Source: Natrinema salsiterrestre
Lineage (GTDB): Archaea; Halobacteriota; Halobacteria; Halobacteriales; Natrialbaceae
Direction of reading: 5' to 3'
Length of the DNA stretch: 64,000 nucleotides
Assembly: GCF_029502005.1 (NCBI RefSeq)
Contig: NZ_JAMQOT010000002.1
Coordinates: 62,001-126,000 of the forward strand
Positions 1-64,000 of the stretch are shown here, in pieces. Under the pieces are notes generated by a model, which saw nothing but the letters and a program-made list of their open reading frames with translations, ran no database searches and was not told the origin of the DNA. The translations under genes were made by a program, and so were the position numbers. Numbering within the stretch: the stretch's first letter is position 1; each line of letters opens with the position of its first letter.

Positions 1-263
1 TCGGCCTCGGGCTCCTCGCGGGCGCGCTGGTCCGCCTCGCGGCGTTCTTCGGCGCGCTCATGATGCTCATGTTCTACTTCGGGAACTGGGACATGGCCCA
101 CGGGTTCATCAACGGCGACTTCGCGTACATGCTCGTGTTCCTCGCCGTCGCCGCCTTCGGTGCCGGCCGAATCCTCGGCCTCGACGCCTACATCGAGACC
201 TACGACCTCGGCGGTCAGACGCTCCTCGAGCGCTACCCCCGCCTCGAGTACGTTCTCGGGTAG
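1..263 (+). CDS. DoxX-type small membrane protein, C-terminal part
   Basis: The reading frame is open from the window edge and ends at TAG 261-263, so only the last 86 or so codons are present. The visible part has two hydrophobic stretches separated by a loop with the motif NWDMAHGFINGDFAYM, then a glycine-rich helix and a short polar tail. This resembles the C-terminal half of haloarchaeal DoxX/DoxD-like proteins, integral membrane proteins often linked to quinone or redox chemistry. The true start lies upstream of the window; the in-frame ATG at 60 is internal, because membrane-protein coding continues before it. The family call rests on the loop motif and hydrophobicity pattern; the function is not established here. 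Confidence 0.65.
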   Translation, partial: GLGLLAGALVRLAAFFGALMMLMFYFGNWDMAHGFINGDFAYMLVFLAVAAFGAGRILGLDAYIETYDLGGQTLLERYPRLEYVLG

Positions 264-389
264 ACGATCTTTTCTCACCTCCTGCCGTCGCTGTACTCGT
301 TTTCACCCAGTGTTCGAGACTGACTTCCGTTCCCTCGCGAGCGAAATAGCCGTCACATCTCTCGCCGGGTCACCGAAAATAGCTGAATC
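264..389. other. Intergenic stretch before the tandem array
   Basis: No gene is visible between the DoxX-type stop and the first 122-bp repeat. T-runs shortly after the stop (near 269-274 and 300-303) could help terminate the upstream transcript. Nothing else stands out. Confidence 0.5.
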
Positions 390-675
390 GACCGTCTCAG
401 GGCAGCTCGAACTCGATCGCCGCACCCTGACGCGACCACCTTTTGTCTCGGCCGCTTCGCTCACGTCGTTCGCGAGCGGCCTCGCAAAATCTGGACCAAA
501 AGGGCTAGATTGACCGTCTCAGGGCAGCTCGAACTCGATCGCCGCACCCTGACGCGACCACCTTTTGTCTCGGCCGCTTCGCTCACGTCGTTCGCGAGCG
601 GCCTCGCAAAATCTGGACCAAAAGGGTTAGATTGACCGTCTCAGGGCAGCTCGAACTCGATCGCCGCACCCTGAC
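390..675 (-). repeat. 122-bp tandem array containing the thiolase 3' end (2 full copies plus the native end)
   Basis: Copies start at 390, 512 and 634, an exact period of 122 bases. The two full copies differ at one base (C505 versus T627). Each full copy has 42 bases identical to the thiolase gene end (last ten codons plus stop on the minus strand), then 80 bases of downstream sequence. The third copy stops matching at 675, where it continues into the real gene. The 80-base part holds nested inverted repeats: outer CCTTTTG/CAAAAGG (439-445 and 497-503 in copy 1) and inner GGCCGCT/AGCGGCC (450-456 and 475-481). The arrangement suggests repeated duplication of a gene-end plus hairpin unit. Near-identity means recent duplication or ongoing correction; assembly artefact is possible but less likely given the base difference. 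Confidence 0.9.
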
Positions 676-1783
676 CGAAGCCGACGCACTCCGTCGCGAT
701 GCCGCGGTCGACGCCCTGACGATTCATCTCGTGGACCAGCGTCACCGGCAGTCGCGCGCCGGAACAGCCCAGCGGATGCCCGATCGCGATCGCGCCGCCG
801 TTGACGTTGAGCTGATCGTCCGGAATGCCGAGTTCGCGCTGGGAGTACAGCGTCTGGCTGGCGAAGGCCTCGTTGATCTCGACGAGCCCGTAGTCGTCGA
901 TCTCGCGACCAGCGCGCTCGAGTAAGCCTTCGGTCGCCGGGACCGGGCCGACGCCCATGATCGTCGGGTCGACGCCGGCGACGTAGCTGGTGCCGACCTC
1001 CGCGAGGACCTCGAGGTCGTTCTGGGAGGCGAAATCCCGACTCGTAAGCAGGACGCCGGCAGCGCCGTCGGCAATCTGCGAGGCGTTACCGGGCGTGACC
1101 GTGCCGTCCTCCTTGAACACGGTGGGAAGTTCCGCGAGTGATTCGGGAGTCGTGCCGGGACGCAGTCCCTCGTCCTCGTCGTGGACGCCGTCCTCGGTCT
1201 CGATCGGCACGATCTCGTCGTCGAACTTGCCTTCTTCGGTCGCCTCGACCGCGCGCTGCTGGCTCCGAGCGCCGTATTCGTCCTGCTCCTCCCGACTGAT
1301 GTCGAACTCCTCGGCGACCTTCTCGGCGGTCATCCCCATCTGGAGGTTCCGCATCCCGTACTCCTCGTCGAGCTTGGGGTACATGTCGCCGGCGTCACCG
1401 CCGCCCATCTTGACGCGGCTCATGCTCTCGACGCCGCCGGCGATGACCGCGTCGTGCCGGCCCGCGGCGATCGAGTCCGCGGCGCTGATGATCGCCTGCG
1501 CGGAGGAGGCACACTGGCGGTCGATCGTCGTCGCGGGCACCGACTCGCCCAGTTCCGAGAAGAGCGCGATCTGGCGCGCGATGTTCGTTCGCTGCTCCGA
1601 GCGCTGCTGTGCACAGCCCCACATCAGGTCGTCGACGTCGTCGCCCTCGACGCCCGTCTCGGCGAGCATCTCGTCGACCAGCGGAATCGAGAGATCCTCG
1701 CTGCGGATGTCCGCGAGGGCACCGTCTTCTCTCCCCTGTGCAGTTCTAACAGCGCTAACGATTACCGGCGTATTGTCTGCCAT
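641..1783 (-). CDS. Acetyl-CoA C-acyltransferase (thiolase)
   Basis: The 380-residue product is a full-length thiolase. The nucleophilic cysteine is Cys91 in [10 protein letters not shown], the catalytic His is His336 in [10 protein letters not shown], and the second Cys is Cys366 near the C-terminus ([10 protein letters not shown]). The conserved EINEAFA segment is also present. It should catalyse thiolytic cleavage or Claisen condensation of acyl-CoAs in the cytoplasm, for fatty acid oxidation or acetoacetyl-CoA formation; the direction cannot be read from sequence. The ATG at 1783 is followed by typical thiolase N-terminal residues ([11 protein letters not shown]). No beta-oxidation partner is adjacent. 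Its last ten codons are duplicated twice downstream in the 122-bp array. Confidence 0.93.
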
Positions 1784-1973
1784 TGTATATCATAATTTTT
1801 CGAGGGCGTAAAAATCTACTTGCTCCGGAAGGTAACAGGGGAGATCGGCATCGATTGGAAACCGGCGGATACCAGCCACCGGGGCCGGCAGCTATCGGGG
1901 CCACTGAACGTCTCAGTACACCGAATCGAACGACGGCGTTGCGATCAGTGTGCGAATCGGTTCAGTGACTGCT

Positions 1974-3266
1974 CTATTCCCGCCGCTCGAGGTCCGCACC
2001 CAGTTCCTCGAGCAGGCCGAAGAAGCCGGGGAAAGAGACGTCGACGTGGTCGGCACCCTCGATAGTCGTCTCGCCGTCGGCGACCAGCCCCGCGAGCGCG
2101 AGCGCCATGATGATCCGGTGGTCCGCTCGCCCCCGTACGGTCGCGCCCTCGAGCTCGGACGAACCGCCGTGGACCGTCAGCGAATCCCGTTCTTCGGTCG
2201 TCTCGACGCCCATTTTGCCGAGTTCCTCGGCCATCGCGCTCACCCGGTCGGTTTCCTTGTAGCGAACGTGCTCGGCGTTCGTGATGTGAGTATCGCCGTC
2301 CGCGACCGCACCGAGGGTCGCGATCGTCGGGAGGAGGTCGGGCGTGTCCTCCACGTCGACCTCGATCCCGGAAAGGAAGGCCCGAGAGACGTCGATCGTC
2401 CCCGCCTCTCGATCCCAGTCGACATCGGCACCCATGCGTTCGACGATATCGACGATGGCGCTATCGCCCTGCGCGCTGGGCTGTGCGCCCTCGATGCGGA
2501 CGCCACCCTCGCCGGCGATCGCACCGGCCGCCAGCGGGTACGAGATCGATGAGAAGTCGCCGGGCACGGCGTACTCGCCGCCGGCGGGAGCGTAGGACTG
2601 CCCGCCGTCGACTGCGAACCCGGCGTCCGTCGTCCGCGCTTCGACGCCGAAATCCGCGAGCACCTCGAGCGTGATGTCGACGTACGGGGCGGACTTGAGT
2701 TCGGTCTCAAGCTCGATTTCGAGGCCGTCCTCGGTAACCGCACCGGCCATCAGCAGGGCAGTGATGTACTGGGAAGAGACATCGCCGGGGATCGACACAT
2801 CGCCGCCCGCGAGGGGACCGGTGACCACCAGCGGGGCCTGCCCGTTCCCGCGGGTGCTGTACGCAGTCGCACTGAGGTCGCCGAGCGCCTCGAGCAGCGG
2901 CCCCTGTGGCCGCGACCGCAGCGACTCGTCGCCGGTGAGTACCGAGGTACCGTCGGCCAGGGCCGCCGCCGCGGTGACGAGCCGCATCGTCGTGCCGCTG
3001 TTCGCGCAGTCGATGACGTCCGCCGGGACCTCGGGGCGGCCGTCGAAGCCCTCGATCTCGAGGGTCCCGTTCTCGCGTCGATCGACGTCGCCGCCGAACA
3101 GGTCCACTGCGCGAGCGGTCGCCCGCGTGTCCGCGCTCCAGAGCGCGTCGCGGACGATCGCCTCGTCGGCGTAGCCGGCCGCGAGGATCGCTCGGTGCGT
3201 GTAACTCTTCGATGGCGGTGCCCGCGCCGTCCCCGCGACGCTCGAGGGCGCGATCGTGACGTTCAT
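1974..3266 (-). CDS. aroA: 3-phosphoshikimate 1-carboxyvinyltransferase (EPSP synthase)
   Basis: This enzyme joins shikimate 3-phosphate and phosphoenolpyruvate in the sixth step of aromatic amino acid synthesis. The 430-residue product shows the substrate-binding SKSYTHRA motif near the N-terminus (Lys20), ANSGTTMRL around residue 88 (family consensus usually GNSGT), the DESLRSRP loop around 113-120, [10 protein letters not shown], and the C-terminal ETDRVSAM and [10 protein letters not shown] motifs. ATG at 3264-3266 is chosen because MNVTIAPSS is the normal family N-terminus; the frame stays open further upstream but that sequence is non-coding in character. The rest of the shikimate pathway is not in the window. 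Confidence 0.95.
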
Positions 3267-3358
3267 GCTCGACGTGTCGCACGGTCCGCCTATGACGGTA
3301 CCGATTGTGGACGTTTTCGAGCGCCGGTGTCCGCTCGAGCGTCCGGTGGCGACGGGTC

Positions 3359-4504
3359 TCAGGGACAGCCGATCGACGACGCGATCTCGAGCAGCGGTTC
3401 CCCGTCGATGAGACTCGAGACCTCGTAGTTCAGGTCGTCGCAGGCCCAGAAGACGCTCTGTATGCGCCCGTCGCGGCGGTAGGCCGTGTGGCCGTCGAAC
3501 TCGATCTCCTCGAGCGCGTCGGGTCTGAACCGCTGGACCTCCCGAACGGCGACAAAGAGCTCTTTCGCGATCACGTTCGGATCGTTGTACCACAGCGTCG
3601 CGGTCGTCCCGAATCGTTCGGCCTTCTCGACGACTGTGACCCGATCGAGCACGTAGGGTTCGGGCACGTCCGGCTGGGGGAGCGGATACGGGACGGCGTC
3701 TTCGGCGGCCGGCAGCGAGTCGAAGACTCCCTCGGGTTCGGGACCGTCGGTGACGACGGTCGCGTCCGACGGCGGCTCGTACGTAAAGGTTCCCGACTCG
3801 AGCGGCTCGTTGATCGAGAGGTTCTCGTACGTGACGGTCAGCTCGTGACGCGTCTCGCCGTCGTCGCTGATCGCGTTCCGCTCTTTGACCGGATACCCGT
3901 ACGCGTCGTCGATCCAGACGGTTCGGGACACGTCCAGCTCCTCGAGGTCGCCCGTCGCTCGCAGCGGAACGACGTACGTCGTATCCCCGACGACGAGATC
4001 GATCGTCGGCCCGATATCGTCGACCGGCGGCCGCGTCTCGATGACGTGTGCCTCCCGGCCGTCGATGCGTTCCGTGCCGTCGTGACTGAGACGGGAGTCC
4101 TCGAGGAGCGTCTCGAGGACGAGCCGCGTGCTGTCCGTATCGACCTTGTTCGGATGATACTGCTTGTCGACCGTCTCGGCCGACGGGTTGTACTCCCACG
4201 TCGTCGCCCGGTTCGTGACGGTAACGGAGCCAGCCGGAACGTCCGGATCCGTCGACTCGAGGACCTCGATGCGCTGTTTCGCGGGCGGCCGACGAGCGAC
4301 GCGTTCGACCCGTTCGACGGTTTCGTCCGGGGTTTCGACCGTCATGACCCGACGGGCCTCGAGGGAGGACATGTGACGACGCGTCTCGATCGCATCCTCG
4401 ACGAGGTCCTCGCTCGAGGGCGGTTCGTCGTTCCGGTCGGTATACCCGACGCACCCCGCGAGCGCGACTGCGGCCCCCGCTGCCAGCATCCCACGACGTT
4501 TCAT
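3359..4504 (-). CDS. LolA-like Tat lipoprotein
   Basis: The 381-residue protein begins with a twin-arginine type signal ([10 protein letters not shown]) and a lipobox LAGC with Cys18, so it is probably exported by Tat and lipid-anchored outside the membrane. The mature part has a helical start and then many beta strands with alternating hydrophobic residues, such as [15 protein letters not shown] and [12 protein letters not shown]. This matches the half-barrel fold of LolA/LppX-type proteins that haloarchaea carry in several paralogues. The role is unknown; binding of a hydrophobic ligand is a fold-based inference. The start codon is 17 bases from an AT-rich palindrome (4521-4532) that overlaps the presumed TATA region. 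It is divergent from the M24 peptidase. Confidence 0.7.
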
Positions 4505-4520
4505 ACGGGACTGATAGTTA

Positions 4521-4532
4521 TATCAATTGATA
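4521..4532. promoter_or_regulatory. Promoter palindrome TATCAATTGATA before the lipoprotein gene
   Basis: A perfect 12-base palindrome lies 17 bases upstream of the lipoprotein ATG in the only AT-rich patch of this divergent intergenic region. It overlaps where the TATA box should be, so it may simply be promoter sequence or a small operator. Confidence 0.4.
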
Positions 4533-4606
4533 AGAGTGTGGGTTCGCGTCGATCCGCGACGGGCCGGATCCCCGGTATTATGTTCGCTGCTCTCACACAT
4601 CCGTTC

Positions 4607-5803
4607 ATGAACGTGGACGTCGACCTCTCCCCGCTACGGGACTACCTCGAGGCCGAGGAACTGGACGGCTATCTGATCGATGACGACGCGTCGGACTCGG
4701 ACCAGCGGTACGTCTCCGGCTTCACCGCGCCGGATCCCTACCAGACGCTCGTCACCCAGGCGGGCGTTCACCTGCTCGTCTCCGGCCTCGAGTACGGTCG
4801 CGCGAGTACCGACGCGAGCGCGGACTCGGTCACCCGGCGAGCCGCGTACGATTACCAGCGACTGGTCGCCGAACACGGCCAGTACGAGGGGAAGATCCGG
4901 ATGCTGGCGGCCTTTCTCGAGGACCACGGCGTCGGGTCCGTCGCCGTCCCGCGAAACTTCCCCACGGGAACCGCGGACGGACTCCGCGAGCACGGCCTCG
5001 CGGTGACGGTCGAACGCGAGGGGATCGTGACGGACATCCGCGCGGTGAAGACCGAGTGGGAGGTCGACCAGATTCGAGCGAGCCAGCGGGCCAACGAGGC
5101 CGCGATGGCGACCGCGGAGGAGCTGATCGCGACTGCAGACGTGGAAGACGGTATCCTCGTCCGCGACGGCGAGCCGCTCACCAGCGAAGACGTCACAGAG
5201 GAGATCGAGATCACCCTGCTCCGTCACGGTTGCGCGCTCGACGAGACTATCGTCGCCTGCGGGGCCGACGGCGCGGATCCCCACGACCGCGGCAGCGGGC
5301 CCCTCGAGCCGGACGAGCTAATCGTGGTCGACATCTTCCCGCGGGACAAGGAGACGGGCTACTTCGCGGACATGACCCGGACGTTCGCCCGCGGCGATCC
5401 CGGCGACGAGGCCCGACGTCGGTACGATGTCACCCGGAAGGCGTACGAGGCCGCACTCGAGACCGTCGCGGCCGGCGTCACCGGTGCCGAGGTTCACGAC
5501 GTGGCCTGCGACGTGATCGAAGATGCGGGCTACGCGACGCTCCGGAGCGACCCCGACACCGAGACGGGATTCATCCACAGCACCGGCCACGGCGTCGGCC
5601 TCGACATTCACGAGGAACCCAGCGTCTCACCGGCCGGCGGCGAACTCGAGCCGGGTCACGTCATCTCGATCGAACCGGGGATCTACGATCCCGCGGTCGG
5701 CGGCGTCCGCATCGAGGATCTGGTCGTCGTTACCGGAGACGGCTACGAGAACCTGACCGACTATCGGATCGGGCTCGAGCCGACGGCCGGCGACAGACAG
5801 TAG
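4607..5803 (+). CDS. M24 family Xaa-Pro aminopeptidase/dipeptidase
   Basis: The 398-residue product has the two-domain layout of prolidase-type peptidases. An N-terminal creatinase-like domain (about 1-145) is followed by a pita-bread catalytic domain. The five metal ligands are visible: Asp242 (VVDIFP), Asp255 (FADMTRTF), His328 (STGHGVGLDIHE), Glu356 (SIEPGIY) and Glu370 (VRIEDLV). It should cleave N-terminal residues preceding proline, or Xaa-Pro dipeptides, in the cytoplasm. ATG 4607 is preferred; an in-frame ATG at 4580 would add nine residues, and longer extensions run antisense into the lipoprotein gene. A dispersed hairpin element begins 12 bases after the stop. Confidence 0.9.
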   Translation: MNVDVDLSPLRDYLEAEELDGYLIDDDASDSDQRYVSGFTAPDPYQTLVTQAGVHLLVSGLEYGRASTDASADSVTRRAAYDYQRLVAEHGQYEGKIRMLAAFLEDHGVGSVAVPRNFPTGTADGLREHGLAVTVEREGIVTDIRAVKTEWEVDQIRASQRANEAAMATAEELIATADVEDGILVRDGEPLTSEDVTEEIEITLLRHGCALDETIVACGADGADPHDRGSGPLEPDELIVVDIFPRDKETGYFADMTRTFARGDPGDEARRRYDVTRKAYEAALETVAAGVTGAEVHDVACDVIEDAGYATLRSDPDTETGFIHSTGHGVGLDIHEEPSVSPAGGELEPGHVISIEPGIYDPAVGGVRIEDLVVVTGDGYENLTDYRIGLEPTAGDRQ

Positions 5804-5815
5804 AGGGAAAGTGGG

Positions 5816-5937
5816 TTGGCGCGCGCTGTCCCGTGGTGAGCCGACAGCGAACCACGGGACGAAGACGTGCGAGGGATGAGCGAGTGGAACGAGCGAATCG
5901 GTTGGGGAGGGCGTGGCCATTCCCTGTTGCCACGATA
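5816..5937 (+). repeat. Dispersed hairpin element, copy A
   Basis: This element of about 120 bases lies 12 bases after the M24 peptidase stop and matches 60959-61073 on the opposite strand. It has a perfect 10-base stem, GTCCCGTGGT (5828-5837) and ACCACGGGAC (5851-5860), with a 13-base loop. A purine-rich middle and a conserved tail (GTTGGGGAGGGCGTGGCC, then TGTTGCCA) follow. The other copy has the same stem with paired base changes. It reads in the sense direction of the gene it follows. Confidence 0.8.
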
Positions 5938-6003
5938 GCAGGACGGTTGCTGTCGTCTATTCTCCGCTGCAGAACGGAATCCGGATCCCAACGATCAGTT
6001 GCC

Positions 6004-7020
6004 TCAGCGATACCCGCTCTCGTCCGCACCGCGAGCGTCGTCGATGCGCTCGAACTGCTCGTCGCTGAGGTCGACCTCGACCGCGCCGACGTTCTCCTCG
6101 AGCTGGTCGGGCGTCCGCGCGCCGACGATCGGGACACACGTAAACCGATCCTGGTCCATCAGCCAGCGCAGCGAGACCTGCGCGGGCGTCGCACCGACTT
6201 CCTCGGCGACCGATTCGACGGCCTCGAGGACCTCCCACGCCGTCTCGCTGGTGTAGCGATCTTCGAACAGATCCGTCAGGCTGCCGCGAGCGCCGTCGGG
6301 CGCGATCACGGTGCCGTCCTCGGCGCGCTCGTACTTTCCGGTCAAAAATCCGCCGGCCAGCGGCGAGTACGGACAGACGGCGACGTCCTGATCCGCACAG
6401 ACGTCGAGATAGTCGCCCACGTCGTCGGTATTCGCGGCGTTGAACATCGGCTGGGTGACGTCGAACCGCTCGAGGTCCCCGACGTCGCTGGTCCACAGCG
6501 CCTTCGTGAGCTTCCAGGCGGCCATACTCGAGGCACCAAGATAGTGGACCTTCCCCTCGCGGACGAGTTCGGTGAGCGTCCGCATCGTCTCCCGGATCGG
6601 CGTGTCGTCGTCCCAGCGGTGGATATAGTAGAGATCGAGGTAGTCGGTGCCGAGTCGCTCGAGGGTGCCCTCGATCTGGGCGCGGACGTGCTTGCGCCCG
6701 AGTCCGGAGTCGTTCGGGCCGGGTTCGCCCCGGCCGTCGTAGGGGAAGTAGACCTTCGAGGCGAGGACGACGTCTTCGCGGTGGTGGCCCCGATCCGCGA
6801 GCCACTCGCCGATCCAGCGTTCGCTCTTGCCGTTGGGGTCGCCGTAGACGTTCGCGGTATCGATGAAGTTGACCCCGTGCTCCCAGCAGGCGTCGAGGAG
6901 GTCGTGGGCCTCCTCGCGGTTCGTCTCGACGGTTCCGTCGCTCTCCTTTCCGAAGCGCCACGTGCCGAAACAGAGCTTCGATACCGTCGTGCCCGTCTCG
7001 CCGAGCGTCGTGTACTCCAT
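6004..7020 (-). CDS. Aldo/keto reductase
   Basis: The 338-residue protein is a TIM-barrel NADPH-dependent reductase of the AKR superfamily. The catalytic tetrad is visible: Asp54 and Tyr59 in NFIDTANVYG, Lys89 in VLASKV, and His134 in LYYIHRWD. The C-terminal SLRWLMDQ and PIVGART segments fit the cofactor-phosphate binding region. It resembles the YghZ/tas-like branch acting on small aldehydes or sugars; the substrate cannot be deduced. It is last in a same-strand set with the LLM oxidoreductase and the 64-aa protein, 58 bases downstream of the latter. Confidence 0.9.
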   Translation of the reverse strand: MEYTTLGETGTTVSKLCFGTWRFGKESDGTVETNREEAHDLLDACWEHGVNFIDTANVYGDPNGKSERWIGEWLADRGHHREDVVLASKVYFPYDGRGEPGPNDSGLGRKHVRAQIEGTLERLGTDYLDLYYIHRWDDDTPIRETMRTLTELVREGKVHYLGASSMAAWKLTKALWTSDVGDLERFDVTQPMFNAANTDDVGDYLDVCADQDVAVCPYSPLAGGFLTGKYERAEDGTVIAPDGARGSLTDLFEDRYTSETAWEVLEAVESVAEEVGATPAQVSLRWLMDQDRFTCVPIVGARTPDQLEENVGAVEVDLSDEQFERIDDARGADESGYR

Positions 7021-7078
7021 GGGCAGCGGTTCGCCCGCGGGATGGAAAACGAATGTGGAAGCGGCGAACCGGTATCGG

Positions 7079-7273
7079 TCAGTCGAATCCGGCTTCGATC
7101 CGCGTAACCCGTTCGTGACGGGCCATCGCGCGCCACCGGCGGCGATCGGAAACGATGCGTTCGAGTTCGGCTGCTGTCGCCTCGCTCAATGCGCCGTGGT
7201 AGTCCTCGAGATCGGTTGTCGCGTATTCGTGTTCGTATCTCCGTCGGATATGGTTTCGTTGACAAGAACTCAC
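7079..7273 (-). CDS. Small hypothetical protein (64 aa) coupled to the LLM gene
   Basis: This GTG-start frame overlaps the stop of the LLM oxidoreductase in a GTGA arrangement (bases 7273 to 7270), the usual sign of translational coupling. The product is mostly helical, with a helix such as SEATAAELERIVSDRRRWRA and a basic, tryptophan-containing centre, ending in RVTRIEAGFD. No family is recognised. No ATG is available in frame, so the GTG is the only sensible start. The overlap, gene-like composition and position in a same-strand set support it, but its small size leaves doubt. Confidence 0.55.
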   Translation of the reverse strand: MSSCQRNHIRRRYEHEYATTDLEDYHGALSEATAAELERIVSDRRRWRAMARHERVTRIEAGFD

Positions 7274-8226
7274 TCGAACGACGGCAGCACCTCTTGCTCG
7301 TAGAACTCGATCGCCTTCCGCTGTTCGTCCCCGATCTGGTGGAAATAGACGTGGTCGTAGCCGGCGTCGATCGCCTGTTCGATGCTGTCGATGTGGGCCT
7401 GCGGATCGGGTTCGGTAGTCGTACCTGCCTCGGCGATGTCCTCTTTCTCGACCATCGCCGCCGCCTGCTCGAAGTGGGCCGGCGTCGGGAGTTCCTGCCC
7501 GAGCTCGCCCGGAATCGAACCGTTGGGCCACTGTTCGTGCACGGTCTCGATCGCTTCGTCCTCGCTGTCGGCGTAGCAGCCGTGTAGCTGGGTGTATTTC
7601 GGGCCGTCACCGCCGGCGTCCTCGTAGGCCTCGACCGGTTCGGATTTGGGGCCCGAACACCACAGCCCGTCGGCCGCCTCCGCGACCCACTCTGCCGTCT
7701 GCGGGCCGAAGGCGCTCCCGATCGTCGTCGGCCGCTCGTCCGGCACGGTGTAGAGACGCGCGTTCTCCACCGTGTAGTACTCGCCGTGGTGACTCACCGT
7801 CTCGCCGGTCCAGAGGGAGCGCATGACGGCCATCGCCTCGTCGAGCATCTCGAGGCGGACGCCGTGCTCGGGCCAGTGCTCGCCGGTGACGTGTTCGTTC
7901 AGGTTCTCTCCCGTCCCGACGCCGAACGTGAACCGATCGCCGAGCATCTCGTCGACGGTGGCGACCGCGTGAGCGACGTTGACCGGGTGGATCCGGATCG
8001 TCGGACAGGTGACGCCGACGCCCACTTCGATGTCGTCGGTCACCGTCGCGATGCCGCCGAGCGTCGACCAGACGAACGGGGACTCTCCCTGTCGGGAGAC
8101 CCACGGGTGAAAGTGATCCGAGATCGAGAGGAAGTCGAAGCCGGCGTCCTCGGCGCGGCGGGCGATATCGACGAGCTCGTTCGGGCCGTGTTCCTCGCTC
8201 GAGAGGGTGTATCCGAGCTGGGTCAT
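7270..8226 (-). CDS. F420-dependent LLM-class oxidoreductase
   Basis: The 318-residue product belongs to the luciferase-like (LLM) TIM-barrel flavin/F420 family. Visible signatures are ISDHFHPW near residue 36, GVGVTCPTIRIHP, FGVGTGENLNEH and the C-terminal HVYFHQIGDEQ. This pattern is that of F420-dependent glucose-6-phosphate dehydrogenase-like proteins (TIGR03557 type), which transfer hydride between an alcohol-type substrate and coenzyme F420. Haloarchaea make F420, so the assignment is consistent; the substrate is unknown. It heads a same-strand set with the 64-aa protein (GTGA overlap) and the aldo/keto reductase, suggesting linked redox roles. Confidence 0.88.
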   Translation of the reverse strand: MTQLGYTLSSEEHGPNELVDIARRAEDAGFDFLSISDHFHPWVSRQGESPFVWSTLGGIATVTDDIEVGVGVTCPTIRIHPVNVAHAVATVDEMLGDRFTFGVGTGENLNEHVTGEHWPEHGVRLEMLDEAMAVMRSLWTGETVSHHGEYYTVENARLYTVPDERPTTIGSAFGPQTAEWVAEAADGLWCSGPKSEPVEAYEDAGGDGPKYTQLHGCYADSEDEAIETVHEQWPNGSIPGELGQELPTPAHFEQAAAMVEKEDIAEAGTTTEPDPQAHIDSIEQAIDAGYDHVYFHQIGDEQRKAIEFYEQEVLPSFE

Positions 8227-8403
8227 TCCCGACTCCCTACCACGAATCGGGGGGTAACGGTTGAGCCTGCGAGGGCAGGATCCGATACCGGGCCGCCGGT
8301 CGCTGCGTCGCGAATACCGTGAGCGCGATCCGTCCCTCGGTGACGGCCGCCGTCTTTATGCCCGCTTGGGAGAGACGTAGGAAGAACGATCTCCGCGCAC
8401 GCT

Positions 8404-10305
8404 ATGACGTGGCAACTGACGCCGTACACCGTCCCGCTGGTACTCGCGACACTCCTCGGGATCGCCGGCGCGGTCGTCACGTGGCGACACCGATCGGGGC
8501 CGGTCGAAACCTGGGGAGCTATCGTTCAGGTCTCGGTCGGGCTGTGGGCGTTGCTGACGGTATGTACCGTCTCGAGCGTCCCGCTGGAGCTGAAGCTGTT
8601 CTGGTTTCGGTCCTTCCTGGTGGTGCCACCGTTGCTGACCGTTTCGACACTGTGCTTCGTCATTCACTTTACCGGTCGCGGTGACTGGCTCACCCGCCCT
8701 CGTCTCGTCGCTCTCTTCCTCTTTCCCGTCGCAACGCTGGTTCTCGTCGCGACGAACCACGTTCACGGGTACATGTTCGTCGATCCGCGGGTCGCGCACG
8801 GCTCGATCTCTCTCCTCGAGTACGATTTGCAGTGGGGGACGTACGCGGTCTTCGGACTGTCGTACGCGCTCGTGGTCGTCCATAGCACCATGCTCTCGCT
8901 GAAGATCTTGCGCTCGCGAAACGTCTATCGGCGGATCTCCTTCGTTATCATCGTGGCCACCGTCGGCTCCACGTCGATGACGCTCTTTTCGCTCGCAGAG
9001 GTGAGTCCGGCCCCGCCTCACTTCATGCTGTTGCCGCTCGCCTATCTCGCGTTCGGCACGCTGCTCATCGTCGGGACCTCGAGCATCACGGTCGCCAGGA
9101 AGGTCCCCGTCGATCGGGTGCTCGCAGTTCTGAGCCTGCAACGCGGAACCGTGGTGCCGCTGGCCAGGGACTTCGTGGTCGAAGCGGTCGACAACGGAAT
9201 TATCGTTTTCGACCGGAACGATCGCGTCGTCGACGTCAACTCGACTGCAAAGCGGCTGGCCGGGGGCGGCCGGCCGGTCGGCAAACACGTGACGGCGCTC
9301 GTTCCGTCCGAGATCGTCCTCCGAGCCGGCGACCTCGAGGCCGTCCTCGACGGCACGGAGCCGGTCCGCGAACTCCGGGAGGAACTGTGGATCCGGCTCG
9401 ACGACCGAGAGCGGTGTTACGACGTTCGGGTTTCGGCACTCGGCGACGACGACGACGACCCCGTCGGACACGTCGCCCTGATTCACGACATCACGGAACA
9501 GAAACGCCGCGAGGACCAACTCCGAGCGCGGGAACAGGAACTCGAACTCCAGACGGAGCAACTCGAGTATCAGAACGAACGGCTCGACCGGTTCGCGGGA
9601 ATCGTCTCCCACGACCTCCGAAATCCGCTCAACGTCGCTCAGGGCTATCTCGAGACGATGGTCAGTGAGATCGAGGACACCGACGCTGACGACGGGCCGG
9701 CGGACGTGACGGTCAGCGTCGAGCACCTCGAGCAAATAGACCGCTCGCACGACCGGATGGGCGATATCATCGAGGACGCCCTCGCGCTCGCCCGGCAGGG
9801 CAAGGCGATCACGGAGACCGAAGCCGTCGATCTCTCGGCCGTCGCCGAGGACGCGTGGGCGAACGTCGAGACGCGGAACGCGACGCTGGAACTCGGCGAC
9901 GACTGGTCGGTCGTGGCCGACCGGGACCGACTGCTGAACGTCTTCGAGAACCTGTTCCGGAACAGTCTGGAACACGGAACGCCCGGCGAGACGGAGGACG
10001 GCCGTGCGAGTCCGACCGTTCGCGTCGGTCGACTGGCCGACGGAACCGGGTTCTACGTCGAGGACGACGGCCCCGGGATTCCGGACGACCGGAAGGAGTC
10101 GGTGCTGGAAGAGGGATATACGACGGCTACCGACGGGACCGGGTTCGGTCTCGCGATCGTCCGGGACGTCACCAGGGCCCACGGCTGGTCGATCGCGGTG
10201 ACCGACGCCGCCGACGGCGGTGCGCGATTCGAAATCTCGGGCGTCGATGGGTCCGACGTCGACGACCCCGCCCTGCCGCCGCTCGGCCGGCGGAGCGCCG
10301 AGTGA
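8404..10305 (+). CDS. Membrane-bound sensor histidine kinase (7TM-PAS-HisKA-HATPase)
   Basis: The 633-residue protein has seven hydrophobic helices in the first 227 residues, matching the N-terminal 7TM sensor domain of archaeal histidine kinases. A PAS-type domain follows (about 255-365), then a coiled coil, the H-box with phospho-accepting His403 (IVSHDLRNPL), and an ATPase domain. The ATPase shows an N-box (ENLFRNSLEHG, about 515-525), G1 (DDGPGIP, 554-560) and G2 (GTGFGLAIV, 578-586). It should sense a membrane or intracellular signal and phosphorylate a response regulator. No regulator gene is adjacent, so it is an orphan kinase here. The ligand is unknown. Confidence 0.92.
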   Translation: MTWQLTPYTVPLVLATLLGIAGAVVTWRHRSGPVETWGAIVQVSVGLWALLTVCTVSSVPLELKLFWFRSFLVVPPLLTVSTLCFVIHFTGRGDWLTRPRLVALFLFPVATLVLVATNHVHGYMFVDPRVAHGSISLLEYDLQWGTYAVFGLSYALVVVHSTMLSLKILRSRNVYRRISFVIIVATVGSTSMTLFSLAEVSPAPPHFMLLPLAYLAFGTLLIVGTSSITVARKVPVDRVLAVLSLQRGTVVPLARDFVVEAVDNGIIVFDRNDRVVDVNSTAKRLAGGGRPVGKHVTALVPSEIVLRAGDLEAVLDGTEPVRELREELWIRLDDRERCYDVRVSALGDDDDDPVGHVALIHDITEQKRREDQLRAREQELELQTEQLEYQNERLDRFAGIVSHDLRNPLNVAQGYLETMVSEIEDTDADDGPADVTVSVEHLEQIDRSHDRMGDIIEDALALARQGKAITETEAVDLSAVAEDAWANVETRNATLELGDDWSVVADRDRLLNVFENLFRNSLEHGTPGETEDGRASPTVRVGRLADGTGFYVEDDGPGIPDDRKESVLEEGYTTATDGTGFGLAIVRDVTRAHGWSIAVTDAADGGARFEISGVDGSDVDDPALPPLGRRSAE

Positions 10306-10408
10306 ACCCGATCGGTTCGGGGCCGCGAGCCGGGGGCGACCTCGACCGCGGCACGCTGCGAGACGCGGACGGCAACAGCTTTCGCCGTGGAGCCACAGGC
10401 TGGGAACG

Positions 10409-11779
10409 ATGGCCACCGAGACGGACGACGATGATCGTGTCTACTACGTGATCAGCGATCTCCACATCGGCGGCGACGAACAGCTCGAGGACGTCGAGTT
10501 CCTCGGCGAGTTGCGCGCCTTCCTCGAGCGACTGGCGCGGACCGACGAGAACGCGGAGTTGATAATCAACGGCGACGCGTTCGGGCTCTGGGAGTTCACG
10601 ACGGTCGACGGGCTCGAGAAGTTCGAGGTCCTGGAAGAGACGTACCCGGAGCTGTTCGAGCAACTTCGAGCGACGGGGGAGAATATCCCCGTCACGCTGT
10701 TGCCGGGGAATCACGACCACGAGCTCGCGGCGTACGACGAGTACGTCGATCGGTTCGCGGCGTACAACGTGGACCTGGTCCAGGACCAGTCGATCGTTCG
10801 ACCGGTCGGCGATCAGGCGATTCACTTCGAGCACGGCCACCAGCAGGACGCCAACAACCGGATCGAGGACTGGGGGAACCCCTACGCGACGCCGCTGGGC
10901 TACTACTACAACACGCTCGTGACGAGCCGGGCGGGTCAGCTCTCCGACCGCGGCCGGTACAACTGGCTGAAGGACGTGCAGGCGGTCACCCCGACCGAGC
11001 GGATGCCGATCTGGCTCCTCTCGAAGTACTTCTACCGGGAGATGAACCCGCTGATACGCTACTCGCTGGTGCCGTTCCTGTTGCTGTTCAATATCAGCGC
11101 CCTCCTCGCGGTGCTGGCGGGACTGCATCTGACGGGGATCTGGTCGCTCCCGGTCACCTGGACGGAGGCGTTCCTCGAGCAGTTCGGCAGGGCCGGCACC
11201 GCGGCCTGGTTCCTCCTCACGCTCAACGTCGCCGTTGCCGGGCTGCTCCTGCTCATCGGGATTCCGCTGTACTTCATCCGTCGAGACATCAGGAAGACGA
11301 TCGATCGCTTCGGCGTGTTCGAGACGGAGCTCACCGTCGATCCGGTCGAATCGTACGAGGAGCGCGCTCGCGAGGTCTTCGCGGCGGAGCCGGAGACGAC
11401 GATCTTCTGCTTCGGGCACACTCACCGCCCGATGCTGACGGAAGTCGACGGCGGCGTGCTGGTCAACACGGGCACGTGGCTCAAGCGCCTCCACCGTCGC
11501 GACGGGATCATCGGCGTCCTCCCGCCGGTGTTCTACCCGTCGTACCAGCTGGCCGCCGTTCGCATCGCGCCCGAGTCGGAGAGCGAGACCGCGTCCGATG
11601 CGACGGGCGTCGCCGTCGAGTTCGAACGGTTCACGAAACCGAGCCCCGCGACGGAGGAACTGACGCGCACCGAGCGGTTCTTCACGGTCGGCCGCGAGCC
11701 CGTCCCCGACCTGCCGGATCGCCACGTCGTCGAGAATCCGGATCCGGAGACGGTCGACGCGCCGGAAGCGACCGACTGA
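10409..11779 (+). CDS. Metallophosphoesterase with two membrane helices
   Basis: The 456-residue protein carries the calcineurin-like metal-site motifs in order: Asp17 and His19 in SDLHIGG, Asp56 in INGDAFG, Asn101-His102 in PGNHDH, His142/His144 in EHGH, and GHTH at 336-339. Two strongly hydrophobic helices (about 217-240 and 265-290) are inserted between the EHGH and GHTH motifs, so the active site is assembled from segments on both sides of a membrane hairpin. ATG 10409 gives a compact N-terminus leading straight into the first motif. The substrate is unknown; membrane attachment suggests lipid-linked or envelope phosphoesters (inference). Confidence 0.85.
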   Translation: MATETDDDDRVYYVISDLHIGGDEQLEDVEFLGELRAFLERLARTDENAELIINGDAFGLWEFTTVDGLEKFEVLEETYPELFEQLRATGENIPVTLLPGNHDHELAAYDEYVDRFAAYNVDLVQDQSIVRPVGDQAIHFEHGHQQDANNRIEDWGNPYATPLGYYYNTLVTSRAGQLSDRGRYNWLKDVQAVTPTERMPIWLLSKYFYREMNPLIRYSLVPFLLLFNISALLAVLAGLHLTGIWSLPVTWTEAFLEQFGRAGTAAWFLLTLNVAVAGLLLLIGIPLYFIRRDIRKTIDRFGVFETELTVDPVESYEERAREVFAAEPETTIFCFGHTHRPMLTEVDGGVLVNTGTWLKRLHRRDGIIGVLPPVFYPSYQLAAVRIAPESESETASDATGVAVEFERFTKPSPATEELTRTERFFTVGREPVPDLPDRHVVENPDPETVDAPEATD

Positions 11780-11939
11780 TCGGCTCGAGTCCGCCACCGA
11801 GATCTTGCGCTCGTGGAGTCGTGGGCGATGCTCGGTACTCGGGCGCTCGCGCTGTGACTGAATAACCGCCGCGCAAGCGACCCGGATCGGTATCGGCGGA
11901 ATCGAACCGCTTACCCGCCGCCCGCAGCTACCGACCCGT

Positions 11940-12929
11940 ATGACAGCCGTAGTCGATGCGACGGACCTCGAGAAGCGCTACGGCGAGACGGTGGCGCTGT
12001 CGGGGGCGTCGCTGTCCGTCGAGAGCGGCGAGGTGTTCGGACTGATCGGGCCGAACGGGGCCGGCAAGACGACGCTCGTTCGCGCACTGACGGGGACGAC
12101 CGAGCCCGACACGGGAACGGCGCGGATCCTCGGCGAGTCGCCGGCGGCCGTCGATCGCGACCGGCTGGGCGTCCTGCCACAGGAGTTCTCGCCGCCGGCC
12201 CGCCTCAGCGCCCGCGAACTCCTGTCTTACTACGCGGGACTCTACGACGACCCGCGCGATCCCGACGACGTCCTCGCCGACGTCGGTCTCGTCGACGCCG
12301 GCGAGACCTGGTACGAGGATCTCTCAGGGGGACAGCAACGGCGGGTCTGCGTCGGCTCCGCGCTGGTCAACGATCCCGACCTCCTCTTTCTCGACGAGCC
12401 GACGACCGGCATCGACCCCGCCGGTCGTCGCACCGTCTGGGGACTGATCGAGGACCTCGCCGCCGATGGGACCACTGTCGTCCTCACGACGCACGACATG
12501 GCCGAAGCCGAACGCCTCGCCGACCGCGTCGGCCTGCTCGCCGACGGGAGCCTCGTCGCGCAGGGCACGCCCGAAGCCCTCGTCCGCGACCACGGCGGCT
12601 CGAGCCGGCTCACGATCGAGACGGCGGCCGATCCGGCCGCCTTCGCCGACCTCGAGTACCCGGTCGAACGCCCGAATCAGGGACGGGGCCGGAGCCCCGA
12701 CAGCGCGGTCGTCGTTCGGGACGTCGATCCCGCCGCGATCGGAACGGTGGTCGACTACCTCGAGGCGCGCGATATCGAGTACACCGAGCTCTCGTGGGCC
12801 GAACCGGACCTCGAGGACGTCTATCTCGAGCTGGCCGACACGACCGAGCGGGAGCGAACGGATCGACTGGGCGGCGGGGACGGCGGAACCGGCGAATCGG
12901 ATCTCGCACAGGCGGGTGAGACGGCGTGA
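11940..12929 (+). CDS. ABC-2 type transporter ATP-binding protein
   Basis: The 329-residue protein is an ABC ATPase with Walker A GPNGAGKTT at 37-45, signature LSGGQQRR, Walker B LLFLDEPTTGID and the switch His in TTHDM. A C-terminal extension of about 90 residues after the ATPase core is typical of drug, antibiotic or lipid exporters of the DrrA/CcmA type. It overlaps the start of the permease gene (GTGA, 12926-12929), so the two are translationally coupled. The substrate is not deducible. The start follows a TATA-like CTTACC stretch at about 11910. Confidence 0.9.
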   Translation: MTAVVDATDLEKRYGETVALSGASLSVESGEVFGLIGPNGAGKTTLVRALTGTTEPDTGTARILGESPAAVDRDRLGVLPQEFSPPARLSARELLSYYAGLYDDPRDPDDVLADVGLVDAGETWYEDLSGGQQRRVCVGSALVNDPDLLFLDEPTTGIDPAGRRTVWGLIEDLAADGTTVVLTTHDMAEAERLADRVGLLADGSLVAQGTPEALVRDHGGSSRLTIETAADPAAFADLEYPVERPNQGRGRSPDSAVVVRDVDPAAIGTVVDYLEARDIEYTELSWAEPDLEDVYLELADTTERERTDRLGGGDGGTGESDLAQAGETA

Positions 12930-13699
12930 GTCGGATGGGGCGCGTTCGCGCCGAGACCAGCGCCGGCTGGCGGTCGTTCGTCCGCCGCCGGACGGCGGTC
13001 TTCTTCACCTTCTTCTTCCCGGTGATCCTGATCGTCATCTTCGGCGCGCTGATCCGCACCGATCCCGCGGGCGGCGGCCTGTTCACCGAGCCCGCGGCGT
13101 TCTACGTGCCGGGCTACCTCGCCGTCGTCGTCCTCTTCACGCCGCTGTCGCGGATGGGCAGCGAGGTCGCGCGCCACCGCGAGGGGAGCCGCTTCGAGAA
13201 GCTCGCGACGACGCCGCTGACCCGCGGCGAGTGGTTGCTCGCCCAGACGGTCGTCAACGCGGCGATCATCGGGCTCGCCAGCCTGCTCATCCTCGGACTC
13301 GTCATACTGCTGACCGGCGCCGAGATCGTCTTCTCGCCGCTGCTCGTGCCGTACGTCCTCGTCGGCGTCGTCTGCTTTTGCGGCGTCGGCGCGATGCTCG
13401 GCAGCTACACCGACTCGCAGGACGGCGCGGTCGCCGCCAGCAACGGGATCGGGCTCCCCTTGCTCTTCCTCTCGGAGACCTTCGTCTCCCTCGAGCAGCT
13501 TCCCGGCTGGTTCGAGCCGCTCGTGAACCTCTCGCCGCTGACGTACTTCGCGCGCGGCGTGCGGGCCGCGACCTACTCGGGGTCGGAGACGCCTGCGGTG
13601 GCCGGCGTCGACCCCGCGCTCGCGAACCTCGCGATTCTCGCCGTCCTCGCGGTCGTCGCGTTCGCGCTGGGCGCGCGGTCGATCCCGCAGACGGACTGA
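12926..13699 (+). CDS. ABC-2 type transporter permease
   Basis: The 257-residue, GTG-initiated protein has about six hydrophobic helices, a first helix rich in Phe (VFFTFFFPVIL), and the ABC-2 segment NLSPLTYFARGVRAATY near residue 205. The GTG overlaps the TGA of the ATPase gene, so the two subunits are made together. The pair should form an exporter in the cytoplasmic membrane; export of a hydrophobic compound is the family norm. Confidence 0.9.
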   Translation: MSRMGRVRAETSAGWRSFVRRRTAVFFTFFFPVILIVIFGALIRTDPAGGGLFTEPAAFYVPGYLAVVVLFTPLSRMGSEVARHREGSRFEKLATTPLTRGEWLLAQTVVNAAIIGLASLLILGLVILLTGAEIVFSPLLVPYVLVGVVCFCGVGAMLGSYTDSQDGAVAASNGIGLPLLFLSETFVSLEQLPGWFEPLVNLSPLTYFARGVRAATYSGSETPAVAGVDPALANLAILAVLAVVAFALGARSIPQTD

Positions 13700-13774
13700 C
13701 GGGATCGATCGGAGAGCGCTCGCCCGCGAGAACGAACCGATTTACGCCCGGCACTCGAATCGTCGCCAATCAGT

Positions 13775-15145
13775 ATGCGCTCGGGCCACCCCACGGAGCA
13801 GGCTGTCGGTATGGAGTACTACGTCAGCGACGCCGACGGCGTCGGCGGCCGCCTTCGCGAGGACGACGCGGACTTTCGGGTGCGCGAACTCGAGCGCTTC
13901 GACACCGAGCCGGTCGACGCGCCGACGGACGCCTACCCGCACCTCGTCTTCCGAGCCACGCTGCAGGGGTGGGACACCAACGACTTCGCCTCGCGGCTGT
14001 CGGACGCGCTCGGGACCTCCCGCGAGCAGGTCAACTGGGCGGGGACGAAGGACAAGTACGCGATAACGACGCAGCTGTTCTCGGTCTACGGGGCCGATCC
14101 CGTGGATCTCCCCGAGATCGACGGGGTCGAGATCGAGGTCCTGGGGCGAGCCGGCCGAAACCTCGAGTTCGGCGATCTCGCGGGCAACGAGTTCGAACTC
14201 GTGGTCACCGATCCCGAGCGCCCGGACAACGCCGCTGCGATCACCGAGGAGTTGAGCGAGTTCGGCGGCCTCGAGGCCGACGACGGCGACGTCGATTCGG
14301 ACGCCGAAACCGACGCGTCGATCGGCGTCCCCAACTTCTTCGGCCAGCAGCGCTTCGGGAGCCGCCGGCCGGTTACCCACAAAGTGGGCCTCGCGATCGC
14401 TCGCGACGACTGGGAGGGGGCAGTGATGGCCTATCTCGGCAACCCGACCGAGGCCGAACCGGAGGGGACGCAGGAAGCCAGAGCGTTCGTCGAAGAGAGT
14501 CGCAACTGGCAGGAGGCGCTCGAGCGGGTGCCACACCGCCTCCGCTACGAGCGCTCGATGATCCACGCGCTGGCCGAGTACGACGGCGAGCCCGGTCCCG
14601 AACAGTTCCGGGAGGCCCTCGAGCGGGTCCCCTCGAACCTCCAGCGGCTGTTCGTCCACGCGGCACAGTCATACGCGTTCAACCTGATGCTGAGCGAGCG
14701 CCTCGAGCGCGGTCTGCCCTTCGATCGCCCGGTCGCGGGCGACGTCGTCTGCTTCGCCGATACCGACGCACCGGACGGACTCGAACTCCCCGACACGGAC
14801 CGGCTCCAGCGCGTCGACGAGCGCCGCGTCGACTCGGTGACCCGCCACTGCGAGCGCGGCCGGGCGTTCGTCACCGCGCCGCTGGTCGGCACCGAGACGG
14901 AACTGGCCGACGGCGAGCAGGGCGAGATCGAACGCGCCGTGCTCGACGAACTGGGCCTCGAGCCGGCGGATTTCGACTTGCCCGGGGAGTTCGACTCGAG
15001 CGGAACGCGCCGCGCGATGCTCCTCCGGACGGACCTGCGCCTCGAGACCGAGCCGCTGACCCTCGAGTTCGCGCTCCCGAAGGGATCGTACGCGACGGTC
15101 GTCTCGCGGGAGTACCTGAAGGTCGATCCGGTCGATCTCGGGTGA
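13775..15145 (+). CDS. truD: tRNA pseudouridine synthase TruD
   Basis: The 456-residue product is a TruD-family enzyme converting uridine 13 of tRNA to pseudouridine. The catalytic aspartate is Asp93 in the AGTKDKYA motif, preceded by the family segment [12 protein letters not shown]. The later segment [15 protein letters not shown] is the TruD-specific RNA-binding motif. A short acidic insertion ([14 protein letters not shown] type, about 165-185) is a halophile-style addition. A second in-frame ATG at codon 13 ([10 protein letters not shown]) is an alternative start close to other archaeal family members. Confidence 0.93.
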
Positions 15146-15242
15146 CGGGTTCGGCTCGGTACCGTCGCTCCCGACGCGACAGCCGGCGGGTTTTAGGGAG
15201 GTATAGCGAGTACCCAACGAGCGTGATTGTCACCGCGACTCA

Positions 15243-15566
15243 GTGTCCGACGACGAGGGTCGCTCGAGCATGATCGGGACGAGCGAGACCCGCGAAATCG
15301 TCGACTGGCGGAAGACGACCGAGGACGGGGAGACGGTGTACGAAATCGAGTACAGCGAACCCGTACCGGAACCGACGGGCAGATCGAAGACGCTGTTCGG
15401 CGCGAGCAGCGGCGGGACGGTTCCGGCCGGCGAGCAGTACTTCGAGCTGCCGGACGGCGAGCGGATCCCCGCGTCGGAAGCGGTGTTCGACGCCGAGGGA
15501 ACGACGCTGCGAGTGCGCCGCCGGTCGTCGCTGGCGGCTCGGCTCCGGCGATACCTGCCGTGGTGA
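15243..15566 (+). CDS. Hypothetical protein (107 aa)
   Basis: A GTG-started frame with halophilic composition: acidic N-terminal half (DWRKTTEDGETVYEIEY), a central loop with GASSGGTVPAGEQYF, then FELPDGERIPASEAVFD, and a basic tail ending in ARLRRYLPW. A TATA-like GGTTTTAGG at about 15190 is upstream. An in-frame ATG ten codons in is an alternative start. The family is not recognised; the basic, aromatic C-terminus could contact membrane or nucleic acid. Confidence 0.65.
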   Translation: MSDDEGRSSMIGTSETREIVDWRKTTEDGETVYEIEYSEPVPEPTGRSKTLFGASSGGTVPAGEQYFELPDGERIPASEAVFDAEGTTLRVRRRSSLAARLRRYLPW

Positions 15567-15586
15567 CGTGGCTACTGTTCACCCAC

Positions 15587-16111
15587 TCACTCGAGAACGT
15601 CCCGGAGAACTGCGCCGAAGCCAGCCGCGCCGATACAGATCGCGAGGATGCCGCCGACGCCGGTCAGTGCGAGCGCGCCGCTCAAGGCGGCGGCGACCAG
15701 CAGACGTTTGAACCACTCGTCGTCGTTGCGCCCGACGAGTCGGTCGGCGATCGCGAGGTACGCGATCGCAGCACCGACCGCCCAGATCAGATACGCGGCC
15801 AGGGCGAGCGGAATTGCGACGATGGCCCCGATGATGGTGACGAACAGGAGCACGGTCACCAGCACGATCGCTATCAGCGAGACGATCCCGTAGGCGAAGG
15901 TCCCCACGGGATCCTCGAGCACGTTCCCCATCATCCGGTCGGTGTACTCGGGACGGATCGCGATCAGGATCGCGCCGACGACCAGCGTGGTCAGAAAAGC
16001 ACTGATCGCGCCGCCGAGGAGCCCGCCGGTCGCTCCGATATCGACCTCGACGCCGGGATCCGCCTGAGCGATTACCGCGACTGCGAGACTCGCGTCCGTG
16101 AACCCGATCAT
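15587..16111 (-). CDS. Integral membrane protein (174 aa)
   Basis: After a short N-terminal segment the protein has four hydrophobic stretches, rich in Ile/Val/Ala: about 28-48, 70-98, 98-118 and 138-165. The pattern with FAYGIVSLIAIVLVTVLLF and VTIIGAIVAIPLALAAY resembles the membrane part of polymer-forming cytoskeletal (bactofilin-associated) proteins found in haloarchaea. That is a composition-level similarity only. It is transcribed toward the 107-aa gene and away from the zinc-ribbon gene. Confidence 0.7.
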   Translation of the reverse strand: MIGFTDASLAVAVIAQADPGVEVDIGATGGLLGGAISAFLTTLVVGAILIAIRPEYTDRMMGNVLEDPVGTFAYGIVSLIAIVLVTVLLFVTIIGAIVAIPLALAAYLIWAVGAAIAYLAIADRLVGRNDDEWFKRLLVAAALSGALALTGVGGILAICIGAAGFGAVLRDVLE

Positions 16112-16205
16112 ATTCCCTGTATTTCAGTCGCAGATATAAACTGCAGTGGTGGCGATTCCCCGCCTTCGCTGGTAGCCTTTTGTCGGCTCGAGCCCTACCA
16201 TCCCC

Positions 16206-16655
16206 ATGCGCAGCAAACGCGTACAGCGGGAGGTGGACGAACTCGTCGCGCAGGGGTGGACGATCGAGGAGGAGACGCCGGATCGGGTCGTGATGGTCGA
16301 TCGGGAGTTCGGCTCGATCCTCTCTCACGTCCTGGTCGCGCTCCTCACGTTCTGGTTCACGATGGGAGTCGGGAACCTCGTCTGGGGCGCGTACAATTAC
16401 GTCAGCAAGTCCCGACGCCGGGTTCTCTGGGACGACGGTACCAGCTGTCCGTCCTGTGGTGTGGACGTTCCGCCCTCGGCAGACTACTGCCCGGCCTGCG
16501 GCGACGACCTCGAGTCGGTCACCGACCCGAACGGCGGGATCGCCTGTCCGGAGTGTGACGCGGTCGCCGCCGAGGGATCGCGGTTCTGCCCGGCCTGCGG
16601 GACGAAACTCGCCGCCACGTTCGGTGGATCCGCCGGGAACCGAACTGATACGTAG
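16206..16655 (+). CDS. Membrane-linked double zinc-ribbon protein
   Basis: The 149-residue protein has a basic N-terminus, one hydrophobic segment (about 38-62, VLVALLTFWFTMGVGNLVWG) and two zinc ribbons. The first is CPSCG...YCPACG and the second CPECD...FCPACG, giving eight cysteines. The ribbons sit in the cytoplasm or at the membrane face and probably mediate protein or nucleic acid contact. A TATA-like CCTTTTGT at about 16176 lies 27 bases from the ATG. surE begins 27 bases after the stop, so the two may be co-transcribed. Confidence 0.75.
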   Translation: MRSKRVQREVDELVAQGWTIEEETPDRVVMVDREFGSILSHVLVALLTFWFTMGVGNLVWGAYNYVSKSRRRVLWDDGTSCPSCGVDVPPSADYCPACGDDLESVTDPNGGIACPECDAVAAEGSRFCPACGTKLAATFGGSAGNRTDT

Positions 16656-16681
16656 CTCGCTCGCTACGCAACGACCAGGCA

Positions 16682-17521
16682 ATGGTACTGGACTCGGACC
16701 CCCACATTCTGCTGACGAACGACGACGGGATCGACGCGCCCGGCATCCGCGGACTGTACGACGCGCTGTCGACGGTCGGCACGGTCACCGTCGTCGCGCC
16801 CGACCGAAATCGGAGCGCGGTCGGCCGATCGCTCTCCTACGGGCGGACGAAATCCTCGGACGACGACGACCTCTCCGTGGATCTGGCCGACAGCGCCTTC
16901 ACCGTCCCGGTCCCCCACACCGACCACGAACTTGGCTACGCCGTCGACGGCACCCCCTGCGACTGCGCCATCGTCGGCACGAAGGGCCTCGAGCCGTCGC
17001 CCGACATCGTGGTCTCGGGCTGTAACTCCGGGGCGAACCTCGGCGCGTACGTCTTCTCCCGGTCCGGGACCGTCAGCGCCGCGATGGAGGCGGCGTTCCT
17101 CGGGACGCCGTCGATCGCCGTCTCGCTGGACACGCTGGGCTACGACGAGGAGCTCGAGCCGGCGGACTTCGAGCGAGCGGGCGAGATCACGGCAGCCCTC
17201 GTCGACGGGGTCCCCGGAACCGGGCTGTTCGATCGCGTCGATTATCTGAACGTCAACGTCCCCCGTCCCGATCGCGAACCCAACGGCGTCGCACTGACGC
17301 GACCGACCGAAATCTACGAGATGGACGCGACGTTCGAGGACGGCGCGTTTCAGCTGACCAACCGACTCTGGCAGCAGATGGCCAACCGAGACATTCCCGA
17401 CGGGGAGGACACCGACCGTCACGCCGTCCTCGAGGAAGAAGTGTCGATCTCTCCGCTCCGGGTGCCCTACGAGATCGTCGACACGGAACCGGTTCGGCAC
17501 ATCCTCGACGATATCGTGTAA
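16682..17521 (+). CDS. surE: 5'/3'-nucleotidase SurE
   Basis: The 279-residue product shows the SurE metal-site signature LLTNDDGIDAPG (Asp14, Asp15), the conserved Ser45 in APDRNRSAVG, and the asparagine in SGCNSGANLG. These proteins are divalent-metal phosphatases that dephosphorylate nucleoside monophosphates. The SRSGTVSAAMEAAFLG segment is the family core. The initiator is ATG 16682, following the zinc-ribbon gene on the same strand. The pilus ATPase gene starts 80 bases downstream behind its own promoter-like sequence. Confidence 0.94.
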   Translation: MVLDSDPHILLTNDDGIDAPGIRGLYDALSTVGTVTVVAPDRNRSAVGRSLSYGRTKSSDDDDLSVDLADSAFTVPVPHTDHELGYAVDGTPCDCAIVGTKGLEPSPDIVVSGCNSGANLGAYVFSRSGTVSAAMEAAFLGTPSIAVSLDTLGYDEELEPADFERAGEITAALVDGVPGTGLFDRVDYLNVNVPRPDREPNGVALTRPTEIYEMDATFEDGAFQLTNRLWQQMANRDIPDGEDTDRHAVLEEEVSISPLRVPYEIVDTEPVRHILDDIV

Positions 17522-17600
17522 CACAACCTATTAATTTCCCGTCACCTCAGAAGCCAGTAACATTTAGACGGTCGGCTCACAACGAGTATCCGACCTATCG

Positions 17601-19442
17601 ATGTCGGACGGCAACCTTCCGGGCGAGAACGACGACAATCGGGGCGAAGTTCCCTCGAGTCCACCGAACGGAGTCGGTCCGGGGGTGGACTCCGAGGGCG
17701 ACGCCGATCAGGTCGTCGCTCGGACTGCCGACGGGACGACGGAGCCAACCGATACCGAACCGGAGCCGACGTCGGCCATCGCTCCGTCGGACTCGCAATC
17801 GACGGACGCGATCAGAAACGCCGTCCTCGCGGACGTGAAGGCCTCCTTCGACGACCAGTCGGACGACGCGTTTCCCGGGCGTCCGTCCGACGCGTTCATC
17901 GAGGAGGAGTTCTTCGATTTCGGCTATCTCGACGAGTACGAGGAGGTCGAGCGGTACTGGGTGAATCGGCCGTACGCGTACGTGACGGTGCTGTACGACG
18001 AGGCGACCAACACCAACCGGTATCACGTCGTCGAGCCCGACCTCGACGAGTTCGAGGAGTACGTCCGCGAGGACCTGATCCGGTCGCTCCGGAGCGATCT
18101 GATGTACAAGGAGTTCGACGGCGAGATCGACAGGGGGGCCGCCTTCGACGAGGAAGTCCCGCGCGTCATGCGCGAGCACGCCGCGACCGTCGGTGACGGC
18201 TCCCTGCAGCAGCTCCTCTACTATCTCCGGCGGGACTTCGTGAGCTACGGGAAGATCGACCCCATCATGCGCGACCGCGCCGTCGAGGACATCTCGTGCG
18301 ACGGCGCCGCCAGACCCGTCTTCGTCTACCACCACGGCTACCGCGACCTCCGGACGAACCTCTCCTTCAGCGACGAGCGACTGAGCGCGTACGTCGTCCG
18401 ACTCGCCCAGCGAGCCGGCAAACACCTCTCCGTCGCCGATCCGCTGGTGGACGCCTCGTTGCCCGACGGCTCCCGGGTCCAGCTCACTCTCGGCGGCGAG
18501 GTGACGACCGGCGGCGCGAACTTCACCGTCCGGAAGTTCGCCGAGGTGCCGTTCACCCCGGTCGACCTCATCAACTGGGGCACGTTCTCGCTCGAGCAGA
18601 TGGCCTATCTCTGGCTGGCCGTCGAGAACAACGCCTCGCTCATGTTCGCCGGCGGCACCGGCTCGGGGAAGACGACCAGTCTCAACGCGGTATCGATGTT
18701 CGTCCCGCCGGAGAGCAAGGTGGTGTCGATCGAGGACACGCCCGAGCTCACGCTCCCCCACGACAACTGGATCCAGAGCGTCACTCGGCGGGGCGTCACC
18801 GCCGGCGGGCGCGGCTCGGTCGGGATGTTCGATCTGCTCCAGGCCGCCCTTCGCCAGCGCCCGGAGTACCTCGTCATCGGGGAGATCCGCACCGAAAGCG
18901 ACGTCGCGCTCACGTTCTTCCAGTCGATCGCGACCGGCCATACGGCGTACACGACGTTCCACGCCGACTCCGTTCGCGGGCTGTTGAGCCGGCTGCAAAA
19001 CGAGCCGCTGAACGTTCCGGCGGGAATGATCGGCAACCTCGACATCGTCTCGATCCAGCAACAGACCACCCAGAACGGCAAGCGCGTCCGGCGGAACAAA
19101 CGGCTGGTGGAGTTCGGTCACGACGACGGCAACGGCGACGAGATCGACCCCCACGAGGTGTTCCGGTACGAACCCACCGCCGATCGGTTCGAACAGACGA
19201 CGGGGTCGCGAGTCCTCGGGAACATCGCCGACGAACGGGGCTGGACGCCCGGCCGCATCGAGCGCGAACTCGAGGACCGCGAAGCCGTCCTCGAGTACCT
19301 GCTCGAGGAGGGAATCACCGAATACGAGCGGGTCGCACGCGTCGTCCAGGGGTTCATCCGCGATCCGGACTACGTCCTCGAGGAGGTCCGCGCGGGGGAA
19401 CTCGATCCCGATCAGATCGCAGTGACGGAGGCTGACGACTGA
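17601..19442 (+). CDS. Type II/IV secretion system ATPase (archaeal pilus, PilB/FlaI-like)
   Basis: The 613-residue protein has an acidic, low-complexity N-terminal region (about 1-100), an N-terminal alpha/beta domain, and a VirB11/FlaI-type ATPase core. Walker A is GGTGSGKTT at 351-359, Walker B is YLVIGEIR at 423-430, and the His box is TGHTAYTTFHAD at 445-456. It should power assembly of type IV pili in the membrane. The TadC-type platform gene follows with only the bases before its GTG between them, and a pilin-like gene follows that, making an ATPase-platform-pilin operon. A TATA-like ACATTTAG lies at about 17559. Confidence 0.9.
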   Translation: MSDGNLPGENDDNRGEVPSSPPNGVGPGVDSEGDADQVVARTADGTTEPTDTEPEPTSAIAPSDSQSTDAIRNAVLADVKASFDDQSDDAFPGRPSDAFIEEEFFDFGYLDEYEEVERYWVNRPYAYVTVLYDEATNTNRYHVVEPDLDEFEEYVREDLIRSLRSDLMYKEFDGEIDRGAAFDEEVPRVMREHAATVGDGSLQQLLYYLRRDFVSYGKIDPIMRDRAVEDISCDGAARPVFVYHHGYRDLRTNLSFSDERLSAYVVRLAQRAGKHLSVADPLVDASLPDGSRVQLTLGGEVTTGGANFTVRKFAEVPFTPVDLINWGTFSLEQMAYLWLAVENNASLMFAGGTGSGKTTSLNAVSMFVPPESKVVSIEDTPELTLPHDNWIQSVTRRGVTAGGRGSVGMFDLLQAALRQRPEYLVIGEIRTESDVALTFFQSIATGHTAYTTFHADSVRGLLSRLQNEPLNVPAGMIGNLDIVSIQQQTTQNGKRVRRNKRLVEFGHDDGNGDEIDPHEVFRYEPTADRFEQTTGSRVLGNIADERGWTPGRIERELEDREAVLEYLLEEGITEYERVARVVQGFIRDPDYVLEEVRAGELDPDQIAVTEADD

Positions 19443-19445
19443 GCC

Positions 19446-21728
19446 GTGCCCGACCGCGACCAGTCCAGTACCGACGGTGAATCCGATTCTGTCAGCGGCG
19501 ATGTCGACCGTCGCCCCCGCGCTGACGCCGATTCGTCGCCGCCCGACGATGCCACACAGCGGTCGGGGGGGATCCCCAACTCTCGAACGACCTCACTCGA
19601 CGCGGAGACCGCCGCGGCCGTCCTCGAGGACGCGTTCGAGAGCGATCCGGCGGACTCGCTCGAGCGGTCCGACGCGCCGGTCGACGGGAAACGGACTGAG
19701 CGACGAGACGTCGACCCGGAGCCGGAGCCCGAGGAGGCGTTGAGCCAGCCGCTCGTCGACGAACGGGAGCTCGACGCGGCGGAACAACGCGAGCTGCGCG
19801 AGGCGTACGGTCGGACGCGCACGTTCTTCAAGAGCCGCCCCGAGCGGTACCGCGGGCTCCAGCGGCGGCTCAAGCAGGCGCGGATCCGAGACACGTACGA
19901 CACCTACCTGACGGACAGCGCCAAAATCGCCGGGGTCGCTGCCGTCGTCGCGGGGATCGTCGGCAACCTCGTCCTCCTCGCGCTGGCGCTCACCGGGACC
20001 GTCGGAGCGCTGGAACCGATGTTCGGCCTCTCCGGGCGAGTGCGGGAGGCGTTTCTGACGAGTCCCGTCGTCGTGGCAGCGCTGCTGGTTCCACTGGGGT
20101 GTTCGCTCGCCGCGGGCGGCGGCGTCTGGATCGGGCGGAACTACTACTATCCCCGGAGTCTCGTGGCGGCCCGGCGGCGGAGCATCGCGCTCAACTTGCC
20201 GTACGCGATCACGTTCATGTACGCGCTGTCGAGCGGCGGGATGAACTTCGTGGAGGTGTGTCGCCGCCTCGGGGACAGCGAGGACGTCTACGGCGAGGTC
20301 GCGAACGAGTTCGATCTCATCGTCCGCGAGATCGACCTGTTCGGAAACGACCTGCTGCAGGCGATCGACAACGTCCGACTTCTCACCCCGAGCGACGATC
20401 TCCGGCGATTCCTCGACGACCTGCTCGGCGTCCTCGACTCCGGCGGCGACCTCGAGACGTTCTTCGAGGAGGAGTCCGAGGAGGCCCTCGACGACGCGCT
20501 CGAGGAGCAGTCGTCGTTCCTCGAGACGCTCGGGATCCTCAGTGAGGTATTCGTCGTCGCGTTCGTCGCGGCACCGCTCTTTCTGATCGTCGTGTTGATG
20601 GTGGTGAGTTTCCTCGGGTCGGAGACGGTCGGGCTGATCGCCGTCCTCGTTTACGTCGTGTTTCCCCTGTCGATGGTCGGATTCTTGCTCGCCATCGATC
20701 TGCTCTCCCGGCCGTTCGAGGAACCGACGGCCAGCCTCGCCGTCGAAGACGGACGCGAGATCGAGACCGAACGGGTCGCCGACGACCCGCGGTTTCCGGC
20801 ATATCAGCAATCCAGACGCGAGACCGGCCTCGCGGCGTTTCTCTCCGATCCGTTTCGTGCGATCCGACGCCGCCCCGTCCTCTCGCTGGGAGTGACGGTG
20901 CCGGCCGGTATCGTCGTCGTCGGCGTCGGAATCTGGAGCGGAGTCGTCGAGCCGTCCGTTTCGGCGTTTCTCGCGACCCCGCTCCGGACGACCGTCGGGC
21001 TCGTCGTCGCCCCGCTCGTGACGGCGAGCGCGCCGCTGATGGTCCTCCACGAGCGCGAACGTCGCCGGACGCAACTCATCACCGAGCGGTTCCCGGACGT
21101 GTTGAGCATCCTCGCCAGCGCGAACCAGATGGGCGTCGACATCGTGGACGCCTTCGATCTGGTCACCCGATGGGCGAGCGGAACGCTCGCTGAGGAGCTC
21201 TCCCGCGTCCGAAACGACGTCGCCTGGAACCACGACCTGACCGGCGCACTGCTCGGCTTCGCCGATCGGCTGAACGTCCCCCAGTTGACCCGGACGATGA
21301 CGCTGGTCGCGGAGGGCAGTCGCTCGAGCGGCGATCTCCACGGCCTGCTCGAGATCGCGGCGCAGAACACGCGCGCACAGGCGAAACTCGCCCGTCAGCG
21401 CCGACGCGAAATCGGCTCCTACGTCGCCATCGTCGTCGTCGGCTTCCTCGTCTATCTGCTGGTCATCGTCATGGTCAGCGCGAGCTACCTCGCGCCGATC
21501 GCCGACCTGGCGGCCGAAACCGAGGCCACGGCGGTCGACGGGCCGGTCTCGCTGGGGTCGATCCCCGTCGAGACCTACGAGCTCCTCTTCCTCCACTCGG
21601 CGCTCGTCCAGGGGTTCGGTAGCGGACTGATCGCCGGCAAACTCGCCGAGAACGACGCCCTCAGCGGTCTCAAATACGGACTGGGGCTCGTCGTCCTCAC
21701 CGTCGTCGCGTTCTACTTCCTGGTGTAA
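19446..21728 (+). CDS. Type II secretion/TadC-type pilus platform protein
   Basis: The 760-residue, GTG-initiated protein begins with about 130 hydrophilic acidic residues. It then alternates membrane segments with two cytoplasmic T2SSF (GspF/FlaJ) helical domains. The first includes ALSSGGMNFVEVCRRLGD and the second SILASANQMGVDIVDAFD. About eight or nine hydrophobic segments are visible, with the last near the C-terminus (GLKYGLGLVVLTVVAFYFLV). It forms the inner-membrane platform that partners the upstream ATPase. The gene starts three bases after the ATPase stop. Confidence 0.9.
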   Translation: MPDRDQSSTDGESDSVSGDVDRRPRADADSSPPDDATQRSGGIPNSRTTSLDAETAAAVLEDAFESDPADSLERSDAPVDGKRTERRDVDPEPEPEEALSQPLVDERELDAAEQRELREAYGRTRTFFKSRPERYRGLQRRLKQARIRDTYDTYLTDSAKIAGVAAVVAGIVGNLVLLALALTGTVGALEPMFGLSGRVREAFLTSPVVVAALLVPLGCSLAAGGGVWIGRNYYYPRSLVAARRRSIALNLPYAITFMYALSSGGMNFVEVCRRLGDSEDVYGEVANEFDLIVREIDLFGNDLLQAIDNVRLLTPSDDLRRFLDDLLGVLDSGGDLETFFEEESEEALDDALEEQSSFLETLGILSEVFVVAFVAAPLFLIVVLMVVSFLGSETVGLIAVLVYVVFPLSMVGFLLAIDLLSRPFEEPTASLAVEDGREIETERVADDPRFPAYQQSRRETGLAAFLSDPFRAIRRRPVLSLGVTVPAGIVVVGVGIWSGVVEPSVSAFLATPLRTTVGLVVAPLVTASAPLMVLHERERRRTQLITERFPDVLSILASANQMGVDIVDAFDLVTRWASGTLAEELSRVRNDVAWNHDLTGALLGFADRLNVPQLTRTMTLVAEGSRSSGDLHGLLEIAAQNTRAQAKLARQRRREIGSYVAIVVVGFLVYLLVIVMVSASYLAPIADLAAETEATAVDGPVSLGSIPVETYELLFLHSALVQGFGSGLIAGKLAENDALSGLKYGLGLVVLTVVAFYFLV

Positions 21729-21730
21729 TC

Positions 21731-23350
21731 ATGTCCGGACAGACACCCGACGATCCGCGCGAGACCGACGCACGATCGACGACCCGCTCCGACGGCGACG
21801 CGACACACTCCGACCGTTTCGGACGGCTCGCGGCGCTCGAGGACAGCGACCGAGCCGTGTCACCGGTCATCGGCGCGATCCTCATGTTCGCGCTGGCGCT
21901 CGCACTCCTCGCGATCCTCCAGACGGCGGCGATTCCGGCGCTGAACGAGGGACTCGAGTTCCAGCACAGCGAGCGGGTGCAGACGGACGTGCGCGACGTC
22001 GGCGGGGCCGTCGACCGGGTCGCGACGACCGGAGCGACGGAGTCGGTCTCGATCGAAGGCGGACTACGCTACCCGCCCCGGATGTTCTTCATCAATCCGC
22101 CACCGGTCGCCGGGACGGTTCGGACGACGGATCCCGCGACGGTCGAAATCGGCAACGCGACCGCGACCGGCGAGACCGGCGACTACTGGACCGGTGGGCC
22201 GCGGACCTTCGAGACGCGCTCGCTCGAGTACGTCCCGAGGTACAACGAGTACGGGGGCGCGCCGGTGACGGTGGCCGAGCCGTGGGTCGTCTACGACCGC
22301 TTCGACGAGACGGACGTGACGAGGTCCGACCAGGACCTCGTCGACGATCGCCGGATCGACCTGATCGCGCTCGAGGGCGACCGATCGGTCTCACGGGCCG
22401 GGGACGTGACGATCGGCGTCGAACCGACCAGCGCGCCGGCCCGGACGGTAACGGTCCGGGACGACGGCGAGCCGGTCACGCTGACGATCCCGACGCGACT
22501 CTCCGAGGACACCTGGCGGGAGCTCCTCGCGGACGAACTCGACCCGACGGGCGATACGGAGGACGACCGGTACGTGCAGGAAATCGACTGTGAGGGGGCG
22601 CCCCCCGACCCCTGCGGGCAGCTAACGCTGACGCTCGAGCAGGGGGCCACCTACGAACTGCGACTCGGTGCCGTCGGTCTCGGCAGCGGGGTCGAGGAGG
22701 AGAACGCGACGTACCTCACCGATATCGAGGGCGACGCGACGGCGATCCCCGAGAGCGGCCGGCAGCGACTCGTGGTCGAGGCTCGCGACCGGTTCGACAA
22801 CCCCGTCAGCGGCGTTTCCGTGACCGGGATCGTCACCGGCGACGGTACCGTTCGGGCCGTCGATCCCGTCACCGACGCCGAGGGCCGGGCGACGTTCGTC
22901 TACGACGCCCCCGACGACGTCGACGGGACGCGAGACGTCGCGGTGACGCTGCGCTTCGGCGAGACGCCGGCCGAACAGGCCACGTTCGATATCCGCGTGA
23001 TGGACCGCGACGGCGGGGGCTCGAGTCCGACCTCGGAAACCGATCCGAGCGCGACGATCACCGGCGTTGACGCCAACACCGCCGGCAGCCAGGATCGCTA
23101 CGACGTGACCCTCGAGGCGACCGACCCCGACGGGAACCTCGACCGGGCGGAGTTCGAACTCCGAAACCCCGAGACGGGCGCCGTGATCGACACGGCGACG
23201 GCGACCCTGACCGGTGGCAGCGACACCGCGACCGGAAACCTGCGTGCGCAAAGCGGTGACCGGCTCGCGGAGTATCGGATCGTCGCCACCGCTATCGACG
23301 CCGACGGAAACGCCGGGAGCGACGAGACGATCGCGAGCGGCGGTGCCTGA
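21731..23350 (+). CDS. Large pilin-like surface protein with Ig-like domain
   Basis: The 539-residue product has a 40-residue hydrophilic leader, then the class III (prepilin) signal DRAVSPVIGAILMFALAL with a hydrophobic stretch at about 43-66. This is the hallmark of archaeal type IV pilins cleaved by PibD. The remaining 470 residues are extracellular, rich in Thr/Asp. They include a bacterial Ig-like (Big_1-type) segment, RFDNPVSGVSVTGIVTGDG, around 355-415, and a second beta-rich domain at the C-terminus. It follows the platform gene by two bases, so it is probably assembled by that machine. Minor tip pilin or anchored surface protein are both possible. Confidence 0.8.
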   Translation: MSGQTPDDPRETDARSTTRSDGDATHSDRFGRLAALEDSDRAVSPVIGAILMFALALALLAILQTAAIPALNEGLEFQHSERVQTDVRDVGGAVDRVATTGATESVSIEGGLRYPPRMFFINPPPVAGTVRTTDPATVEIGNATATGETGDYWTGGPRTFETRSLEYVPRYNEYGGAPVTVAEPWVVYDRFDETDVTRSDQDLVDDRRIDLIALEGDRSVSRAGDVTIGVEPTSAPARTVTVRDDGEPVTLTIPTRLSEDTWRELLADELDPTGDTEDDRYVQEIDCEGAPPDPCGQLTLTLEQGATYELRLGAVGLGSGVEEENATYLTDIEGDATAIPESGRQRLVVEARDRFDNPVSGVSVTGIVTGDGTVRAVDPVTDAEGRATFVYDAPDDVDGTRDVAVTLRFGETPAEQATFDIRVMDRDGGGSSPTSETDPSATITGVDANTAGSQDRYDVTLEATDPDGNLDRAEFELRNPETGAVIDTATATLTGGSDTATGNLRAQSGDRLAEYRIVATAIDADGNAGSDETIASGGA

Positions 23351-23441
23351 TTCCGACTGCCGCCGATGCCGCCGTCCGGGGAACGGGCGCGTCTCGAAAC
23401 GGTCGAGCCTCGAGCCACCGCCGAACGACCGAATCGGGGCG

Positions 23442-23457
23442 AAAACAGGCCTGTTTT
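23442..23457. promoter_or_regulatory. 16-bp perfect palindrome over the DUF2103 promoter
   Basis: AAAACAGGCCTGTTTT is perfectly self-complementary. Its right half forms the likely TATA element (TGTTTTAC), about 27 bases before the ATG at 23482, where a leaderless transcript would begin. A dimeric regulator bound here would block TBP/TFB access. Confidence 0.5.
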
Positions 23458-23481
23458 ACATCCGCCTCCCCATCCACCGAT

Positions 23482-24243
23482 ATGGAGTGTCGTCACTGTG
23501 CATCGCCGCTCGAGAAACCCGGCGACTTCTGTCTGGTCTGTCGGGAGGAAAACACCGAGGCGATCGTTCTCGAGGCGGCGCGCGACAGGGCGACCATCAC
23601 GATGCTGGCCGGCGAGCCGGACGAGTCGGACGCTCGAGGCAGCCATACCGATCCCGAGGAGCAGATACTCGGCGAGACGACGATCACGACGACGCCGGAG
23701 GACGGCGAGAACGAGCCCATCGAACTCCGGAACTTCGCGGGACTGATCGGCGACGAGATCCGCCGGAAGCGTCCCGAAGAGGTCTACGCCGGCGGCGCGC
23801 GAACGGTGATCCGCGCCGTTCGCGAGGACGTTCACCACCCCTTCTACCGCGTCGACGACGACGATCCCGTCGTTTCGGTGCTCGAGCGACGCGGAAACCG
23901 CGCGCTCGACGTGGTCGAGACCCCGCCGTCCGAGAAGATCGGCGGCAGCCACTCGACGCTCATCGGGGGTCGAACCGGGATGCAGGCCATCCAGGCCGTC
24001 GCGGGCCATCCCCACGTCAAGAAGGTGATTCCGGGGCCCATCGACGCCGGCGGGAAGGGGTCACAGTCCGGCATGCGCGCGAAAGTGACCCGGGCCGACG
24101 ACGGCGGCAACGTTCGCATGCTCCTCCGGAACGGCTCGAGCGTGCAGGAAAACCGCGTCGTGACGACCGCCCGCGACCGGGAGATGGGCGAGCGGATCCG
24201 CGAGGACCTCAACGACGTGCTCACGGACGCGGAATTCCAGTAG
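23482..24243 (+). CDS. DUF2103 family zinc-ribbon protein
   Basis: The 253-residue protein starts with a CxxC-x10-CxxC zinc ribbon (Cys3, Cys6, Cys17, Cys20), then an acidic linker. The globular part contains the segments KIGGSHSTLIGGRTGMQA and VIPGPIDAGGKGSQSG, which are typical of DUF2103. The basic patch AKVTRADDGGNVRMLLRNGSS suggests RNA contact. The biochemical function is not known. Its place before L37Ae, RpoP and Pcc1 hints at translation or tRNA-related work. The C-terminus (RDREMGERIREDLND) is helical. Confidence 0.82.
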   Translation: MECRHCASPLEKPGDFCLVCREENTEAIVLEAARDRATITMLAGEPDESDARGSHTDPEEQILGETTITTTPEDGENEPIELRNFAGLIGDEIRRKRPEEVYAGGARTVIRAVREDVHHPFYRVDDDDPVVSVLERRGNRALDVVETPPSEKIGGSHSTLIGGRTGMQAIQAVAGHPHVKKVIPGPIDAGGKGSQSGMRAKVTRADDGGNVRMLLRNGSSVQENRVVTTARDREMGERIREDLNDVLTDAEFQ

Positions 24244-24403
24244 CCGACTCCACACTGGTCGCCTCCACGGACTGCCAGCCGTTGATGTCGGTTTCGGCGG
24301 CGAGAGCGTCTCGCGGCAATTATTGTGTCGGCCCGATGGAAGTGTCAGTTCCTGCTGGTTGTCCGACGCTTAATCCGCGGGCTGTAATTAGATATAATTA
24401 GCC

Positions 24404-24610
24404 ATGCTCGAGCGACCGGACGCCGTCCTCACCCTGATCCCGCTGTTGGCCGTCAGCGGCCTCCTGATCCGTACGGTGATCGCGACGACGGGTGTCGGGA
24501 CCGGGTTACTCGCCGCACCGCTCGCGGTAGTCGGATACCTCGCAGCGCTCGCAGTCGTCGTCCTGGAACTGCTCGCGTGGCCGGTCGCCGAGCGGATCGG
24601 TGGCCGGTGA
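24404..24610 (+). CDS. Small two-helix membrane protein (68 aa)
   Basis: Two hydrophobic helices fill most of the product (about 8-30 and 34-58), with a charged N-terminus and a short basic tail ending in ERIGGR. An AT-rich TAATTAGATATAATTAG stretch just before the ATG is likely promoter sequence. No family is recognised. Confidence 0.6.
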   Translation: MLERPDAVLTLIPLLAVSGLLIRTVIATTGVGTGLLAAPLAVVGYLAALAVVVLELLAWPVAERIGGR

Positions 24611-24663
24611 ACGGGGTCGTCCCGCGGAACGCCGTCTCCGCAGAACCCGTCCGGACTCAACAG

Positions 24664-24672
24664 GTTTAAGAA
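24664..24672 (+). promoter_or_regulatory. TATA box for the L37Ae operon
   Basis: GTTTAAGAA lies about 30 bases before the L37Ae ATG, the spacing of haloarchaeal leaderless or very short-leader genes. Confidence 0.55.
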
Positions 24673-24697
24673 TCCGCTGGCGATAGAGATGACCACT

Positions 24698-24964
24698 ATG
24701 GCCAAGAAAGGACAGGTCGGTAGCGCTGGCCGCTTCGGTGCCCGCTACGGCCGCGTCGCACGACGTCGCGTCAGCGAGATCGAAGACGACATGGAAAACG
24801 CCGAAGTCGACGGCGACGACGTCACTCGCGTCGGCACCGGCATCTGGAAGAACGAGGAGACCGGCGAGGTCTTCACCGGCGGCGCGTACCGCCCGGAGAC
24901 CCCCGCCGGCCGCACCGTCACGCGCTCCATCCGCGCGGCTCTCGCGGAAGACGACGACGAATAA
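24698..24964 (+). CDS. rpl37ae: Large-subunit ribosomal protein L37Ae (eL43), zinc-less form
   Basis: The 88-residue protein matches eL43 in the N-terminal [18 protein letters not shown] segment, the central [19 protein letters not shown] and the C-terminal [18 protein letters not shown]. In most archaea the central part is a CxxC...CxxC zinc ribbon. Here every cysteine position is replaced, so no zinc can be bound. ATG 24698 is preferred over an ATG three codons upstream, because MAKKGQ is the usual haloarchaeal N-terminus. rpoP follows after 15 bases. Confidence 0.9.
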
Positions 24965-24979
24965 CGCTCTCTACCCAGT

Positions 24980-25114
24980 ATGAGTTACAAATGCTCCCGC
25001 TGTAAACGCGACGTCCAGCTCGACGAGTACGGCGGCGTCCGCTGTCCCTACTGCGGCCACCGCGTGCTCCTGAAGGAACGCAGCCGCGACGTCAAGGAAG
25101 TCGACGTCCAGTAA
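24980..25114 (+). CDS. rpoP: RNA polymerase subunit P (Rpo12)
   Basis: This 44-residue protein has the RpoP zinc motif CSRC at residues 5-8 and CPYCG at 22-26, with the conserved tail [17 protein letters not shown]. It is a core subunit of archaeal RNA polymerase, the counterpart of Rpb12. It lies between L37Ae and Pcc1, the usual archaeal gene order. Confidence 0.96.
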
Positions 25115-25119
25115 CCGCC

Positions 25120-25386
25120 GTGTCTTCTCACGACGCGACTCTCGAGTTCGACTACGAGACGCGCTCGCGTGCCGAACTCGTCGCCGAAGCCGTCGCTCGC
25201 GAAATCGGCGAGATCGACGACGAACGCTCGCGCACGACTATCGAACGAGAGGAATCGCGTGTGCTCATCGAGATCGACGCCGACGACGTCGTCGCCCTGC
25301 GAGCGGCGCTGAACACCTGGTTCTCCCTGATCGACGTCGCGGAGCGAACCGCCGACATCGGTGTCGACGTTCTCGAAGCCCGATAG
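25120..25386 (+). CDS. pcc1: KEOPS complex subunit Pcc1
   Basis: The 88-residue product has the Pcc1/CTAG pattern: an N-terminal strand (ATLEFDYETRSRAELVAEAV), the IEREESRVLIEIDADDVVALRAALNTWFSLI core, and a helical end. Pcc1 dimerises the KEOPS complex that makes the N6-threonylcarbamoyl adenosine of tRNA. GTG at 25120 is the only start, five bases after the rpoP stop, so translational coupling is likely. Confidence 0.92.
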   Translation: MSSHDATLEFDYETRSRAELVAEAVAREIGEIDDERSRTTIEREESRVLIEIDADDVVALRAALNTWFSLIDVAERTADIGVDVLEAR

Positions 25387-25461
25387 AGCGCGGGCCACAT
25401 AGCTAAGCGGCCCTGTACCGGCAGGTACCGCTAACTTCGTCGTCCTCGAGCAATTCCGTCA

Positions 25462-26004
25462 ATGGCCGATCGGACCGAAACGTGGCTCGGACTGCGACGG
25501 GACGCGAAGCCGCTGGTGATCGCCGGCCTCGGGCTCGGGCTGGGCGGCTTCTTCGACGGCATCGTCTTCCATCAGACCCGCCAGATTCACCACATGCTGT
25601 CGTCCTATCCGGACTCGAGTATCGCCACCCATCTCGAGCTCAACGTGATGGTCGACGGTATCTTTCACCTCGCGACGTACGTGTTCACCATCATCGGCGT
25701 CGTGGTTGCTCTCGCGCGCGTGGCGATTCCACTCGGTCCCCGACTCCGGACGGACGCTGCTGGGGGCGGTGATCATGGACTGGGGCGCGTTCAACCTCGT
25801 CGGGGGACTCGTCGATCACCGGCTGCTCGGGATTCACCACGTCTGGCCCGCCGGGCCTGATCCGCTCCTCCTCTGGGACGCGCTCATCCCGCTCTGGGGG
25901 CGCTCTTCCTCGGTGGGGGTTACCTCGTGATTCGGACCGACAGCGCCGCGACGCCGGAAACCAGCGACGACACGGTCGCGGCGGACGGACGCGGCCGGGA
26001 CTGA
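25462..26004 (+). pseudogene. DUF2243 membrane protein gene with two compensating frameshifts
   Basis: Coding similar to DUF2243 four-helix membrane proteins runs in three frame segments. Frame 1 (from ATG 25462) encodes GLGLGGFFDGIVFHQ and reads to VFTIIGVVV. An extra G near 25703-25706 then moves the protein to another frame, encoding [21 protein letters not shown] missing G in the run GGGGG at 25896-25900 returns it to frame 1, encoding [14 protein letters not shown], and it stops at TGA 26002-26004. As written, translation of frame 1 ends at 25860. It separates pcc1 from prefoldin beta. It may be a decaying gene, or two indel errors in G-rich stretches. Confidence 0.8.
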
Positions 26005-26061
26005 GCCCGGCGGTCGATTCGCCGTCTCCGCTCGAGCGCCCGGCGTGGAAGACAAAGCTGG

Positions 26062-26070
26062 TCTTTATCA
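26062..26070 (+). promoter_or_regulatory. TATA box for prefoldin beta
   Basis: CTTTATCA sits about 27 bases before the ATG, consistent with leaderless transcription of pfdB. Confidence 0.5.
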
Positions 26071-26093
26071 GTGCGGAGGGCGACGGTCGAGAC

Positions 26094-26492
26094 ATGCAAG
26101 GAAACCTGCCGCCCGAGGCACAGGAGAAAATCGAGCAGCTACAGGACCTTCAGGAGACGGCACAGGAAGTCGCCGTCCAGAAGCAGGAAGCCGAATCGAG
26201 CCTCACCGAGGCCCAGAACGCCCTCGAGGAACTCGACAACATCGACGAGGGAACGACGATGTACCGGAACGTCGGCGAACTCCTCGTCGAGACCGACTAC
26301 GACCAGGCCGAGGAGGACCTCGAGGACAAAGTCGACTCGCTCGAGATCCGCCTCGAGACCCTCGAGAAGCAGGAAGAGCGCGTTCAGGACCAGTTCGAGA
26401 GCCTTCAGGAGGAGCTCGAGGACATGCTCGGCGGTGGCGGCATGGGCGGCGGCCCGGCCGGCCCCGGCGGCCCGGGCGCTGGCGGCGCGTAA
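26094..26492 (+). CDS. pfdB: Prefoldin subunit beta (GimC beta)
   Basis: The 132-residue product is an all-helical coiled-coil subunit: N-terminal helix from residue 8, a short hairpin with [20 protein letters not shown], and a long second helix. It assembles with alpha subunits into the hexameric jellyfish chaperone that passes unfolded proteins to the thermosome. The glycine- and proline-rich tail ([16 protein letters not shown]) is a flexible addition. The DUF3194 gene begins directly after the stop codon. Confidence 0.95.
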
Positions 26493-26747
26493 ATGCCGAC
26501 TGAGGAACCGTCGGACGAGACCGTCGTCCAGACGGCTTCCGACGCCGCGGAAGGCGTCATCTTCTCACACTACAAACAGTCCGACGTGCGCGATTACGAC
26601 GTGACCGCGATCTTCGAGGACGGCGTCCTCGAGGTCGACGTCTACCTCAACGCGCCGGAAGACGAGGACGAGGCCGACCCCGAACGGGTCGCCGACGACG
26701 CCGCGCTCGCCGCGCGACAGGCCGTCGACGAACTGTTCGGCGAATAG
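26493..26747 (+). CDS. DUF3194 family protein
   Basis: The 84-residue acidic protein begins at the ATG immediately after the prefoldin stop (TAAATG). It has a helical N-terminus, a conserved centre (SDVRDYDVTAIFEDGVLEVDVYL) and a C-terminal helix (ALAARQAVDELFGE). This fits DUF3194, commonly next to prefoldin beta in archaea. The function is unknown. Confidence 0.85.
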   Translation: MPTEEPSDETVVQTASDAAEGVIFSHYKQSDVRDYDVTAIFEDGVLEVDVYLNAPEDEDEADPERVADDAALAARQAVDELFGE

Positions 26748-26884
26748 CGGACTGAGTGCGTCTCGACCCCTTGTTCCGCTTTCGACACCGAACCGGTCAG
26801 CCGCCGGCTCGGGTCCCGACCGCCGTCGCTGGTCGAGAGCGACGCGGCCGTAACGAACTCGCACGTCACCGAACGGAGACTCTC

Positions 26885-27322
26885 TCACAGGCGACCGCTC
26901 CCGACGAGCGCGAGTCCGACACCTCCGGTGACGAGCGACAGGGTCAGCGCGACCTCCGGAAGCGGGACGACGCCCTCGCCGGCGAACCCGATTAGGAGGA
27001 GCGCTCCCGCGACAGCAGCCGGGAGCGGCCGTGCGGCCAGTTGCTGTCCGAAGGCTCTGAGCTGCCAGTATAGCATCTCGAGGCTCGCGGTCAGCGTCGC
27101 CCCGAGCGGCCGGTTCCCGTCGGGGTTTTCCGCTGGTTCAAAGGCCTCGAATTCTCGGTCGCGGACCGTGACGATCTCGCCGGTGTTGACTCGCCGGCCG
27201 TCGGCGTCGCCGACCCGAAGCAGGGTCACGGTGTCGTCGCCCGTGCCGACGACGCGGTAGATTCCGTCGGGATAGTCGCCGGCGATCGGTCGGCAGTGGT
27301 CGCGCATGGCGAGCGAATCCAT
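26885..27322 (-). CDS. Haloarchaeal membrane protein (145 aa)
   Basis: The N-terminal half is a small beta-rich domain (GIYRVVGTGDDTVTLLRVGD and RRVNTGEIVTVRDREFEAF). The C-terminal half has two hydrophobic helices after an amphipathic segment (LYWQLRAFGQQLAARPLP). A CTTATG element at 27349-27354 on the minus strand lies about 27 bases before the ATG at 27322, so that start is chosen over the GTG at 27340. The family is not recognised by name. Confidence 0.75.
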   Translation of the reverse strand: MDSLAMRDHCRPIAGDYPDGIYRVVGTGDDTVTLLRVGDADGRRVNTGEIVTVRDREFEAFEPAENPDGNRPLGATLTASLEMLYWQLRAFGQQLAARPLPAAVAGALLLIGFAGEGVVPLPEVALTLSLVTGGVGLALVGSGRL

Positions 27323-27382
27323 GTGCCGATGTGGAGTCACCGGTCCGACATAAGCGTAGAGGCTCGCGGTCGTCGATCGGTG

Positions 27383-28681
27383 CTACTTCGCGGTTCCGCA
27401 CCAGTCGACCGCCGTCAGCGCGAGCGTCTGTGCCGTCTCGACCAGCGACGCCATCTCCACGTACTCGTCGGCACCGTGGATGTTGTCGCCGCGCGGGCCG
27501 ACCGACGGACAGGGGATGTCGTAGTAGCGGTTGTAAAACCGCTCGTCGTTGCCGGCGCTTCCCCCGCCGAAGGTCGTTTCCCTCCCGGTGACCGTCTCCG
27601 CGTTCTCCCGCGCGAGCTGGACGATTTCCGCGTCGGTGTCGAGTTCGTGCGGCGCGGCGTTCCAGCCGAACCACTCGACCTCGGGCGCGTGTTCGGACAG
27701 CCACTCGTCGTCCTCGGCGACGTCCCGCACGGCGGCTTCGACCTCGGAACGGACCTCCTCGCGCGTCTCGCCGGGGGGCCAGCCGATCCGCCCCTCCAGT
27801 ACCGCCGCTGACGGCACCGTCGAGGGCCAGTCGCCGCCGTCGATCGTGCCCACGTTCAGATTGGTCTCGTGCCCGTCGAGTTTCGGGTTCTGCCGAACGG
27901 CCGGTTCGTAGGAGATGCGCGCCTTCCGTTCCCGGTCCAGTTCGTCGAGCGCCCGATAAAGTTTCGTCGCCTTTCCGATGGCGTTCACGCCGGCGTAGCC
28001 CTGTGCGGCGTGCGCCGACTTCCCCGGCACGCGAACGCGGAAGTACATCACCCCGGCGCTCGCCATCCCGATGTTCGGCAGGCCGGAGGGTTCGGTGATG
28101 ATCGCCGCGTCCGGCCGATAGCCGCGCTCGAGCGCCGAGAGAACGCCGCCGGGACCGCCGTCTTCCTCTTCGATGGTCGTCTGCAGCGTGAGGTCGCCGG
28201 CCAGTTCGACGCCGAGGTCGTCGAGCGCCTCGACCGCGACGAGCATGGACGCGACGCCGCCGAGCATGTCGTTGCTGCCGCGTCCGTAGAGGCGGCCGTC
28301 GTCGATAGTGGCGTCCCAGGGATCGTACCGCCACTCGCCTTCGTCGACCGGAACGACGTCGACGTGCCCGCTCAGGGTCAGCGACCGCCCGTCGCCGTCG
28401 CCGGTCCGCGTCGCTGCGACGTTCGGGCGGTCCTCGTATCCGTGTGCCGCGTAGGACGACGTCTCGAAGAACCCGGGGTGGTCCCGCAGTTCGTCGGCGT
28501 CGGGCTCCCACGAGTCGACCTCGAGCCCGCGGGATTCCAATCGCGACGCGACGACCTCCTGTGCGGGTTTCTCGTTGCCGGTCACGGACTGCTGGGCGAT
28601 GAGTTCCGCGAGGAGATCGACGATGTCCTCGCGCCGGTCCTCGATCCGGTCACGGAGAGCGGCTCTGTCTATGGAAGCCAT
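27383..28681 (-). CDS. M20 family metallopeptidase (ArgE/DapE/acetylornithine deacetylase-like)
   Basis: The 432-residue product has the M20 di-zinc motifs: His106/Asp108 in SGHVDVVP, Asp138 in GRGSNDMLGG and the Glu171-173 cluster in TIEEEDGG. The C-terminal histidine is in NIHGADEYVEM. The dimerisation domain begins around SAGVMYFRVRVPGKSAHA. It should hydrolyse an N-acyl amino acid or small peptide; the substrate cannot be fixed. A TATA-like TATATG at about 28703-28710 favours ATG 28681 over the one at 28702. A TGGCATGCCA palindrome lies in the start region. Confidence 0.9.
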   Translation of the reverse strand: MASIDRAALRDRIEDRREDIVDLLAELIAQQSVTGNEKPAQEVVASRLESRGLEVDSWEPDADELRDHPGFFETSSYAAHGYEDRPNVAATRTGDGDGRSLTLSGHVDVVPVDEGEWRYDPWDATIDDGRLYGRGSNDMLGGVASMLVAVEALDDLGVELAGDLTLQTTIEEEDGGPGGVLSALERGYRPDAAIITEPSGLPNIGMASAGVMYFRVRVPGKSAHAAQGYAGVNAIGKATKLYRALDELDRERKARISYEPAVRQNPKLDGHETNLNVGTIDGGDWPSTVPSAAVLEGRIGWPPGETREEVRSEVEAAVRDVAEDDEWLSEHAPEVEWFGWNAAPHELDTDAEIVQLARENAETVTGRETTFGGGSAGNDERFYNRYYDIPCPSVGPRGDNIHGADEYVEMASLVETAQTLALTAVDWCGTAK

Positions 28682-28792
28682 GGCTATGGCATGCCACGGC
28701 ATGACATATACGTTCTCCGGCCGGTCGCCGCTCGCGGCTACCGACGATCGCTGGGACCGGAGCCGCGGCCGGTCATCGGGCCCGAGCGACCG

Positions 28793-31126
28793 CTACGTTC
28801 GATACCCACCGGGTGCGAGCAGCTCGATCGGGTGGGGAACGTCCCGCTCGAGCAGCGTCTCGAGCTGATCGCCACAGGAGGTCCCGGAGGCGACGACGGT
28901 CTCCGCGTCCTCGACCTGTCCGGCCAGCCGCTCGCCGACGTCGATACTGAGTTCGTAGTACTCCTGCTTGTAGCCGAACGAGCCCGCCATGCCACAACAC
29001 TCCGCGTTCGAGGTCTCGGGCGCGTAGCCACAGGACTCGAGGACGGCCACGGTCGGCGCTTCGAGATCGAGCGTCCGCTGCTGACAGTGAGAGTGGTAGG
29101 CGACCGGTTGACTCCCGTCACCGGTCGACAGGGCGTCGGGGTCGGCTCCGTTCTCGAGGAGCCCGTAGACGTACTCGCAGATCTCGTAGCTGCCGTCCCG
29201 GAGCCGCTCGTAGGACCCCTCGGGCAGCAGGCGCTCGTACTCGCGGTGCATGGCCGCCAGATCGGAGGGTTCGATGACGACCACGTCCCGGCCGGCGTCG
29301 AGGTCCTCGGCCAGCGCGGCGTAGAGTCGGCTCGCCTGTCGGTCCGCCGTGGCGATCATTCCCTGGGAGAGCGCCGCGCGCCCGCTCTCGGGCAGGTCGG
29401 GGACTCGCACCGGAACGCCGAGCGCCTCGAGCGTGCGGACGGCGGCCTTCCCGCGGTCGACGTCGACGTAGTTCGTGTAGACGTCGGGGTAGAGGACGGC
29501 CTCGCGGTCGACGTCGGCCCCGTCATCTCGGGCATCGGCTTGCGCTGCCCGCTCGCTCGAGGCCGCCGCTCGCTTTCTCGAGGCGGCTTCGCCGCCTCGC
29601 GTCTCGAACCAGTCGACCAGCGATTCCCGCTGGAACGACGGCAGATCGCGCCGCCGATCGATCCCGAGGGTTCGCTCGAGGACCGCGCGGACGGGGCCGG
29701 CGTCGGCCAGCCAGTTCGAAACGGGGGCGGTCGCGCTGGCGGCCTGCGCAACGGTTCCGATGTTGCCGAAGAAGCGCTTTCCGAGGTCCATACCGCCCTC
29801 CTCGACGTCCGGGGTCAGCCCGTCGACGAGGAAGTCGTGGGGTTCGGACTCGGCGCTGCGGTTCACTCGATCCCTGACGACGGTGTTGATCCACGGGATG
29901 TCGATCTTCACCGGACAGGCGTCGACGCAGTTCGTACAGCCGGTACAGAGGTCGTTGAACTCGGCCGCGGACTCCTGGCCGTGGACGCCGGCCTCCCAGC
30001 CGGTGGCGATACCTCCCGAATAGGTCTCGCCGCCGAAGCCGTGGCCGCCGACCGACTGGAAGTTCGCACAGGAGTTCGAACACGCGCCACAGCGGATGCA
30101 GTACAGGGTCTCCCGGAGCTGGTCGTCCTCGCGCATGTCCGTTCGGCCGTTGTCCAGCAGGACGAGGTGGAAGTCGCGATCCGGGTCCCCGGTTCCGCTG
30201 GCTCCCGTCTCGTCGGCCGCCCCTCCCTCGCCGGCCGTGATCGGCTCGTCCGGCGCGTCGAAGTCCAGCGTCGGCGAGTCGGTCGGCGGGGACAGCATCG
30301 TCACGTACTGAGAGATCGGCTGGCCCGTCGCGCTCTTGGCGATGATATCGACGAACGGCTCGAGGTCCGACAGCGTCGGGATCAGCTTCTCTATGCCCGC
30401 GACCGCGACGTGGGTATCGGGCGTGACCGCGCACTTGCGGGCGTTGCCCTCGTTCGTGACGAGCGCGATCGTCCCGCTGTCTGCGACGACGAAGTTCGCT
30501 CCGGTGATCCCGACGTCGGCACCCGTGATGATTTCGCCGAGGTGATCCCGGGCGAACCGCGTTAGTTCCTCCGCCGTTTCGAAGCGATCGTCGGGATCGA
30601 ACCGCTCGTTGAACAGGTCGGCGATCTCCGGGCGGGAGATGTGCATCGCCGGCCCGACGATGTGCGAGGGCGTGTCATCTGCAACTTGCAGGACCCACTC
30701 GCCGAGATCGGTTTCGGTGACGTCGATTCCCTCGCCCTCGAGCGCGTCGTTCAGATCGATCTCCTCGGTCGTCATCGACTTGGATTTGACGACCGAGGGC
30801 TCGGCCGTCTCGTCCGCCGGCCCGTTTTGCTCGACCACGTCGGCCACGTACGCGTTCGCGTCCGCGGCGTCGTCGGCGACGTAGACGGTGCCGCCGTTGG
30901 CTTCGACTGCCTCGCGGACCGTCTCGATCAGCTCGGGGAGCCGATCGATGGCGTCCTCCTTGATCGCTCGCGCGTCGGTCCGGAGAGACTCGAGGTCGTC
31001 GGTCCCGCCGTAGGTCTCCTTTCGACGGGCGTTCGAGGCGCTCGCGTGGGCATGGATCGCCGGTCCTTCGGTCTCGAGCAAGTGTCGAATTCGGTCGGCC
31101 TGCTCGGATCGGGTGCGTTGAGCCAT
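28793..31126 (-). CDS. Fused Lut-type lactate-utilisation iron-sulfur protein (LUD + 4Fe-4S + CCG domains)
   Basis: The 777-residue protein joins a LUD domain (about 60-300, ANFVVADSGTIALVTNEGNAR), two 4Fe-4S clusters and a C-terminal pair of CCG-type domains. The clusters are CIRCGACSNSCA at about 341-352 and CTGCTNCVDACP at about 395-406. The CCG domains include SHCQQRTLD and ECCGMAGSFGYK near residue 707. This corresponds to LutB followed by LutA in one chain. With LutC it should oxidise L-lactate to pyruvate, passing electrons through the clusters to the membrane. lutC ends one base upstream. The region at about 495-545 is a charged linker. Confidence 0.85.
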   Translation of the reverse strand: MAQRTRSEQADRIRHLLETEGPAIHAHASASNARRKETYGGTDDLESLRTDARAIKEDAIDRLPELIETVREAVEANGGTVYVADDAADANAYVADVVEQNGPADETAEPSVVKSKSMTTEEIDLNDALEGEGIDVTETDLGEWVLQVADDTPSHIVGPAMHISRPEIADLFNERFDPDDRFETAEELTRFARDHLGEIITGADVGITGANFVVADSGTIALVTNEGNARKCAVTPDTHVAVAGIEKLIPTLSDLEPFVDIIAKSATGQPISQYVTMLSPPTDSPTLDFDAPDEPITAGEGGAADETGASGTGDPDRDFHLVLLDNGRTDMREDDQLRETLYCIRCGACSNSCANFQSVGGHGFGGETYSGGIATGWEAGVHGQESAAEFNDLCTGCTNCVDACPVKIDIPWINTVVRDRVNRSAESEPHDFLVDGLTPDVEEGGMDLGKRFFGNIGTVAQAASATAPVSNWLADAGPVRAVLERTLGIDRRRDLPSFQRESLVDWFETRGGEAASRKRAAASSERAAQADARDDGADVDREAVLYPDVYTNYVDVDRGKAAVRTLEALGVPVRVPDLPESGRAALSQGMIATADRQASRLYAALAEDLDAGRDVVVIEPSDLAAMHREYERLLPEGSYERLRDGSYEICEYVYGLLENGADPDALSTGDGSQPVAYHSHCQQRTLDLEAPTVAVLESCGYAPETSNAECCGMAGSFGYKQEYYELSIDVGERLAGQVEDAETVVASGTSCGDQLETLLERDVPHPIELLAPGGYRT

Positions 31127-31127
31127 T

Positions 31128-31634
31128 CTACCTGTCCTCCAGAACGATCACGTCGACGTCGCCGGGGCCGTGCACGCCGTGGACGAGGTCGCCCATGTCC
31201 GCCGTCGCGCTCCGGCCCGTTGCGAAGACGACGCTGTCTCGGCCCGCGTCGAAGCCCTCGGCGAGACGGGTGAATCCGGCACTGAGGTCCGGAACGACGT
31301 CGCTCTCGGCGACGACCGCGACGTGTCGGTCCGGGTAGAGGCTGATCGGTTCCGCGCCGTCGGCGGTCGACTCGACGGCGACCGTTCCGTACTCCGCGAT
31401 CGCGAAGGACACCGGCGTGACGCCCGTCCGAGCCGCCTCGAGCTCGGCCGTCGTCGGCTCGGTCGTCACGTCGTCGGGAAGCGACACTCCCTCGAAGGGA
31501 AGCGACGCGCCGACGGTTGGTTCCTCGACGATCGTTTCGATCCGCTCGCTCGCCTCGGCGGCCGCGACGCGCTCGAACCCCACCTCGAGTCCCTCGAGCG
31601 CGCGTTCGAACCGGCAGAGAGTGTCGACTGTCAT
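31128..31634 (-). CDS. lutC: LUD domain protein, LutC-like
   Basis: The 168-residue protein has the LUD segment VSFAIAEYGTVAVESTAD, followed by SLYPDRHVAVVAESDVVPD and the C-terminal motif VVFATGRSATADM...HGVHGPGDVDV. This is the LutC pattern of lactate-utilisation systems. It is translated just before the LutB-LutA fusion and leads that operon. A lone GATTTAATC at about 31693-31703 may be its TATA box. Confidence 0.85.
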   Translation of the reverse strand: MTVDTLCRFERALEGLEVGFERVAAAEASERIETIVEEPTVGASLPFEGVSLPDDVTTEPTTAELEAARTGVTPVSFAIAEYGTVAVESTADGAEPISLYPDRHVAVVAESDVVPDLSAGFTRLAEGFDAGRDSVVFATGRSATADMGDLVHGVHGPGDVDVIVLEDR

Positions 31635-31802
31635 CGTTTCTCACATCCGGGCGGACGGTCAAGACACTGATGGTCGGTTCGGTGTCACTTCGAGCGATTA
31701 AATCGACCCGGCGGATCGCCGTCGTTGTATTCGACCCGAAGCTATCGGATTCCATTGTGTGAGCTACTTCCAGTCGTTCGGAAAACGTGCGGTGTGGTTT
31801 CA

Positions 31803-32231
31803 ATGCCCGAAACAGAACTCGGCACCCACGAGTGGTGGGAGTCGTACAAAGAAACGGTAAACGATGATCCGGAAATGGACGTCAGAGGTCACGACGAGTT
31901 CTCCGAGAACTTCTACGTCGAGATCGGAGACGAGCGCGTCCTCCTCGAGATGGACGGCGGCGAGATCGAGGCCCTCGTCCCGAACCCGACGATGAACCAC
32001 CAGTGGTCGTTCGGCGTGGAGGGCGACCGCGAGACCTGGGAGGAGTTCGTTCGGGAGACGCCGCCCGCGTTCAACCACGAGATCATCGCGTCACATTATC
32101 GGAGCGCGGTCCGCAACGAGGACGGCCACCTGCAGTTGACCGGCGACAACAAGCGGATCTTCCAGCACCTGCGCGCGTTCCAGCGAACGCTCGATCTGAT
32201 GCGGGTCGCCCACAACGACGGAGGGAGCTGA
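31803..32231 (+). CDS. SCP2/sterol-carrier-like domain protein
   Basis: The 142-residue product has an amphipathic helical start (EWWESYKETVNDDPEM) and five alternating strands (FYVEIGDERVLLEMDGGEIEA). A tryptophan-bearing core (HQWSFGVEGDRETWEEF) precedes a C-terminal helix. This resembles SCP2-like proteins that bind acyl chains or similar ligands. Its stop is one base before the alpha/beta hydrolase start, so the pair is an operon, possibly ligand carrier plus hydrolase (inference). ATG 31803 is chosen because upstream codons read as non-coding. Confidence 0.65.
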   Translation: MPETELGTHEWWESYKETVNDDPEMDVRGHDEFSENFYVEIGDERVLLEMDGGEIEALVPNPTMNHQWSFGVEGDRETWEEFVRETPPAFNHEIIASHYRSAVRNEDGHLQLTGDNKRIFQHLRAFQRTLDLMRVAHNDGGS

Positions 32232-32232
32232 G

Positions 32233-33198
32233 ATGGCCGAATCCTACCAGCCGGGCGACATCGAACCGATCAGCGGGTCGTACGTCCACGTCGAAGTAGA
32301 GGGGGTCGACCACCGAATCTATTTCGAGGAGAACGGCCCCGAAGACGGGATCCCCCTGCTCTGCCAGCACACCGCCGGCAACAACTGTCAGGAGTGGCGT
32401 CACCTCCTGACCGACGAGGAGATCACCGAGGAGTTCCGCGTCATCGCCCACGATCTGCCCTATCACGGGAAGTCGGTCCCCCCGACCACGCAGGAGTGGT
32501 GGACCGAGGATTACACGATGACGGCCGAGAAGTTCACCGAGACGCTCGTCAACCTCGCCGACGCCCTCGAGCTCGAGGACCCGATCTACATGGGCTCGAG
32601 CATGGGCGGGAACATCGCGCTCGAGCTGGCCGACTGGTATCCCGAGCGATTTCGGGCGCTGATCGGCCTCGAGTGCGGCGCGTACAGCCCCGGGTTCTAC
32701 ATCGACTGGCTCGACCACCCCGAAGTGAACACGACGGAGGTCAACGCGTACGCCTGTTGGGGGCTGATGGCACCGCAGAGTCCCGAACAGACGCGTCGCG
32801 AGACGATGTACCTCTACGAGCAGGGCGCGACGGGCGTCTTCAAGGGCGACCTCTACTACTACTCCGTCGACCACGACTACCGCGACAAACTGGATCAGGT
32901 CAACGCCGACGAGTGTCCCCTCTACATCGCTAACGGCGAGTACGACTACTTGACCACGCCCGAAGACGGCCGCCAAACCGCCGAGGGGATCGGCGAGGGT
33001 GCGACCGCGATCGAGTTCGCGGAGATCGGCCACTTCCCGATGAGCGAACACCCCGAGCTGTTCAACGCCTACATTCGGGAGGTCCTCGCGGCCGTGACCG
33101 GTGATCGGGAGGACGCGCTCCCGGACGTCCTCGAGCCCGACGACGTCGGTATCGAACTGCACCAGCGGGGGCCGGCGCGCGAGAAGACCGCCGAGTAA
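32233..33198 (+). CDS. Alpha/beta hydrolase
   Basis: The 321-residue product has the alpha/beta-hydrolase core. The oxyanion-hole region is around CQHTAGNN, the nucleophile is Ser123 in MGSSMGGN, the acid region is NGEYDYLTTP, and the catalytic His is in GHFPMSEHPELF. It should hydrolyse an ester, lactone or amide in the cytoplasm; the substrate is not evident. Translation begins one base after the SCP2-like gene. Confidence 0.88.
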   Translation: MAESYQPGDIEPISGSYVHVEVEGVDHRIYFEENGPEDGIPLLCQHTAGNNCQEWRHLLTDEEITEEFRVIAHDLPYHGKSVPPTTQEWWTEDYTMTAEKFTETLVNLADALELEDPIYMGSSMGGNIALELADWYPERFRALIGLECGAYSPGFYIDWLDHPEVNTTEVNAYACWGLMAPQSPEQTRRETMYLYEQGATGVFKGDLYYYSVDHDYRDKLDQVNADECPLYIANGEYDYLTTPEDGRQTAEGIGEGATAIEFAEIGHFPMSEHPELFNAYIREVLAAVTGDREDALPDVLEPDDVGIELHQRGPAREKTAE

Positions 33199-33370
33199 CT
33201 GCCGCTCACGGGAATCCCCCGGTCCGATCGAATCGAGTCCCACGTCCGTTCCGTTCTGCCGCCGACTGCACCCCGGTGACCGCTGGGGACGACGTGTCGG
33301 TCGCACCGTCACCGTTGCACCAGACACAAAGCTTATATCATGTGTATCTAGTTCTCATCCAACACGCTCC

Positions 33371-33508
33371 ATGTCAGAAACGACATCCGGACCCGACCGA
33401 TACGTCGAGCAAGAGACGGACGACGGAACCGTTCGGATCTTCGATCCCGAGAACGACGCCGCCTGGATCGAATCCGATACGACGCTTTCGATCGTCTGGC
33501 AGACCTGA
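33371..33508 (+). CDS. Acidic microprotein (45 aa), member of a paralogous pair
   Basis: The short product has an acidic start and the core TDDGTVRIFDPENDAAWIES followed by DTTLSIVWQT. The same pattern (EDGVVFYDAENPLAWVETSQ, then TLSLEE) is in the minus-strand microprotein at 50806-50991, so the frame is conserved within this window. A clear CTTATATC element at about 33330-33337 precedes the ATG. Position after the hydrolase is not informative, because it has its own promoter. Confidence 0.7.
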   Translation: MSETTSGPDRYVEQETDDGTVRIFDPENDAAWIESDTTLSIVWQT

Positions 33509-33824
33509 CCGGAACGAGGCCGGATCCCGGCGATTCGTATTCGATCGTCGTCTCGGTCACTGACTCACCGCGAACGGAGTCTCGCGGGCGTCGAGGGTGG
33601 CCCTTTCCCGGACGTCGTCTCACCGCTACTCGCGAGCGGCGGCTACCGGTAACCGCGCACTCGGCGAGTCAGTTGCGCCACTGCGAAAAATAGGGTCGAT
33701 TCGACCGGCAGTTCGACACCGATCGCGTCGGTGTGAACGATACGCGTTGTTCCGATGCGGTCCGCCGAAACGACCGTGACAGAGGGTGTGATCCCCCTCG
33801 AGCGTCAGCGTCGTTCGGTCCCGA
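33509..33824. other. Intergenic stretch, no gene seen
   Basis: No open frame here has gene-like composition, and it lies between convergent genes. It contains GC-rich direct and inverted short repeats and an A/T-rich GCGAAAAATAGG patch, but nothing interpretable. Confidence 0.5.
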
Positions 33825-36800
33825 TCAGGACGAGGCGGGCACGGGCCCCTGATCGTCTATCGGAGTCGCGTCGGTCTCGAGTCCGGCCATGTCGCTGAAG
33901 CCGGTCAGCCCGTCCCAGACGATGGGGAACTCGTCGGAGTACTCGGGCGCGTCCGACGGCGGCTCCTCGACCTCGCCGTCTTCGGACGCCTCGATGCCGA
34001 CGGTCGCGCCGTCGTATTCCGCGTCGAGCGGCTGGGTCTTCCACAGGAACACGCGTTCCTCGACGCCGGACGCTCTCGCATCGAACTCGAACGCTGCGTC
34101 CTCACCGGCACCGTCGACGGCCCGGAACTCGGCGCTGAAGGCGTCGACGGGCGTGTCGGTCTGTCCCGGCGGGACCCACGCTCGATCGACGACCAGAATG
34201 CCCGCGCTCTCGATGTCGACGACCTGCCAGCCGGGGCGGTCGATGCCCGTGAACTCGAGGGCGTCGGAATCGTAGCGCATGACGAGCGTGTACTGGCCGA
34301 CCTCGATCTCCTCGTCCGTCGCGGACTCGATGTCCGTGTCGACGGTGACCGTCTCGCCGACTGCAACGTTCTCCTCGTCGACGTCCGCGTCGACGATGAC
34401 GTCGGCGTCGGGTTCGGGTGCCGTTTCGGTGAGCGTCACGTCGACAGTCGTCGTCTCGTCGGCCTCGATCGCGACGTCCTCGCTGGCGTCCTCGTAGCCC
34501 TCGGCCGAGACGGTGAGCGTGTACTCGCCGGCCTCGAGCTCGAGGCTATAAGAGCCGTTCTCGTCGGTCGTCGTCTGCTGGTCACCGACGCTAACCGTCG
34601 CGTCGGCGATCGGCTCGCCGTCGGCGTCAGTGACGGTCCCGTCGAGCGTTCCGTCGGACGGCTCGGCGTCCAGCGTCACGTCGGCGGTCGTGGTTGCAGC
34701 GGCCTCGACCGTGACGGTCTCGCTGGCGTCCTCGTAGCCGTCAGCACTGACCGCGAGCGTGTACTCGCCGGGCTCGAGCTCGAGGCTGTAGGTGCCGTTC
34801 TCGTCGGTCGTCGTCTGCCGGTCACCGACGGTAACCGTCGCGTCAGCGATCGGTTCGCCGTCAGCGTCCGTAACGGTACCCTCGACCGTGCCTTGCGACA
34901 CGTCGTCGAGCTGGTCGGCCGCGCCGTTCAGGTTCGGCTGGACGGTGAACTCGACGAGGTCGGCCGCGTTGTGCAGCGACTCGTTGGCGAGTGCGGCGTC
35001 GTCGGAGACGTCGCCGTACTCCTCTTCGATGCGTTCGCCCTCTTCCCGAGCCTCGTCGGGCGTGGTGACGTCGTCGGAGTCGACGATCGGGGAGACGATG
35101 TCCGGGGCTCGCGCGTTGATCACCGCGACGACCGTCTCGAAGACGGTCGTCTGCCGGTCGTCGGCGTCGGCGCGCAGGCGGTCGGCTTCGGCGGACGCCT
35201 CCTCGGCGTCGCTGGCTTCGACCTCCTCGACCGATTCGACGTCGTCGAACTCCTCGTCGATCTCCGACGTCTGATTGTCGACCTTCTCGTTGAAGTCCTC
35301 GAGTTCGTCGTTCGTCTCGGCGATCTCGTTTTCGTTGACGCGCTCGACGGCCTCCGAGATCGGATCGGATTCCTCGCTCTGGAGGGCGACGTCGAGCGTC
35401 GTGGTCGCGTCGACGTCGATCGTAACGTTCTGGCTGGCGTCCTCGTAGCCCTCGGCCGAGACGGTGACCGCGTAGTCACCGGCCTCGAGGTCGAGCTCGT
35501 AGGTGCCGTTGTCGTCGGTCGTGGTCTGCCGGTCACCGGCGGCGACGGTCGCGTTGGCGATCGCGTCGCCGTCCTCGTCAGTAACGGTGCCCTCGAGCGT
35601 ACCCTCGGTGGGTTCGACGTCCAGCGTCACGTCGGCGGTCGTGGTCGCGTCGGCCTCGACCGTGACGTTCTGGCTGGCGTCCTCGTAGCCCTCGGCCGAG
35701 ACGGCGAGCGTGTACTCACCGGGCTCGAGCTCGAGGGCGTAGGTACCGTTCTCGCCGGTCGTCACCGTCTCGTCACCGGCCGTGACGGTCGCGTCGGCGA
35801 CCGGTTCACCGTCGGCGTCAGTGACGGTTCCTTCGACGGCTCCGGTTGCCTCTTCGAGGGTGACGTCAGCGGTCGTGGTCGTTTCGACCTCGATCGAGAC
35901 GTTCTGACTGGCGTCCTCGTACCCCTCGGCGCTAACCGCGAGCGCGTACTCGCCGGCCTCGAGCTCGAGGCTGTAGGTGCCGTTGTCGTCGGTCGTCGTC
36001 TGCTGGTCACTGACAGCGACGGTCGCGTCGGCGATCGGCTCGCCTTCGGTATCACTGACCGTGCCTTCGAGCGTTCCGTCAGTCGGCACGGGCTCCAGCG
36101 TCACGTCGGCGGTCCTGGTCGCGTCGGCTTCGACCGAGACGGTCCGGCTGGCGTCTTCGTAGCCCTCGGCCGAGACGGCGAGCGTGTACTCACCGGGCTC
36201 GAGATCGAGGCTATAAGAGCCGTTCTCGTCGGTCGTCGTCTCCTGATCACCGACGGTGACGGTCGCATCGGCGATCGCGTCACCGTCCGTGTCGGTGACA
36301 GTACCTTCGAGAGTGCCATCGACCGCTTCCAGCGTCACGTCGGCGGTCGTGGTCGCGTCGGCATCGACCGTCACGTCTTCGCTGACAGTCTCGTAGCCAT
36401 CGGCACTGACATCGAGCGTGTACTCACCTGGCTCGAGTTCGAGCGTGTAGGTACCGTTCTCGTCGGTCGTCACCGTTTCGTCACCGGCGGTGACGGTCGC
36501 GTCGGCGATCGGCTCGTCGTCGGCATCGGTAACGGTCCCTTCGACGGATCCGGTACGTTCCTCGAGAGTGACGTCGGCAGTCGTGGTCGATTCGACCTCG
36601 ACCGTCACGTCTTCGCTGGCGTCTTCGTAGCCCTCAGCGCTGACCGCGAGGGTGTACTCGCCGGCCTCGAGCTCGAGGCTGTAGGTGCCGTTGTCATCGG
36701 TCGTCGTCTGCTGGTCACCGACGGTAACGGTCGCGCCGGCGATCGGCTCGCCGTCCGTGTCAGTAACGGTGCCCTCGAGGGTCCCGTCAGTCGGCACGGG

Positions 36801-39527
36801 CTCCAGCGTGACGTCGGCGGTCGCGGTTGCACCGGCCTCGACCGTTACGGTTTCACTCGCATCCACGTAGCCCTCGGCCGAGACGGCGAGCGTGTACTCG
36901 CCGGGCTCGAGCTCGAGGCTATAGGTGCCGTTCTCGTCGGTCGTCGTCTCCTGATCACCGACGGTGACGCTCGCGCCGGCGATCGGCTCGTCGTCGGCGT
37001 CGGTGACGGTCCCTTCGACGGATCCGGCACGTTCCTCGACCGTCACGTCAGCGGTCGTGGTCGTTTCGACCTCGACCGTGACGGTCCGGCTGGCGTCCTC
37101 GTAGCCATCGGCCGAGACGGCGAGCGAGTACTCGCCGGCCTCGAGTTCGAGGCTGTAGGTACCGTTCTCGTCGGTCGTCGTCTGCTGGTCGCCGACGGTT
37201 ACCGTCGCGTCGGCGATCGGTTCGCCGTCCGTGTCGGTGACCGTTCCTTCGAGGGTGCCGTCAGTCGGCACGGGCTCCAGTGTCACGTCGGCGGTCGTGG
37301 TTGCACCGGCCTCGACCGCGACCTCTTCGCTCGCGTCCTGATAGCCCTCGGCGCTGATTTCGAGCGTGTATTCACCCGCCTCGAGATCGACGGCGTAGGT
37401 GCCGTCCTCGGCGGTCGTCACTGTTTCGTTGCCGACGGTGACGGTGGCTCCGGAGATCGGGTCACCGTCAGCATCGGTGACGGTCCCCTCGACCGTGCCG
37501 GTAGCCGGCTCCTCACTTCCGAGTGCATCGAGCTTGTCGGCACCGCCGTTCAGCGGCGGCCTGAGATCGTTTTCGATCAAGTCGGCCGCGTCTCGCAGCG
37601 ATTCGGCCGCCTGCGTCGCGAGGCCGCCCTCCTCCTCGAGGCGGTCGGCGACTTCGCGTGCGTCAGCGGGCGACTGGATCTCCGAGCGGTTGACGTCGGC
37701 GACCCCGCCTTCGTTGATCACGGTCACGATCTTGTCGAAGATCGCCGTCTCTCGGGTATCGAGGTCGGTTCGGAGGCGATCGGCTTCGTCCTGAGCCTCC
37801 GGGACGCTCTGGGCTTCGACCGCGTCGACGGAACTGACGTTCTCGACGTCGACGCTGAGGAGAGACGCTTTCTCCTGCAGCTGACTGTTGAACGACGTGA
37901 GCGCATCGTTCGCGGCCGGGATTTCGTTGTTGTTGACGCTCTCGACGACTTCACCGACCTCGTCCGAGCCGCCGTCGTCCTCCTGCTGGAGGGTAACGTC
38001 GACTGTCGTCGTTGCGTCCGCCTCGACCGAGACGTTCTGACTGGCGTCCTGGTACCCCTCGGCCGAGACGGCGAGCGTGTATTCGCCGGGCTCGAACTCG
38101 AGCGTGTAGGTACCGCTCTCGTCAGTGGTCGTCTGCTGATCGCCGGCAGTAACGGTCGCACCGGCAACTGCAGCACCGCTTTCGTCAGTGACAGTGCCCT
38201 CGACCGTTCCGGTGGTCGGCTCTTCGCCCTCGAGTGCGTCGAGCTCGTCGGCACCGCCGTTCAGCGGCGGCCTGAGATCGTTTTCGATCAGGTCGGCCGC
38301 GTCACGAAGCGACTCGGCCGCCTGCGTCGCGAGGCCGCCTTCCTCCTCGAGACGGTCGGCGACTTCGCGTGCGTCAGCGGGCGACTGGATCTCCGAGCGG
38401 TTGACGTCGGCGACCCCGCCTTCGTTGATCACGGTCACGATCTTGTCGAAGATCGCCGTCTCTCGGGCGTCGAGATCGGTCCGGAGACGGTCAGCCTCGT
38501 CCTGAGCCTCCGGAACCGTCGTCGCTTCGACCGCGTCGACGGAGCTAACGTTCTCGACGTCGACGCTGAGGAGAGACGCTTTCTCCTGCAGCTGGCTGTT
38601 GAACGACGTGAGCCCATCGTTCGCGGCCGGGATCTCGTTGGTATTGACCTCGTCGACGACCTGACCGACCTCGTCCGAGCCGCCGTCATCCGCTTGCTGA
38701 AGGGTGACGTCGGTAGTCGCGGTTGCGTCGGCTTCGACCGAAACGTTCTGGCTGGCGTCCTGGTAGCCATCGGCCGAGACGGCGAGCGTGTACTCGCCCG
38801 GCTCGAGCTCGAGACCGTAGGAGCCGTTCTCGTCGGTCGTCGTCTCCTGATCGCCGGCGGTAACGGTCGCATTGGCGATCGGTTCGCCGTCAGCATCCGT
38901 GACGGTCCCCTCGACCGCACCGGTGGCCGGTTGGACCGAATCCAGCCGGTCGGCAGCGCCATTGAGGGGCGGCCTGAGATCGTTTTCGATCAAGTCGGCC
39001 GCGTCTCGCAGCGATTCGGCCGCCTGCGTCGCGAGGCCGCCTTCCTCCTCGAGGCGGTCGGCGATCTCGCGTGCGTCAGCGGGCGACTGGATTTCCGAGC
39101 GGTTGACGTCGGCGACCCCGCCTTCGTTGATCACGGTCACGATCTTGTCGAAGATCGCCGTCTCTCGGGTATCGAGGTCGGTTCGGAGGCGATCGGCCTC
39201 GCTCTGGGCCTCCGGAACCGTCGTGGCCTCGACCGCGTCGACGGAACTGACGTTCTCGACGTCGACGCTGAGGAGAGACGCTTTCTCCTGCAGCTGGCTG
39301 TTGAACGACGTGATCGCGTCGTTCGCGGTCGGAATCTCGTCGTTGTTGACGGTCTCGACGACCTGATTCAGATCGTCGTTCTGTGCGTCGATACGTTCCG
39401 TGGTCGGTTCCCCATCACTCATTCCTGCGACTCCGAACGGTGCAGCAACGAGTGACAGAACGACCAGGGCAGCGAGTGTCGTTGCCCGTATCTGTCTCGT
39501 TCTCATGACTCTCACAGCGTCTGGCAT
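33825..39527 (-). CDS. Giant secreted modular protein: helical modules plus carboxypeptidase-regulatory-like domains
   Basis: The product is about 1,900 residues. A Sec signal (TTLAALVVLSLVAAPFGVAG) precedes three near-identical helical modules of about 145 residues, each beginning near NNDEIP and ending in NDLRPPLNG. Each is followed by one beta domain. Nine more beta domains, a fourth divergent helical module (about 1384-1544), two more beta domains and a cohesin-like C-terminal domain (VGQYTLVMRYDSDALEFTG) follow. The 13 beta domains share GTVEGTVTDADGEPIADATV and GEYTLAVSAEGYEDAS, a carboxypeptidase-regulatory/TTR-like fold. No C-terminal membrane anchor or sorting signal is seen, so it is probably secreted or S-layer associated. 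A TATA box at about 39575 favours ATG 39527; ATG 39506 is an alternative. The role is unknown. Confidence 0.85.
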   Translation of the reverse strand: MPDAVRVMRTRQIRATTLAALVVLSLVAAPFGVAGMSDGEPTTERIDAQNDDLNQVVETVNNDEIPTANDAITSFNSQLQEKASLLSVDVENVSSVDAVEATTVPEAQSEADRLRTDLDTRETAIFDKIVTVINEGGVADVNRSEIQSPADAREIADRLEEEGGLATQAAESLRDAADLIENDLRPPLNGAADRLDSVQPATGAVEGTVTDADGEPIANATVTAGDQETTTDENGSYGLELEPGEYTLAVSADGYQDASQNVSVEADATATTDVTLQQADDGGSDEVGQVVDEVNTNEIPAANDGLTSFNSQLQEKASLLSVDVENVSSVDAVEATTVPEAQDEADRLRTDLDARETAIFDKIVTVINEGGVADVNRSEIQSPADAREVADRLEEEGGLATQAAESLRDAADLIENDLRPPLNGGADELDALEGEEPTTGTVEGTVTDESGAAVAGATVTAGDQQTTTDESGTYTLEFEPGEYTLAVSAEGYQDASQNVSVEADATTTVDVTLQQEDDGGSDEVGEVVESVNNNEIPAANDALTSFNSQLQEKASLLSVDVENVSSVDAVEAQSVPEAQDEADRLRTDLDTRETAIFDKIVTVINEGGVADVNRSEIQSPADAREVADRLEEEGGLATQAAESLRDAADLIENDLRPPLNGGADKLDALGSEEPATGTVEGTVTDADGDPISGATVTVGNETVTTAEDGTYAVDLEAGEYTLEISAEGYQDASEEVAVEAGATTTADVTLEPVPTDGTLEGTVTDTDGEPIADATVTVGDQQTTTDENGTYSLELEAGEYSLAVSADGYEDASRTVTVEVETTTTADVTVEERAGSVEGTVTDADDEPIAGASVTVGDQETTTDENGTYSLELEPGEYTLAVSAEGYVDASETVTVEAGATATADVTLEPVPTDGTLEGTVTDTDGEPIAGATVTVGDQQTTTDDNGTYSLELEAGEYTLAVSAEGYEDASEDVTVEVESTTTADVTLEERTGSVEGTVTDADDEPIADATVTAGDETVTTDENGTYTLELEPGEYTLDVSADGYETVSEDVTVDADATTTADVTLEAVDGTLEGTVTDTDGDAIADATVTVGDQETTTDENGSYSLDLEPGEYTLAVSAEGYEDASRTVSVEADATRTADVTLEPVPTDGTLEGTVSDTEGEPIADATVAVSDQQTTTDDNGTYSLELEAGEYALAVSAEGYEDASQNVSIEVETTTTADVTLEEATGAVEGTVTDADGEPVADATVTAGDETVTTGENGTYALELEPGEYTLAVSAEGYEDASQNVTVEADATTTADVTLDVEPTEGTLEGTVTDEDGDAIANATVAAGDRQTTTDDNGTYELDLEAGDYAVTVSAEGYEDASQNVTIDVDATTTLDVALQSEESDPISEAVERVNENEIAETNDELEDFNEKVDNQTSEIDEEFDDVESVEEVEASDAEEASAEADRLRADADDRQTTVFETVVAVINARAPDIVSPIVDSDDVTTPDEAREEGERIEEEYGDVSDDAALANESLHNAADLVEFTVQPNLNGAADQLDDVSQGTVEGTVTDADGEPIADATVTVGDRQTTTDENGTYSLELEPGEYTLAVSADGYEDASETVTVEAAATTTADVTLDAEPSDGTLDGTVTDADGEPIADATVSVGDQQTTTDENGSYSLELEAGEYTLTVSAEGYEDASEDVAIEADETTTVDVTLTETAPEPDADVIVDADVDEENVAVGETVTVDTDIESATDEEIEVGQYTLVMRYDSDALEFTGIDRPGWQVVDIESAGILVVDRAWVPPGQTDTPVDAFSAEFRAVDGAGEDAAFEFDARASGVEERVFLWKTQPLDAEYDGATVGIEASEDGEVEEPPSDAPEYSDEFPIVWDGLTGFSDMAGLETDATPIDDQGPVPASS
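37535..39380 (-). repeat. Three tandem 700-bp gene-internal repeats
   Basis: Near-identical DNA recurs at 37555, 38266 and 38968 (shared GGCGGCCTGAGATCGTTTTC), spaced 711 and 702 bases. Each unit encodes one helical module plus one beta domain. The high nucleotide identity points to recent duplication or gene conversion within the giant gene. Confidence 0.85.
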
Positions 39528-39904
39528 GTCAACAACAGCCCGAGAGTATTTTTTCCCGGATATGACTGTAACTTTTAAACATGTATATAACTGGGAGCCG
39601 CGTTGCTTCCGGGAAACACAGGTTCCGACGTCGTGGCTCTTCGCACGGGATGCAGCGAGACCGCGTCTCGTACGACCGATCCGACGCGTTCGCACTCGTC
39701 GCCAGCACGGGTCACGGATGTGGCTCGATGCCCCGATTTACGATCGATCGCGCGAAAATAGGGCCGAAAACAGTCGCCTAACGATCGGTGTTGCGTGCCA
39801 GTTGTCGTCTGAACTGCGCGTCACCGGCCGAGTGACGACCTGTCGACGCCGATAACGAGATCAGCATCCTCGGAGACCGACGATCGCCGCTACCTCTCGA
39901 CGGA
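39528..39904 (-). promoter_or_regulatory. Upstream region of the giant gene
   Basis: On the minus strand GTTTAAAAGTT (39571-39580) is a strong TATA box about 48 bases before ATG 39527, giving a leader of roughly 20 bases. AT-rich TTATATAC lies just upstream. The frame stays open to 39695, but that sequence is intergenic in character. The rest up to 39904 shows no gene. Confidence 0.65.
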
Positions 39905-40807
39905 CTACTGCATCGCCTTGACCCAGCCGGGCGTCGACGCCATTCCCTCCTTGTCTTCCCAGCCGTTTTCGCGGAGGTACTCGGGAAGCCGCGTGAACTC
40001 GAATCCGAATCGGTCCTCGAGTCCGCCGATGTCGGCGTCGTAGCCGACCTCGTTGAACCACTCGCACATGACGGTGAACTCCTCGCCGAAGGAGTCGTAG
40101 GCGTCCTCGATGGGGACGTGAACCGGGTCGACCTCTCGGCCAGTGACCGTCGAGAGCACCTCGGCGGTTTCAGTGAGAGTCAGTTCGTCCCCCGCGAGTT
40201 CGACGCGCTCGCCGACGAACTCGTCGGGGCGTTCGAACGCGACCGCCGCAGCGCGACCGACGTCGTCGACGTCGATCATCTGGAGGGAGACGCCTTCCTC
40301 GAGTGGCAGCGCGATCTGTCCGTCCTCGACGACGTCCTCGGCGAACGCCTCGAGGTTCTGGAAGAAGAACACGGGCTGGAGGACGGTCAGCGGCAGGTCG
40401 AGGTCCTGCGCGTGCCGGTCGATCTCCCAGGCCGAATCGAAATGAGGGATACCCGTGTCGCGCTCGTGGCTGCCGACGCCGCTCAGCACGAACTGATCGA
40501 CGCCTTCGTCGGCGGCGACCTCGGCGACGTTCTTCCCCTGCTGAACCTGCGCGTCGTACCCCTGCGTCCAGAAGTTCGTGACGGCGAAGACCGCGTCGAC
40601 GTCCGCGACGTGGGGTGCGAGCGACTCCTTGTCGTTCATATCGCCCTCGACCATCGTCACGCCCTGCTCGGTCAACTCCCGGGCGCGGTCGCCGGAGGCG
40701 TCACGGGTCAGTCCGTATACGTCGAAATCGGCGTCGGACTCGAGCAAGTGAGCGACGACCGCCCCGCCCTGGTTGCCGGTCGCACCGGTGACGAGCACGC
40801 TCGTCAT
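39905..40807 (-). CDS. NmrA-type NAD(P)-binding Rossmann protein
   Basis: The 300-residue protein begins with a Rossmann dinucleotide motif VTGATGNQGGAVVAHLL, then AVFAVTNFWTQGY and FVLSGVGSHERDTG. The downstream FDSAWEIDRHAQDLDLPLTV segment is typical of the NmrA/HSCARG family. These are redox-sensing regulators or atypical short-chain dehydrogenases; most lack the catalytic Tyr-Lys pair, and none is evident here. Regulatory NAD(P)(H) sensing is the likeliest role. Confidence 0.88.
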   Translation of the reverse strand: MTSVLVTGATGNQGGAVVAHLLESDADFDVYGLTRDASGDRARELTEQGVTMVEGDMNDKESLAPHVADVDAVFAVTNFWTQGYDAQVQQGKNVAEVAADEGVDQFVLSGVGSHERDTGIPHFDSAWEIDRHAQDLDLPLTVLQPVFFFQNLEAFAEDVVEDGQIALPLEEGVSLQMIDVDDVGRAAAVAFERPDEFVGERVELAGDELTLTETAEVLSTVTGREVDPVHVPIEDAYDSFGEEFTVMCEWFNEVGYDADIGGLEDRFGFEFTRLPEYLRENGWEDKEGMASTPGWVKAMQ

Positions 40808-41092
40808 ATCAGTACACCTCCTCAGTACGCGGGTTGTCGGCGGTATGCGATACGATTGCTGTCGGAGCGACGGTGTCGATCGGGTTCATCACGTATCGGG
40901 AGACGAGCCGAACGCAAATATAGTATCTTGGACAGGAAGGATACCAGCTAACGTCGATGTCACCGTCAGGATTTGCGATACGATCGGAGGGCAGGACACT
41001 CGCACTGTCCACTCCCAGATAGGATGGCGAGAGCAGCGACGCGTTCGTACCCGGTGTGTGGAACTTTCCGGATAGCCCTCGAACGATCCCGT

Positions 41093-41533
41093 ATGCGCTA
41101 CTACGACGATATAGCGATCGGTGCGGAGGCGACCTTCGGGGAGCGAACGCTGACGGAGGACGAAATCGTGTCCTTCGCCGAAAAGTGGGATCCACAGCGG
41201 TTCCACGTCGATCCCGAGGCCGCAGCGGAGTCGGTCCACGGCGGTCTCATCGCCAGCGGCTTCCACACGGTCGCGGTCGCGATGCGCGTCTGGGTCGACG
41301 AATACCTGCGCGACGTCGCCAACATGGGCGCGCGGTACCTCTCCGAACTCGCCTGGCGCGAACCGGTTCGTCCCGGCGACACTCTCGTCATCAGCGGCGA
41401 AGTACTGGACAAAACGGCCCCCGAACACACCGACGGCCACGGCTACCTCGACTACGAACTCTCGGCCAGCGTCGACGGCGAGCCGGTGATGACGATGGTA
41501 ACCGATCTCGTCGTCGAGCGCCGCAGCGACTGA
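41093..41533 (+). CDS. MaoC-like hot-dog dehydratase
   Basis: The 146-residue protein is a single hot-dog domain with the MaoC signature FAEKWDPQRFHVDPEAA and SVHGGLIASGFHT (hydratase motif Asp/His), then PGDTLVISGEVL. It should hydrate or dehydrate 2-enoyl/3-hydroxyacyl-CoA, linking it to fatty acid or PHA metabolism. ATG 41093 gives the usual N-terminus (YYDDIAIGAEATFGERTLTE). Confidence 0.9.
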   Translation: MRYYDDIAIGAEATFGERTLTEDEIVSFAEKWDPQRFHVDPEAAAESVHGGLIASGFHTVAVAMRVWVDEYLRDVANMGARYLSELAWREPVRPGDTLVISGEVLDKTAPEHTDGHGYLDYELSASVDGEPVMTMVTDLVVERRSD

Positions 41534-41635
41534 TCGCTCGAGGAACGACGAGCGCCGATTCGAGTAACGTCCGGACAGTACAGCGGCTAGCCACTGACAG
41601 ACACGGTCTCGAAAAAACGGTAGCTGATCGTCGAG

Positions 41636-42133
41636 TCACTCCGATACTTCCAATTCGCCGTAATCGAACTGCTCGCCCATCTCCGAGAGGGCCTCGAGTT
41701 CGTCCTGTTCCTCCCGCAACGTCTCCTCGAGCGTGTCCGCGGCGTCGTCCATCCCGAGCTGGTCCGCCATCGGGATGAGGTTCCCGTAGACGGCGATCTC
41801 GTAGTGCTCGGACTTCTGTCCGGCGGCGATGTTGAACCGATCGAGGGCCTCGTCGCTCGGGTCCTTGTCCACGAACTCCTCGTGGGCCTCGATCATCCCC
41901 TCGACCACCGGGTCTTCCTCACCCTCCGGAGAGGCGTCGACGTGTTCGAACACCGTCTCGAGGCGGTCGATCTGATTCTTGGTTTCCTCGCGGTGCTCGG
42001 CGAACCCCGATTTGAGTTCCTCGCTCGTGGAGGTCCCCTCGAGTTCCTCGAGCGCGTCGACGAGGCGCTGTTCGGTGTAGTACGCGTGCTTCAGCCCGTC
42101 TACGAAGAGGTCTTCGGTCGAATCGATGGTCAT
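41636..42133 (-). CDS. YciE/DUF892 ferritin-like protein
   Basis: The 165-residue product is a four-helix bundle. It begins with STEDLFVDGLKHAYYTEQRL, the DUF892 hallmark, and has KSGFAEHREETKNQIDRLETVF and SEHYEIAVYGNLIPMADQLG, with helix-placed Glu/His residues suitable for metal binding. Family members are stress-induced, ferritin-like proteins. ATG 42133 is chosen over an upstream frame whose start has non-coding composition; a TTATCC element is about 35 bases upstream. Confidence 0.88.
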   Translation of the reverse strand: MTIDSTEDLFVDGLKHAYYTEQRLVDALEELEGTSTSEELKSGFAEHREETKNQIDRLETVFEHVDASPEGEEDPVVEGMIEAHEEFVDKDPSDEALDRFNIAAGQKSEHYEIAVYGNLIPMADQLGMDDAADTLEETLREEQDELEALSEMGEQFDYGELEVSE

Positions 42134-42239
42134 AAGCGTTCGTCCGAGTGGACAGCACTGATTTGGATAAGGAGACGGCTTGCAGTTGAGATTACCGCGT
42201 TCGACCCCCACAGACCGGGAAATAGTCCTTGTATCGGAG

Positions 42240-42794
42240 CTAGTCGGATTCGCAAATCGTCAAGAAGTTCTCGAAGATCTCGTCGCCCTCCTCGGTGTGG
42301 GCGACCTCGGGGTGCCACTGGACGCCGTAGAGGTCCCGATCGGTGTCGCTCATCGCCTCGACGTCGCAGACGTCGCTTTTCGCGGTCAGTTCGAATCCGT
42401 CGGGTAGTTCTTTCACCTCGTCGGCGTGGCTCGCCCAGACGCGGGTGTCGGGATGGAGCGACCCGGTGAGGGGATCGTCGTCGTCGACGATGTCGACGGT
42501 GACATCGGCGTAGCCGCCGTACTCGCCGCCGCCGACGCGGCCGCCCAGTTCGTCGGCGATCAGTTGCATGCCGAGACAGATCCCCAGCACCGGCACGTCC
42601 GCCTGGAGATAGTCGGCCGAACGCCCGATCCGGTCCATGTCCGGGCCGCCCGAGAGGACGACGCCGTCGGCGTCGACCTCTTCCGGCGGTGTGTCGTTGT
42701 CGATCAGCTCCGTATCGACGCCGAGGTCGCGAAGCGCCCGGCGCTCGAGGTGGGTGAACTGTCCGTGATTGTCCACCACGACGATCTTCGTCAT
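42240..42794 (-). CDS. guaAA: GMP synthase glutaminase subunit A
   Basis: The 184-residue protein is a stand-alone class I glutamine amidotransferase: nucleophile Cys73 in GICLGMQLIA, and His161 and Glu163 in VQWHPEVAHTE. SGGPDMDRIGR follows the N-terminal domain. In archaea the amidotransferase (GuaAa) and ATP-pyrophosphatase (GuaAb) subunits of GMP synthase are separate genes; only the former is here. It supplies ammonia for XMP to GMP conversion. Confidence 0.92.
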   Translation of the reverse strand: MTKIVVVDNHGQFTHLERRALRDLGVDTELIDNDTPPEEVDADGVVLSGGPDMDRIGRSADYLQADVPVLGICLGMQLIADELGGRVGGGEYGGYADVTVDIVDDDDPLTGSLHPDTRVWASHADEVKELPDGFELTAKSDVCDVEAMSDTDRDLYGVQWHPEVAHTEEGDEIFENFLTICESD

Positions 42795-42949
42795 TGAGTG
42801 CTCGTAGCGGGTCACCCGGTAAAAGCGGTCCGAAAACCGATTTCGATTTCGGTGTCGACGACGGTCGGACCTGACGGCCGCGTATAACTACTGCACGGCT
42901 TCAGGTCCGAGCTTTTCACCCTCCGCTCCAAGCCGACCGTAGAACCAGT

Positions 42950-43171
42950 ATGGGTCGCCCGAACGTGGACGCAGGCGATATGCGGTGGGGATGGACCTGC
43001 CCGCTGTGCGAGACGGACGTCTCGGTCTCGAGAGATCCCGGCTCCGGGACCTTCCGGTGGGAGTGCGACAACGGTGCGTGCGACGCGATCGGATTCGGCT
43101 TCAGCTCGCGGCGCAGGGCCCGACTCGCCCTCCGAGAGTATCGCGAACGGTATCGAAACATCTACCGCTAA
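42950..43171 (+). CDS. Small zinc-finger protein (73 aa)
   Basis: The protein has four cysteines in a CxxC...Cx4C spacing: Cys17, Cys20, Cys39 and Cys44. Tryptophans (WGW, FRWEC) and a basic C-terminal helix (RARLALREYRERYRNIYR) accompany them. It probably binds zinc and nucleic acid. No family name is recognised. The next gene is a separate small membrane protein. Confidence 0.7.
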   Translation: MGRPNVDAGDMRWGWTCPLCETDVSVSRDPGSGTFRWECDNGACDAIGFGFSSRRRARLALREYRERYRNIYR

Positions 43172-43252
43172 GTGGGGCTCGAATCGGAGAAACAGCTATT
43201 CCAGAGACCGGGTTCCGGTACGTTTATGCGTTCGTCACCGGATGGCAAACAC

Positions 43253-43390
43253 ATGCCAGTCGATCTCAGCGAATTCGACCATCCCTCGTGGCTCACTGCG
43301 GCGGGAACGGGCATCGGGTACGCACTGATCCTCGCAGTGTTGACGCTGGCCATGTTCATCGTCCCGTGGCTCGTCTTCTCTGCACTGTAA
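43253..43390 (+). CDS. Single-helix membrane microprotein (45 aa)
   Basis: An acidic, proline-bearing start (MPVDLSEFDHPSWLTAAG) leads into one long hydrophobic helix ending in FIVPWLVFSAL. ATG 43253 is chosen because the longer GTG start at 43172 would add a basic, non-conserved extension. This looks like a typical small membrane subunit or regulator; the partner is unknown. Confidence 0.6.
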   Translation: MPVDLSEFDHPSWLTAAGTGIGYALILAVLTLAMFIVPWLVFSAL

Positions 43391-43549
43391 CGGACCGTAC
43401 CGGTTTGAGAGTCGGTCGAGTCCGCGGTCTCGAGTAGCGAACCGTCGCCCGAGAGCGCGTTCGAATCGGACGGTCGCTGCCACAACCTATCTATCGCTGT
43501 CAGAACGGAAACCGAAGAGAAGGATCGACGTCGACCTCGAGCGACCGAT

Positions 43550-44767
43550 TCAGGCGAAGGTCTTCGAGACCTCTTCGTCCTCGTCGGATTCGGCCTGGAC
43601 TTTGTCCCAGGCGCTACGGAAGTCCTCCATCCGGATCTCGGTGCGGTCGTCGCGGATGGCGAACATGCCGGCCTCGGTACAGACGGCCTTGATGTCGGCA
43701 CCCGACGCCTCCTCGGCGTCGACCGCCAGTTCGGCGAAGTCGACGTCGTCGGCGACGTTCATCCCGCGGGTGTGGATCTCGAAGATGATCTCGCGGCCCT
43801 CCGCGTTCGGCTTGGGCACCTCGATGAGGCGGTCGAACCGGCCGGGGCGGAGGATGGCGCGGTCGAGCATGTCGAAGCGGTTGGTGGCGGCGATGATGCG
43901 GATCTCGCCGCGCTCCTCGAAGCCGTCCATCTCCGAGAGGAGCTGCATCATGGTCCGCTGGACCTCGGCGTCGCCGGAGGTCTTGGACTCCGTTCGCTTG
44001 GCGGCGATGGCGTCGATCTCGTCGATGAAGATGACGGCGGGCTCGTGCTCGCGGGCGACGTCGAAGAGGTCGCGAACGAGCTTGGCACCCTCACCGATGA
44101 ACTTGTGGACCAGCTCCGAGCCGGCCATCTTGATGAAGGTGGCGTCGGTCTGGTTGGCGACGGCCTTGGCGAGCATCGTCTTCCCGGTCCCCGGCGGCCC
44201 GTAGAGCAGGACGCCGCTCGGCGGGTCGATCCCGACGTCGTCGAACATCTCGGGCTTCTCGAGGGGCATCTCGACGGTCTCGCGGACCTCCTGCATCTGC
44301 TCTTCGAGTCCGCCGATGTCTTCGTAGCTGACGTCGGGACTCTCGGTGACTTCCATCACGCGAGCCCGGACGTCGGTCTCGTTCGAGAGGGGCTTGACGA
44401 TGGACAGCGAGTTGTTGACCGCGACCCGGGCGTCGGGCTCGATGTCCTCGCGCATCTCGTCGGTGACTTCGGTCAGCGCCTCCTGATTGTTCCCGTGCTG
44501 TTTGATGATGACGCCCTCGTCCGTGACTTCCTGGACGGTGGCGACGAACAGCGGGGACTGCTTGAGCTTCTTGTTCTCGTGTGTGAGTCGCTCGAGTTTC
44601 TGCTGGTACTTGTTGTTCTCGGCGTTGGCGTCGAGGAGCTTGTCGCGCATCTCCTCGTTTTGCGCCTCGAGGATCTCCAGCCGTTCCTCGAGCGACTGGA
44701 TCTTCTCCTGTTGGGACGCCTCGTCCTCGTCGTATGGGAGGTCGACGTCGTCCACGGTGTCGCTCAT
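43550..44767 (-). CDS. panA: Proteasome-activating nucleotidase (PAN)
   Basis: The 405-residue AAA+ ATPase has an N-terminal coiled coil (about 20-70), an OB domain, and an ATPase core with Walker A GPPGTGKT at 190-197, Walker B VIFIDEIDAI and the arginine-finger region RPGRFDRLIEVP. It forms a hexamer that unfolds and feeds proteins into the archaeal 20S proteasome. The C-terminus ends in KTFA rather than a tyrosine-bearing HbYX tail. ATG 44767 gives MSDTVDDVD; a GTG one codon upstream is possible. A CTTAAG TATA element is about 26 bases from the start. Confidence 0.95.
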   Translation of the reverse strand: MSDTVDDVDLPYDEDEASQQEKIQSLEERLEILEAQNEEMRDKLLDANAENNKYQQKLERLTHENKKLKQSPLFVATVQEVTDEGVIIKQHGNNQEALTEVTDEMREDIEPDARVAVNNSLSIVKPLSNETDVRARVMEVTESPDVSYEDIGGLEEQMQEVRETVEMPLEKPEMFDDVGIDPPSGVLLYGPPGTGKTMLAKAVANQTDATFIKMAGSELVHKFIGEGAKLVRDLFDVAREHEPAVIFIDEIDAIAAKRTESKTSGDAEVQRTMMQLLSEMDGFEERGEIRIIAATNRFDMLDRAILRPGRFDRLIEVPKPNAEGREIIFEIHTRGMNVADDVDFAELAVDAEEASGADIKAVCTEAGMFAIRDDRTEIRMEDFRSAWDKVQAESDEDEEVSKTFA

Positions 44768-45098
44768 CACCCGTCCCTTGGGTGTTGGTTCTTAAGAGAC
44801 TTCGGGTAGGTGCATCACTGTGACGTCCCGCGAATTCCCGACGAACACGACCGAGAGCCGGTTTCGAGGGCGTTCGGACGAGTCGCCGAACGGTGCTCGC
44901 TCGGCGCTGCAGTCTGCGACTGACTGCCGATCGATTCCGTCGGTCCCACGGAACGTCGTCGCCCGTCCCCTCACCTGTCGTCTCGAGTGAATGCTGACTC
45001 GAGGGGGGTACCGCTGGTTCTCCGGTCGGAAATATAACCAATAAGCATTAAACGGAATAGAAAATATTATCACGCTGTATTCGGAATGGTGGGGTAAG
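44768..45098. promoter_or_regulatory. Divergent promoter region between panA and the HTH gene
   Basis: On the minus side CTTAAG at about 44790-44795 is the panA TATA box. The plus side is AT-rich from 45030 to 45080 (AATATAACC, AATATTATC) before the HTH ATG at 45099. No ORF is seen between. Confidence 0.6.
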
Positions 45099-45368
45099 AT
45101 GAGTGCTTCAGAGTCGATTCGACAGGAGACCGGCGACCGTGGATCGTGGGACGACGTTCGGGACCTGCCCCCGAGCGCGAAACTCGTCGCGAAGGTGCTC
45201 GAGTACAACGACACGATGACCCAGCAACAGATCGCCGACGAGACGCTCCTGCCCTCCCGAACGGTCCGGTACGCGCTGAACCGGCTCGACGAGCAGAACG
45301 TCATCGATTCCCGGTTCTCCTTCTCCGACGCCCGCAAGCGCCTGTACAGTCTCGATATCCAAACGTAA
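45099..45368 (+). CDS. Winged-helix transcriptional regulator (89 aa)
   Basis: A single winged helix is visible: VAKVLEYNDTMTQQQIADET is the HTH entry, LLPSRTVRYALNRLDEQNVI holds the recognition helix, and SRFSFSDARKRLYSL is the wing. It resembles MarR/ArsR-style small haloarchaeal regulators. It lies upstream of mre11 with 262 bases between, so control of the repair genes is possible but unproven. Confidence 0.85.
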   Translation: MSASESIRQETGDRGSWDDVRDLPPSAKLVAKVLEYNDTMTQQQIADETLLPSRTVRYALNRLDEQNVIDSRFSFSDARKRLYSLDIQT

Positions 45369-45598
45369 CGAAGGCGACCGTTTTCGGCTACTCGATTCTC
45401 AGCGCGTCGATTTCGGTTCGAGAGACGCGAGCCAACGGCTGACCGGAGTACGCATACGAATTCTCGCGCGATGGAGACAGGGAAGTTCCGTCCCATCCCC
45501 ATCGTGATCGACCCGTTCGGTCGCCGGCCGCCAGTACCGAGGAGTCCTCGTTTGCGGGGATCGTCACGACCAGTATACTTTCACCGTGGTCACGGAAC

Positions 45599-45607
45599 CC
45601 CTTTAGG
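45599..45607 (+). promoter_or_regulatory. TATA box for mre11
   Basis: CCCTTTAGG lies about 28 bases before the mre11 ATG, consistent with a leaderless transcript. Confidence 0.5.
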
Positions 45608-45630
45608 GCCGGCCGGTCTACGAGGGGCCA

Positions 45631-47040
45631 ATGACGCGGGTGATTCATACGGGCGATACCCACATCGGGTACCAGCAGTACAACTCGCCCGACCGACGGC
45701 AGGACTTCCTCGAGGCGTTTCGTGCCGTCGTCGAGGACGCGGTCGCCGACGACGTCGACGCGGTGATCCACGCCGGCGACCTCTTCCACGACCGCCGGCC
45801 GGGACTGGTCGACCTGCAAGGGACCGTCGACATCCTCCGGACGCTTTCCGACGCCGACATACCCTTTCTCGCCGTCGTCGGCAATCACGAGTCGAAACGG
45901 GACGCCCAGTGGCTCGATCTCTTCGCGGATCTCGGGCTGGCGACGCGACTCGGTGCCGAGCCGATCCTCGTCGACGACACCGCGTTCTACGGACTCGACT
46001 TCGTTCCCCGCTCGCGCCGGGACGATCTCACCTACGACTTCGACGCGCTGCCGGACCGCGCTGACCACGCCACACTGGTCAGTCACGGCCTCTTCGAACC
46101 GTTCGCGCACGCCGACTGGGACACCGAAACCGTCCTCGAGGAGTCGACCGTCGACTTCGACGCCGTTCTGCTGGGCGACAACCACAAACCCGATACCGCG
46201 GAGGTACTCGAGACGTGGGTCACCTACTGCGGGTCGACCGAGCGTGCGAGCGCGAGCGAACGCGAGGACCGCGGATACAATCTCGTCGACTTCGAGGACG
46301 ACGGAACGGTCGGCATCAGCCGCCGCGGCCTCTCCTCGACCCGCGAGTTCGTCTTCGTCGACGTCGAACTCACCGACGACGAGGGAATCGATCGGGTTCA
46401 AGAGCGAGTCCGTCAGCACGACCTCGAAGACGCGGTCGTCATCGTCACCATCGAGGGGGAGGGTCGGCCCATCGCCCCGGCGGCCATCGAGGAACTCGCG
46501 ATCGACCGCGGTGCGCTCGTCGCCCGCGTCAACGACCGCCGAGACCTCCCGGATGCGGACGACGACGTCTCGGTGAGCTTCGCCAACCCGGACGACGCCG
46601 TCCGCGAACGGATACGCGAGATGGGGCTCAGCGACGCCGCGCTCGAGATCGACGAGACCGTTCGGAGCGACGAGACCGTCGACTCGAACGTCCGCGAATC
46701 CGTCGAACGGCGGGTCCGCGACCTCCTCGAGGACGACGAGTCGGCGTTCGAGCCCGCACCGGAGCGCGAACCCGGTGACGACGACGTGACGACGGTCGCC
46801 GACCACCTCGCCGACGAGTCCGCCGCCGCGACCGATACGGCCGATTCGGCCGACGCCGAATCAGCTGACGCCGAGCCGGAGGGTACGGAGGGAGACGCGG
46901 AAACGCCGGTCGCGGACCAGCAGGGAGCGACCGAGGCCGACGCCGCCGCGTCGACAACCGATGACGACGGGGTCGAAGACGCCGGCGAAGCCGATGAAAC
47001 AGCCGACGCCGACACCGCCTCCCTGGGTGATTTCGCGTGA
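45631..47040 (+). CDS. mre11: DNA repair nuclease Mre11
   Basis: The 469-residue protein has the Mre11 phosphoesterase motifs: Asp9 and His11 in TGDTHIGY, Asp50 in IHAGDLFHD, Asn and His in VVGNHESKRD, His in VSHGLFEP, and GDNHKPD where most homologues show GHxH. It cuts DNA ends for double-strand-break repair with Rad50. The C-terminal 120 residues are acidic and low-complexity (ADTADS-type). rad50 starts inside the last codon (GTGA overlap), so both are co-translated. Confidence 0.94.
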   Translation: MTRVIHTGDTHIGYQQYNSPDRRQDFLEAFRAVVEDAVADDVDAVIHAGDLFHDRRPGLVDLQGTVDILRTLSDADIPFLAVVGNHESKRDAQWLDLFADLGLATRLGAEPILVDDTAFYGLDFVPRSRRDDLTYDFDALPDRADHATLVSHGLFEPFAHADWDTETVLEESTVDFDAVLLGDNHKPDTAEVLETWVTYCGSTERASASEREDRGYNLVDFEDDGTVGISRRGLSSTREFVFVDVELTDDEGIDRVQERVRQHDLEDAVVIVTIEGEGRPIAPAAIEELAIDRGALVARVNDRRDLPDADDDVSVSFANPDDAVRERIREMGLSDAALEIDETVRSDETVDSNVRESVERRVRDLLEDDESAFEPAPEREPGDDDVTTVADHLADESAAATDTADSADAESADAEPEGTEGDAETPVADQQGATEADAAASTTDDDGVEDAGEADETADADTASLGDFA

Positions 47041-49721
47041 GAGTCGACCGCGTTCGCCTGCTGAACTTCAAGTGTTACGGCGACGCCGACCTCACGCTCG
47101 AGCGCGGCGTCACCGTCGTCCACGGCGTCAACGGCAGCGGGAAGTCGACGCTGCTCGAGGCGGTCTTCTTCGCGCTCTACGGTTCGAAAGCACTGGACGA
47201 CCGCACGCTCGACGACGTCATCACGACCGGCGAGGAGGAGTGCGAGGTCGAACTGTGGTTCACCCACGACGGCCGCGAGTACCGCGCCGAGCGCCATCTC
47301 AAACTGCGCGGCGACCGCGCGACGACGACGACCTGCGTCCTCGAGACGCCGACGGCGACGATCGAGGGTGCCCGCGACGTTCGCCGCGAGGTGACCGAAC
47401 TCCTGCGGATGGACGCCGAAGCGTTCGTCAACTGCGCGTACGTCCGGCAGGGCGAGGTCAACAAGCTCATCCATGCCTCGCCGAGCGATCGCCAGGACAT
47501 GATCGACGACCTCCTCCAGCTCGGCGCGCTCGAGGAGTACCGGGAACGAGCCAGCGAAGCGCGCCTCGGCGTCAAGAACGTCCTCGACGGCCAGCGGGAG
47601 GTCCTCGAAAACGTCCGACGGAAGGTGCAAGAGAAAGAGGAGAAGGACCTCCACGAGCGGCTGAACGGTCTCGAGTCCCGCCGGAGCGATGTCACGGAGG
47701 AGATCGACCACTACGAGGCACAGCGCGAGCAGGCCCGGGAGACCCTGGAGGCCGCCGTGGACGTCCTCGAACGTCACGAGGAGACCCGCGAGGAGATCGC
47801 GGCGCTCGACGAGGAGATCGAGGATCTCCGCTCGAAGATCAGCGACACCGAGCGCAAGCGCGACGAGGCCGGCGACGAGATCAGCGAGATTCGAGACCGG
47901 CGCGAGGAACTCGCTGACGAGCGCGCCGATCTCCTCGAGACCGTCGATCTCGAGAGCGACGATCCCGACGAAGAAGCGGTTCGGGACCGTATCGCCGACC
48001 TCGAGGCCCGCGACGAGGAACTCCGGGACGAACTCGAGGACGTTCGCGTGACGATCACCGAGGGGACCAACGAGGTCGAGCGGCTCCGCGAGGAGGCCAA
48101 CGACCTCGAGGGGGACGCCGAGGAGGCCCGTGCGGACGCCAACTCACTCGAGGAGCAGGTCGAGGCCGACGAGGAAGCGATCGCGGATCGCGAGGCGAAG
48201 CTCGACGACCTCGCGGACGACATCGAATCCGCGCGGGCGGCGTTCGACGACGCGCCGGTCGAGTTCGGCGCGGCCGACTCGCACCTCGAGGACCTCGAGA
48301 CCGAGCGCGAGGAACTGGTGGCGGAGATAAACGACGTCACCGCCGACATCCGGACCGCCGAGAACGCGATCGACGAGGCCGAACGACTGCTCGAGGAGGG
48401 GAAGTGTCCCGAGTGCGGCCAGCCGGTCGAGGACTCACCGCACGTGGACGTCCTGAGCGACCGGCGGGAGGAATTCGCCGACCTCGAGACCGAGCGCGAG
48501 GAACTCGAGGACCAGCGCGACGAGATCGACGAACGGATCGATCGTGCCGAAGACCTGCGCGAAGCCGAGCGGCGGGTCGACCGCCTCGAGGAGAACCGGA
48601 ACAACATCGAGCAGCTGCTCACCGAAAAGCGCGAGAGCCTCGCGGATCGGCGCGACCAGCGCGATCGGCTTCGCGACGACGCCGAGGAGTACGAGGCCGA
48701 GGCCGAAGCGAAACGGGCGGCAGCCGCGGACCGGGAAGACGAGGTCGCCGACGCGCGGGCGGATCTCGGTGAGATCAACGCCGAGCGAGGGGAGATCACG
48801 GAGACGCTCGAGACGCTCGAGCGCATCTCGGAGATCACCGACGAGCGGGCCGCCCTCGAGACCGAGATCGAAAACCTGCGCGAGCGGCGAGCTGACTGGG
48901 AGACGATGAACGACGAGCGCCGCGAGACGCTGTCCGAAAAGCGCGACCGCAAGCGCGACCTCGAGTCGGAGTTCGACGAGGACCGCGTCGAAACCGCCCG
49001 CGAGGACAGGGACAACGCCGAGCAGTACATCGAGAAGGTCGACGGGAAGCTCGATGAACTCGAGGACCGGCGCGACGAGATACAGAACGCGATCGGTGCC
49101 GCCGAGAACGAACTCGAGGAACTCGAGGAGCGACGCGAGGAACTCGAATCCGTCGAAGATCGCTGTGCCCAGCTCGAATCGCTCTACGAGGAAGCCGAGA
49201 CGTTGCAGACGACGTACGGAGAGCTGCGGACCGAACTGCGCCAGCGCAACGTCGAGACCCTCGAACGGCTCCTCAACGAGACGTTCGATCTGGTCTACCA
49301 GAACGACTCCTACGCGGCGATCGACCTCGACGGCGACTACCGGCTGACCGTCTACCAGAAGGACGGCGAGGCCCTCGAGCCCGAGCAGCTGTCCGGCGGC
49401 GAGCGGGCGCTGTTCAACCTCAGCCTGCGGTGTGCGATCTACCGACTGCTCGCCGAGGGCGTCGAGGGGACCGCCCCGATGCCGCCGCTGATCCTCGACG
49501 AGCCGACGGTCTTCCTCGATTCGGGCCACGTCACGCAACTCGTCTCGCTGGTCGAATCGATGCGCGATCTGGGCGTCGAACAGATCATTGTCGTCAGCCA
49601 CGACGAGGAACTCGTCGGCGCGGCCGACTCGCTCGTCCGCGTCGAGAAGGACGCGACGTCGAACCGCTCGCGACTCGAGCGCGGCGAGCCGCCGGAGACG
49701 GAGTTGCTCGCGTCGGATTAG
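47037..49721 (+). CDS. rad50: DNA repair ATPase Rad50
   Basis: The 894-residue SMC-like protein has Walker A at 31-38 (VNGSGKST), a long acidic coiled coil, the zinc hook CPECGQPV with Cys457 and Cys460, a second coiled coil, then signature LSGGERALF and Walker B LILDEPTVFLDSGH. It bridges and tethers DNA ends with Mre11. GTG start, overlapping the mre11 stop. Confidence 0.95.
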   Translation: MRVDRVRLLNFKCYGDADLTLERGVTVVHGVNGSGKSTLLEAVFFALYGSKALDDRTLDDVITTGEEECEVELWFTHDGREYRAERHLKLRGDRATTTTCVLETPTATIEGARDVRREVTELLRMDAEAFVNCAYVRQGEVNKLIHASPSDRQDMIDDLLQLGALEEYRERASEARLGVKNVLDGQREVLENVRRKVQEKEEKDLHERLNGLESRRSDVTEEIDHYEAQREQARETLEAAVDVLERHEETREEIAALDEEIEDLRSKISDTERKRDEAGDEISEIRDRREELADERADLLETVDLESDDPDEEAVRDRIADLEARDEELRDELEDVRVTITEGTNEVERLREEANDLEGDAEEARADANSLEEQVEADEEAIADREAKLDDLADDIESARAAFDDAPVEFGAADSHLEDLETEREELVAEINDVTADIRTAENAIDEAERLLEEGKCPECGQPVEDSPHVDVLSDRREEFADLETEREELEDQRDEIDERIDRAEDLREAERRVDRLEENRNNIEQLLTEKRESLADRRDQRDRLRDDAEEYEAEAEAKRAAAADREDEVADARADLGEINAERGEITETLETLERISEITDERAALETEIENLRERRADWETMNDERRETLSEKRDRKRDLESEFDEDRVETAREDRDNAEQYIEKVDGKLDELEDRRDEIQNAIGAAENELEELEERREELESVEDRCAQLESLYEEAETLQTTYGELRTELRQRNVETLERLLNETFDLVYQNDSYAAIDLDGDYRLTVYQKDGEALEPEQLSGGERALFNLSLRCAIYRLLAEGVEGTAPMPPLILDEPTVFLDSGHVTQLVSLVESMRDLGVEQIIVVSHDEELVGAADSLVRVEKDATSNRSRLERGEPPETELLASD

Positions 49722-49820
49722 CGCCGCTCGCCGCCGGACACTGTAGAGAGCAGTCGAACGCGGCCGGGCCGTATTAGCGGCGAAGTGGAACCGATCGATT
49801 TCGGTCTCTGCCCCTCTCGG

Positions 49821-50246
49821 TCAATCGCTTCGAACCGTCTCGAGGGCGTCCTCACACTCTTCGGTGATTCCATAGCCGCGTTCGCCCGCGACCTCGGTTT
49901 CCTCGAGCAGTCCGGCGGCCGAGAGGACCGTCAGCCGGCCGTGCAGGTCGCTCTCGCAGAAGTCGTAGCCGTCGAGCAAGCGGCGCACGCCGAGCGGACC
50001 CCGCTCGGAAAGTTCGACTAATAGCCCCAGCGTCTCCTCGTCGTGGACGTTCGTCAGCAGCGTCACGACCGGTTGACTGACGGTTCGTGCGGCAGTTTCG
50101 AGGGCGGATTCCTCCCCGATAGCCTCGAGGCGGTCGTTCTGGATGTAACACTCGTTACCGTTGTCGGGGTCGCGAACGAGACTCGCGCTGTCCGATCGTT
50201 TGAGAAGCAGGTATCGTTTGCCGGTGTCGTCCTCGACTGTTTTCAT
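49821..50246 (-). CDS. Haloarchaeal winged-helix-like protein (141 aa)
   Basis: The product has an N-terminal beta segment (KRYLLLKRSDSASLVRDPD with ECYIQNDRLEAIG), a helical centre (VTLLTNVHDEETLGLLVELSE) and a helix-turn-helix-like end (GPLGVRRLLDGYDFCESDLH, then LTVLSAAGLLEE). It overlaps the upstream membrane-protein gene (ATGA, 50243-50246). It is convergent with rad50. The family is haloarchaeal and has no known function. Confidence 0.75.
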   Translation of the reverse strand: MKTVEDDTGKRYLLLKRSDSASLVRDPDNGNECYIQNDRLEAIGEESALETAARTVSQPVVTLLTNVHDEETLGLLVELSERGPLGVRRLLDGYDFCESDLHGRLTVLSAAGLLEETEVAGERGYGITEECEDALETVRSD

Positions 50247-50758
50247 TGGTTGTCGTTCCGGGTCGGTGCCTGATCTTGGACGGCATCCCCCGAAGAAGTT
50301 GTGGCTGCGTCGTCCGGTGAAGCATCGGCCGATTCCGCGTTGGGTGCGTCGCCGTCCCCGTCGCCACTCTCGGTGTCGGTCCGGTCGTCCCGCTGAAACC
50401 GCCGATATCGGCGGGTGGCCAGACCGAACAGCAGGACGCCGGTGGCGACGAGAACGCCACCGCGAGCGATGCTGCCCTCGAAGACGACCAGTAGCAGACC
50501 GAGCGAGACGAGGAGGACGGCCGCATTGAGGACCAACACGAGCGCCCAGAACGTCTGAAGAACGTCGCCCGGAACGTCCGTCTCGGCAGTGGGAACGGTC
50601 GGCGGCTCGATCGCGTTCGCGAGATTCTGCAGGTCGTCGTCCTGCTCGTCGTTCTCGCCCCCTACCTGGGGAATGGTCAACCCGTCGCTCTCGGGATCGT
50701 AGAACTCCGCTTCCGGGTCCCACTCTTCGGGCTCGTTCTCGGTCCGGTCGAATACCAC
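50243..50758 (-). CDS. Acidic membrane protein (171 aa)
   Basis: The N-terminus is acidic with conserved-looking WDPEAEFYDPESDGLTIPQVG. Two hydrophobic helices follow (about 73-92 and 99-113), then a basic loop (ATRRYRRFQRDD), and the C-terminus is Asp/Ala/Thr-rich. Translation overlaps the 141-aa gene. It probably sits in the cytoplasmic membrane; its function is unknown. Confidence 0.72.
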   Translation of the reverse strand: MVFDRTENEPEEWDPEAEFYDPESDGLTIPQVGGENDEQDDDLQNLANAIEPPTVPTAETDVPGDVLQTFWALVLVLNAAVLLVSLGLLLVVFEGSIARGGVLVATGVLLFGLATRRYRRFQRDDRTDTESGDGDGDAPNAESADASPDDAATTSSGDAVQDQAPTRNDNQ

Positions 50759-50805
50759 GTACGGGGAGATTGACGAGCGGGAGGAAAAACGTTCGCTTCG
50801 CGGGT

Positions 50806-50991
50806 TCAGGCGAGCTCCTCGAGGGACAGCGTTTGCGAGGTCTCCACCCAGGCGAGGGGATTCTCCGCGTCGTAAAAGACGACGCCGTCCTCGGTCTCGT
50901 AGGACTCGACCGTCGCGGTCCCCGCAGGTTCGCTACTCGGTTCGCTCCGATCCGTCGCGTCGTCGTTCACATGGGTAGACACATCGATCAC
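50806..50991 (-). CDS. Acidic microprotein (61 aa), second of the pair
   Basis: The C-terminal half, ETEDGVVFYDAENPLAWVE then TSQTLSLEELA, matches the core of the 45-aa microprotein at 33371. The start is ambiguous: GTG codons at 50991, 50982 and 50970 are possible, and a TATA-like CCTATAAC is about 35 bases upstream of the first. It lies between the membrane-protein gene and polB. Confidence 0.65.
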   Translation of the reverse strand: MIDVSTHVNDDATDRSEPSSEPAGTATVESYETEDGVVFYDAENPLAWVETSQTLSLEELA

Positions 50992-51161
50992 CTGATCCTG
51001 TGCTATGTGTTACCACGTTATAGGTCTTGTTGCTCCCGCAAACGTCTGCTATCGGAGTGATACTCGTCGAACGGGATGTCCGTCCGACCGACGAACCAGG
51101 ACGATCGATGGGGCCGCGCTCTCCAGCTGAGACGACGGTCCTCGCGGGCGGGGATTGCAGG

Positions 51162-51170
51162 GGTTTTTAT
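51162..51170 (+). promoter_or_regulatory. TATA box for polB
   Basis: GTTTTTAT lies about 29 bases before the polB ATG, suggesting a leaderless or very short leader. Confidence 0.5.
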
Positions 51171-51194
51171 CCGGCGACTGCGAATCTCGGATCC

Positions 51195-53933
51195 ATGACT
51201 GAGGCGGGCCAGACCGGACTCGCGGAGTTCGGCGGCGATTCCGAGGAACGCGACGACCGGCCGGCGGAAGAGGCGGTCGCGATCGCCGGCAACGGCGGGG
51301 CCGAGGCCGCAGAGGTGATCGACGTCGTCGAGGAAACCCTCCCCCAACCCGAGGGCGAACTCGAGCTTGCCGTGATGCAGGTCGACTACACCATCGCAGG
51401 CTACGGTGACGAGGAACGGCCGATCATGCACGTCTTCGGGCGCACGACCGACGGCACGCTCGAGCACGTCCAGGTCGTCGGCTTCCAGCCGTACTTCTAC
51501 GCCCCGACGGACACCCTCGAGCGTCCGCCCGAGGAGCAGTACGACCGGCTGACGGGCAGTCGGGAGTACGGCGAGGACGGCGAGCCCTACGAGAGCATTC
51601 GGGGCGAGAAGCTGACGAAGATCTTCGGCCAGACGCCGCGCGACGTCGGGCAGGTGCGCGACGACTTCGAGCACTACGAGGCCGACATCCTGTTCCCGAA
51701 TCGGTTCCTGATCGACAAGGACATCCGCAGCGGTATCCGGGTCCCGGAGCGACGGGCCGACGACGATTCTCTGGTCGTCCCCCACACCGAAGTCGAGGCG
51801 ACTGACGTCGACGCCGACCCGCGCGTCAACACCTTCGACATCGAGGTCGACGACCGTCAGGGGTTCCCGGAGGACGGCGAGGAACCGATCGTCTGTCTCA
51901 CCAGCCACGATTCCTACCGCGACGAGTACATCATGTGGCTCTACGAGGCCCCCATCGGTGACGGCGATATCCCCACCGAAATCGACGACTACGACCCGAT
52001 CGAGGGCGAGATCGAGCACGAAGTACGGAGCTTCGAGGAAGAGGAAGCGATGCTCGAGGCGTTCATCGAGTACATTGACGAGACCGACCCCGACATCCTC
52101 ACGGGCTGGAACTTCGAGGACTTCGACGCGCCGTACTTCCTCGACCGCCTCGAGGAACTCGCCGGCCCGGACCACGAGTACGACCTCTCGATCGATCAGC
52201 TCTCTCGGGTCGACGAGGTCTGGCGCAGCAACTGGGGCGGCCCCGACATCAAGGGCCGGATCGTCTTCGACCTGCTCTACGCCTACCAGCGGACGGTGTT
52301 CTCCGAACTCGACTCCTACCGGCTCGACGCCGTCGGCGAGGCCGAACTGGGCGTCGGCAAGGAGCGCTACGCCGGCGACATCGGCGACCTCTGGGAGGGC
52401 GATCCGACCAGACTGCTCGAGTACAACCTCCGGGACGTCGAACTCTGCGTCGAGCTCGACCGCCAGCAGGAGATCATCGCGTTCTGGGACGAGGTGCGCT
52501 CGTTCGTCGGCTGCAAACTCGAGGACGCGCCGACGCCGGGCGACGCGGTCGACATGTACGTCCTCCACGAGGCCTACGGGCGGTTCGCGCTGCCGTCGAA
52601 GGGCCAGCAGGAGGCCGGCGAGGAGTACGAGGGCGGAGCGGTGTTCGAGCCGATCACGGGCGTCAAGGAGAACGTGACCGTGCTCGACCTGAAGTCGCTG
52701 TACCCGATGTGTATGGTGACGGTCAACGCCTCACCCGAGACGCGGGTCGATCCGGACGAATACGATGGCGAGACGTTCGTCGCGCCGACGCAACCCGAGC
52801 CGACCCACTTCCGAAAGGAACCGGACGGCGTCATGCGGGAGATGATCAACGAACTGCTCGCCGAGCGCGAGGAGAAGAAATCCCAGCGCAACGAGTACGA
52901 ACCCGGCACCAGGGAATACGAGCAGTACGACCGCCAACAGGGCGCGGTGAAGGTCATCATGAACTCGCTGTACGGCGTCTCGGGGTGGGAGCAGTTCCGA
53001 CTCTACGACAAGGACGCCGCCTCCGCGATTACCGCCACCGGCCGCGAAGTGATCGAGTTCACGGATACTGCCGCGGGCGAGCTGGATTACACCGTCGCAT
53101 ACGGAGACACGGACAGCGTCATGCTCGAGCTCGGCCCCGACGTGTCGAAGGAGGAAGCGATCGAGCAGTCATTCGAGATTGAGGAGTACATCAACGGCCG
53201 CTACGACGACTTCGCGCGCGACGATCTGAACGCCGAGGACCACCGGTTCCAGATCGAGTTCGAGAAGCTCTATCGACGGTTCTTCCAGGCCGGGAAGAAG
53301 AAACGCTACGCGGGCCACATCACGTGGAAGGAGGGCAAGGACGTCAACAACGTCGACATCGTCGGCTTCGAATACCAGCGCTCTGACATCGCGCCGATCA
53401 CCAAGGAGGTCCAACACCGCGTCATCGAGATGATCGTCCGCGAGGGCGACGTCGAAGGCGCGAAGGAGTACGTCAACGGCGTCATCGAGGACGTGCTGGC
53501 GGGCGAGATCTCCCTCGAGGACATCGCGATTCCGGGCGGGATCGGCAAGCGACTGGACAACTACGACACCGACACGGCACAGGTCAGGGGCGCGAAGTAC
53601 GCCAACCTGCTGCTCGGAACCAACTTCCAGCGCGGGAGCAAACCCAAGCGACTCTACCTCGACCGCGTCGACCCGTCGTTCTTCGAACGCCTCGAGGACG
53701 AAGAGGGGTTCGACGCCCGAACAGACCCCCTCTACGGCGCGTTCAAGCGCGACCCCGACGTCATCTGCTTCGAGTACGAGGATCAGATTCCCGAGGAGTT
53801 CGAGGTCGACTACGACAAGATGCTCGAGAAGACGCTGCAGGGCCCGATCGAGCGGATTCTCGAGGCACTGGACATCTCGTGGGACGAAGTAAAAAGCGGT
53901 CAGGAGCAGACTGGGCTGGACAGTTACATGTGA
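51195..53933 (+). CDS. polB: B-family DNA polymerase (PolB)
   Basis: The 912-residue polymerase has the 3'-5' exonuclease motifs (FDIEVDD near 215; LTGWNFEDFD; YNLRDVE) and the polymerase motifs A (LDLKSLYPM near 498), B (KVIMNSLYGVSG) and C (YGDTDS near 637). The active-site motifs are uninterrupted, so no intein is present. It is a replicative or repair polymerase. The first 50 residues are acidic linker. ATG 51195 is chosen because the upstream open frame contains non-coding promoter sequence. Confidence 0.95.
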   Translation: MTEAGQTGLAEFGGDSEERDDRPAEEAVAIAGNGGAEAAEVIDVVEETLPQPEGELELAVMQVDYTIAGYGDEERPIMHVFGRTTDGTLEHVQVVGFQPYFYAPTDTLERPPEEQYDRLTGSREYGEDGEPYESIRGEKLTKIFGQTPRDVGQVRDDFEHYEADILFPNRFLIDKDIRSGIRVPERRADDDSLVVPHTEVEATDVDADPRVNTFDIEVDDRQGFPEDGEEPIVCLTSHDSYRDEYIMWLYEAPIGDGDIPTEIDDYDPIEGEIEHEVRSFEEEEAMLEAFIEYIDETDPDILTGWNFEDFDAPYFLDRLEELAGPDHEYDLSIDQLSRVDEVWRSNWGGPDIKGRIVFDLLYAYQRTVFSELDSYRLDAVGEAELGVGKERYAGDIGDLWEGDPTRLLEYNLRDVELCVELDRQQEIIAFWDEVRSFVGCKLEDAPTPGDAVDMYVLHEAYGRFALPSKGQQEAGEEYEGGAVFEPITGVKENVTVLDLKSLYPMCMVTVNASPETRVDPDEYDGETFVAPTQPEPTHFRKEPDGVMREMINELLAEREEKKSQRNEYEPGTREYEQYDRQQGAVKVIMNSLYGVSGWEQFRLYDKDAASAITATGREVIEFTDTAAGELDYTVAYGDTDSVMLELGPDVSKEEAIEQSFEIEEYINGRYDDFARDDLNAEDHRFQIEFEKLYRRFFQAGKKKRYAGHITWKEGKDVNNVDIVGFEYQRSDIAPITKEVQHRVIEMIVREGDVEGAKEYVNGVIEDVLAGEISLEDIAIPGGIGKRLDNYDTDTAQVRGAKYANLLLGTNFQRGSKPKRLYLDRVDPSFFERLEDEEGFDARTDPLYGAFKRDPDVICFEYEDQIPEEFEVDYDKMLEKTLQGPIERILEALDISWDEVKSGQEQTGLDSYM

Positions 53934-54236
53934 GTCGGTCGCGAGCGCACGCAGGTCTCGATTGATGTCCCCTCGTGTCGTCTCAGACACCGTTTCGAGA
54001 TAGATATGTCGTACCGACCGTTTCTTCGCACCTTCGTATCGAACTCTAACGGCCGAAAACGACCGCTATACAGGATTCAATAGACCGTCACCGCCCGTCG
54101 CAGCGCAGCGAGTATATCGGGCTATCCAAACAGTGGTTTCCAAATACGAAAGTTATTTTTCTAATGCGAGACTGGATCCAATTGGATACGAAACCGTTAT
54201 CAGTCATACGACCCACCGTTTAGACGACAGAATACT
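53934..54236 (+). promoter_or_regulatory. suf operon upstream region with a 12-bp palindrome
   Basis: No gene lies here. ATCCAATTGGAT (54176-54187) is a perfect palindrome 50 bases before the sufC ATG, directly upstream of the CGAAACCGTTATC promoter element at about 54189-54201. This geometry suits a dimeric regulator. An AT-rich GTTATTTTTCTAATG stretch at about 54150-54165 lies further up. Iron-dependent regulation is a possibility because a DtxR-type gene is in the same cluster (inference). Confidence 0.55.
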
Positions 54237-55145
54237 ATGGCACGTCTCGAACTACGCAACCTGCATGCGGAAGTCGCGGAGGGCGACGAGAAGATTCTCG
54301 AGGGCGTCGATCTCGAAGTCCAGTCGGGCGAGATCCACGCCCTGATGGGGCCCAACGGCTCCGGGAAGTCGACGACGGCGAAGGTCATCGCCGGTCACCC
54401 CGCCTACGAAGTCACCGAGGGCGAGGTCCTGCTCCACCTCGAGGACGAGGAGTTCGGCGAGGACATCGAGATCGACGAGGACCAGCGCACCTGGAACCTC
54501 CTCGACCTCGAGCCCAACGAGCGCGCCGCGCTCGGCATCTTCCTGGGCTTCCAGTACCCGGCGGAGATCGAGGGCGTCACGATGACGAACTTCCTCCGAA
54601 CGGCGCTCAACGCCAAGATCGAGGAGCGCGAGGAGCTCTTCGAGGACGAGGAAGGCGAAGAGGCCGAGGAGGAAGACGAAGGCTTCGAGAACTCGCCGAT
54701 GGAAGGCCCCGCCGACGACGGCGAGGTCGGCGTCGCCGAGTTCCAGGGGATCCTCCAGGAGAAGATGGAACAGCTGGAGATGGACGAGAAGTTCGCCCAG
54801 CGCTACCTCAACGCCGGCTTCTCCGGCGGGGAGAAGAAACAGAACGAAGTGCTGCAGGCCGCCATCCTCGAGCCCTCGATCGCCGTCCTCGACGAGATCG
54901 ACTCGGGGCTCGACATCGACCGACTGCAGGACGTCTCGAACGGGATCAACGCGCTGCGCGACGAGCAGGGCACCGGGATCCTCCAGATCACCCACTACCA
55001 GCGCATCCTCGATTACGTCGAGCCCGATCACGTCCACGTGATGCTCGACGGCCAGATCGCCAAGAGCGGCGGTCCGGAGCTCGCCGAGAAGCTCGAGGAC
55101 AAGGGGTACGACTGGGTCCGCGACGAAGTCTACGGCACCGCGTAA
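54237..55145 (+). CDS. sufC: Fe-S cluster assembly ATPase SufC
   Basis: The 302-residue ABC ATPase has Walker A GPNGSGKST at 38-46, signature FSGGEKKQ around 195-202 and Walker B IAVLDEIDSGLD at 215-226. A strongly acidic insertion (about 130-166, EDEEGEEAEEEDEG) is absent from bacterial SufC and is a halophile feature. It powers cluster building on the SufB-SufD scaffold. Confidence 0.95.
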   Translation: MARLELRNLHAEVAEGDEKILEGVDLEVQSGEIHALMGPNGSGKSTTAKVIAGHPAYEVTEGEVLLHLEDEEFGEDIEIDEDQRTWNLLDLEPNERAALGIFLGFQYPAEIEGVTMTNFLRTALNAKIEEREELFEDEEGEEAEEEDEGFENSPMEGPADDGEVGVAEFQGILQEKMEQLEMDEKFAQRYLNAGFSGGEKKQNEVLQAAILEPSIAVLDEIDSGLDIDRLQDVSNGINALRDEQGTGILQITHYQRILDYVEPDHVHVMLDGQIAKSGGPELAEKLEDKGYDWVRDEVYGTA

Positions 55146-55203
55146 CCGAATCCGACTAGAACAACCGTAATAACGCTACAGCCGTAAACACAACTACATC
55201 AAT

Positions 55204-56634
55204 ATGAGTTCCGATCAAGATCACCTGAAAGAGACAGACACCGAGGCCCGGTTCGAGTTCAAGAAGGAAGAGAACGCCGCGGTCCGATCCGGCAAAGGCC
55301 TGACCGAGGAGGTCATCCGCATGATCTCCGAGGACAAGGACGAGCCCGACTGGATGCTCGAGCGACGCCTCCGCGCGCTCGAGCAGTACCACAACATGCC
55401 GATGCCGTCCGACTGGCCCGGCATGCCCGATCTCTCCGAGCTCGACGTCGAAGAGATCATTCCCTACATCCGACCGGACGTCGACAAGCGCGAAGGCGTC
55501 GACGACTGGACGGAGCTGCCCGACGAGATCAAGGACACGTTCGACAAGCTGGGCATTCCGGAAGCCGAGAAGAACGCCCTCTCGGGCGTCGGCGCCCAGT
55601 ACGAGTCCGAGGTCGTCTACCAGAACATGCAAGAGCAGTGGGAGGAGAAGGGCGTCATCTTCTGTAACATGGATGAGGCCGTCCGCGAGCATCCCGAGCT
55701 CGTCAAAGAGCACTTCATGACGACCTGCGTGCCGCCGAGCGACAACAAGTTCGCCGCGCTGCACGGGGCCGTCTGGTCCGGCGGGTCGTTCGTCTACGTC
55801 CCGGAGGACGTCACCGTCGAGATGCCGGTCCAGGCGTACTTCCGAATGAACTCGGAGGGGATGGGCCAGTTCGAGCACACGCTCATCATCGCCGAGGAAG
55901 GCTCCGAGGTTCACTACATCGAGGGCTGTTCCGCACCCAAGTACGGGACCCACAACCTCCACTCGGGCGGCGTCGAGGTCTTCGTCGGCGAAGACGCTCA
56001 CGTTCAGTACTCGACCGTCCAGAACTGGTCGAAGAACACGTTCAACCTGAACACCAAGCGCGCCATCTGCGAGGAGAACGGCACGATGGAGTGGGTCTCG
56101 GGCAGCATGGGCTCGAAAGTGACCATGCTCTACCCGTGTACGATCCTCAAGGGTCGCGGCTCGACCGACACCCACATCACCATCGCCCTGGCGGGCGAAG
56201 GCCAGGACATCGACACCGGCGCGAAGGTCTACCACAACGCGCCCGAGACGAGTTCGACCATCGAATCCAAGTCGATCTCCAAGGACGGCGGCCGCACCAA
56301 CTACCGCGGCCTCGTCCACATCGCCGACGGTGCGGAAAACGCGAGCACCGCCGTCGAGTGTGACGCCCTGATGTTCGACAACGAGTCCACCTCGGACACC
56401 ATGCCGTACATGGAGATCGAGGAGTCGAAGGTCGACGTCGCTCACGAGGCGACCGTCGGCAAGATCGGCGACGAGGACATCTTCTACCTCCAGTCGCGCG
56501 GACTGGACGACGACGACGCCAAGAAGATGATCGTCGCCGGCTTCATCGAGCCCATCACGGAGGAACTGCCGATCGAGTACGCGGTCGAACTCAACCGTCT
56601 CATCGAACTCGAGATGGAGGGGAGCCTCGGATAA
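55204..56634 (+). CDS. sufB: Fe-S cluster assembly scaffold SufB
   Basis: The 476-residue protein is a full-length SufB. It has the N-terminal RSGKGLTEEVIRMIS segment, the beta-helix core with MTTCVPPSDNKFAALHGA, and C-terminal FYLQSRGLDDDDAKKMIVAG. It carries the nascent iron-sulfur cluster. A possible internal promoter (CGTAATAAC) lies 30 bases before its ATG; sufC ends 58 bases upstream. Confidence 0.95.
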   Translation: MSSDQDHLKETDTEARFEFKKEENAAVRSGKGLTEEVIRMISEDKDEPDWMLERRLRALEQYHNMPMPSDWPGMPDLSELDVEEIIPYIRPDVDKREGVDDWTELPDEIKDTFDKLGIPEAEKNALSGVGAQYESEVVYQNMQEQWEEKGVIFCNMDEAVREHPELVKEHFMTTCVPPSDNKFAALHGAVWSGGSFVYVPEDVTVEMPVQAYFRMNSEGMGQFEHTLIIAEEGSEVHYIEGCSAPKYGTHNLHSGGVEVFVGEDAHVQYSTVQNWSKNTFNLNTKRAICEENGTMEWVSGSMGSKVTMLYPCTILKGRGSTDTHITIALAGEGQDIDTGAKVYHNAPETSSTIESKSISKDGGRTNYRGLVHIADGAENASTAVECDALMFDNESTSDTMPYMEIEESKVDVAHEATVGKIGDEDIFYLQSRGLDDDDAKKMIVAGFIEPITEELPIEYAVELNRLIELEMEGSLG

Positions 56635-56635
56635 T

Positions 56636-57856
56636 ATGAGCGCAGGAACACAGGTACACGCCAATCTGACGGAAGAACAGGTACGCGAGATCAGCGGGGA
56701 CCTCGAGGAACCCGAGTGGCTCCTCGAGACCCGTCTCGAGGCCCTCGCGGCCCTCGAGGAGCTCGACATGCCCGACGTCATCCGGACGCCGGGTCGGGAC
56801 TGGACGAACCTCCACGATCTGGACTTCGAGTCCCTCGTCGATCCGCTGAACGCGGCCGAGAACAAGGATCAGGTCGGCCCCGAAGAGGCCGAGGTCCTGT
56901 CCTGGAGCGACGCCGTGCAAGAGCACGAGGAGCTCCTGAAGGAGCACTTCGGCAGCATCGTCGATCCCCAGGAGAACTACCTGACGGCGCTCTCGACGGC
57001 GCTCTTTAGCACCGGGACGGTCATCTACGTCCCCGAAGGCGTCGACGCCGAGGACGTCGCCATCAGGACCGAGCAGAACTCCCGCTCGCTGTTCAACTAC
57101 ACGCTCGTCGTCACCGAGGAGTCGTCCTCGGTCACGATCCTCGAGCGCCAGTCCACCGGCGAGGAAGCCGAGGAGCAGTACTACAGCGGCGTCGTCGAAA
57201 TCGCCGCCGGCGAGAACAGCTACGTCCAGTACGGCAGCCTCCAGAACCTCTCGGAGGAGGCCTACAACTTCACCGTCAAGCGCGGCGTCGCCGACACCTA
57301 CGCCACGATCGACTGGATCGAGGGCAACCTCGGCACCCAGCTGACCAAGACCGAAGTGTCGACGACTCTCAGCGGCGACAGCTCCGAGACGCAGATCGTC
57401 GGTGCCTTCTACGGCCACAACGATCAGCACTTCGACCTCGACGCCAAGGTCTGGCACCGCGCCGAGCACACGACCGCCGACCTCGTCACCCGCGGCGTCA
57501 CCGACGACGTCGCCCGCTCGGTGTACGAGGGCGTCCAGGACGTCGGGTCCGACGCCTGGGACACCAGCTCCTACCAGCGCGAGAACACGCTGATGCTCTC
57601 CGACGAGAGCGAGGCCGACGCCTCCCCGAAGCTGATCATCAACAACCACGACACCGAGGCCAGCCACTCCGCGACGGTCGGCCAGATCGACGCGGAGGAC
57701 CTGTTCTACATGACCTCCCGCGGTGTCGACCCGCGCTCCGCTCGCAACATGCTCGTCGAGGGCTTCTTCGTCCCCGTCCTCGAGGAGATCGACGTCGACG
57801 AGCTCCGTGACGACCTCGAGGGGCTGATCGGCGCTCGACTGCGCCAGCGCGACTAG
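56636..57856 (+). CDS. sufD: Fe-S cluster assembly protein SufD
   Basis: The 406-residue product is a SufB paralogue with a shared C-terminal core (FYMTSRGVDPRSARNMLVEG) and beta-helix segments (HFDLDAKVWHRAEHTTADL). It completes the SufBC2D complex. The start is one base after the sufB stop, so translation is probably coupled. Confidence 0.95.
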   Translation: MSAGTQVHANLTEEQVREISGDLEEPEWLLETRLEALAALEELDMPDVIRTPGRDWTNLHDLDFESLVDPLNAAENKDQVGPEEAEVLSWSDAVQEHEELLKEHFGSIVDPQENYLTALSTALFSTGTVIYVPEGVDAEDVAIRTEQNSRSLFNYTLVVTEESSSVTILERQSTGEEAEEQYYSGVVEIAAGENSYVQYGSLQNLSEEAYNFTVKRGVADTYATIDWIEGNLGTQLTKTEVSTTLSGDSSETQIVGAFYGHNDQHFDLDAKVWHRAEHTTADLVTRGVTDDVARSVYEGVQDVGSDAWDTSSYQRENTLMLSDESEADASPKLIINNHDTEASHSATVGQIDAEDLFYMTSRGVDPRSARNMLVEGFFVPVLEEIDVDELRDDLEGLIGARLRQRD

Positions 57857-57947
57857 CGAGGGCTCGACTCGCGTTCGGTCCGTTTCGACCAGTTTTCGCC
57901 GCCCGTTCTCCGAGACGACTAAGTAACAGCGGCTCTCTTGTCACGAT

Positions 57948-58442
57948 ATGAGTCTGGGACAGCGTGTCTCGAGCGACCACCAGCTGACCCGATTGCTCCA
58001 GATCGGGGTCGTGCTGGAGGAACTCGTCGAGTCACGCGCCGCCCACCACATCGACTCGCTCCCGCCGGAAGAGCGAGCGGAATTCGACGAAGAGGTGGAA
58101 GAGTTGCTCGCCGAAGCCGCCGCGGAGTCGGCCGAACACCGCGAGCGACTCGAGGCGCTGATCGACGATCTCGAGGCTGAGACGGTCGGATACGAAGAGA
58201 TCAACGCACTGGTCGACGCACAGTACGGCCCGCCGGAGGACACGGACGGCGTGCTCTACGATCAACTGGCGAACGAGGAGACGGCCTACAAGTTCTACGA
58301 CGACCTGATCGACGCGATCGAGGCCTCCGAGTCAGAGTTCGCGGTGGATCGCGACCGACTCCTCGAGACGCTGTACAGTATCCGCGAGGAAGAAAAAGAA
58401 GGGGTCGAGGAAGTGACCGAGATCATGGAGCACAGAGCATGA
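57948..58442 (+). CDS. Ferritin-like domain protein (164 aa)
   Basis: A helical bundle protein with Glu/His-rich positions in EERAEFDEEVEELLAEAAAE, EHRERLEALI and EETAYKFYDDLIDAIEASE. This is the rubrerythrin/ferritin-like fold found after suf genes in haloarchaea. It may store or buffer iron for cluster assembly. Its stop overlaps the next ORF (ATGA, 58439-58442). Confidence 0.8.
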   Translation: MSLGQRVSSDHQLTRLLQIGVVLEELVESRAAHHIDSLPPEERAEFDEEVEELLAEAAAESAEHRERLEALIDDLEAETVGYEEINALVDAQYGPPEDTDGVLYDQLANEETAYKFYDDLIDAIEASESEFAVDRDRLLETLYSIREEEKEGVEEVTEIMEHRA

Positions 58443-58582
58443 TCGGGGCGAGAGCTACGTCGATCACGGCGGCCGCGATCGGTGGTCGGTCACCGTTCGA
58501 GACGCGCATCGACACCCGAATCCGGAACCGCCAGCGAGCGATCGACGCGACGCGCAGTCGCACTGACGGAGGGACGCTATGA
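58439..58582 (+). CDS. Possible 47-aa basic protein in the Suf/DtxR operon
   Basis: The ORF starts with ATGA overlapping the ferritin-like stop and ends with TGA inside the ATGA of the DtxR start (58579-58582), so it fits exactly between its neighbours. The product has nine arginines and only four acidic residues, with the core ETRIDTRIRNRQRAIDATRS; this is unusual for a haloarchaeon. No family is recognised. Exact tiling supports it; the short length and lack of known homologues limit confidence. Confidence 0.4.
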   Translation: MIGARATSITAAAIGGRSPFETRIDTRIRNRQRAIDATRSRTDGGTL

Positions 58583-59013
58583 ACACTGCCGATCAATATC
58601 TCAAGGCGATCTACCTGGCACAGCGAATCGAGGACGGCCCCGCATCCACCGGCACGCTCGCGGACTTGCTCGAGGTGAGTCCGGCCAGCGTCAACGAGAT
58701 GATCGGGAAACTCGAGGAGCGAGAGCTCGTCGACCACGAGAAGTACAAGGGGGCGAGTCTGACCGACGAGGGACTCGAGCGCGCCCACAACGCCCTCCAG
58801 ACGTACTGCATCATCGAGCGGTTCCTCGCGAACGTCCTCGAGGTCGACGAGTTTCGCGACGAAGCCCGCGCACTGGAGAGCGTCATCGACGATACCGTCG
58901 CGGAGCGACTCGACACGATCATCGATCGGCCCGACCAGTGTCCCGACTGTTTCGACGCCGAGCAGGACTGCTGTGAGCTACTCGAACTCGAGGCCGGCGG
59001 TCACGCGGACTGA
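58579..59013 (+). CDS. DtxR/SirR family metal-dependent regulator
   Basis: The 144-residue protein has a winged helix (QYLKAIYLAQRIEDGPASTG and VSPASVNEMIGKLEERELV), then the metal-binding/dimerisation domain (ERAHNALQTYCIIERFLANV) and a cysteine-rich tail (QCPDCFDAEQDCC). It probably represses iron-dependent genes. The GGAGGG six bases before the ATG is a good ribosome binding site. Its operon position makes the suf genes candidate targets. Confidence 0.9.
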   Translation: MNTADQYLKAIYLAQRIEDGPASTGTLADLLEVSPASVNEMIGKLEERELVDHEKYKGASLTDEGLERAHNALQTYCIIERFLANVLEVDEFRDEARALESVIDDTVAERLDTIIDRPDQCPDCFDAEQDCCELLELEAGGHAD

Positions 59014-59028
59014 GTTCTCGGCTCGTTT

Positions 59029-60834
59029 TCACGTGTGATCGGACGGTGACCGATCACCGAACCGAACGTATCGCCGTCCAACGACCGCAGCGGCCGCGAG
59101 GGCGACGACGACCGCGACGCTGAGACCGACCGGGAACGACCACGAGTCGCCCGACCAGTCCGACTCGAACACGTCGGCGTAGTAGGTCCCGACCGCTTCG
59201 CCGTGGAGCGCGAGGAGCACCTCGCGGTTGTTGTGTAACGAGTTCGAGTTCCAGTTCGCGCTCCCGACGATCGCCGTCTCTCGATCGATCACGACGCCCT
59301 TGGCGTGTATCTTCTCGAACCGGTCGGTGTCTTCGACGAGTCGAACCTCGAGCGGGAGGTCCTCGCGCTCGGCCGCCCGCTCGAGGCCGGTCGCGAGATT
59401 CTCGTTCTCCTCGGCGTTGTACTCCGCCGATCCGAGCAGGATCCGAACGTCGACGCCGCGGCGGGCCGCCTCGACGGTCGCTTCGAGCAGCGACACGTCG
59501 GCCGCGATACTGGGTTGGATCACGAGGAGTTCGTCCTCCGCGCTCGCGATCAACTCCATCAGTCGTCCCTCGGCGTTGTCCGGTGCGAGCAGGAGTTCGG
59601 CCGACTCGACGGGAACCGTCGACGGCTCGTGGGTCGTCGGGAACTCGGTTTCGGAGTCCGACGACAGGAATTCCGGTTCGCCGTCGACGAACGAGGTGTT
59701 TCGTCGATACGCTGGGCCGGAGGTCGTGTCCCGCCCCTCGAAGTCCGCACGGAAGACGGCCGCGAGATCGCTCGCGAGGGTTTCGTCCTCGAGTCGGACG
59801 CCCCACCCGCGGCTGCTCTCGCCGCCGACGCCCGCCGGCTTCCAGTTTTCGCTCGTGACCAGAACGCGATCGTCGGCGACGGCGTATTTAGGGTGGTGAA
59901 ACCGGTAGCGTGCGTCTTCGCCGCCGATCACTCGGACATCGACGCCGCCGTCCGCGAGCGTCTCGAGGACGTCCGCGGTCGGTGCCGGCGTGCCGCCGAC
60001 CGGGCTCGCCTCGAGGAGTACCGAGACGTCGACGCCGCGTTCGGCCGCGTCGACGAGATCGGCGGCGATGGGCTCGGAAGTGACGGTGTAGCCGGCAAGT
60101 AGGAGCCGGTTATCGGCGGTTCGAATCGTCTCTCTGGGGACGCGGGGGGAATCGGGGAGGACGAACGCCGTCGCCTCGTCGACCGCGGCGCTCGAGACGG
60201 GGAAGCAGGTCGCGTCGGCGGGCCACCACTGGCCGTTGACGGTGTCGTCGTTCCGACTGGTGGTTGCCCCCGTCAGTTCCGTCCGATACCACCGCTCCGC
60301 GGTCGGCGCGCGGTCGTAGGAGACCGAATCGATCGCGGCCGTCGCGTTTCGGAGTCGAAGCTCGTCACCGCCGTTCGCGAGTTGCAGATGGCCCTCGAGC
60401 CCGAGAACCGGCGTGTCGGTGAGCCGTGTCGTGGCGTTCGGAGACGTACTCAGCGCGGTACGACCGGAGACCGTCTCGTTCGGGAGTCGCGCCGTCGTGT
60501 GGCCGTCCGTGAGGGTCCAATTCTCGAGTCGGGTGTCGGGCGGCGTCTCGAGGACGGCGAACTCGCCGGCGTTTTCCTCGGTCGGCGGGTTCGGCGCGAG
60601 TTCGACGATGCGCGGCCGCGTCGGCGTGTCCGTCGCGGTCGGCCTCGTCGTGTCGCTCGCCCGTTGCGGACAGGCACGGGCGGACGCGTCGGGTTCGCTA
60701 TCAGGGGTGGCTCGAGCCGTGGGCTGCCCGGTCGTCACTGTGCCGGTGGCAACTGCGAACCCAGCGAGTATCGTGGTACTGGTGACGAGACAACAGGCGA
60801 AGACGGCAACGAGGGCGGCTCGCCGGATATCCAT
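59029..60834 (-). CDS. Secreted, membrane-anchored phospholipase D-like protein with lamin-tail domain
   Basis: The 601-residue protein has an N-terminal signal (AALVAVFACCLVTSTTILAG), a Thr-rich linker and a lamin-tail-type domain (about 75-190). Two PLD-like domains follow with HKD motifs HPKYAVAD near 314 and HAKGVVID near 510. A C-terminal helix (WSFPVGLSVAVVVALAAAAVVG) and basic tail end it. It should act outside the cell as a phosphodiesterase or nuclease. ATG 60834 is chosen because the upstream frame reads through the dispersed element. Confidence 0.85.
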   Translation of the reverse strand: MDIRRAALVAVFACCLVTSTTILAGFAVATGTVTTGQPTARATPDSEPDASARACPQRASDTTRPTATDTPTRPRIVELAPNPPTEENAGEFAVLETPPDTRLENWTLTDGHTTARLPNETVSGRTALSTSPNATTRLTDTPVLGLEGHLQLANGGDELRLRNATAAIDSVSYDRAPTAERWYRTELTGATTSRNDDTVNGQWWPADATCFPVSSAAVDEATAFVLPDSPRVPRETIRTADNRLLLAGYTVTSEPIAADLVDAAERGVDVSVLLEASPVGGTPAPTADVLETLADGGVDVRVIGGEDARYRFHHPKYAVADDRVLVTSENWKPAGVGGESSRGWGVRLEDETLASDLAAVFRADFEGRDTTSGPAYRRNTSFVDGEPEFLSSDSETEFPTTHEPSTVPVESAELLLAPDNAEGRLMELIASAEDELLVIQPSIAADVSLLEATVEAARRGVDVRILLGSAEYNAEENENLATGLERAAEREDLPLEVRLVEDTDRFEKIHAKGVVIDRETAIVGSANWNSNSLHNNREVLLALHGEAVGTYYADVFESDWSGDSWSFPVGLSVAVVVALAAAAVVGRRYVRFGDRSPSDHT

Positions 60835-61183
60835 CGCTCCGTCTGGTCGTCCTTTCGGATTTAAAATGTCGGATCCAATCCGGTCGGGTAGGGAGACGGT
60901 TAGTCGACTCTTTCGAGAAGGGTACGGATAGTCAATCGAGGGAACGAGTCCGCTCGTGCTGGCAACACTGAACGGCCACGCCCTCCCCAGCCGACTCACT
61001 CGCTCACTTCGTTCGCTCGTTCGTCCCTCGCACGGCTTCGTGCCGCGGTGAACCGCGGCACAGCGTGCGCCACCGTATATCGTACCATCGTGGAACAATA
61101 GAGCGTTCGACGCCGTTCGTCACGTCAGTTTCTCATCGATCGGTTGAATCGAGTTCACTGAGCGGTTCGCTGCGGCCCGAGCG
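60835..61183 (-). other. Intergenic region holding dispersed element copy B
   Basis: No gene is seen. The promoter of the phospholipase gene probably lies in the AT-rich part near 60850-60880 (ATTTAAAATG). The repeat element occupies 60959-61073. The remaining sequence shows nothing else. Confidence 0.5.
60959..61073 (-). repeat. Dispersed hairpin element, copy B
   Basis: This copy, read on the minus strand, matches the element at 5816-5937. The stem is GTGCCGCGGT/ACCGCGGCAC with a 2-base loop (61040-61049 and 61052-61061 on the plus strand). Two stem positions differ from copy A with their partners changed to match. It lies 110 bases after the HEAT gene stop, in that gene's sense orientation. 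Confidence 0.8.
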
Positions 61184-62536
61184 TCAGGCTGCGGGCTCGA
61201 GGTCCGCGTTCTCGGCTTCGGCCTGCACGAGGTAGGCGCGGTCGTCGTCGTAGTCGGCGACGATCTCGAGGGCGTCTTCGGTGCCGATGCGGTTGAGCGC
61301 CCACGCGGCGCTGGCTCGGACGCGGTCGGACTCGTCGTCTTCGAGGACGTCCGCGAGCGGGTCGATGGCGCGGGTGTCGCCGATCAGCCCGAGGGCGCGG
61401 GCGGCCCAGCTGCGGACGTCGGCCTCGTCTGCGACGAGTTGCTGAGCGATCGGTTCGACCGCGTCTTCGGCACCGATCTCGCCGAGTGCGCGGAACGCGG
61501 GCCGCTGGAGGTTCGGGTTGGAATCGACGTAGTCGACGAGCGTGTCGACGACCTCCTCGTCGGCGACGCCGATCTTGCCGAGGATGGACATCGCGGCCTG
61601 ATCGCGGCGGTTGGCCTTCTGGAGCATCGGGTCGATGGCCTCCTCGGGCCCCATCCGCTCTAAGGCCTCCATGCAGTGGTCCTCCATGAAGTCGGAGTCG
61701 AACGTCTCCAGCGCGAGGAGGATCATGTCGACGTTGCCCTGCTTCTCGTGGACCTTGAGCGCGTGCCACTCCGGCGGGAAGTCCTTGACGTGATCGAGGA
61801 CGTCGTAGTACCCCTCCCGACGGAGCTGTTCGCGGATCTCGAGGTCGGTCCACTCCGTCGCGTCGTCGATATCGCTTTGCAGATCGTCGGTCGCCTCGAG
61901 CAGACCGGCGATCGTCTCGGCGTCGTCGTCCGCGTCGAGGTCGGCGGTTTCGACGGCTTCGACCGCGTCGTCGAGGGTCGCATCGAGCTGGTCGGGGACG
62001 GTTTCGCCCTGGTTTACCAGCGTGACCGACGTGTCCAGCAGATCGTTGAACTCGTCGAGGAAGTCGTCGACCGCCTCGATCAGTTCCGCGTTGCCTTCCT
62101 CGGTCCAGCGGGTGTCCGTGATCGTCCCGCTTGCGTCGGTTATCTCGCTTACGACGTCCTCGCCGTAGGGACCGCGCTGGTCCTCTAGATCCGACTCGAG
62201 GTCCGAGAGGTCGCTCTCGATCTCGTCGTACCGCTCCTGTAGCTCTTCTTCCGGCGCGGGTTCCGCGTCTTCGTCTTCCTCGTCCTCGTCGGTCTCGGGC
62301 GGCTCCGGCACCTCGACGCTCTCGAGTTCCGTTCGGAACGACTCGAGGTCGGCCTCGACGACGTCGAGGTCGTCCTCGGTCTCGGCGGCCTCGAGGTTCG
62401 AGTCGAGTCCCTCGAGGTCGGCCGCGAGTGCGTCGAGGCGCTCTCGAACGGCCGCGAGATCGGCAGCCCCCTCGTTCTCGCCCGCTTCCTCCTCCTCGGC
62501 GGCCCCGTCGTCACCGTTCGCCTCGTCCTCGCTCAT
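61184..62536 (-). CDS. HEAT-repeat protein with acidic coiled-coil N-terminus
   Basis: The 450-residue protein has an Asp/Glu-rich N-terminal 150 residues with predicted coiled coil, a helical middle, and C-terminal HEAT repeats (such as GEIGAEDAVEPIAQQLVADE and GLIGDTRAIDPLADVLEDDE). It is a scaffold; the partner is unknown. The sequence KDFPPEWHALKVHEKQGNV is a distinctive linker before the repeats. Confidence 0.85.
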   Translation of the reverse strand: MSEDEANGDDGAAEEEEAGENEGAADLAAVRERLDALAADLEGLDSNLEAAETEDDLDVVEADLESFRTELESVEVPEPPETDEDEEDEDAEPAPEEELQERYDEIESDLSDLESDLEDQRGPYGEDVVSEITDASGTITDTRWTEEGNAELIEAVDDFLDEFNDLLDTSVTLVNQGETVPDQLDATLDDAVEAVETADLDADDDAETIAGLLEATDDLQSDIDDATEWTDLEIREQLRREGYYDVLDHVKDFPPEWHALKVHEKQGNVDMILLALETFDSDFMEDHCMEALERMGPEEAIDPMLQKANRRDQAAMSILGKIGVADEEVVDTLVDYVDSNPNLQRPAFRALGEIGAEDAVEPIAQQLVADEADVRSWAARALGLIGDTRAIDPLADVLEDDESDRVRASAAWALNRIGTEDALEIVADYDDDRAYLVQAEAENADLEPAA

Positions 62537-62602
62537 CGTACCACCCGGGGACGACGCCGACGCGTGACACTGTACATACTTGACGGTCGTGTCAGCACGG
62601 CC

Positions 62603-63328
62603 CTAAGCGTTTCCATGCACGTCGACCGACGGCGACCGTTCCCGCTCGCCCCAGTACAACCAGGGGCTGAGCGTCATGTACGCCAGCCCGAGCGTCAGGA
62701 GGGCGTACGGAAACGTCCGGCCGGCGAAATTCGGAACGAGGATCGCGAGGGCGTGGACGATACCCATGATCGCGGCGTCTCGAGCCAGGAGGTCGGGGTA
62801 CTGGATCCGCGAGACCATCAGGTAACAGAACGCGCCGGTGACGGCGAGCACGAGCCACGGCCGCGTCTCGCCGGCGAGGATCGCCGCGCCGAGTATCGTG
62901 GCGGCGAGGGTCGTCTGGACGCCCTCGGTGTAACTGCCGGAGATGTCGTAGGCGGTGTACATTCCCAGCCGGGTGACGGCCATCGCGACGAACAGCGCAC
63001 AGACGCCCGTCACGAGCAGGAGGTCGGCGGTGATCGCGCCGAAATCGATTCCGAGCCCCTCAGTGACGACGACGAACGACAGGACGGCGGGAGCGACGGC
63101 GAAGGAGGCGACGTCGGCGAGCGAGTCGAGGTAGGGACCGGCGTCGGTACCGCCGTAGCGGCGCGCGAGGATGCCGTCGAGTCCGTCCGCGATCGCCGCG
63201 AGGAGGATGAGCCGGGCGGCGAGGTCGATGTCGACGGTCGCCACGACGACCGCGACGAACCCCAGGGCGGCGTTCGCGATCGTCACCGCGTCGGCGACAC
63301 CCAGCCGACCGACGAACCGGGGGAGCAT
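62603..63328 (-). CDS. pssA: Archaetidylserine synthase (CDP-alcohol phosphatidyltransferase)
   Basis: The 241-residue membrane protein has the CDP-alcohol transferase motif DG-x2-AR-x8-G-x3-D-x3-D in DGILARRYGGTDAG...LDSLADVASF and about eight hydrophobic helices. It makes archaetidylserine from CDP-archaeol and serine. In haloarchaea this lipid route is linked to archaeosortase-processed surface protein anchoring, so it may supply lipid for that process (established for related haloarchaea, inferred here). Confidence 0.88.
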   Translation of the reverse strand: MLPRFVGRLGVADAVTIANAALGFVAVVVATVDIDLAARLILLAAIADGLDGILARRYGGTDAGPYLDSLADVASFAVAPAVLSFVVVTEGLGIDFGAITADLLLVTGVCALFVAMAVTRLGMYTAYDISGSYTEGVQTTLAATILGAAILAGETRPWLVLAVTGAFCYLMVSRIQYPDLLARDAAIMGIVHALAILVPNFAGRTFPYALLTLGLAYMTLSPWLYWGERERSPSVDVHGNA

Positions 63329-63436
63329 ATGCCCGGATTCGACGGGGAGCTACCTTACGTGTTTTCGTTTCCGGAGACCGCCGTTTTCGAGAACCGAACC
63401 GGGGCGGTTATACCGCAACTCTCCCAAGGATCGCGT

Positions 63437-63871
63437 ATGCAACGGCGTGGCTATCTCGCCGCCGTCGGAACTGCGACAGCTGCGACGCTGGCCGGGTGTT
63501 CGTCGCTCCTCAGTTCGTTCGACGATAATCCCTGCGCCGGCGAGGACTGTCACATCGGAATGAGTCGCACCGAGTTCCACCCCGAGGTCTACGAGGTTTC
63601 GGTCGGTGACACTGTCGTCTGGCAGAACACGAGCGAGGCCGATCACACCGTCACGGCCTACGAGGACCTGATCCCCGAAGACGCCGAGTACTTCGCGTCC
63701 GGGGGCTACGAAAGCCAGACGGCGGCGTACGAGGCCTGGGACGACCGCGGCGGTCGACTCGGAACGCGCGACACGTACGAACACACCTTCGAAGTGCCGG
63801 GTTCCTACGAGTACTTCTGCATTCCCCACGAGGGTGCCGAAATGATCGGCGAGATCGTCGTCACCGAGTAA
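63437..63871 (+). CDS. Blue-copper (plastocyanin/halocyanin-like) lipoprotein
   Basis: The 144-residue product has a twin-arginine signal (MQRRGYLAAVG) with lipobox LAGC (Cys21) and a cupredoxin domain. The copper ligands are His70 (ADHTVTAY), Cys128 (FCIPH), His131 and Met136. It is an exported electron carrier. A GGTTATACC element at about 63406-63414 is its promoter, 28 bases before the ATG. It is divergent from the archaetidylserine synthase gene. Confidence 0.9.
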   Translation: MQRRGYLAAVGTATAATLAGCSSLLSSFDDNPCAGEDCHIGMSRTEFHPEVYEVSVGDTVVWQNTSEADHTVTAYEDLIPEDAEYFASGGYESQTAAYEAWDDRGGRLGTRDTYEHTFEVPGSYEYFCIPHEGAEMIGEIVVTE

Positions 63872-63975
63872 CGCCTCGACCGGTACGGCTCGTGACCTGA
63901 CGGCCCACCGCGGCCTCGGCGTCGGTCTCCGGTGGGACCAGCTTTATTTCCCGACGGACGAATCATCTTCCCGTA

Positions 63976-64000
63976 ATGATCGTCATACACGCGAGTTTTC
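63976..64000 (+). CDS. Start of a protein cut by the window end
   Basis: An ATG at 63976 opens a frame encoding MIVIHASF, the strand-like beginning of antibiotic-biosynthesis-monooxygenase-type small proteins. A TTTATTTCC promoter stretch is about 30 bases upstream. Eight codons are too few to confirm the family. Confidence 0.3.

Follow-up and report, generated by a model that had tools for sequence, protein, structure and literature searches.

The window, that is, the whole 64,000-nucleotide stretch of Natrinema salsiterrestre DNA that was analyzed, contained a minus-strand gene for a giant repeat protein in which a helical module (HM) alternates with TTR-like domains ahead of a cohesin-like end. 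We propose, with a probability of about 0.5, that the product is an exported, very acidic, probably N-glycosylated and rod-like protein located at the cell surface or in the extracellular matrix. More tentatively, and at somewhat less than even odds, HM may found an undescribed, Natrialbaceae-specific extracellular helical interaction domain, of which G045, from another genus, would have a circularly permuted form and whose repeat number in Natrinema would have been changed by recombination, so that a surface or matrix protein is tuned in length or valency.

The gene and its domain plan

The minus-strand frame 33825-39695 was open throughout. The protein encoded from the GTG at 39515 comprised 1,896 amino acids, in agreement with the roughly 1,900 residues of the original prediction, with a pI of 4.05, a net charge of -414 and no cysteine. 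The gene had a GC3 of 0.84; this value and the protein composition are what a genuine secreted protein of haloarchaea typically shows. The likely start codon was the GTG at 39515 or the ATG at 39506, because both were conserved across an alignment of seven orthologues; the ATG at 39527, from which the protein had previously been read, was not conserved in this alignment and was abandoned as the start. A 1,520-amino-acid plus-strand ORF at 34893-39455 was most simply a high-GC shadow of the repeat-protein gene. The protein contained 27 N-glycosylation sequons, compared with 11.3 ± 3.1 in the shuffled protein, an excess that was inflated by the repeats. The features were as follows.

33825..39515, minus strand: gene for the exported repeat protein (open frame, codon and protein composition, dN and dS against an orthologue)
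39513..39579, minus strand: conserved upstream region with a TATA-like TTTAAAA, then a CAGTYATATCCGGGAAAAAATAC-like stretch and GTTGTTGA (upstream regions of the seven orthologues, aligned)
39423..39506, minus strand: predicted signal peptide MRTRQIRATTLAALVVLSLVAAPFGVAG with an approximate cleavage site (hydropathy of 2.24; conserved across the seven orthologues)
38931..39374, minus strand: HM1 (profile, 209.8 bits; AlphaFold2 model)
38697..38918, minus strand: TTR-like domain 1 (PF13620 and own profile)
38229..38672, minus strand: HM2, forming with the neighbouring TTR-like domain a 711-bp unit that is extra relative to the closest orthologue (profiles, orthologue alignment)
37986..38207, minus strand: TTR-like domain 2 (PF13620 and own profile)
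37518..37961, minus strand: HM3 (profiles)
35379..37496, minus strand: TTR-like domains 3-11, in tandem at 234/240-bp spacing (PF13620, own profile, DNA repeats, orthologue alignment)
34893..35366, minus strand: HM4, a divergent copy (profiles; modelled jointly with TTR-like domains 12-13)
34431..34889, minus strand: TTR-like domains 12-13 (PF13620, own profile; model matches the carboxypeptidase N TTR domain)
33990..34409, minus strand: cohesin-like domain (sub-threshold PF00963 match; two orthologues above cut-off)
33828..33989, minus strand: C-terminal tail with no membrane segment (hydropathy)

Our own profiles counted four HMs, 13 TTR-like domains (T) and one cohesin-like domain, the same numbers as were originally predicted, with a module of about 148 residues. 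Their order was signal peptide, HM, T, HM, T, HM, nine T, HM, two T and cohesin-like domain. At the DNA level, a 300-nucleotide stretch recurred 13 times at spacings of 234, 240 and 711 bp, and a second set recurred three times at 711 and 702 bp with 93% identity, far beyond chance. The earlier description of three modules near-identical in DNA at a period of 702-711 bp was right as to the spacing, but HM1-3 were only 88-92% identical over 444 bp, with pairwise dS values of 0.20-0.34 over the same length. HM4 showed approximately 44% protein identity with HM1-3.

The TTR-like assignment was strong. Pfam CarboxypepD_reg (PF13620) matched 13 stretches with a total of 827 bits (E = 1e-255), and a single domain alone scored 81.2 bits against a gathering cut-off of 32.3. 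Residues 159-235 of the TTR model superimposed on the TTR domain of carboxypeptidase N with a Z score of 14.8 and an rmsd of 1.1 over 77 aligned residues, by which the predicted TTR-like beta-sandwich fold was confirmed. Since lysine made up only 0.5% of the protein, pilin-type isopeptide bonds are unlikely in these domains.

The helical module as a sequence family and a fold

HM had been described as belonging to no recognizable family. HMM searches of Pfam and NCBIfam, together with searches of PHROGs and PDB sequences, bore this out, giving no match that was above cut-off or consistent along the module. A PHROGs hit, to phrog_17352 of unknown function (best E = 5e-4), covered only about 30 residues and was rejected as too short; PDB sequence matches to coronavirus spike helices and apolipophorin (E ≥ 0.029) looked like coiled-coil similarity and were likewise set aside. 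The open-licence literature contained no description of HM or of the window protein. HM is nevertheless a real family, as its occurrence in 23 Natrialbaceae genomes (below) shows, and one that is undescribed in the libraries searched.

The original prediction had proposed modelling one module. AlphaFold2, supplied with ten HM copies from the window and Natrinema ejinorense, modelled HM1 as a helical bundle with a mean pLDDT of 96.1 and helices at residues 2-34, 53-84, 98-111 and 114-145. A Foldseek search with this model returned no match with E < 0.001. The best fold match, to talin R13 (Z = 8.4, rmsd 2.8, 111 aligned residues), was within the usual background for helical bundles, and ferritin- and talin-like matches were rejected as such background. 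The comparisons with Foldseek and VIA-align thus suggest a generic bundle shape that points to no function.

Invariant Asn and other polar residues (N11, N19, N84, R107 and D136 in the numbering of alignment A1) were present in HM. These residues would suit a ligand-binding domain for a solute or polysaccharide, in which case the giant would be a high-valency binding protein rather than an adhesin; however, HM matched no known binding family and the conserved residues may simply cap helices, and we regard this explanation as very unlikely. In the preferred reading, of a rod-like surface or matrix protein, the HMs would be the contact-making parts, a role proposed because they are multiplied, homogenized and lineage-specific units. 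The TTR-like domains would be spacers holding the HMs apart as a stalk.

Distribution of HM and attachment to the cell

At E = 1e-4, the HM profile detected members in 23 of 125 Natrialbaceae genomes, representing seven of 29 genera. Scans of 392 genomes from the order and 393 from the phylum gave no confident HM outside the family, only two marginal partial matches. Weak matches (E = 0.01-0.1) in proteins of other Halobacteriales were for the most part incomplete, in many cases confined to some 45 residues of the final helix, and we treated them as chance helix similarity. No HM relatives were found in phage, plasmid and viral-contig collections, and PADLOC reported no defence-system match. 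A single-protein scan of genome contigs gave no relative; the contig scan with a closer alignment found one named species, N. ejinorense.

In most relatives HM followed the signal peptide, often beside one TTR domain, and by our own profiles a TTR domain followed most full-length HMs. A common form outside Natrinema consisted of a signal, one HM, one TTR and an anchor. One relative matched PGF-CTERM with 34.0 bits (cut-off 24.5), another combined a halo surface-glycoprotein signal with a BGTF surface domain, and further relatives ended in membrane segments or began with a Tat-like signal and a lipobox-like Cys (the lipobox assigned by eye). HM is therefore an extracellular module, since its relatives pair it with signal peptides, PGF-CTERM, membrane segments or lipobox-like Cys.

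Some relatives had further peculiarities. In three Natrialbaceae genomes of two non-Natrinema genera (L043 7057-9842, L082 5392-8157 and L080 7714-9618), a secreted short-HM protein was encoded directly upstream of an HM lipoprotein-like gene; the short-HM secreted proteins had Asp-rich linkers or tails, and several ended in a C-terminal Cys. In G045, two nearby HM-TTR-cohesin-like proteins (L044 6885-9026 and 10665-13133, plus strand) each had a second HM that was apparently circularly permuted. In profile coordinates, its parts ran in the order 56-153 then 2-60 in one protein and 38-152 then 13-59 in the other, with three to five residues between them and a weak second part in one protein (E = 0.0095), an arrangement consistent with a circular permutation (H2-H3-H4-H1).

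The window protein had been predicted to be secreted and to have no anchor, and both points held: it had an N-terminal hydrophobic signal, conserved in all seven orthologues, and no second segment above the hydropathy threshold. Neither a hydrophobic C-terminal segment nor an NCBIfam match, including PGF-CTERM (TIGR04126), was found in it, whereas HM-bearing relatives do have anchors. Since the protein itself lacks a membrane anchor, we propose that it would be attached through its cohesin-like end to a cellular or matrix partner. The missing anchor is just as compatible with free release of the protein. The giant might be a released extracellular matrix or decoy protein without cell attachment, whose HMs associate mutually into a network. 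The Natrinema giants as a group have no anchor by hydropathy, and the adjoining mini-HM and HM lipoprotein-like genes in three genomes of two other genera would fit HM-HM contact; the cohesin-like end, by suggesting a partner, speaks against an unattached network, and we consider such a protein unlikely.

The cohesin-like end and dockerins

The C-terminal domain scored 19.3 bits against Cohesin PF00963, below the cut-off of 24.1, whereas the orthologues in G028 and G021 scored 27.5 and 25.3 bits and a protein of another genus also passed the cut-off. Given these scores, the term cohesin-like is fair, but cohesin is not proven. The region was modelled at a pLDDT of about 30 from an alignment of two rows only.

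Such an end raises a further explanation, in which the giant would be an accessory scaffold of a haloarchaeal cellulosome-like system, its cohesin-like end binding dockerin-bearing secreted glycoside hydrolases and its HM-TTR array tethering them to the cell or substrate. Several such hydrolases in the genome lend this some support: a cluster encodes Tat-type secreted GH5 enzymes that carry dockerins at the C-terminus, and a GH43 encoded elsewhere also bears one. Dockerins were also found in four of the five Natrinema genomes with a cohesin-ended giant compared with seven of 24 others (one-sided Fisher test, about 0.05, ignoring relatedness). However, the domain in the window is a sub-threshold match, two of the seven orthologues lack it, G021 has a cohesin-bearing giant yet no dockerin match at E = 0.001, and the dockerin cluster encodes its own candidate cohesin-like proteins. 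We consider this scaffold role quite unlikely and retain the rod-like surface or matrix protein as the preferred reading.

The cluster itself (L104, G000:C24:148501-168500; 3274-18275, minus strand) looks cellulosome-like. Its products include Tat-type secreted enzymes of the GH5 cellulase family and a beta-helix/ricin-lectin protein, with dockerins at their C-termini. Adjoining them are an 837-amino-acid protein with fn3, PKD, sub-threshold CBM5/12 and two cohesin-resembling segments (by eye; no Pfam call) and a 238-amino-acid protein with one cohesin-resembling segment (by eye) and a PGF-CTERM-like end below cut-off. The secreted GH43 (L107, G000:C23:351501-358000; 3183-4469, minus strand) has the same type of dockerin tail. 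Separately, a 269-amino-acid cohesin-domain protein with a hydrophobic C-terminal segment is encoded at 2516-3325, minus strand, of L105 (G000:C20:456001-462000). Each of the 29 Natrinema genomes had a cohesin match over cut-off, usually in a protein near this size, and the L105 protein may be a conserved cohesin-bearing surface protein.

Locus and copy number of the units

The gene lay between an alpha/beta hydrolase gene (32233-33198) and an NmrA-like gene (39905-40807) in a conserved neighbourhood. The outer flanking genes were found in 29 and 28 of the 29 Natrinema genomes, whereas the giant gene was present in seven and missing from 22; in G011 and G016, the hydrolase and NmrA-like genes were separated by approximately 430 bp in which no gene was called. 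Since the flanks are nearly universal and absence of the gene is clean, the giant gene is accessory within a largely stable neighbourhood, and it is dispensable given the number of genomes that lack it. These comparisons indicate that the gene is gained or lost repeatedly. At 31128-42815 of the window and at the syntenic loci L108-L121, the interval from a LUD-domain gene to a glutamine amidotransferase gene ranged in length between about 0.1 and 10.6 kb in the Natrinema genomes, with differing cargo (in G006 and G002, for example, a TetR-like gene next to one for a 952-amino-acid protein), forming a small spot of variable content.

Comparison with the closest orthologue, in G010, gave a dN of 0.050 and a dS of 0.214 (dN/dS about 0.23), showing that the gene is under purifying selection. 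The alignment contained a single gap of 237 residues, corresponding to 711 bp or one HM-TTR unit, and was otherwise gap-free. Loss of this unit in G010 is as plausible as its gain in the window species, because the dS among HM1-3 is similar to that between the species. In the seven Natrinema orthologues, compared between species with one genome per species, our profiles counted 4, 3, 4, 2, 2, 6 and 6 HMs and, in the same order, 13, 12, 7, 2, 2, 14 and 12 TTR domains. The suggestion that length can vary by unit duplication was thus supported as regards unit number, which ranged from two to six HMs between species and differed by exactly one 711-bp unit between the closest relatives.

HM copies within a species group were more alike than copies from distant groups, as concerted evolution of tandem units would give. 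HM4 formed a separate class in three species, including G010 and G013 (81-95% identical). In the proposed rod-like protein, a change in unit number would alter reach and valency.

Comparison with known systems

Little of the surface and biofilm matrix of haloarchaea has been mapped, and large exported proteins of this sort are known only by generic TTR or Ig-type domains. HM is a defined and confidently modelled module that occurs once in anchored relatives and in varying number in the giants, and offers a small soluble construct to study; one locus provides a natural copy-number series (2, 3, 4 and 6) for asking whether length or valency matters.

The window protein shares with the PF13620 arrays of prokaryotic surface proteins its 13 domains far above cut-off, and its TTR fold also matches the Sulfolobus SlaB S-layer (stalk) protein, CnaB pilins and SdrD B repeats, but its array is broken up by a helical module without a family match. 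One HM-bearing relative carries the anchor of the PGF-CTERM, archaeosortase-anchored haloarchaeal surface proteins; the window protein differs from these in lacking the motif and any C-terminal membrane segment. According to PMC9012536, citing Peer et al. 2009, multi-cohesin scaffoldins were not found in archaea with cohesin and dockerin domains; the window protein resembles the archaeal cohesin/dockerin proteins in its cohesin-like domain and the dockerins of its genome, but is a giant HM-TTR protein whose cohesin-like domain is single and divergent. The adhesin-like proteins of gut methanogens are likewise large, repetitive and exported, some with carboxypeptidase regulatory-like domains, and their adhesion is inferred (PMC11532034). 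In the excerpted text of that paper, Big-type and right-handed beta-helix domains dominate, with membrane anchors, and no HM-like module is described. Giant TTR-repeat surface proteins are already known. The HM module and the way it alternates with TTR-like domains in varying copy number are undescribed as far as the libraries and open papers go; the architecture is ordinary, and the novelty is at the level of the domain.

What the first reader, a model, noticed from the sequence alone, without database searches (positions are those of the whole stretch)
58439..58582. 47-codon basic ORF fitted exactly between the ferritin-like and DtxR genes
It overlaps both neighbours by ATGA, so it is in translational register with the operon. 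It encodes nine arginines in 47 residues, against the acidic background of all other proteins. It could be a nucleic-acid-binding partner of the metalloregulator or a translational coupler whose product is incidental.
Basis: partly seen in the sequence, partly recalled or inferred. Interest (0 to 1): 0.55.

Follow-up and report, generated by a model that had tools for sequence, protein, structure and literature searches.

The report
Bridge ORF relaying ribosomes between genes
A short reading frame between an iron-protein-like gene and a metal-regulator gene in salt-loving archaea is kept open through many insertions and deletions while its protein sequence drifts freely, so it most likely exists only to carry the ribosome from one gene to the next.

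Summary
In detail: a 47-codon ORF (58439-58582) overlaps both neighbours by ATGA. In one genome this is not beyond chance: 6 of 70 eligible gene pairs on the same contig show it. Across genomes it is remarkable. In 216 of 216 scored loci of the order, no junction between the ferritin-like stop and the DtxR start exceeds 6 nt: 45 loci have the genes touching or adjacent, 166 have one bridging ORF (3-74 codons in the 191 loci measured) and 5 have two in relay. Between independent sister pairs, 32 of 32 length differences are multiples of 3; in the neighbouring spacer 10 of 32. The peptide is not conserved: pN/pS 0.81 against 0.07 and 0.03 in the flanks, with substitutions spread evenly over codon positions. 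I conclude that the ORF is translated by termination-reinitiation and selected only for being open, keeping dtxR coupled across an insert; the peptide is incidental. MIRUs and integron short ORFs are precedents for the architecture. New are the frame-only selection, its scale, tandem relays and the archaeal, non-mobile setting. Translation was not measured, and one named genome lacks the bridge (13-nt gap).

The parts
57948..58442 (+). Upstream gene, 164 aa; predicted ferritin/Dps-like helical bundle
   Evidence: ORF; match in 29 of 29 genus genomes; no Pfam or NCBIfam hit above cut-off; AlphaFold2 mean pLDDT 88.6; best Foldseek matches are Dps/bacterioferritin chains, TM about 0.6-0.7, best E 0.014, none at E 0.001 or below
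58427..58430 (+). GGAG, Shine-Dalgarno-like, 8 nt before the bridge ATG, inside the end of the upstream gene
   Evidence: Sequence; GGAG or GGAGG in 127 of 135 bridge loci, background about 16%
58439..58442 (+). ATGA junction 1: stop of the ferritin-like gene and start of the bridge ORF
   Evidence: ATGA at 143 and GTGA at 13 of 156 bridge ORF starts
58439..58582 (+). Bridge (relay) ORF, 47 codons
58568..58572 (+). GGAGG, Shine-Dalgarno-like, 6 nt before the DtxR ATG, inside the bridge ORF (reads as Asp-Gly-Gly)
   Evidence: Sequence; GGAG, GGAGG or GGAGGT in 105 of 135 bridge loci, background about 8%
58579..58582 (+). ATGA junction 2: stop of the bridge ORF and start of dtxR
   Evidence: dtxR start ATGA in 134 and GTGA in 18 of 152 bridge loci
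58579..59013 (+). DtxR/MntR-family metalloregulator, 144 aa
   Evidence: PF01325 E 9.7e-18 and PF02742 E 1.8e-12, both above the gathering score; PDB relatives
57857..57947 (+). sufD to ferritin-like spacer, used as control: length free of phase in relatives
   Evidence: mod 3 classes 39/33/27 among the positive gaps of 100 loci; 10 of 32 sister-pair differences are multiples of 3

Best explanation
The ORF is a ribosome bridge. Ribosomes finishing the ferritin-like gene terminate at ATGA, re-initiate on the overlapping ATG with help of the GGAG just upstream, translate the bridge, terminate at the second ATGA and re-initiate on dtxR with help of GGAGG. The bridge keeps dtxR translationally coupled to the ferritin-like gene although DNA lies between them; direct termination-reinitiation in Haloferax volcanii fails at gaps of about 20 nt. 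Selection acts on the two junctions, their Shine-Dalgarno motifs, the phase and the absence of stops, not on the peptide. Shown here: anatomy, conservation of phase and openness, absence of detectable amino-acid selection, conserved SD-like motifs. Inferred: that it is translated, that the same ribosome passes, and that dtxR depends on it.
For: 216 of 216 scored loci have an unbroken chain with no junction above +6 nt: 45 without a bridge, 166 with one, 5 with two (191 loci: 39, 148, 4; 25: 6, 18, 1). Of the first 171 loci, 135 have gaps of 10 nt or more, in 45 distinct lengths; 133 are 1 mod 3 and the other two are double relays, which need 0 mod 3. Among 63 path-disjoint sister pairs with one bridge each, 31 have equal lengths and 32 of 32 differences are multiples of 3; control spacer 10 of 32. 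At least 78-79 length changes on the tree. pN/pS 0.81 in 20 independent pairs (other two frames 1.00 and 0.89), flanks 0.071 and 0.031; substitutions by codon position 57/61/64. Conserved SD-like motifs at both starts. Bridges of 50 nt or more rarely hold an AT-rich 8-mer (1 of 105; 63 of 191 upstream of the ferritin-like gene; 11 of 191 coding stretches). In H. volcanii coupling is lost at 22-23 nt (PMC10666635, section read), and SD motifs did not drive initiation in the tested 5'-UTR (PMC3986360, abstract).
Against: No translation or mRNA data. One named genome (L361, Halegenticoccus tardaugens) has a 13-nt gap and no bridge. dtxR keeps a strong SD of its own, so independent initiation is not excluded. 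A stricter TATA-like pattern was uninformative about promoters (2 of 105 bridges, 9 of 191 upstream regions, 1 of 191 coding stretches). Thr and Ala are over-represented even against a dinucleotide model (Thr 0.163 vs 0.111), and pN/pS of 0.81 is slightly below the other frames, so a weak residue preference may exist. 107 of 216 matching genomes outside the family, and 11 of 123 inside it, were not read.
Confidence: 0.86

Rival explanations
1. The ORF encodes a functional small basic protein, for example a nucleic-acid-binding partner of the DtxR regulator.
For: Open with both overlaps in 29 of 29 genomes of the genus; nine Arg in the window copy; residual similarity within the genus (TRID...RR...TDGG in many copies); a Thr/Ala excess.
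Against: pN/pS 0.81 and even substitutions over codon positions; 3-74 codons with little shared sequence between genera; absent in 45 of 216 loci; Arg no higher than in shuffles; no Pfam or NCBIfam match.
Confidence: 0.05
2. Coupling works by RNA unfolding: elongating ribosomes melt a structure that hides the dtxR start, and fresh ribosomes then initiate.
For: An accepted alternative model of coupling (PMC12548453, abstract); the dtxR SD is strong and could recruit ribosomes itself.
Against: Bridge RNAs are not more structured than mononucleotide shuffles (mean z +0.66, first 60 loci with gaps of 60-200 nt; structure at the start itself not tested); unfolding does not by itself require -4 junctions at both ends or bridges of 3-5 codons.
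Confidence: 0.12
3. The ORF is a sensing leader peptide: stalling within it, e.g. under metal stress, tunes dtxR translation.
For: Position before a metalloregulator; mgtQ in Salmonella is an intergenic ORF that promotes mgtB translation (PMC8092293, title and outline only).
Against: No codon or motif outside the junction and SD regions was seen to be kept across genera (by eye), and 3-codon versions exist.
Confidence: 0.04
4. The bridge is a MIRU-like mobile or repeated insert that carries its own coupled ORF.
For: MIRUs insert at start codons with an ORF coupled at -4 (PMC12548453 section 11); in family f14 the bridges contain recurring SD-plus-start units.
Against: The window bridge has one full-length copy in its own 4.79-Mb genome; the next match is 51 nt at 81%. 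An f14 double bridge (L470) has one full-length copy in its genome (71% complete) and only partial matches of about 30-90 nt in three other f14 genomes.
Confidence: 0.04
5. Chance: an unselected gap happens to read open.
For: The geometry alone occurs in 6 of 70 eligible pairs on the contig, and four of the other five are poorly conserved.
Against: Phase kept in 32 of 32 sister-pair changes; 216 of 216 scored loci unbroken.
Confidence: 0.01

Closest known systems
Termination-reinitiation at -4 (ATGA) gene overlaps in Haloferax volcanii and E. coli (PMC6728339 abstract and one search passage; PMC10666635 abstract, sections 5 and 7, Discussion part 1)
   Same: Same junction, same class of organisms, SD motifs nearby; 45 of 216 loci are this plain touching or adjacent form.
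   Different: There two genes touch. Here a third, apparently product-less ORF (or two) spans up to 217 nt and provides two or three such junctions in series.
Mycobacterial interspersed repetitive units, MIRUs (PMC12548453 section 11)
   Same: An insert carries an ORF coupled at -4 to the neighbouring gene, limiting the damage of insertion.
   Different: MIRUs are repetitive and apparently mobile; this bridge is single-copy in its genome, differs between genera and evolves by in-frame indels; relays of two occur.
Short ORFs in integron attI1 (ORF-11) and attC sites (PMC8876359, passages read)
   Same: A short ORF receives or delivers ribosomes to the next gene by termination-reinitiation; [quoted passage not shown]
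   Different: Recombination-site sequences in bacterial mobile arrays; here a fixed chromosomal gene pair of archaea with comparative evidence for selection on frame alone.
mgtQ, intergenic ORF between mgtC and mgtB in Salmonella (PMC8092293, outline only)
   Same: Intergenic short ORF that promotes translation of the downstream gene.
   Different: By its section titles mgtQ acts through stem-loops and specific acidic codons; the bridge shows no conserved codons and no excess structure.

Membership tests
Termination-reinitiation coupled gene chain | Stop and next start overlap or lie within a few nt at every junction | tested here: met
   216 of 216 scored loci, final junctions -4 to +6; one exception, +13, among 80 named loci
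Termination-reinitiation coupled gene chain | Downstream translation depends on upstream translation | not testable with these tools
   Needs reporter assays
Termination-reinitiation coupled gene chain | SD motif near the re-initiation site (contribution varies from gene to gene) | tested here: met
   127 of 135 and 105 of 135 bridge loci
Protein-coding gene for a functional small protein | Purifying selection on amino acids | tested here: not met
   pN/pS 0.81, codon positions 57/61/64, 20 pairs
MIRU | Repeated, dispersed copies in the genome | tested here: not met
   One full-length copy in own genome; one in the f14 bearer of L470
[quoted passage not shown]
   Geometry only
DtxR/MntR family (downstream gene) | Iron-dependent repressor DNA-binding and dimerisation domains | tested here: met
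   PF01325 and PF02742 above gathering score
Ferritin-like superfamily (upstream gene) | Four-helix bundle fold related to ferritin/Dps | tested here: inconclusive
   No sequence family hit above cut-off, no convincing PDB sequence match; model resembles Dps/bacterioferritin, TM about 0.7 but best Foldseek E 0.014; di-metal ligands not examined

The most novel reading that the evidence does not exclude
These are frame-only genes: ORFs whose single selected property is being open and in phase, forming a ribosome relay that can be lengthened, shortened or doubled freely. Each re-initiation step loses a fraction of ribosomes, so the number and quality of relay steps sets the ratio of ferritin-like protein to metalloregulator, and evolution tunes regulator dose by adding or removing steps. 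Such relays may be a general archaeal way to tolerate insertions inside coupled operons; a second conserved case lies at the S26-like/DUF5305 pair.
Probability: 0.3. Interest if true: 0.78.

Novelty: new variant of a known kind. Interest (0 to 1): 0.64.

Why it matters
It is a natural experiment, replicated across an order, on a disputed question: whether post-termination ribosomes scan across gaps or need touching junctions. In the loci read, these haloarchaea leave no more than 6 nt untranslated here (13 nt in one named genome), however much DNA is inserted. It also shows that a conserved short ORF need not mean a functional peptide, which matters for small-protein annotation: conserved position, openness and ribosome footprints would all be expected of this apparently product-less ORF.

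Tried and rejected
Excess of bridges on the contig: none. On C20, 6 of 70 eligible pairs against 24-36 of 300 in offset controls, of which offset +3 reads the same frame without needing a start codon. So the geometry by itself proves nothing. Conservation of the other five geometric cases in the genus, own genome counted in each: 1 of 26 loci with both genes found out of 30 given, one genome entering twice; 1 of 2 out of 29; 11 of 28 out of 29, mostly a loose TTG start 27 nt upstream of the called start and one exactly at it; 3 of 14 out of 29, one of the 14 a spurious match. Only the S26-like/DUF5305 pair held, 4 of 4 orthologous loci.

RNA structure as the reason for the insert: not supported, mean z +0.66. 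Internal promoter in the bridge: AT-rich 8-mers speak against it, but a TATA-like pattern was too rare everywhere to decide. A palindrome pattern for f14 repeats was mis-specified, with a 4-nt spacer where the unit has 5: its 7-18 hits per strand per genome against 1-5 for the reversed control say nothing about the unit. I replaced it by a DNA search with the whole L470 bridge. Stops in the +1 frame of bridges (132 of 132) are trivial, because the upstream stop lies there, and are not used.

Literature: ten searches of the open-licence library listed no paper whose title or abstract start describes this haloarchaeal bridge. Most subscription journals are not held, so absence in print is not claimed. 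The paper on archaeal DtxR regulons (PMC4285986) was not held.

Full report
What is there. The window is from a haloarchaeon whose nearest named relatives are mostly Natrinema species. After two SufB/D-type genes (the second matches SUFBD_core) comes a 164-aa gene (57948-58442), then the 47-codon ORF (58439-58582), then a DtxR-family gene (58579-59013). Both junctions are ATGA. The downstream gene has both DtxR domains. The upstream gene has no family hit above cut-off, but its predicted structure (pLDDT 88.6) matches Dps and bacterioferritin chains best (TM about 0.7, best E 0.014), so 'ferritin-like' is plausible rather than proven. H. volcanii TroR is HVO_0863 (PMC11349517, passages); that this gene is its orthologue is my recollection of the gene order, not tested.

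Is it more than chance? From one genome, no. I called genes on the whole contig and found the same geometry in 6 of 70 eligible pairs, no more than in offset controls (24-36 of 300). The Arg richness is also ordinary: 9 against 7.3 in shuffles, P = 0.29. Over 132 bridges Arg is 0.154 against 0.161 shuffled. My inference is that the contrast with acidic neighbours exists because the neighbours are under protein-level selection and this ORF is not.

Comparative evidence. I searched the genus (29 of 29 genomes match), the family (123 of 125) and an even draw of the order (279 of 293) with the upstream protein. I read the junction region in 112 of the 123 family genomes (all 29 of the genus) and in 109 of the 216 other matching genomes of the order: 79 from the better-scoring part of the list and, for the families still missing, 30 more chosen by family. 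Every family with a match has at least one locus read. Of the first 191 loci, 31 overlap directly by 4 nt, 1 by 1 nt, 6 have +2 nt and 1 has +6 nt; 147 have one bridge ORF ending in a -4 overlap, 1 has a bridge ending 2 nt before dtxR, and 4 have two bridges in relay. Of the 30 added late, 25 have a DtxR like that of the window: 6 direct -4 overlaps, 18 single bridges and 1 double relay. So 216 of 216 scored loci are unbroken, although the gene-to-gene distance reaches 217 nt. The other 5 (families f9 and f11, upstream protein 34-40% identical) have a DtxR with a longer N-terminus; taking the in-frame upstream ATG as start, which is my choice, 4 overlap the upstream stop by 4 nt and 1 begins 1 nt after it (sequences). 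I leave these 5 out of the count. The 156 bridge ORFs of the 191 loci run from 3 to 74 codons (median 26), start ATGA (143) or GTGA (13), and 156 of 156 stop with TGA.

Phase. Of the first 171 loci, 135 have gaps of 10 nt or more with 45 distinct lengths; 133 are 1 mod 3. The two that are 0 mod 3 turned out to be double relays, which require exactly that. On a tree of the flanking genes at least 78-79 length changes are needed among these bridge loci. In 63 path-disjoint sister pairs with one bridge each, 31 have equal lengths and 32 of 32 differences are multiples of 3, while in the sufD-to-ferritin spacer it is 10 of 32. If phase were free, 32 of 32 would have probability near 5e-16.

No detectable selection on the peptide. 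In 20 independent pairs of equal length, at least 20 codons and at least 75% identity, pN/pS of the bridge (ends trimmed) is 0.81, close to the other two frames of the same DNA (1.00 and 0.89); the flanking genes give 0.071 and 0.031. Substitutions by codon position are 57/61/64, against 47/24/343 in the upstream gene. Codon-position G+C also lacks the gene pattern (0.64/0.69/0.70 against 0.76/0.33/0.84). What is conserved are the ends: GGAG 8 nt before the first ATG in the window (GGAG or GGAGG in 127 of 135 loci) and GGAG-containing motifs before dtxR (105 of 135), against backgrounds of about 16% and 8%. The recurrent C-terminal Asp-Gly-Gly is the dtxR Shine-Dalgarno motif read as protein.

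Mechanism. In H. volcanii, termination-reinitiation drops to 40-60% at 13-14 nt and to near zero at 22-23 nt (PMC10666635, section 5). A lineage that gains tens of bases between the two genes therefore loses coupling unless the insert is itself translated from the first junction to the second. The data are what that predicts. AT-rich 8-mers, a crude sign of promoters, occur in 1 of 105 bridges of 50 nt or more, 63 of 191 regions ahead of the ferritin-like gene and 11 of 191 coding stretches; a TATA-like pattern was uninformative (2, 9 and 1). So dtxR probably depends on the upstream transcript (inference). Bridges are not more structured than shuffles (mean z +0.66 over 60 loci), which speaks against unfolding as the purpose. 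In family f14, bridges contain units that resemble the dtxR start itself (GAGGTGGTCGC followed by GTGAAC or ATGAAC, by eye). Four of the five double relays (L139, L170, L469, L470) are in f14 and the fifth (L494) in f12. This suggests origin by duplication of the initiation region in f14 (inference); the L470 bridge is not a dispersed repeat in the four f14 genomes searched.

Comparison with the known. The junction is the ordinary -4 overlap. The architecture of a short ORF handing ribosomes on has bacterial precedents: MIRUs (PMC12548453 section 11) and integron attI1/attC ORFs (PMC8876359 passages). The window bridge is not a dispersed repeat, so it is not a MIRU. New are the archaeal, non-mobile setting, the comparative demonstration that openness and phase are kept while the peptide drifts, and relays of two. 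I therefore call it a new variant of a known kind.

Limits. Nothing here measures translation. About half of the matching genomes outside the family were not read, and those read first were the better matches. A residual excess of Thr and Ala over a dinucleotide model is unexplained.

Noticed in passing
G000 contig C20:668222-668272 (outside the window; L220:8222-8272): A second bridge candidate, 16 codons (GTGA at both ends), between a weakly S26-peptidase-like gene and a DUF5305 gene; same length and geometry in 4 of 4 orthologous loci (own included), and a 12-codon one in the more distant L266.
   Followed up: partly
L139, L170, L469, L470 (family f14), L494 (family f12): Two bridge ORFs in series between the same two genes; in f14 with recurring SD-plus-start units.
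   Followed up: partly
Bridge ORFs of the order; window 58439-58582: Thr and Ala over-represented, and Arg, Pro, Gly, His and Gln under-represented, against a dinucleotide model; could reflect preference for easily translated or harmless peptides.
   Followed up: partly
L361: Halegenticoccus tardaugens: 13-nt gap, CTGA stop, no bridge; the only clearly broken chain seen.
   Followed up: yes
L374 and L377 (named Haloferax); also L163, L179, L182, L486 (unnamed): A minimal bridge of three codons (GTG plus two codons) between the same genes.
   Followed up: no
L513-L517 (families f9, f11): Distant relatives in which the DtxR homologue seems to have a longer N-terminus that brings its start into contact with the upstream stop.
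   Followed up: partly
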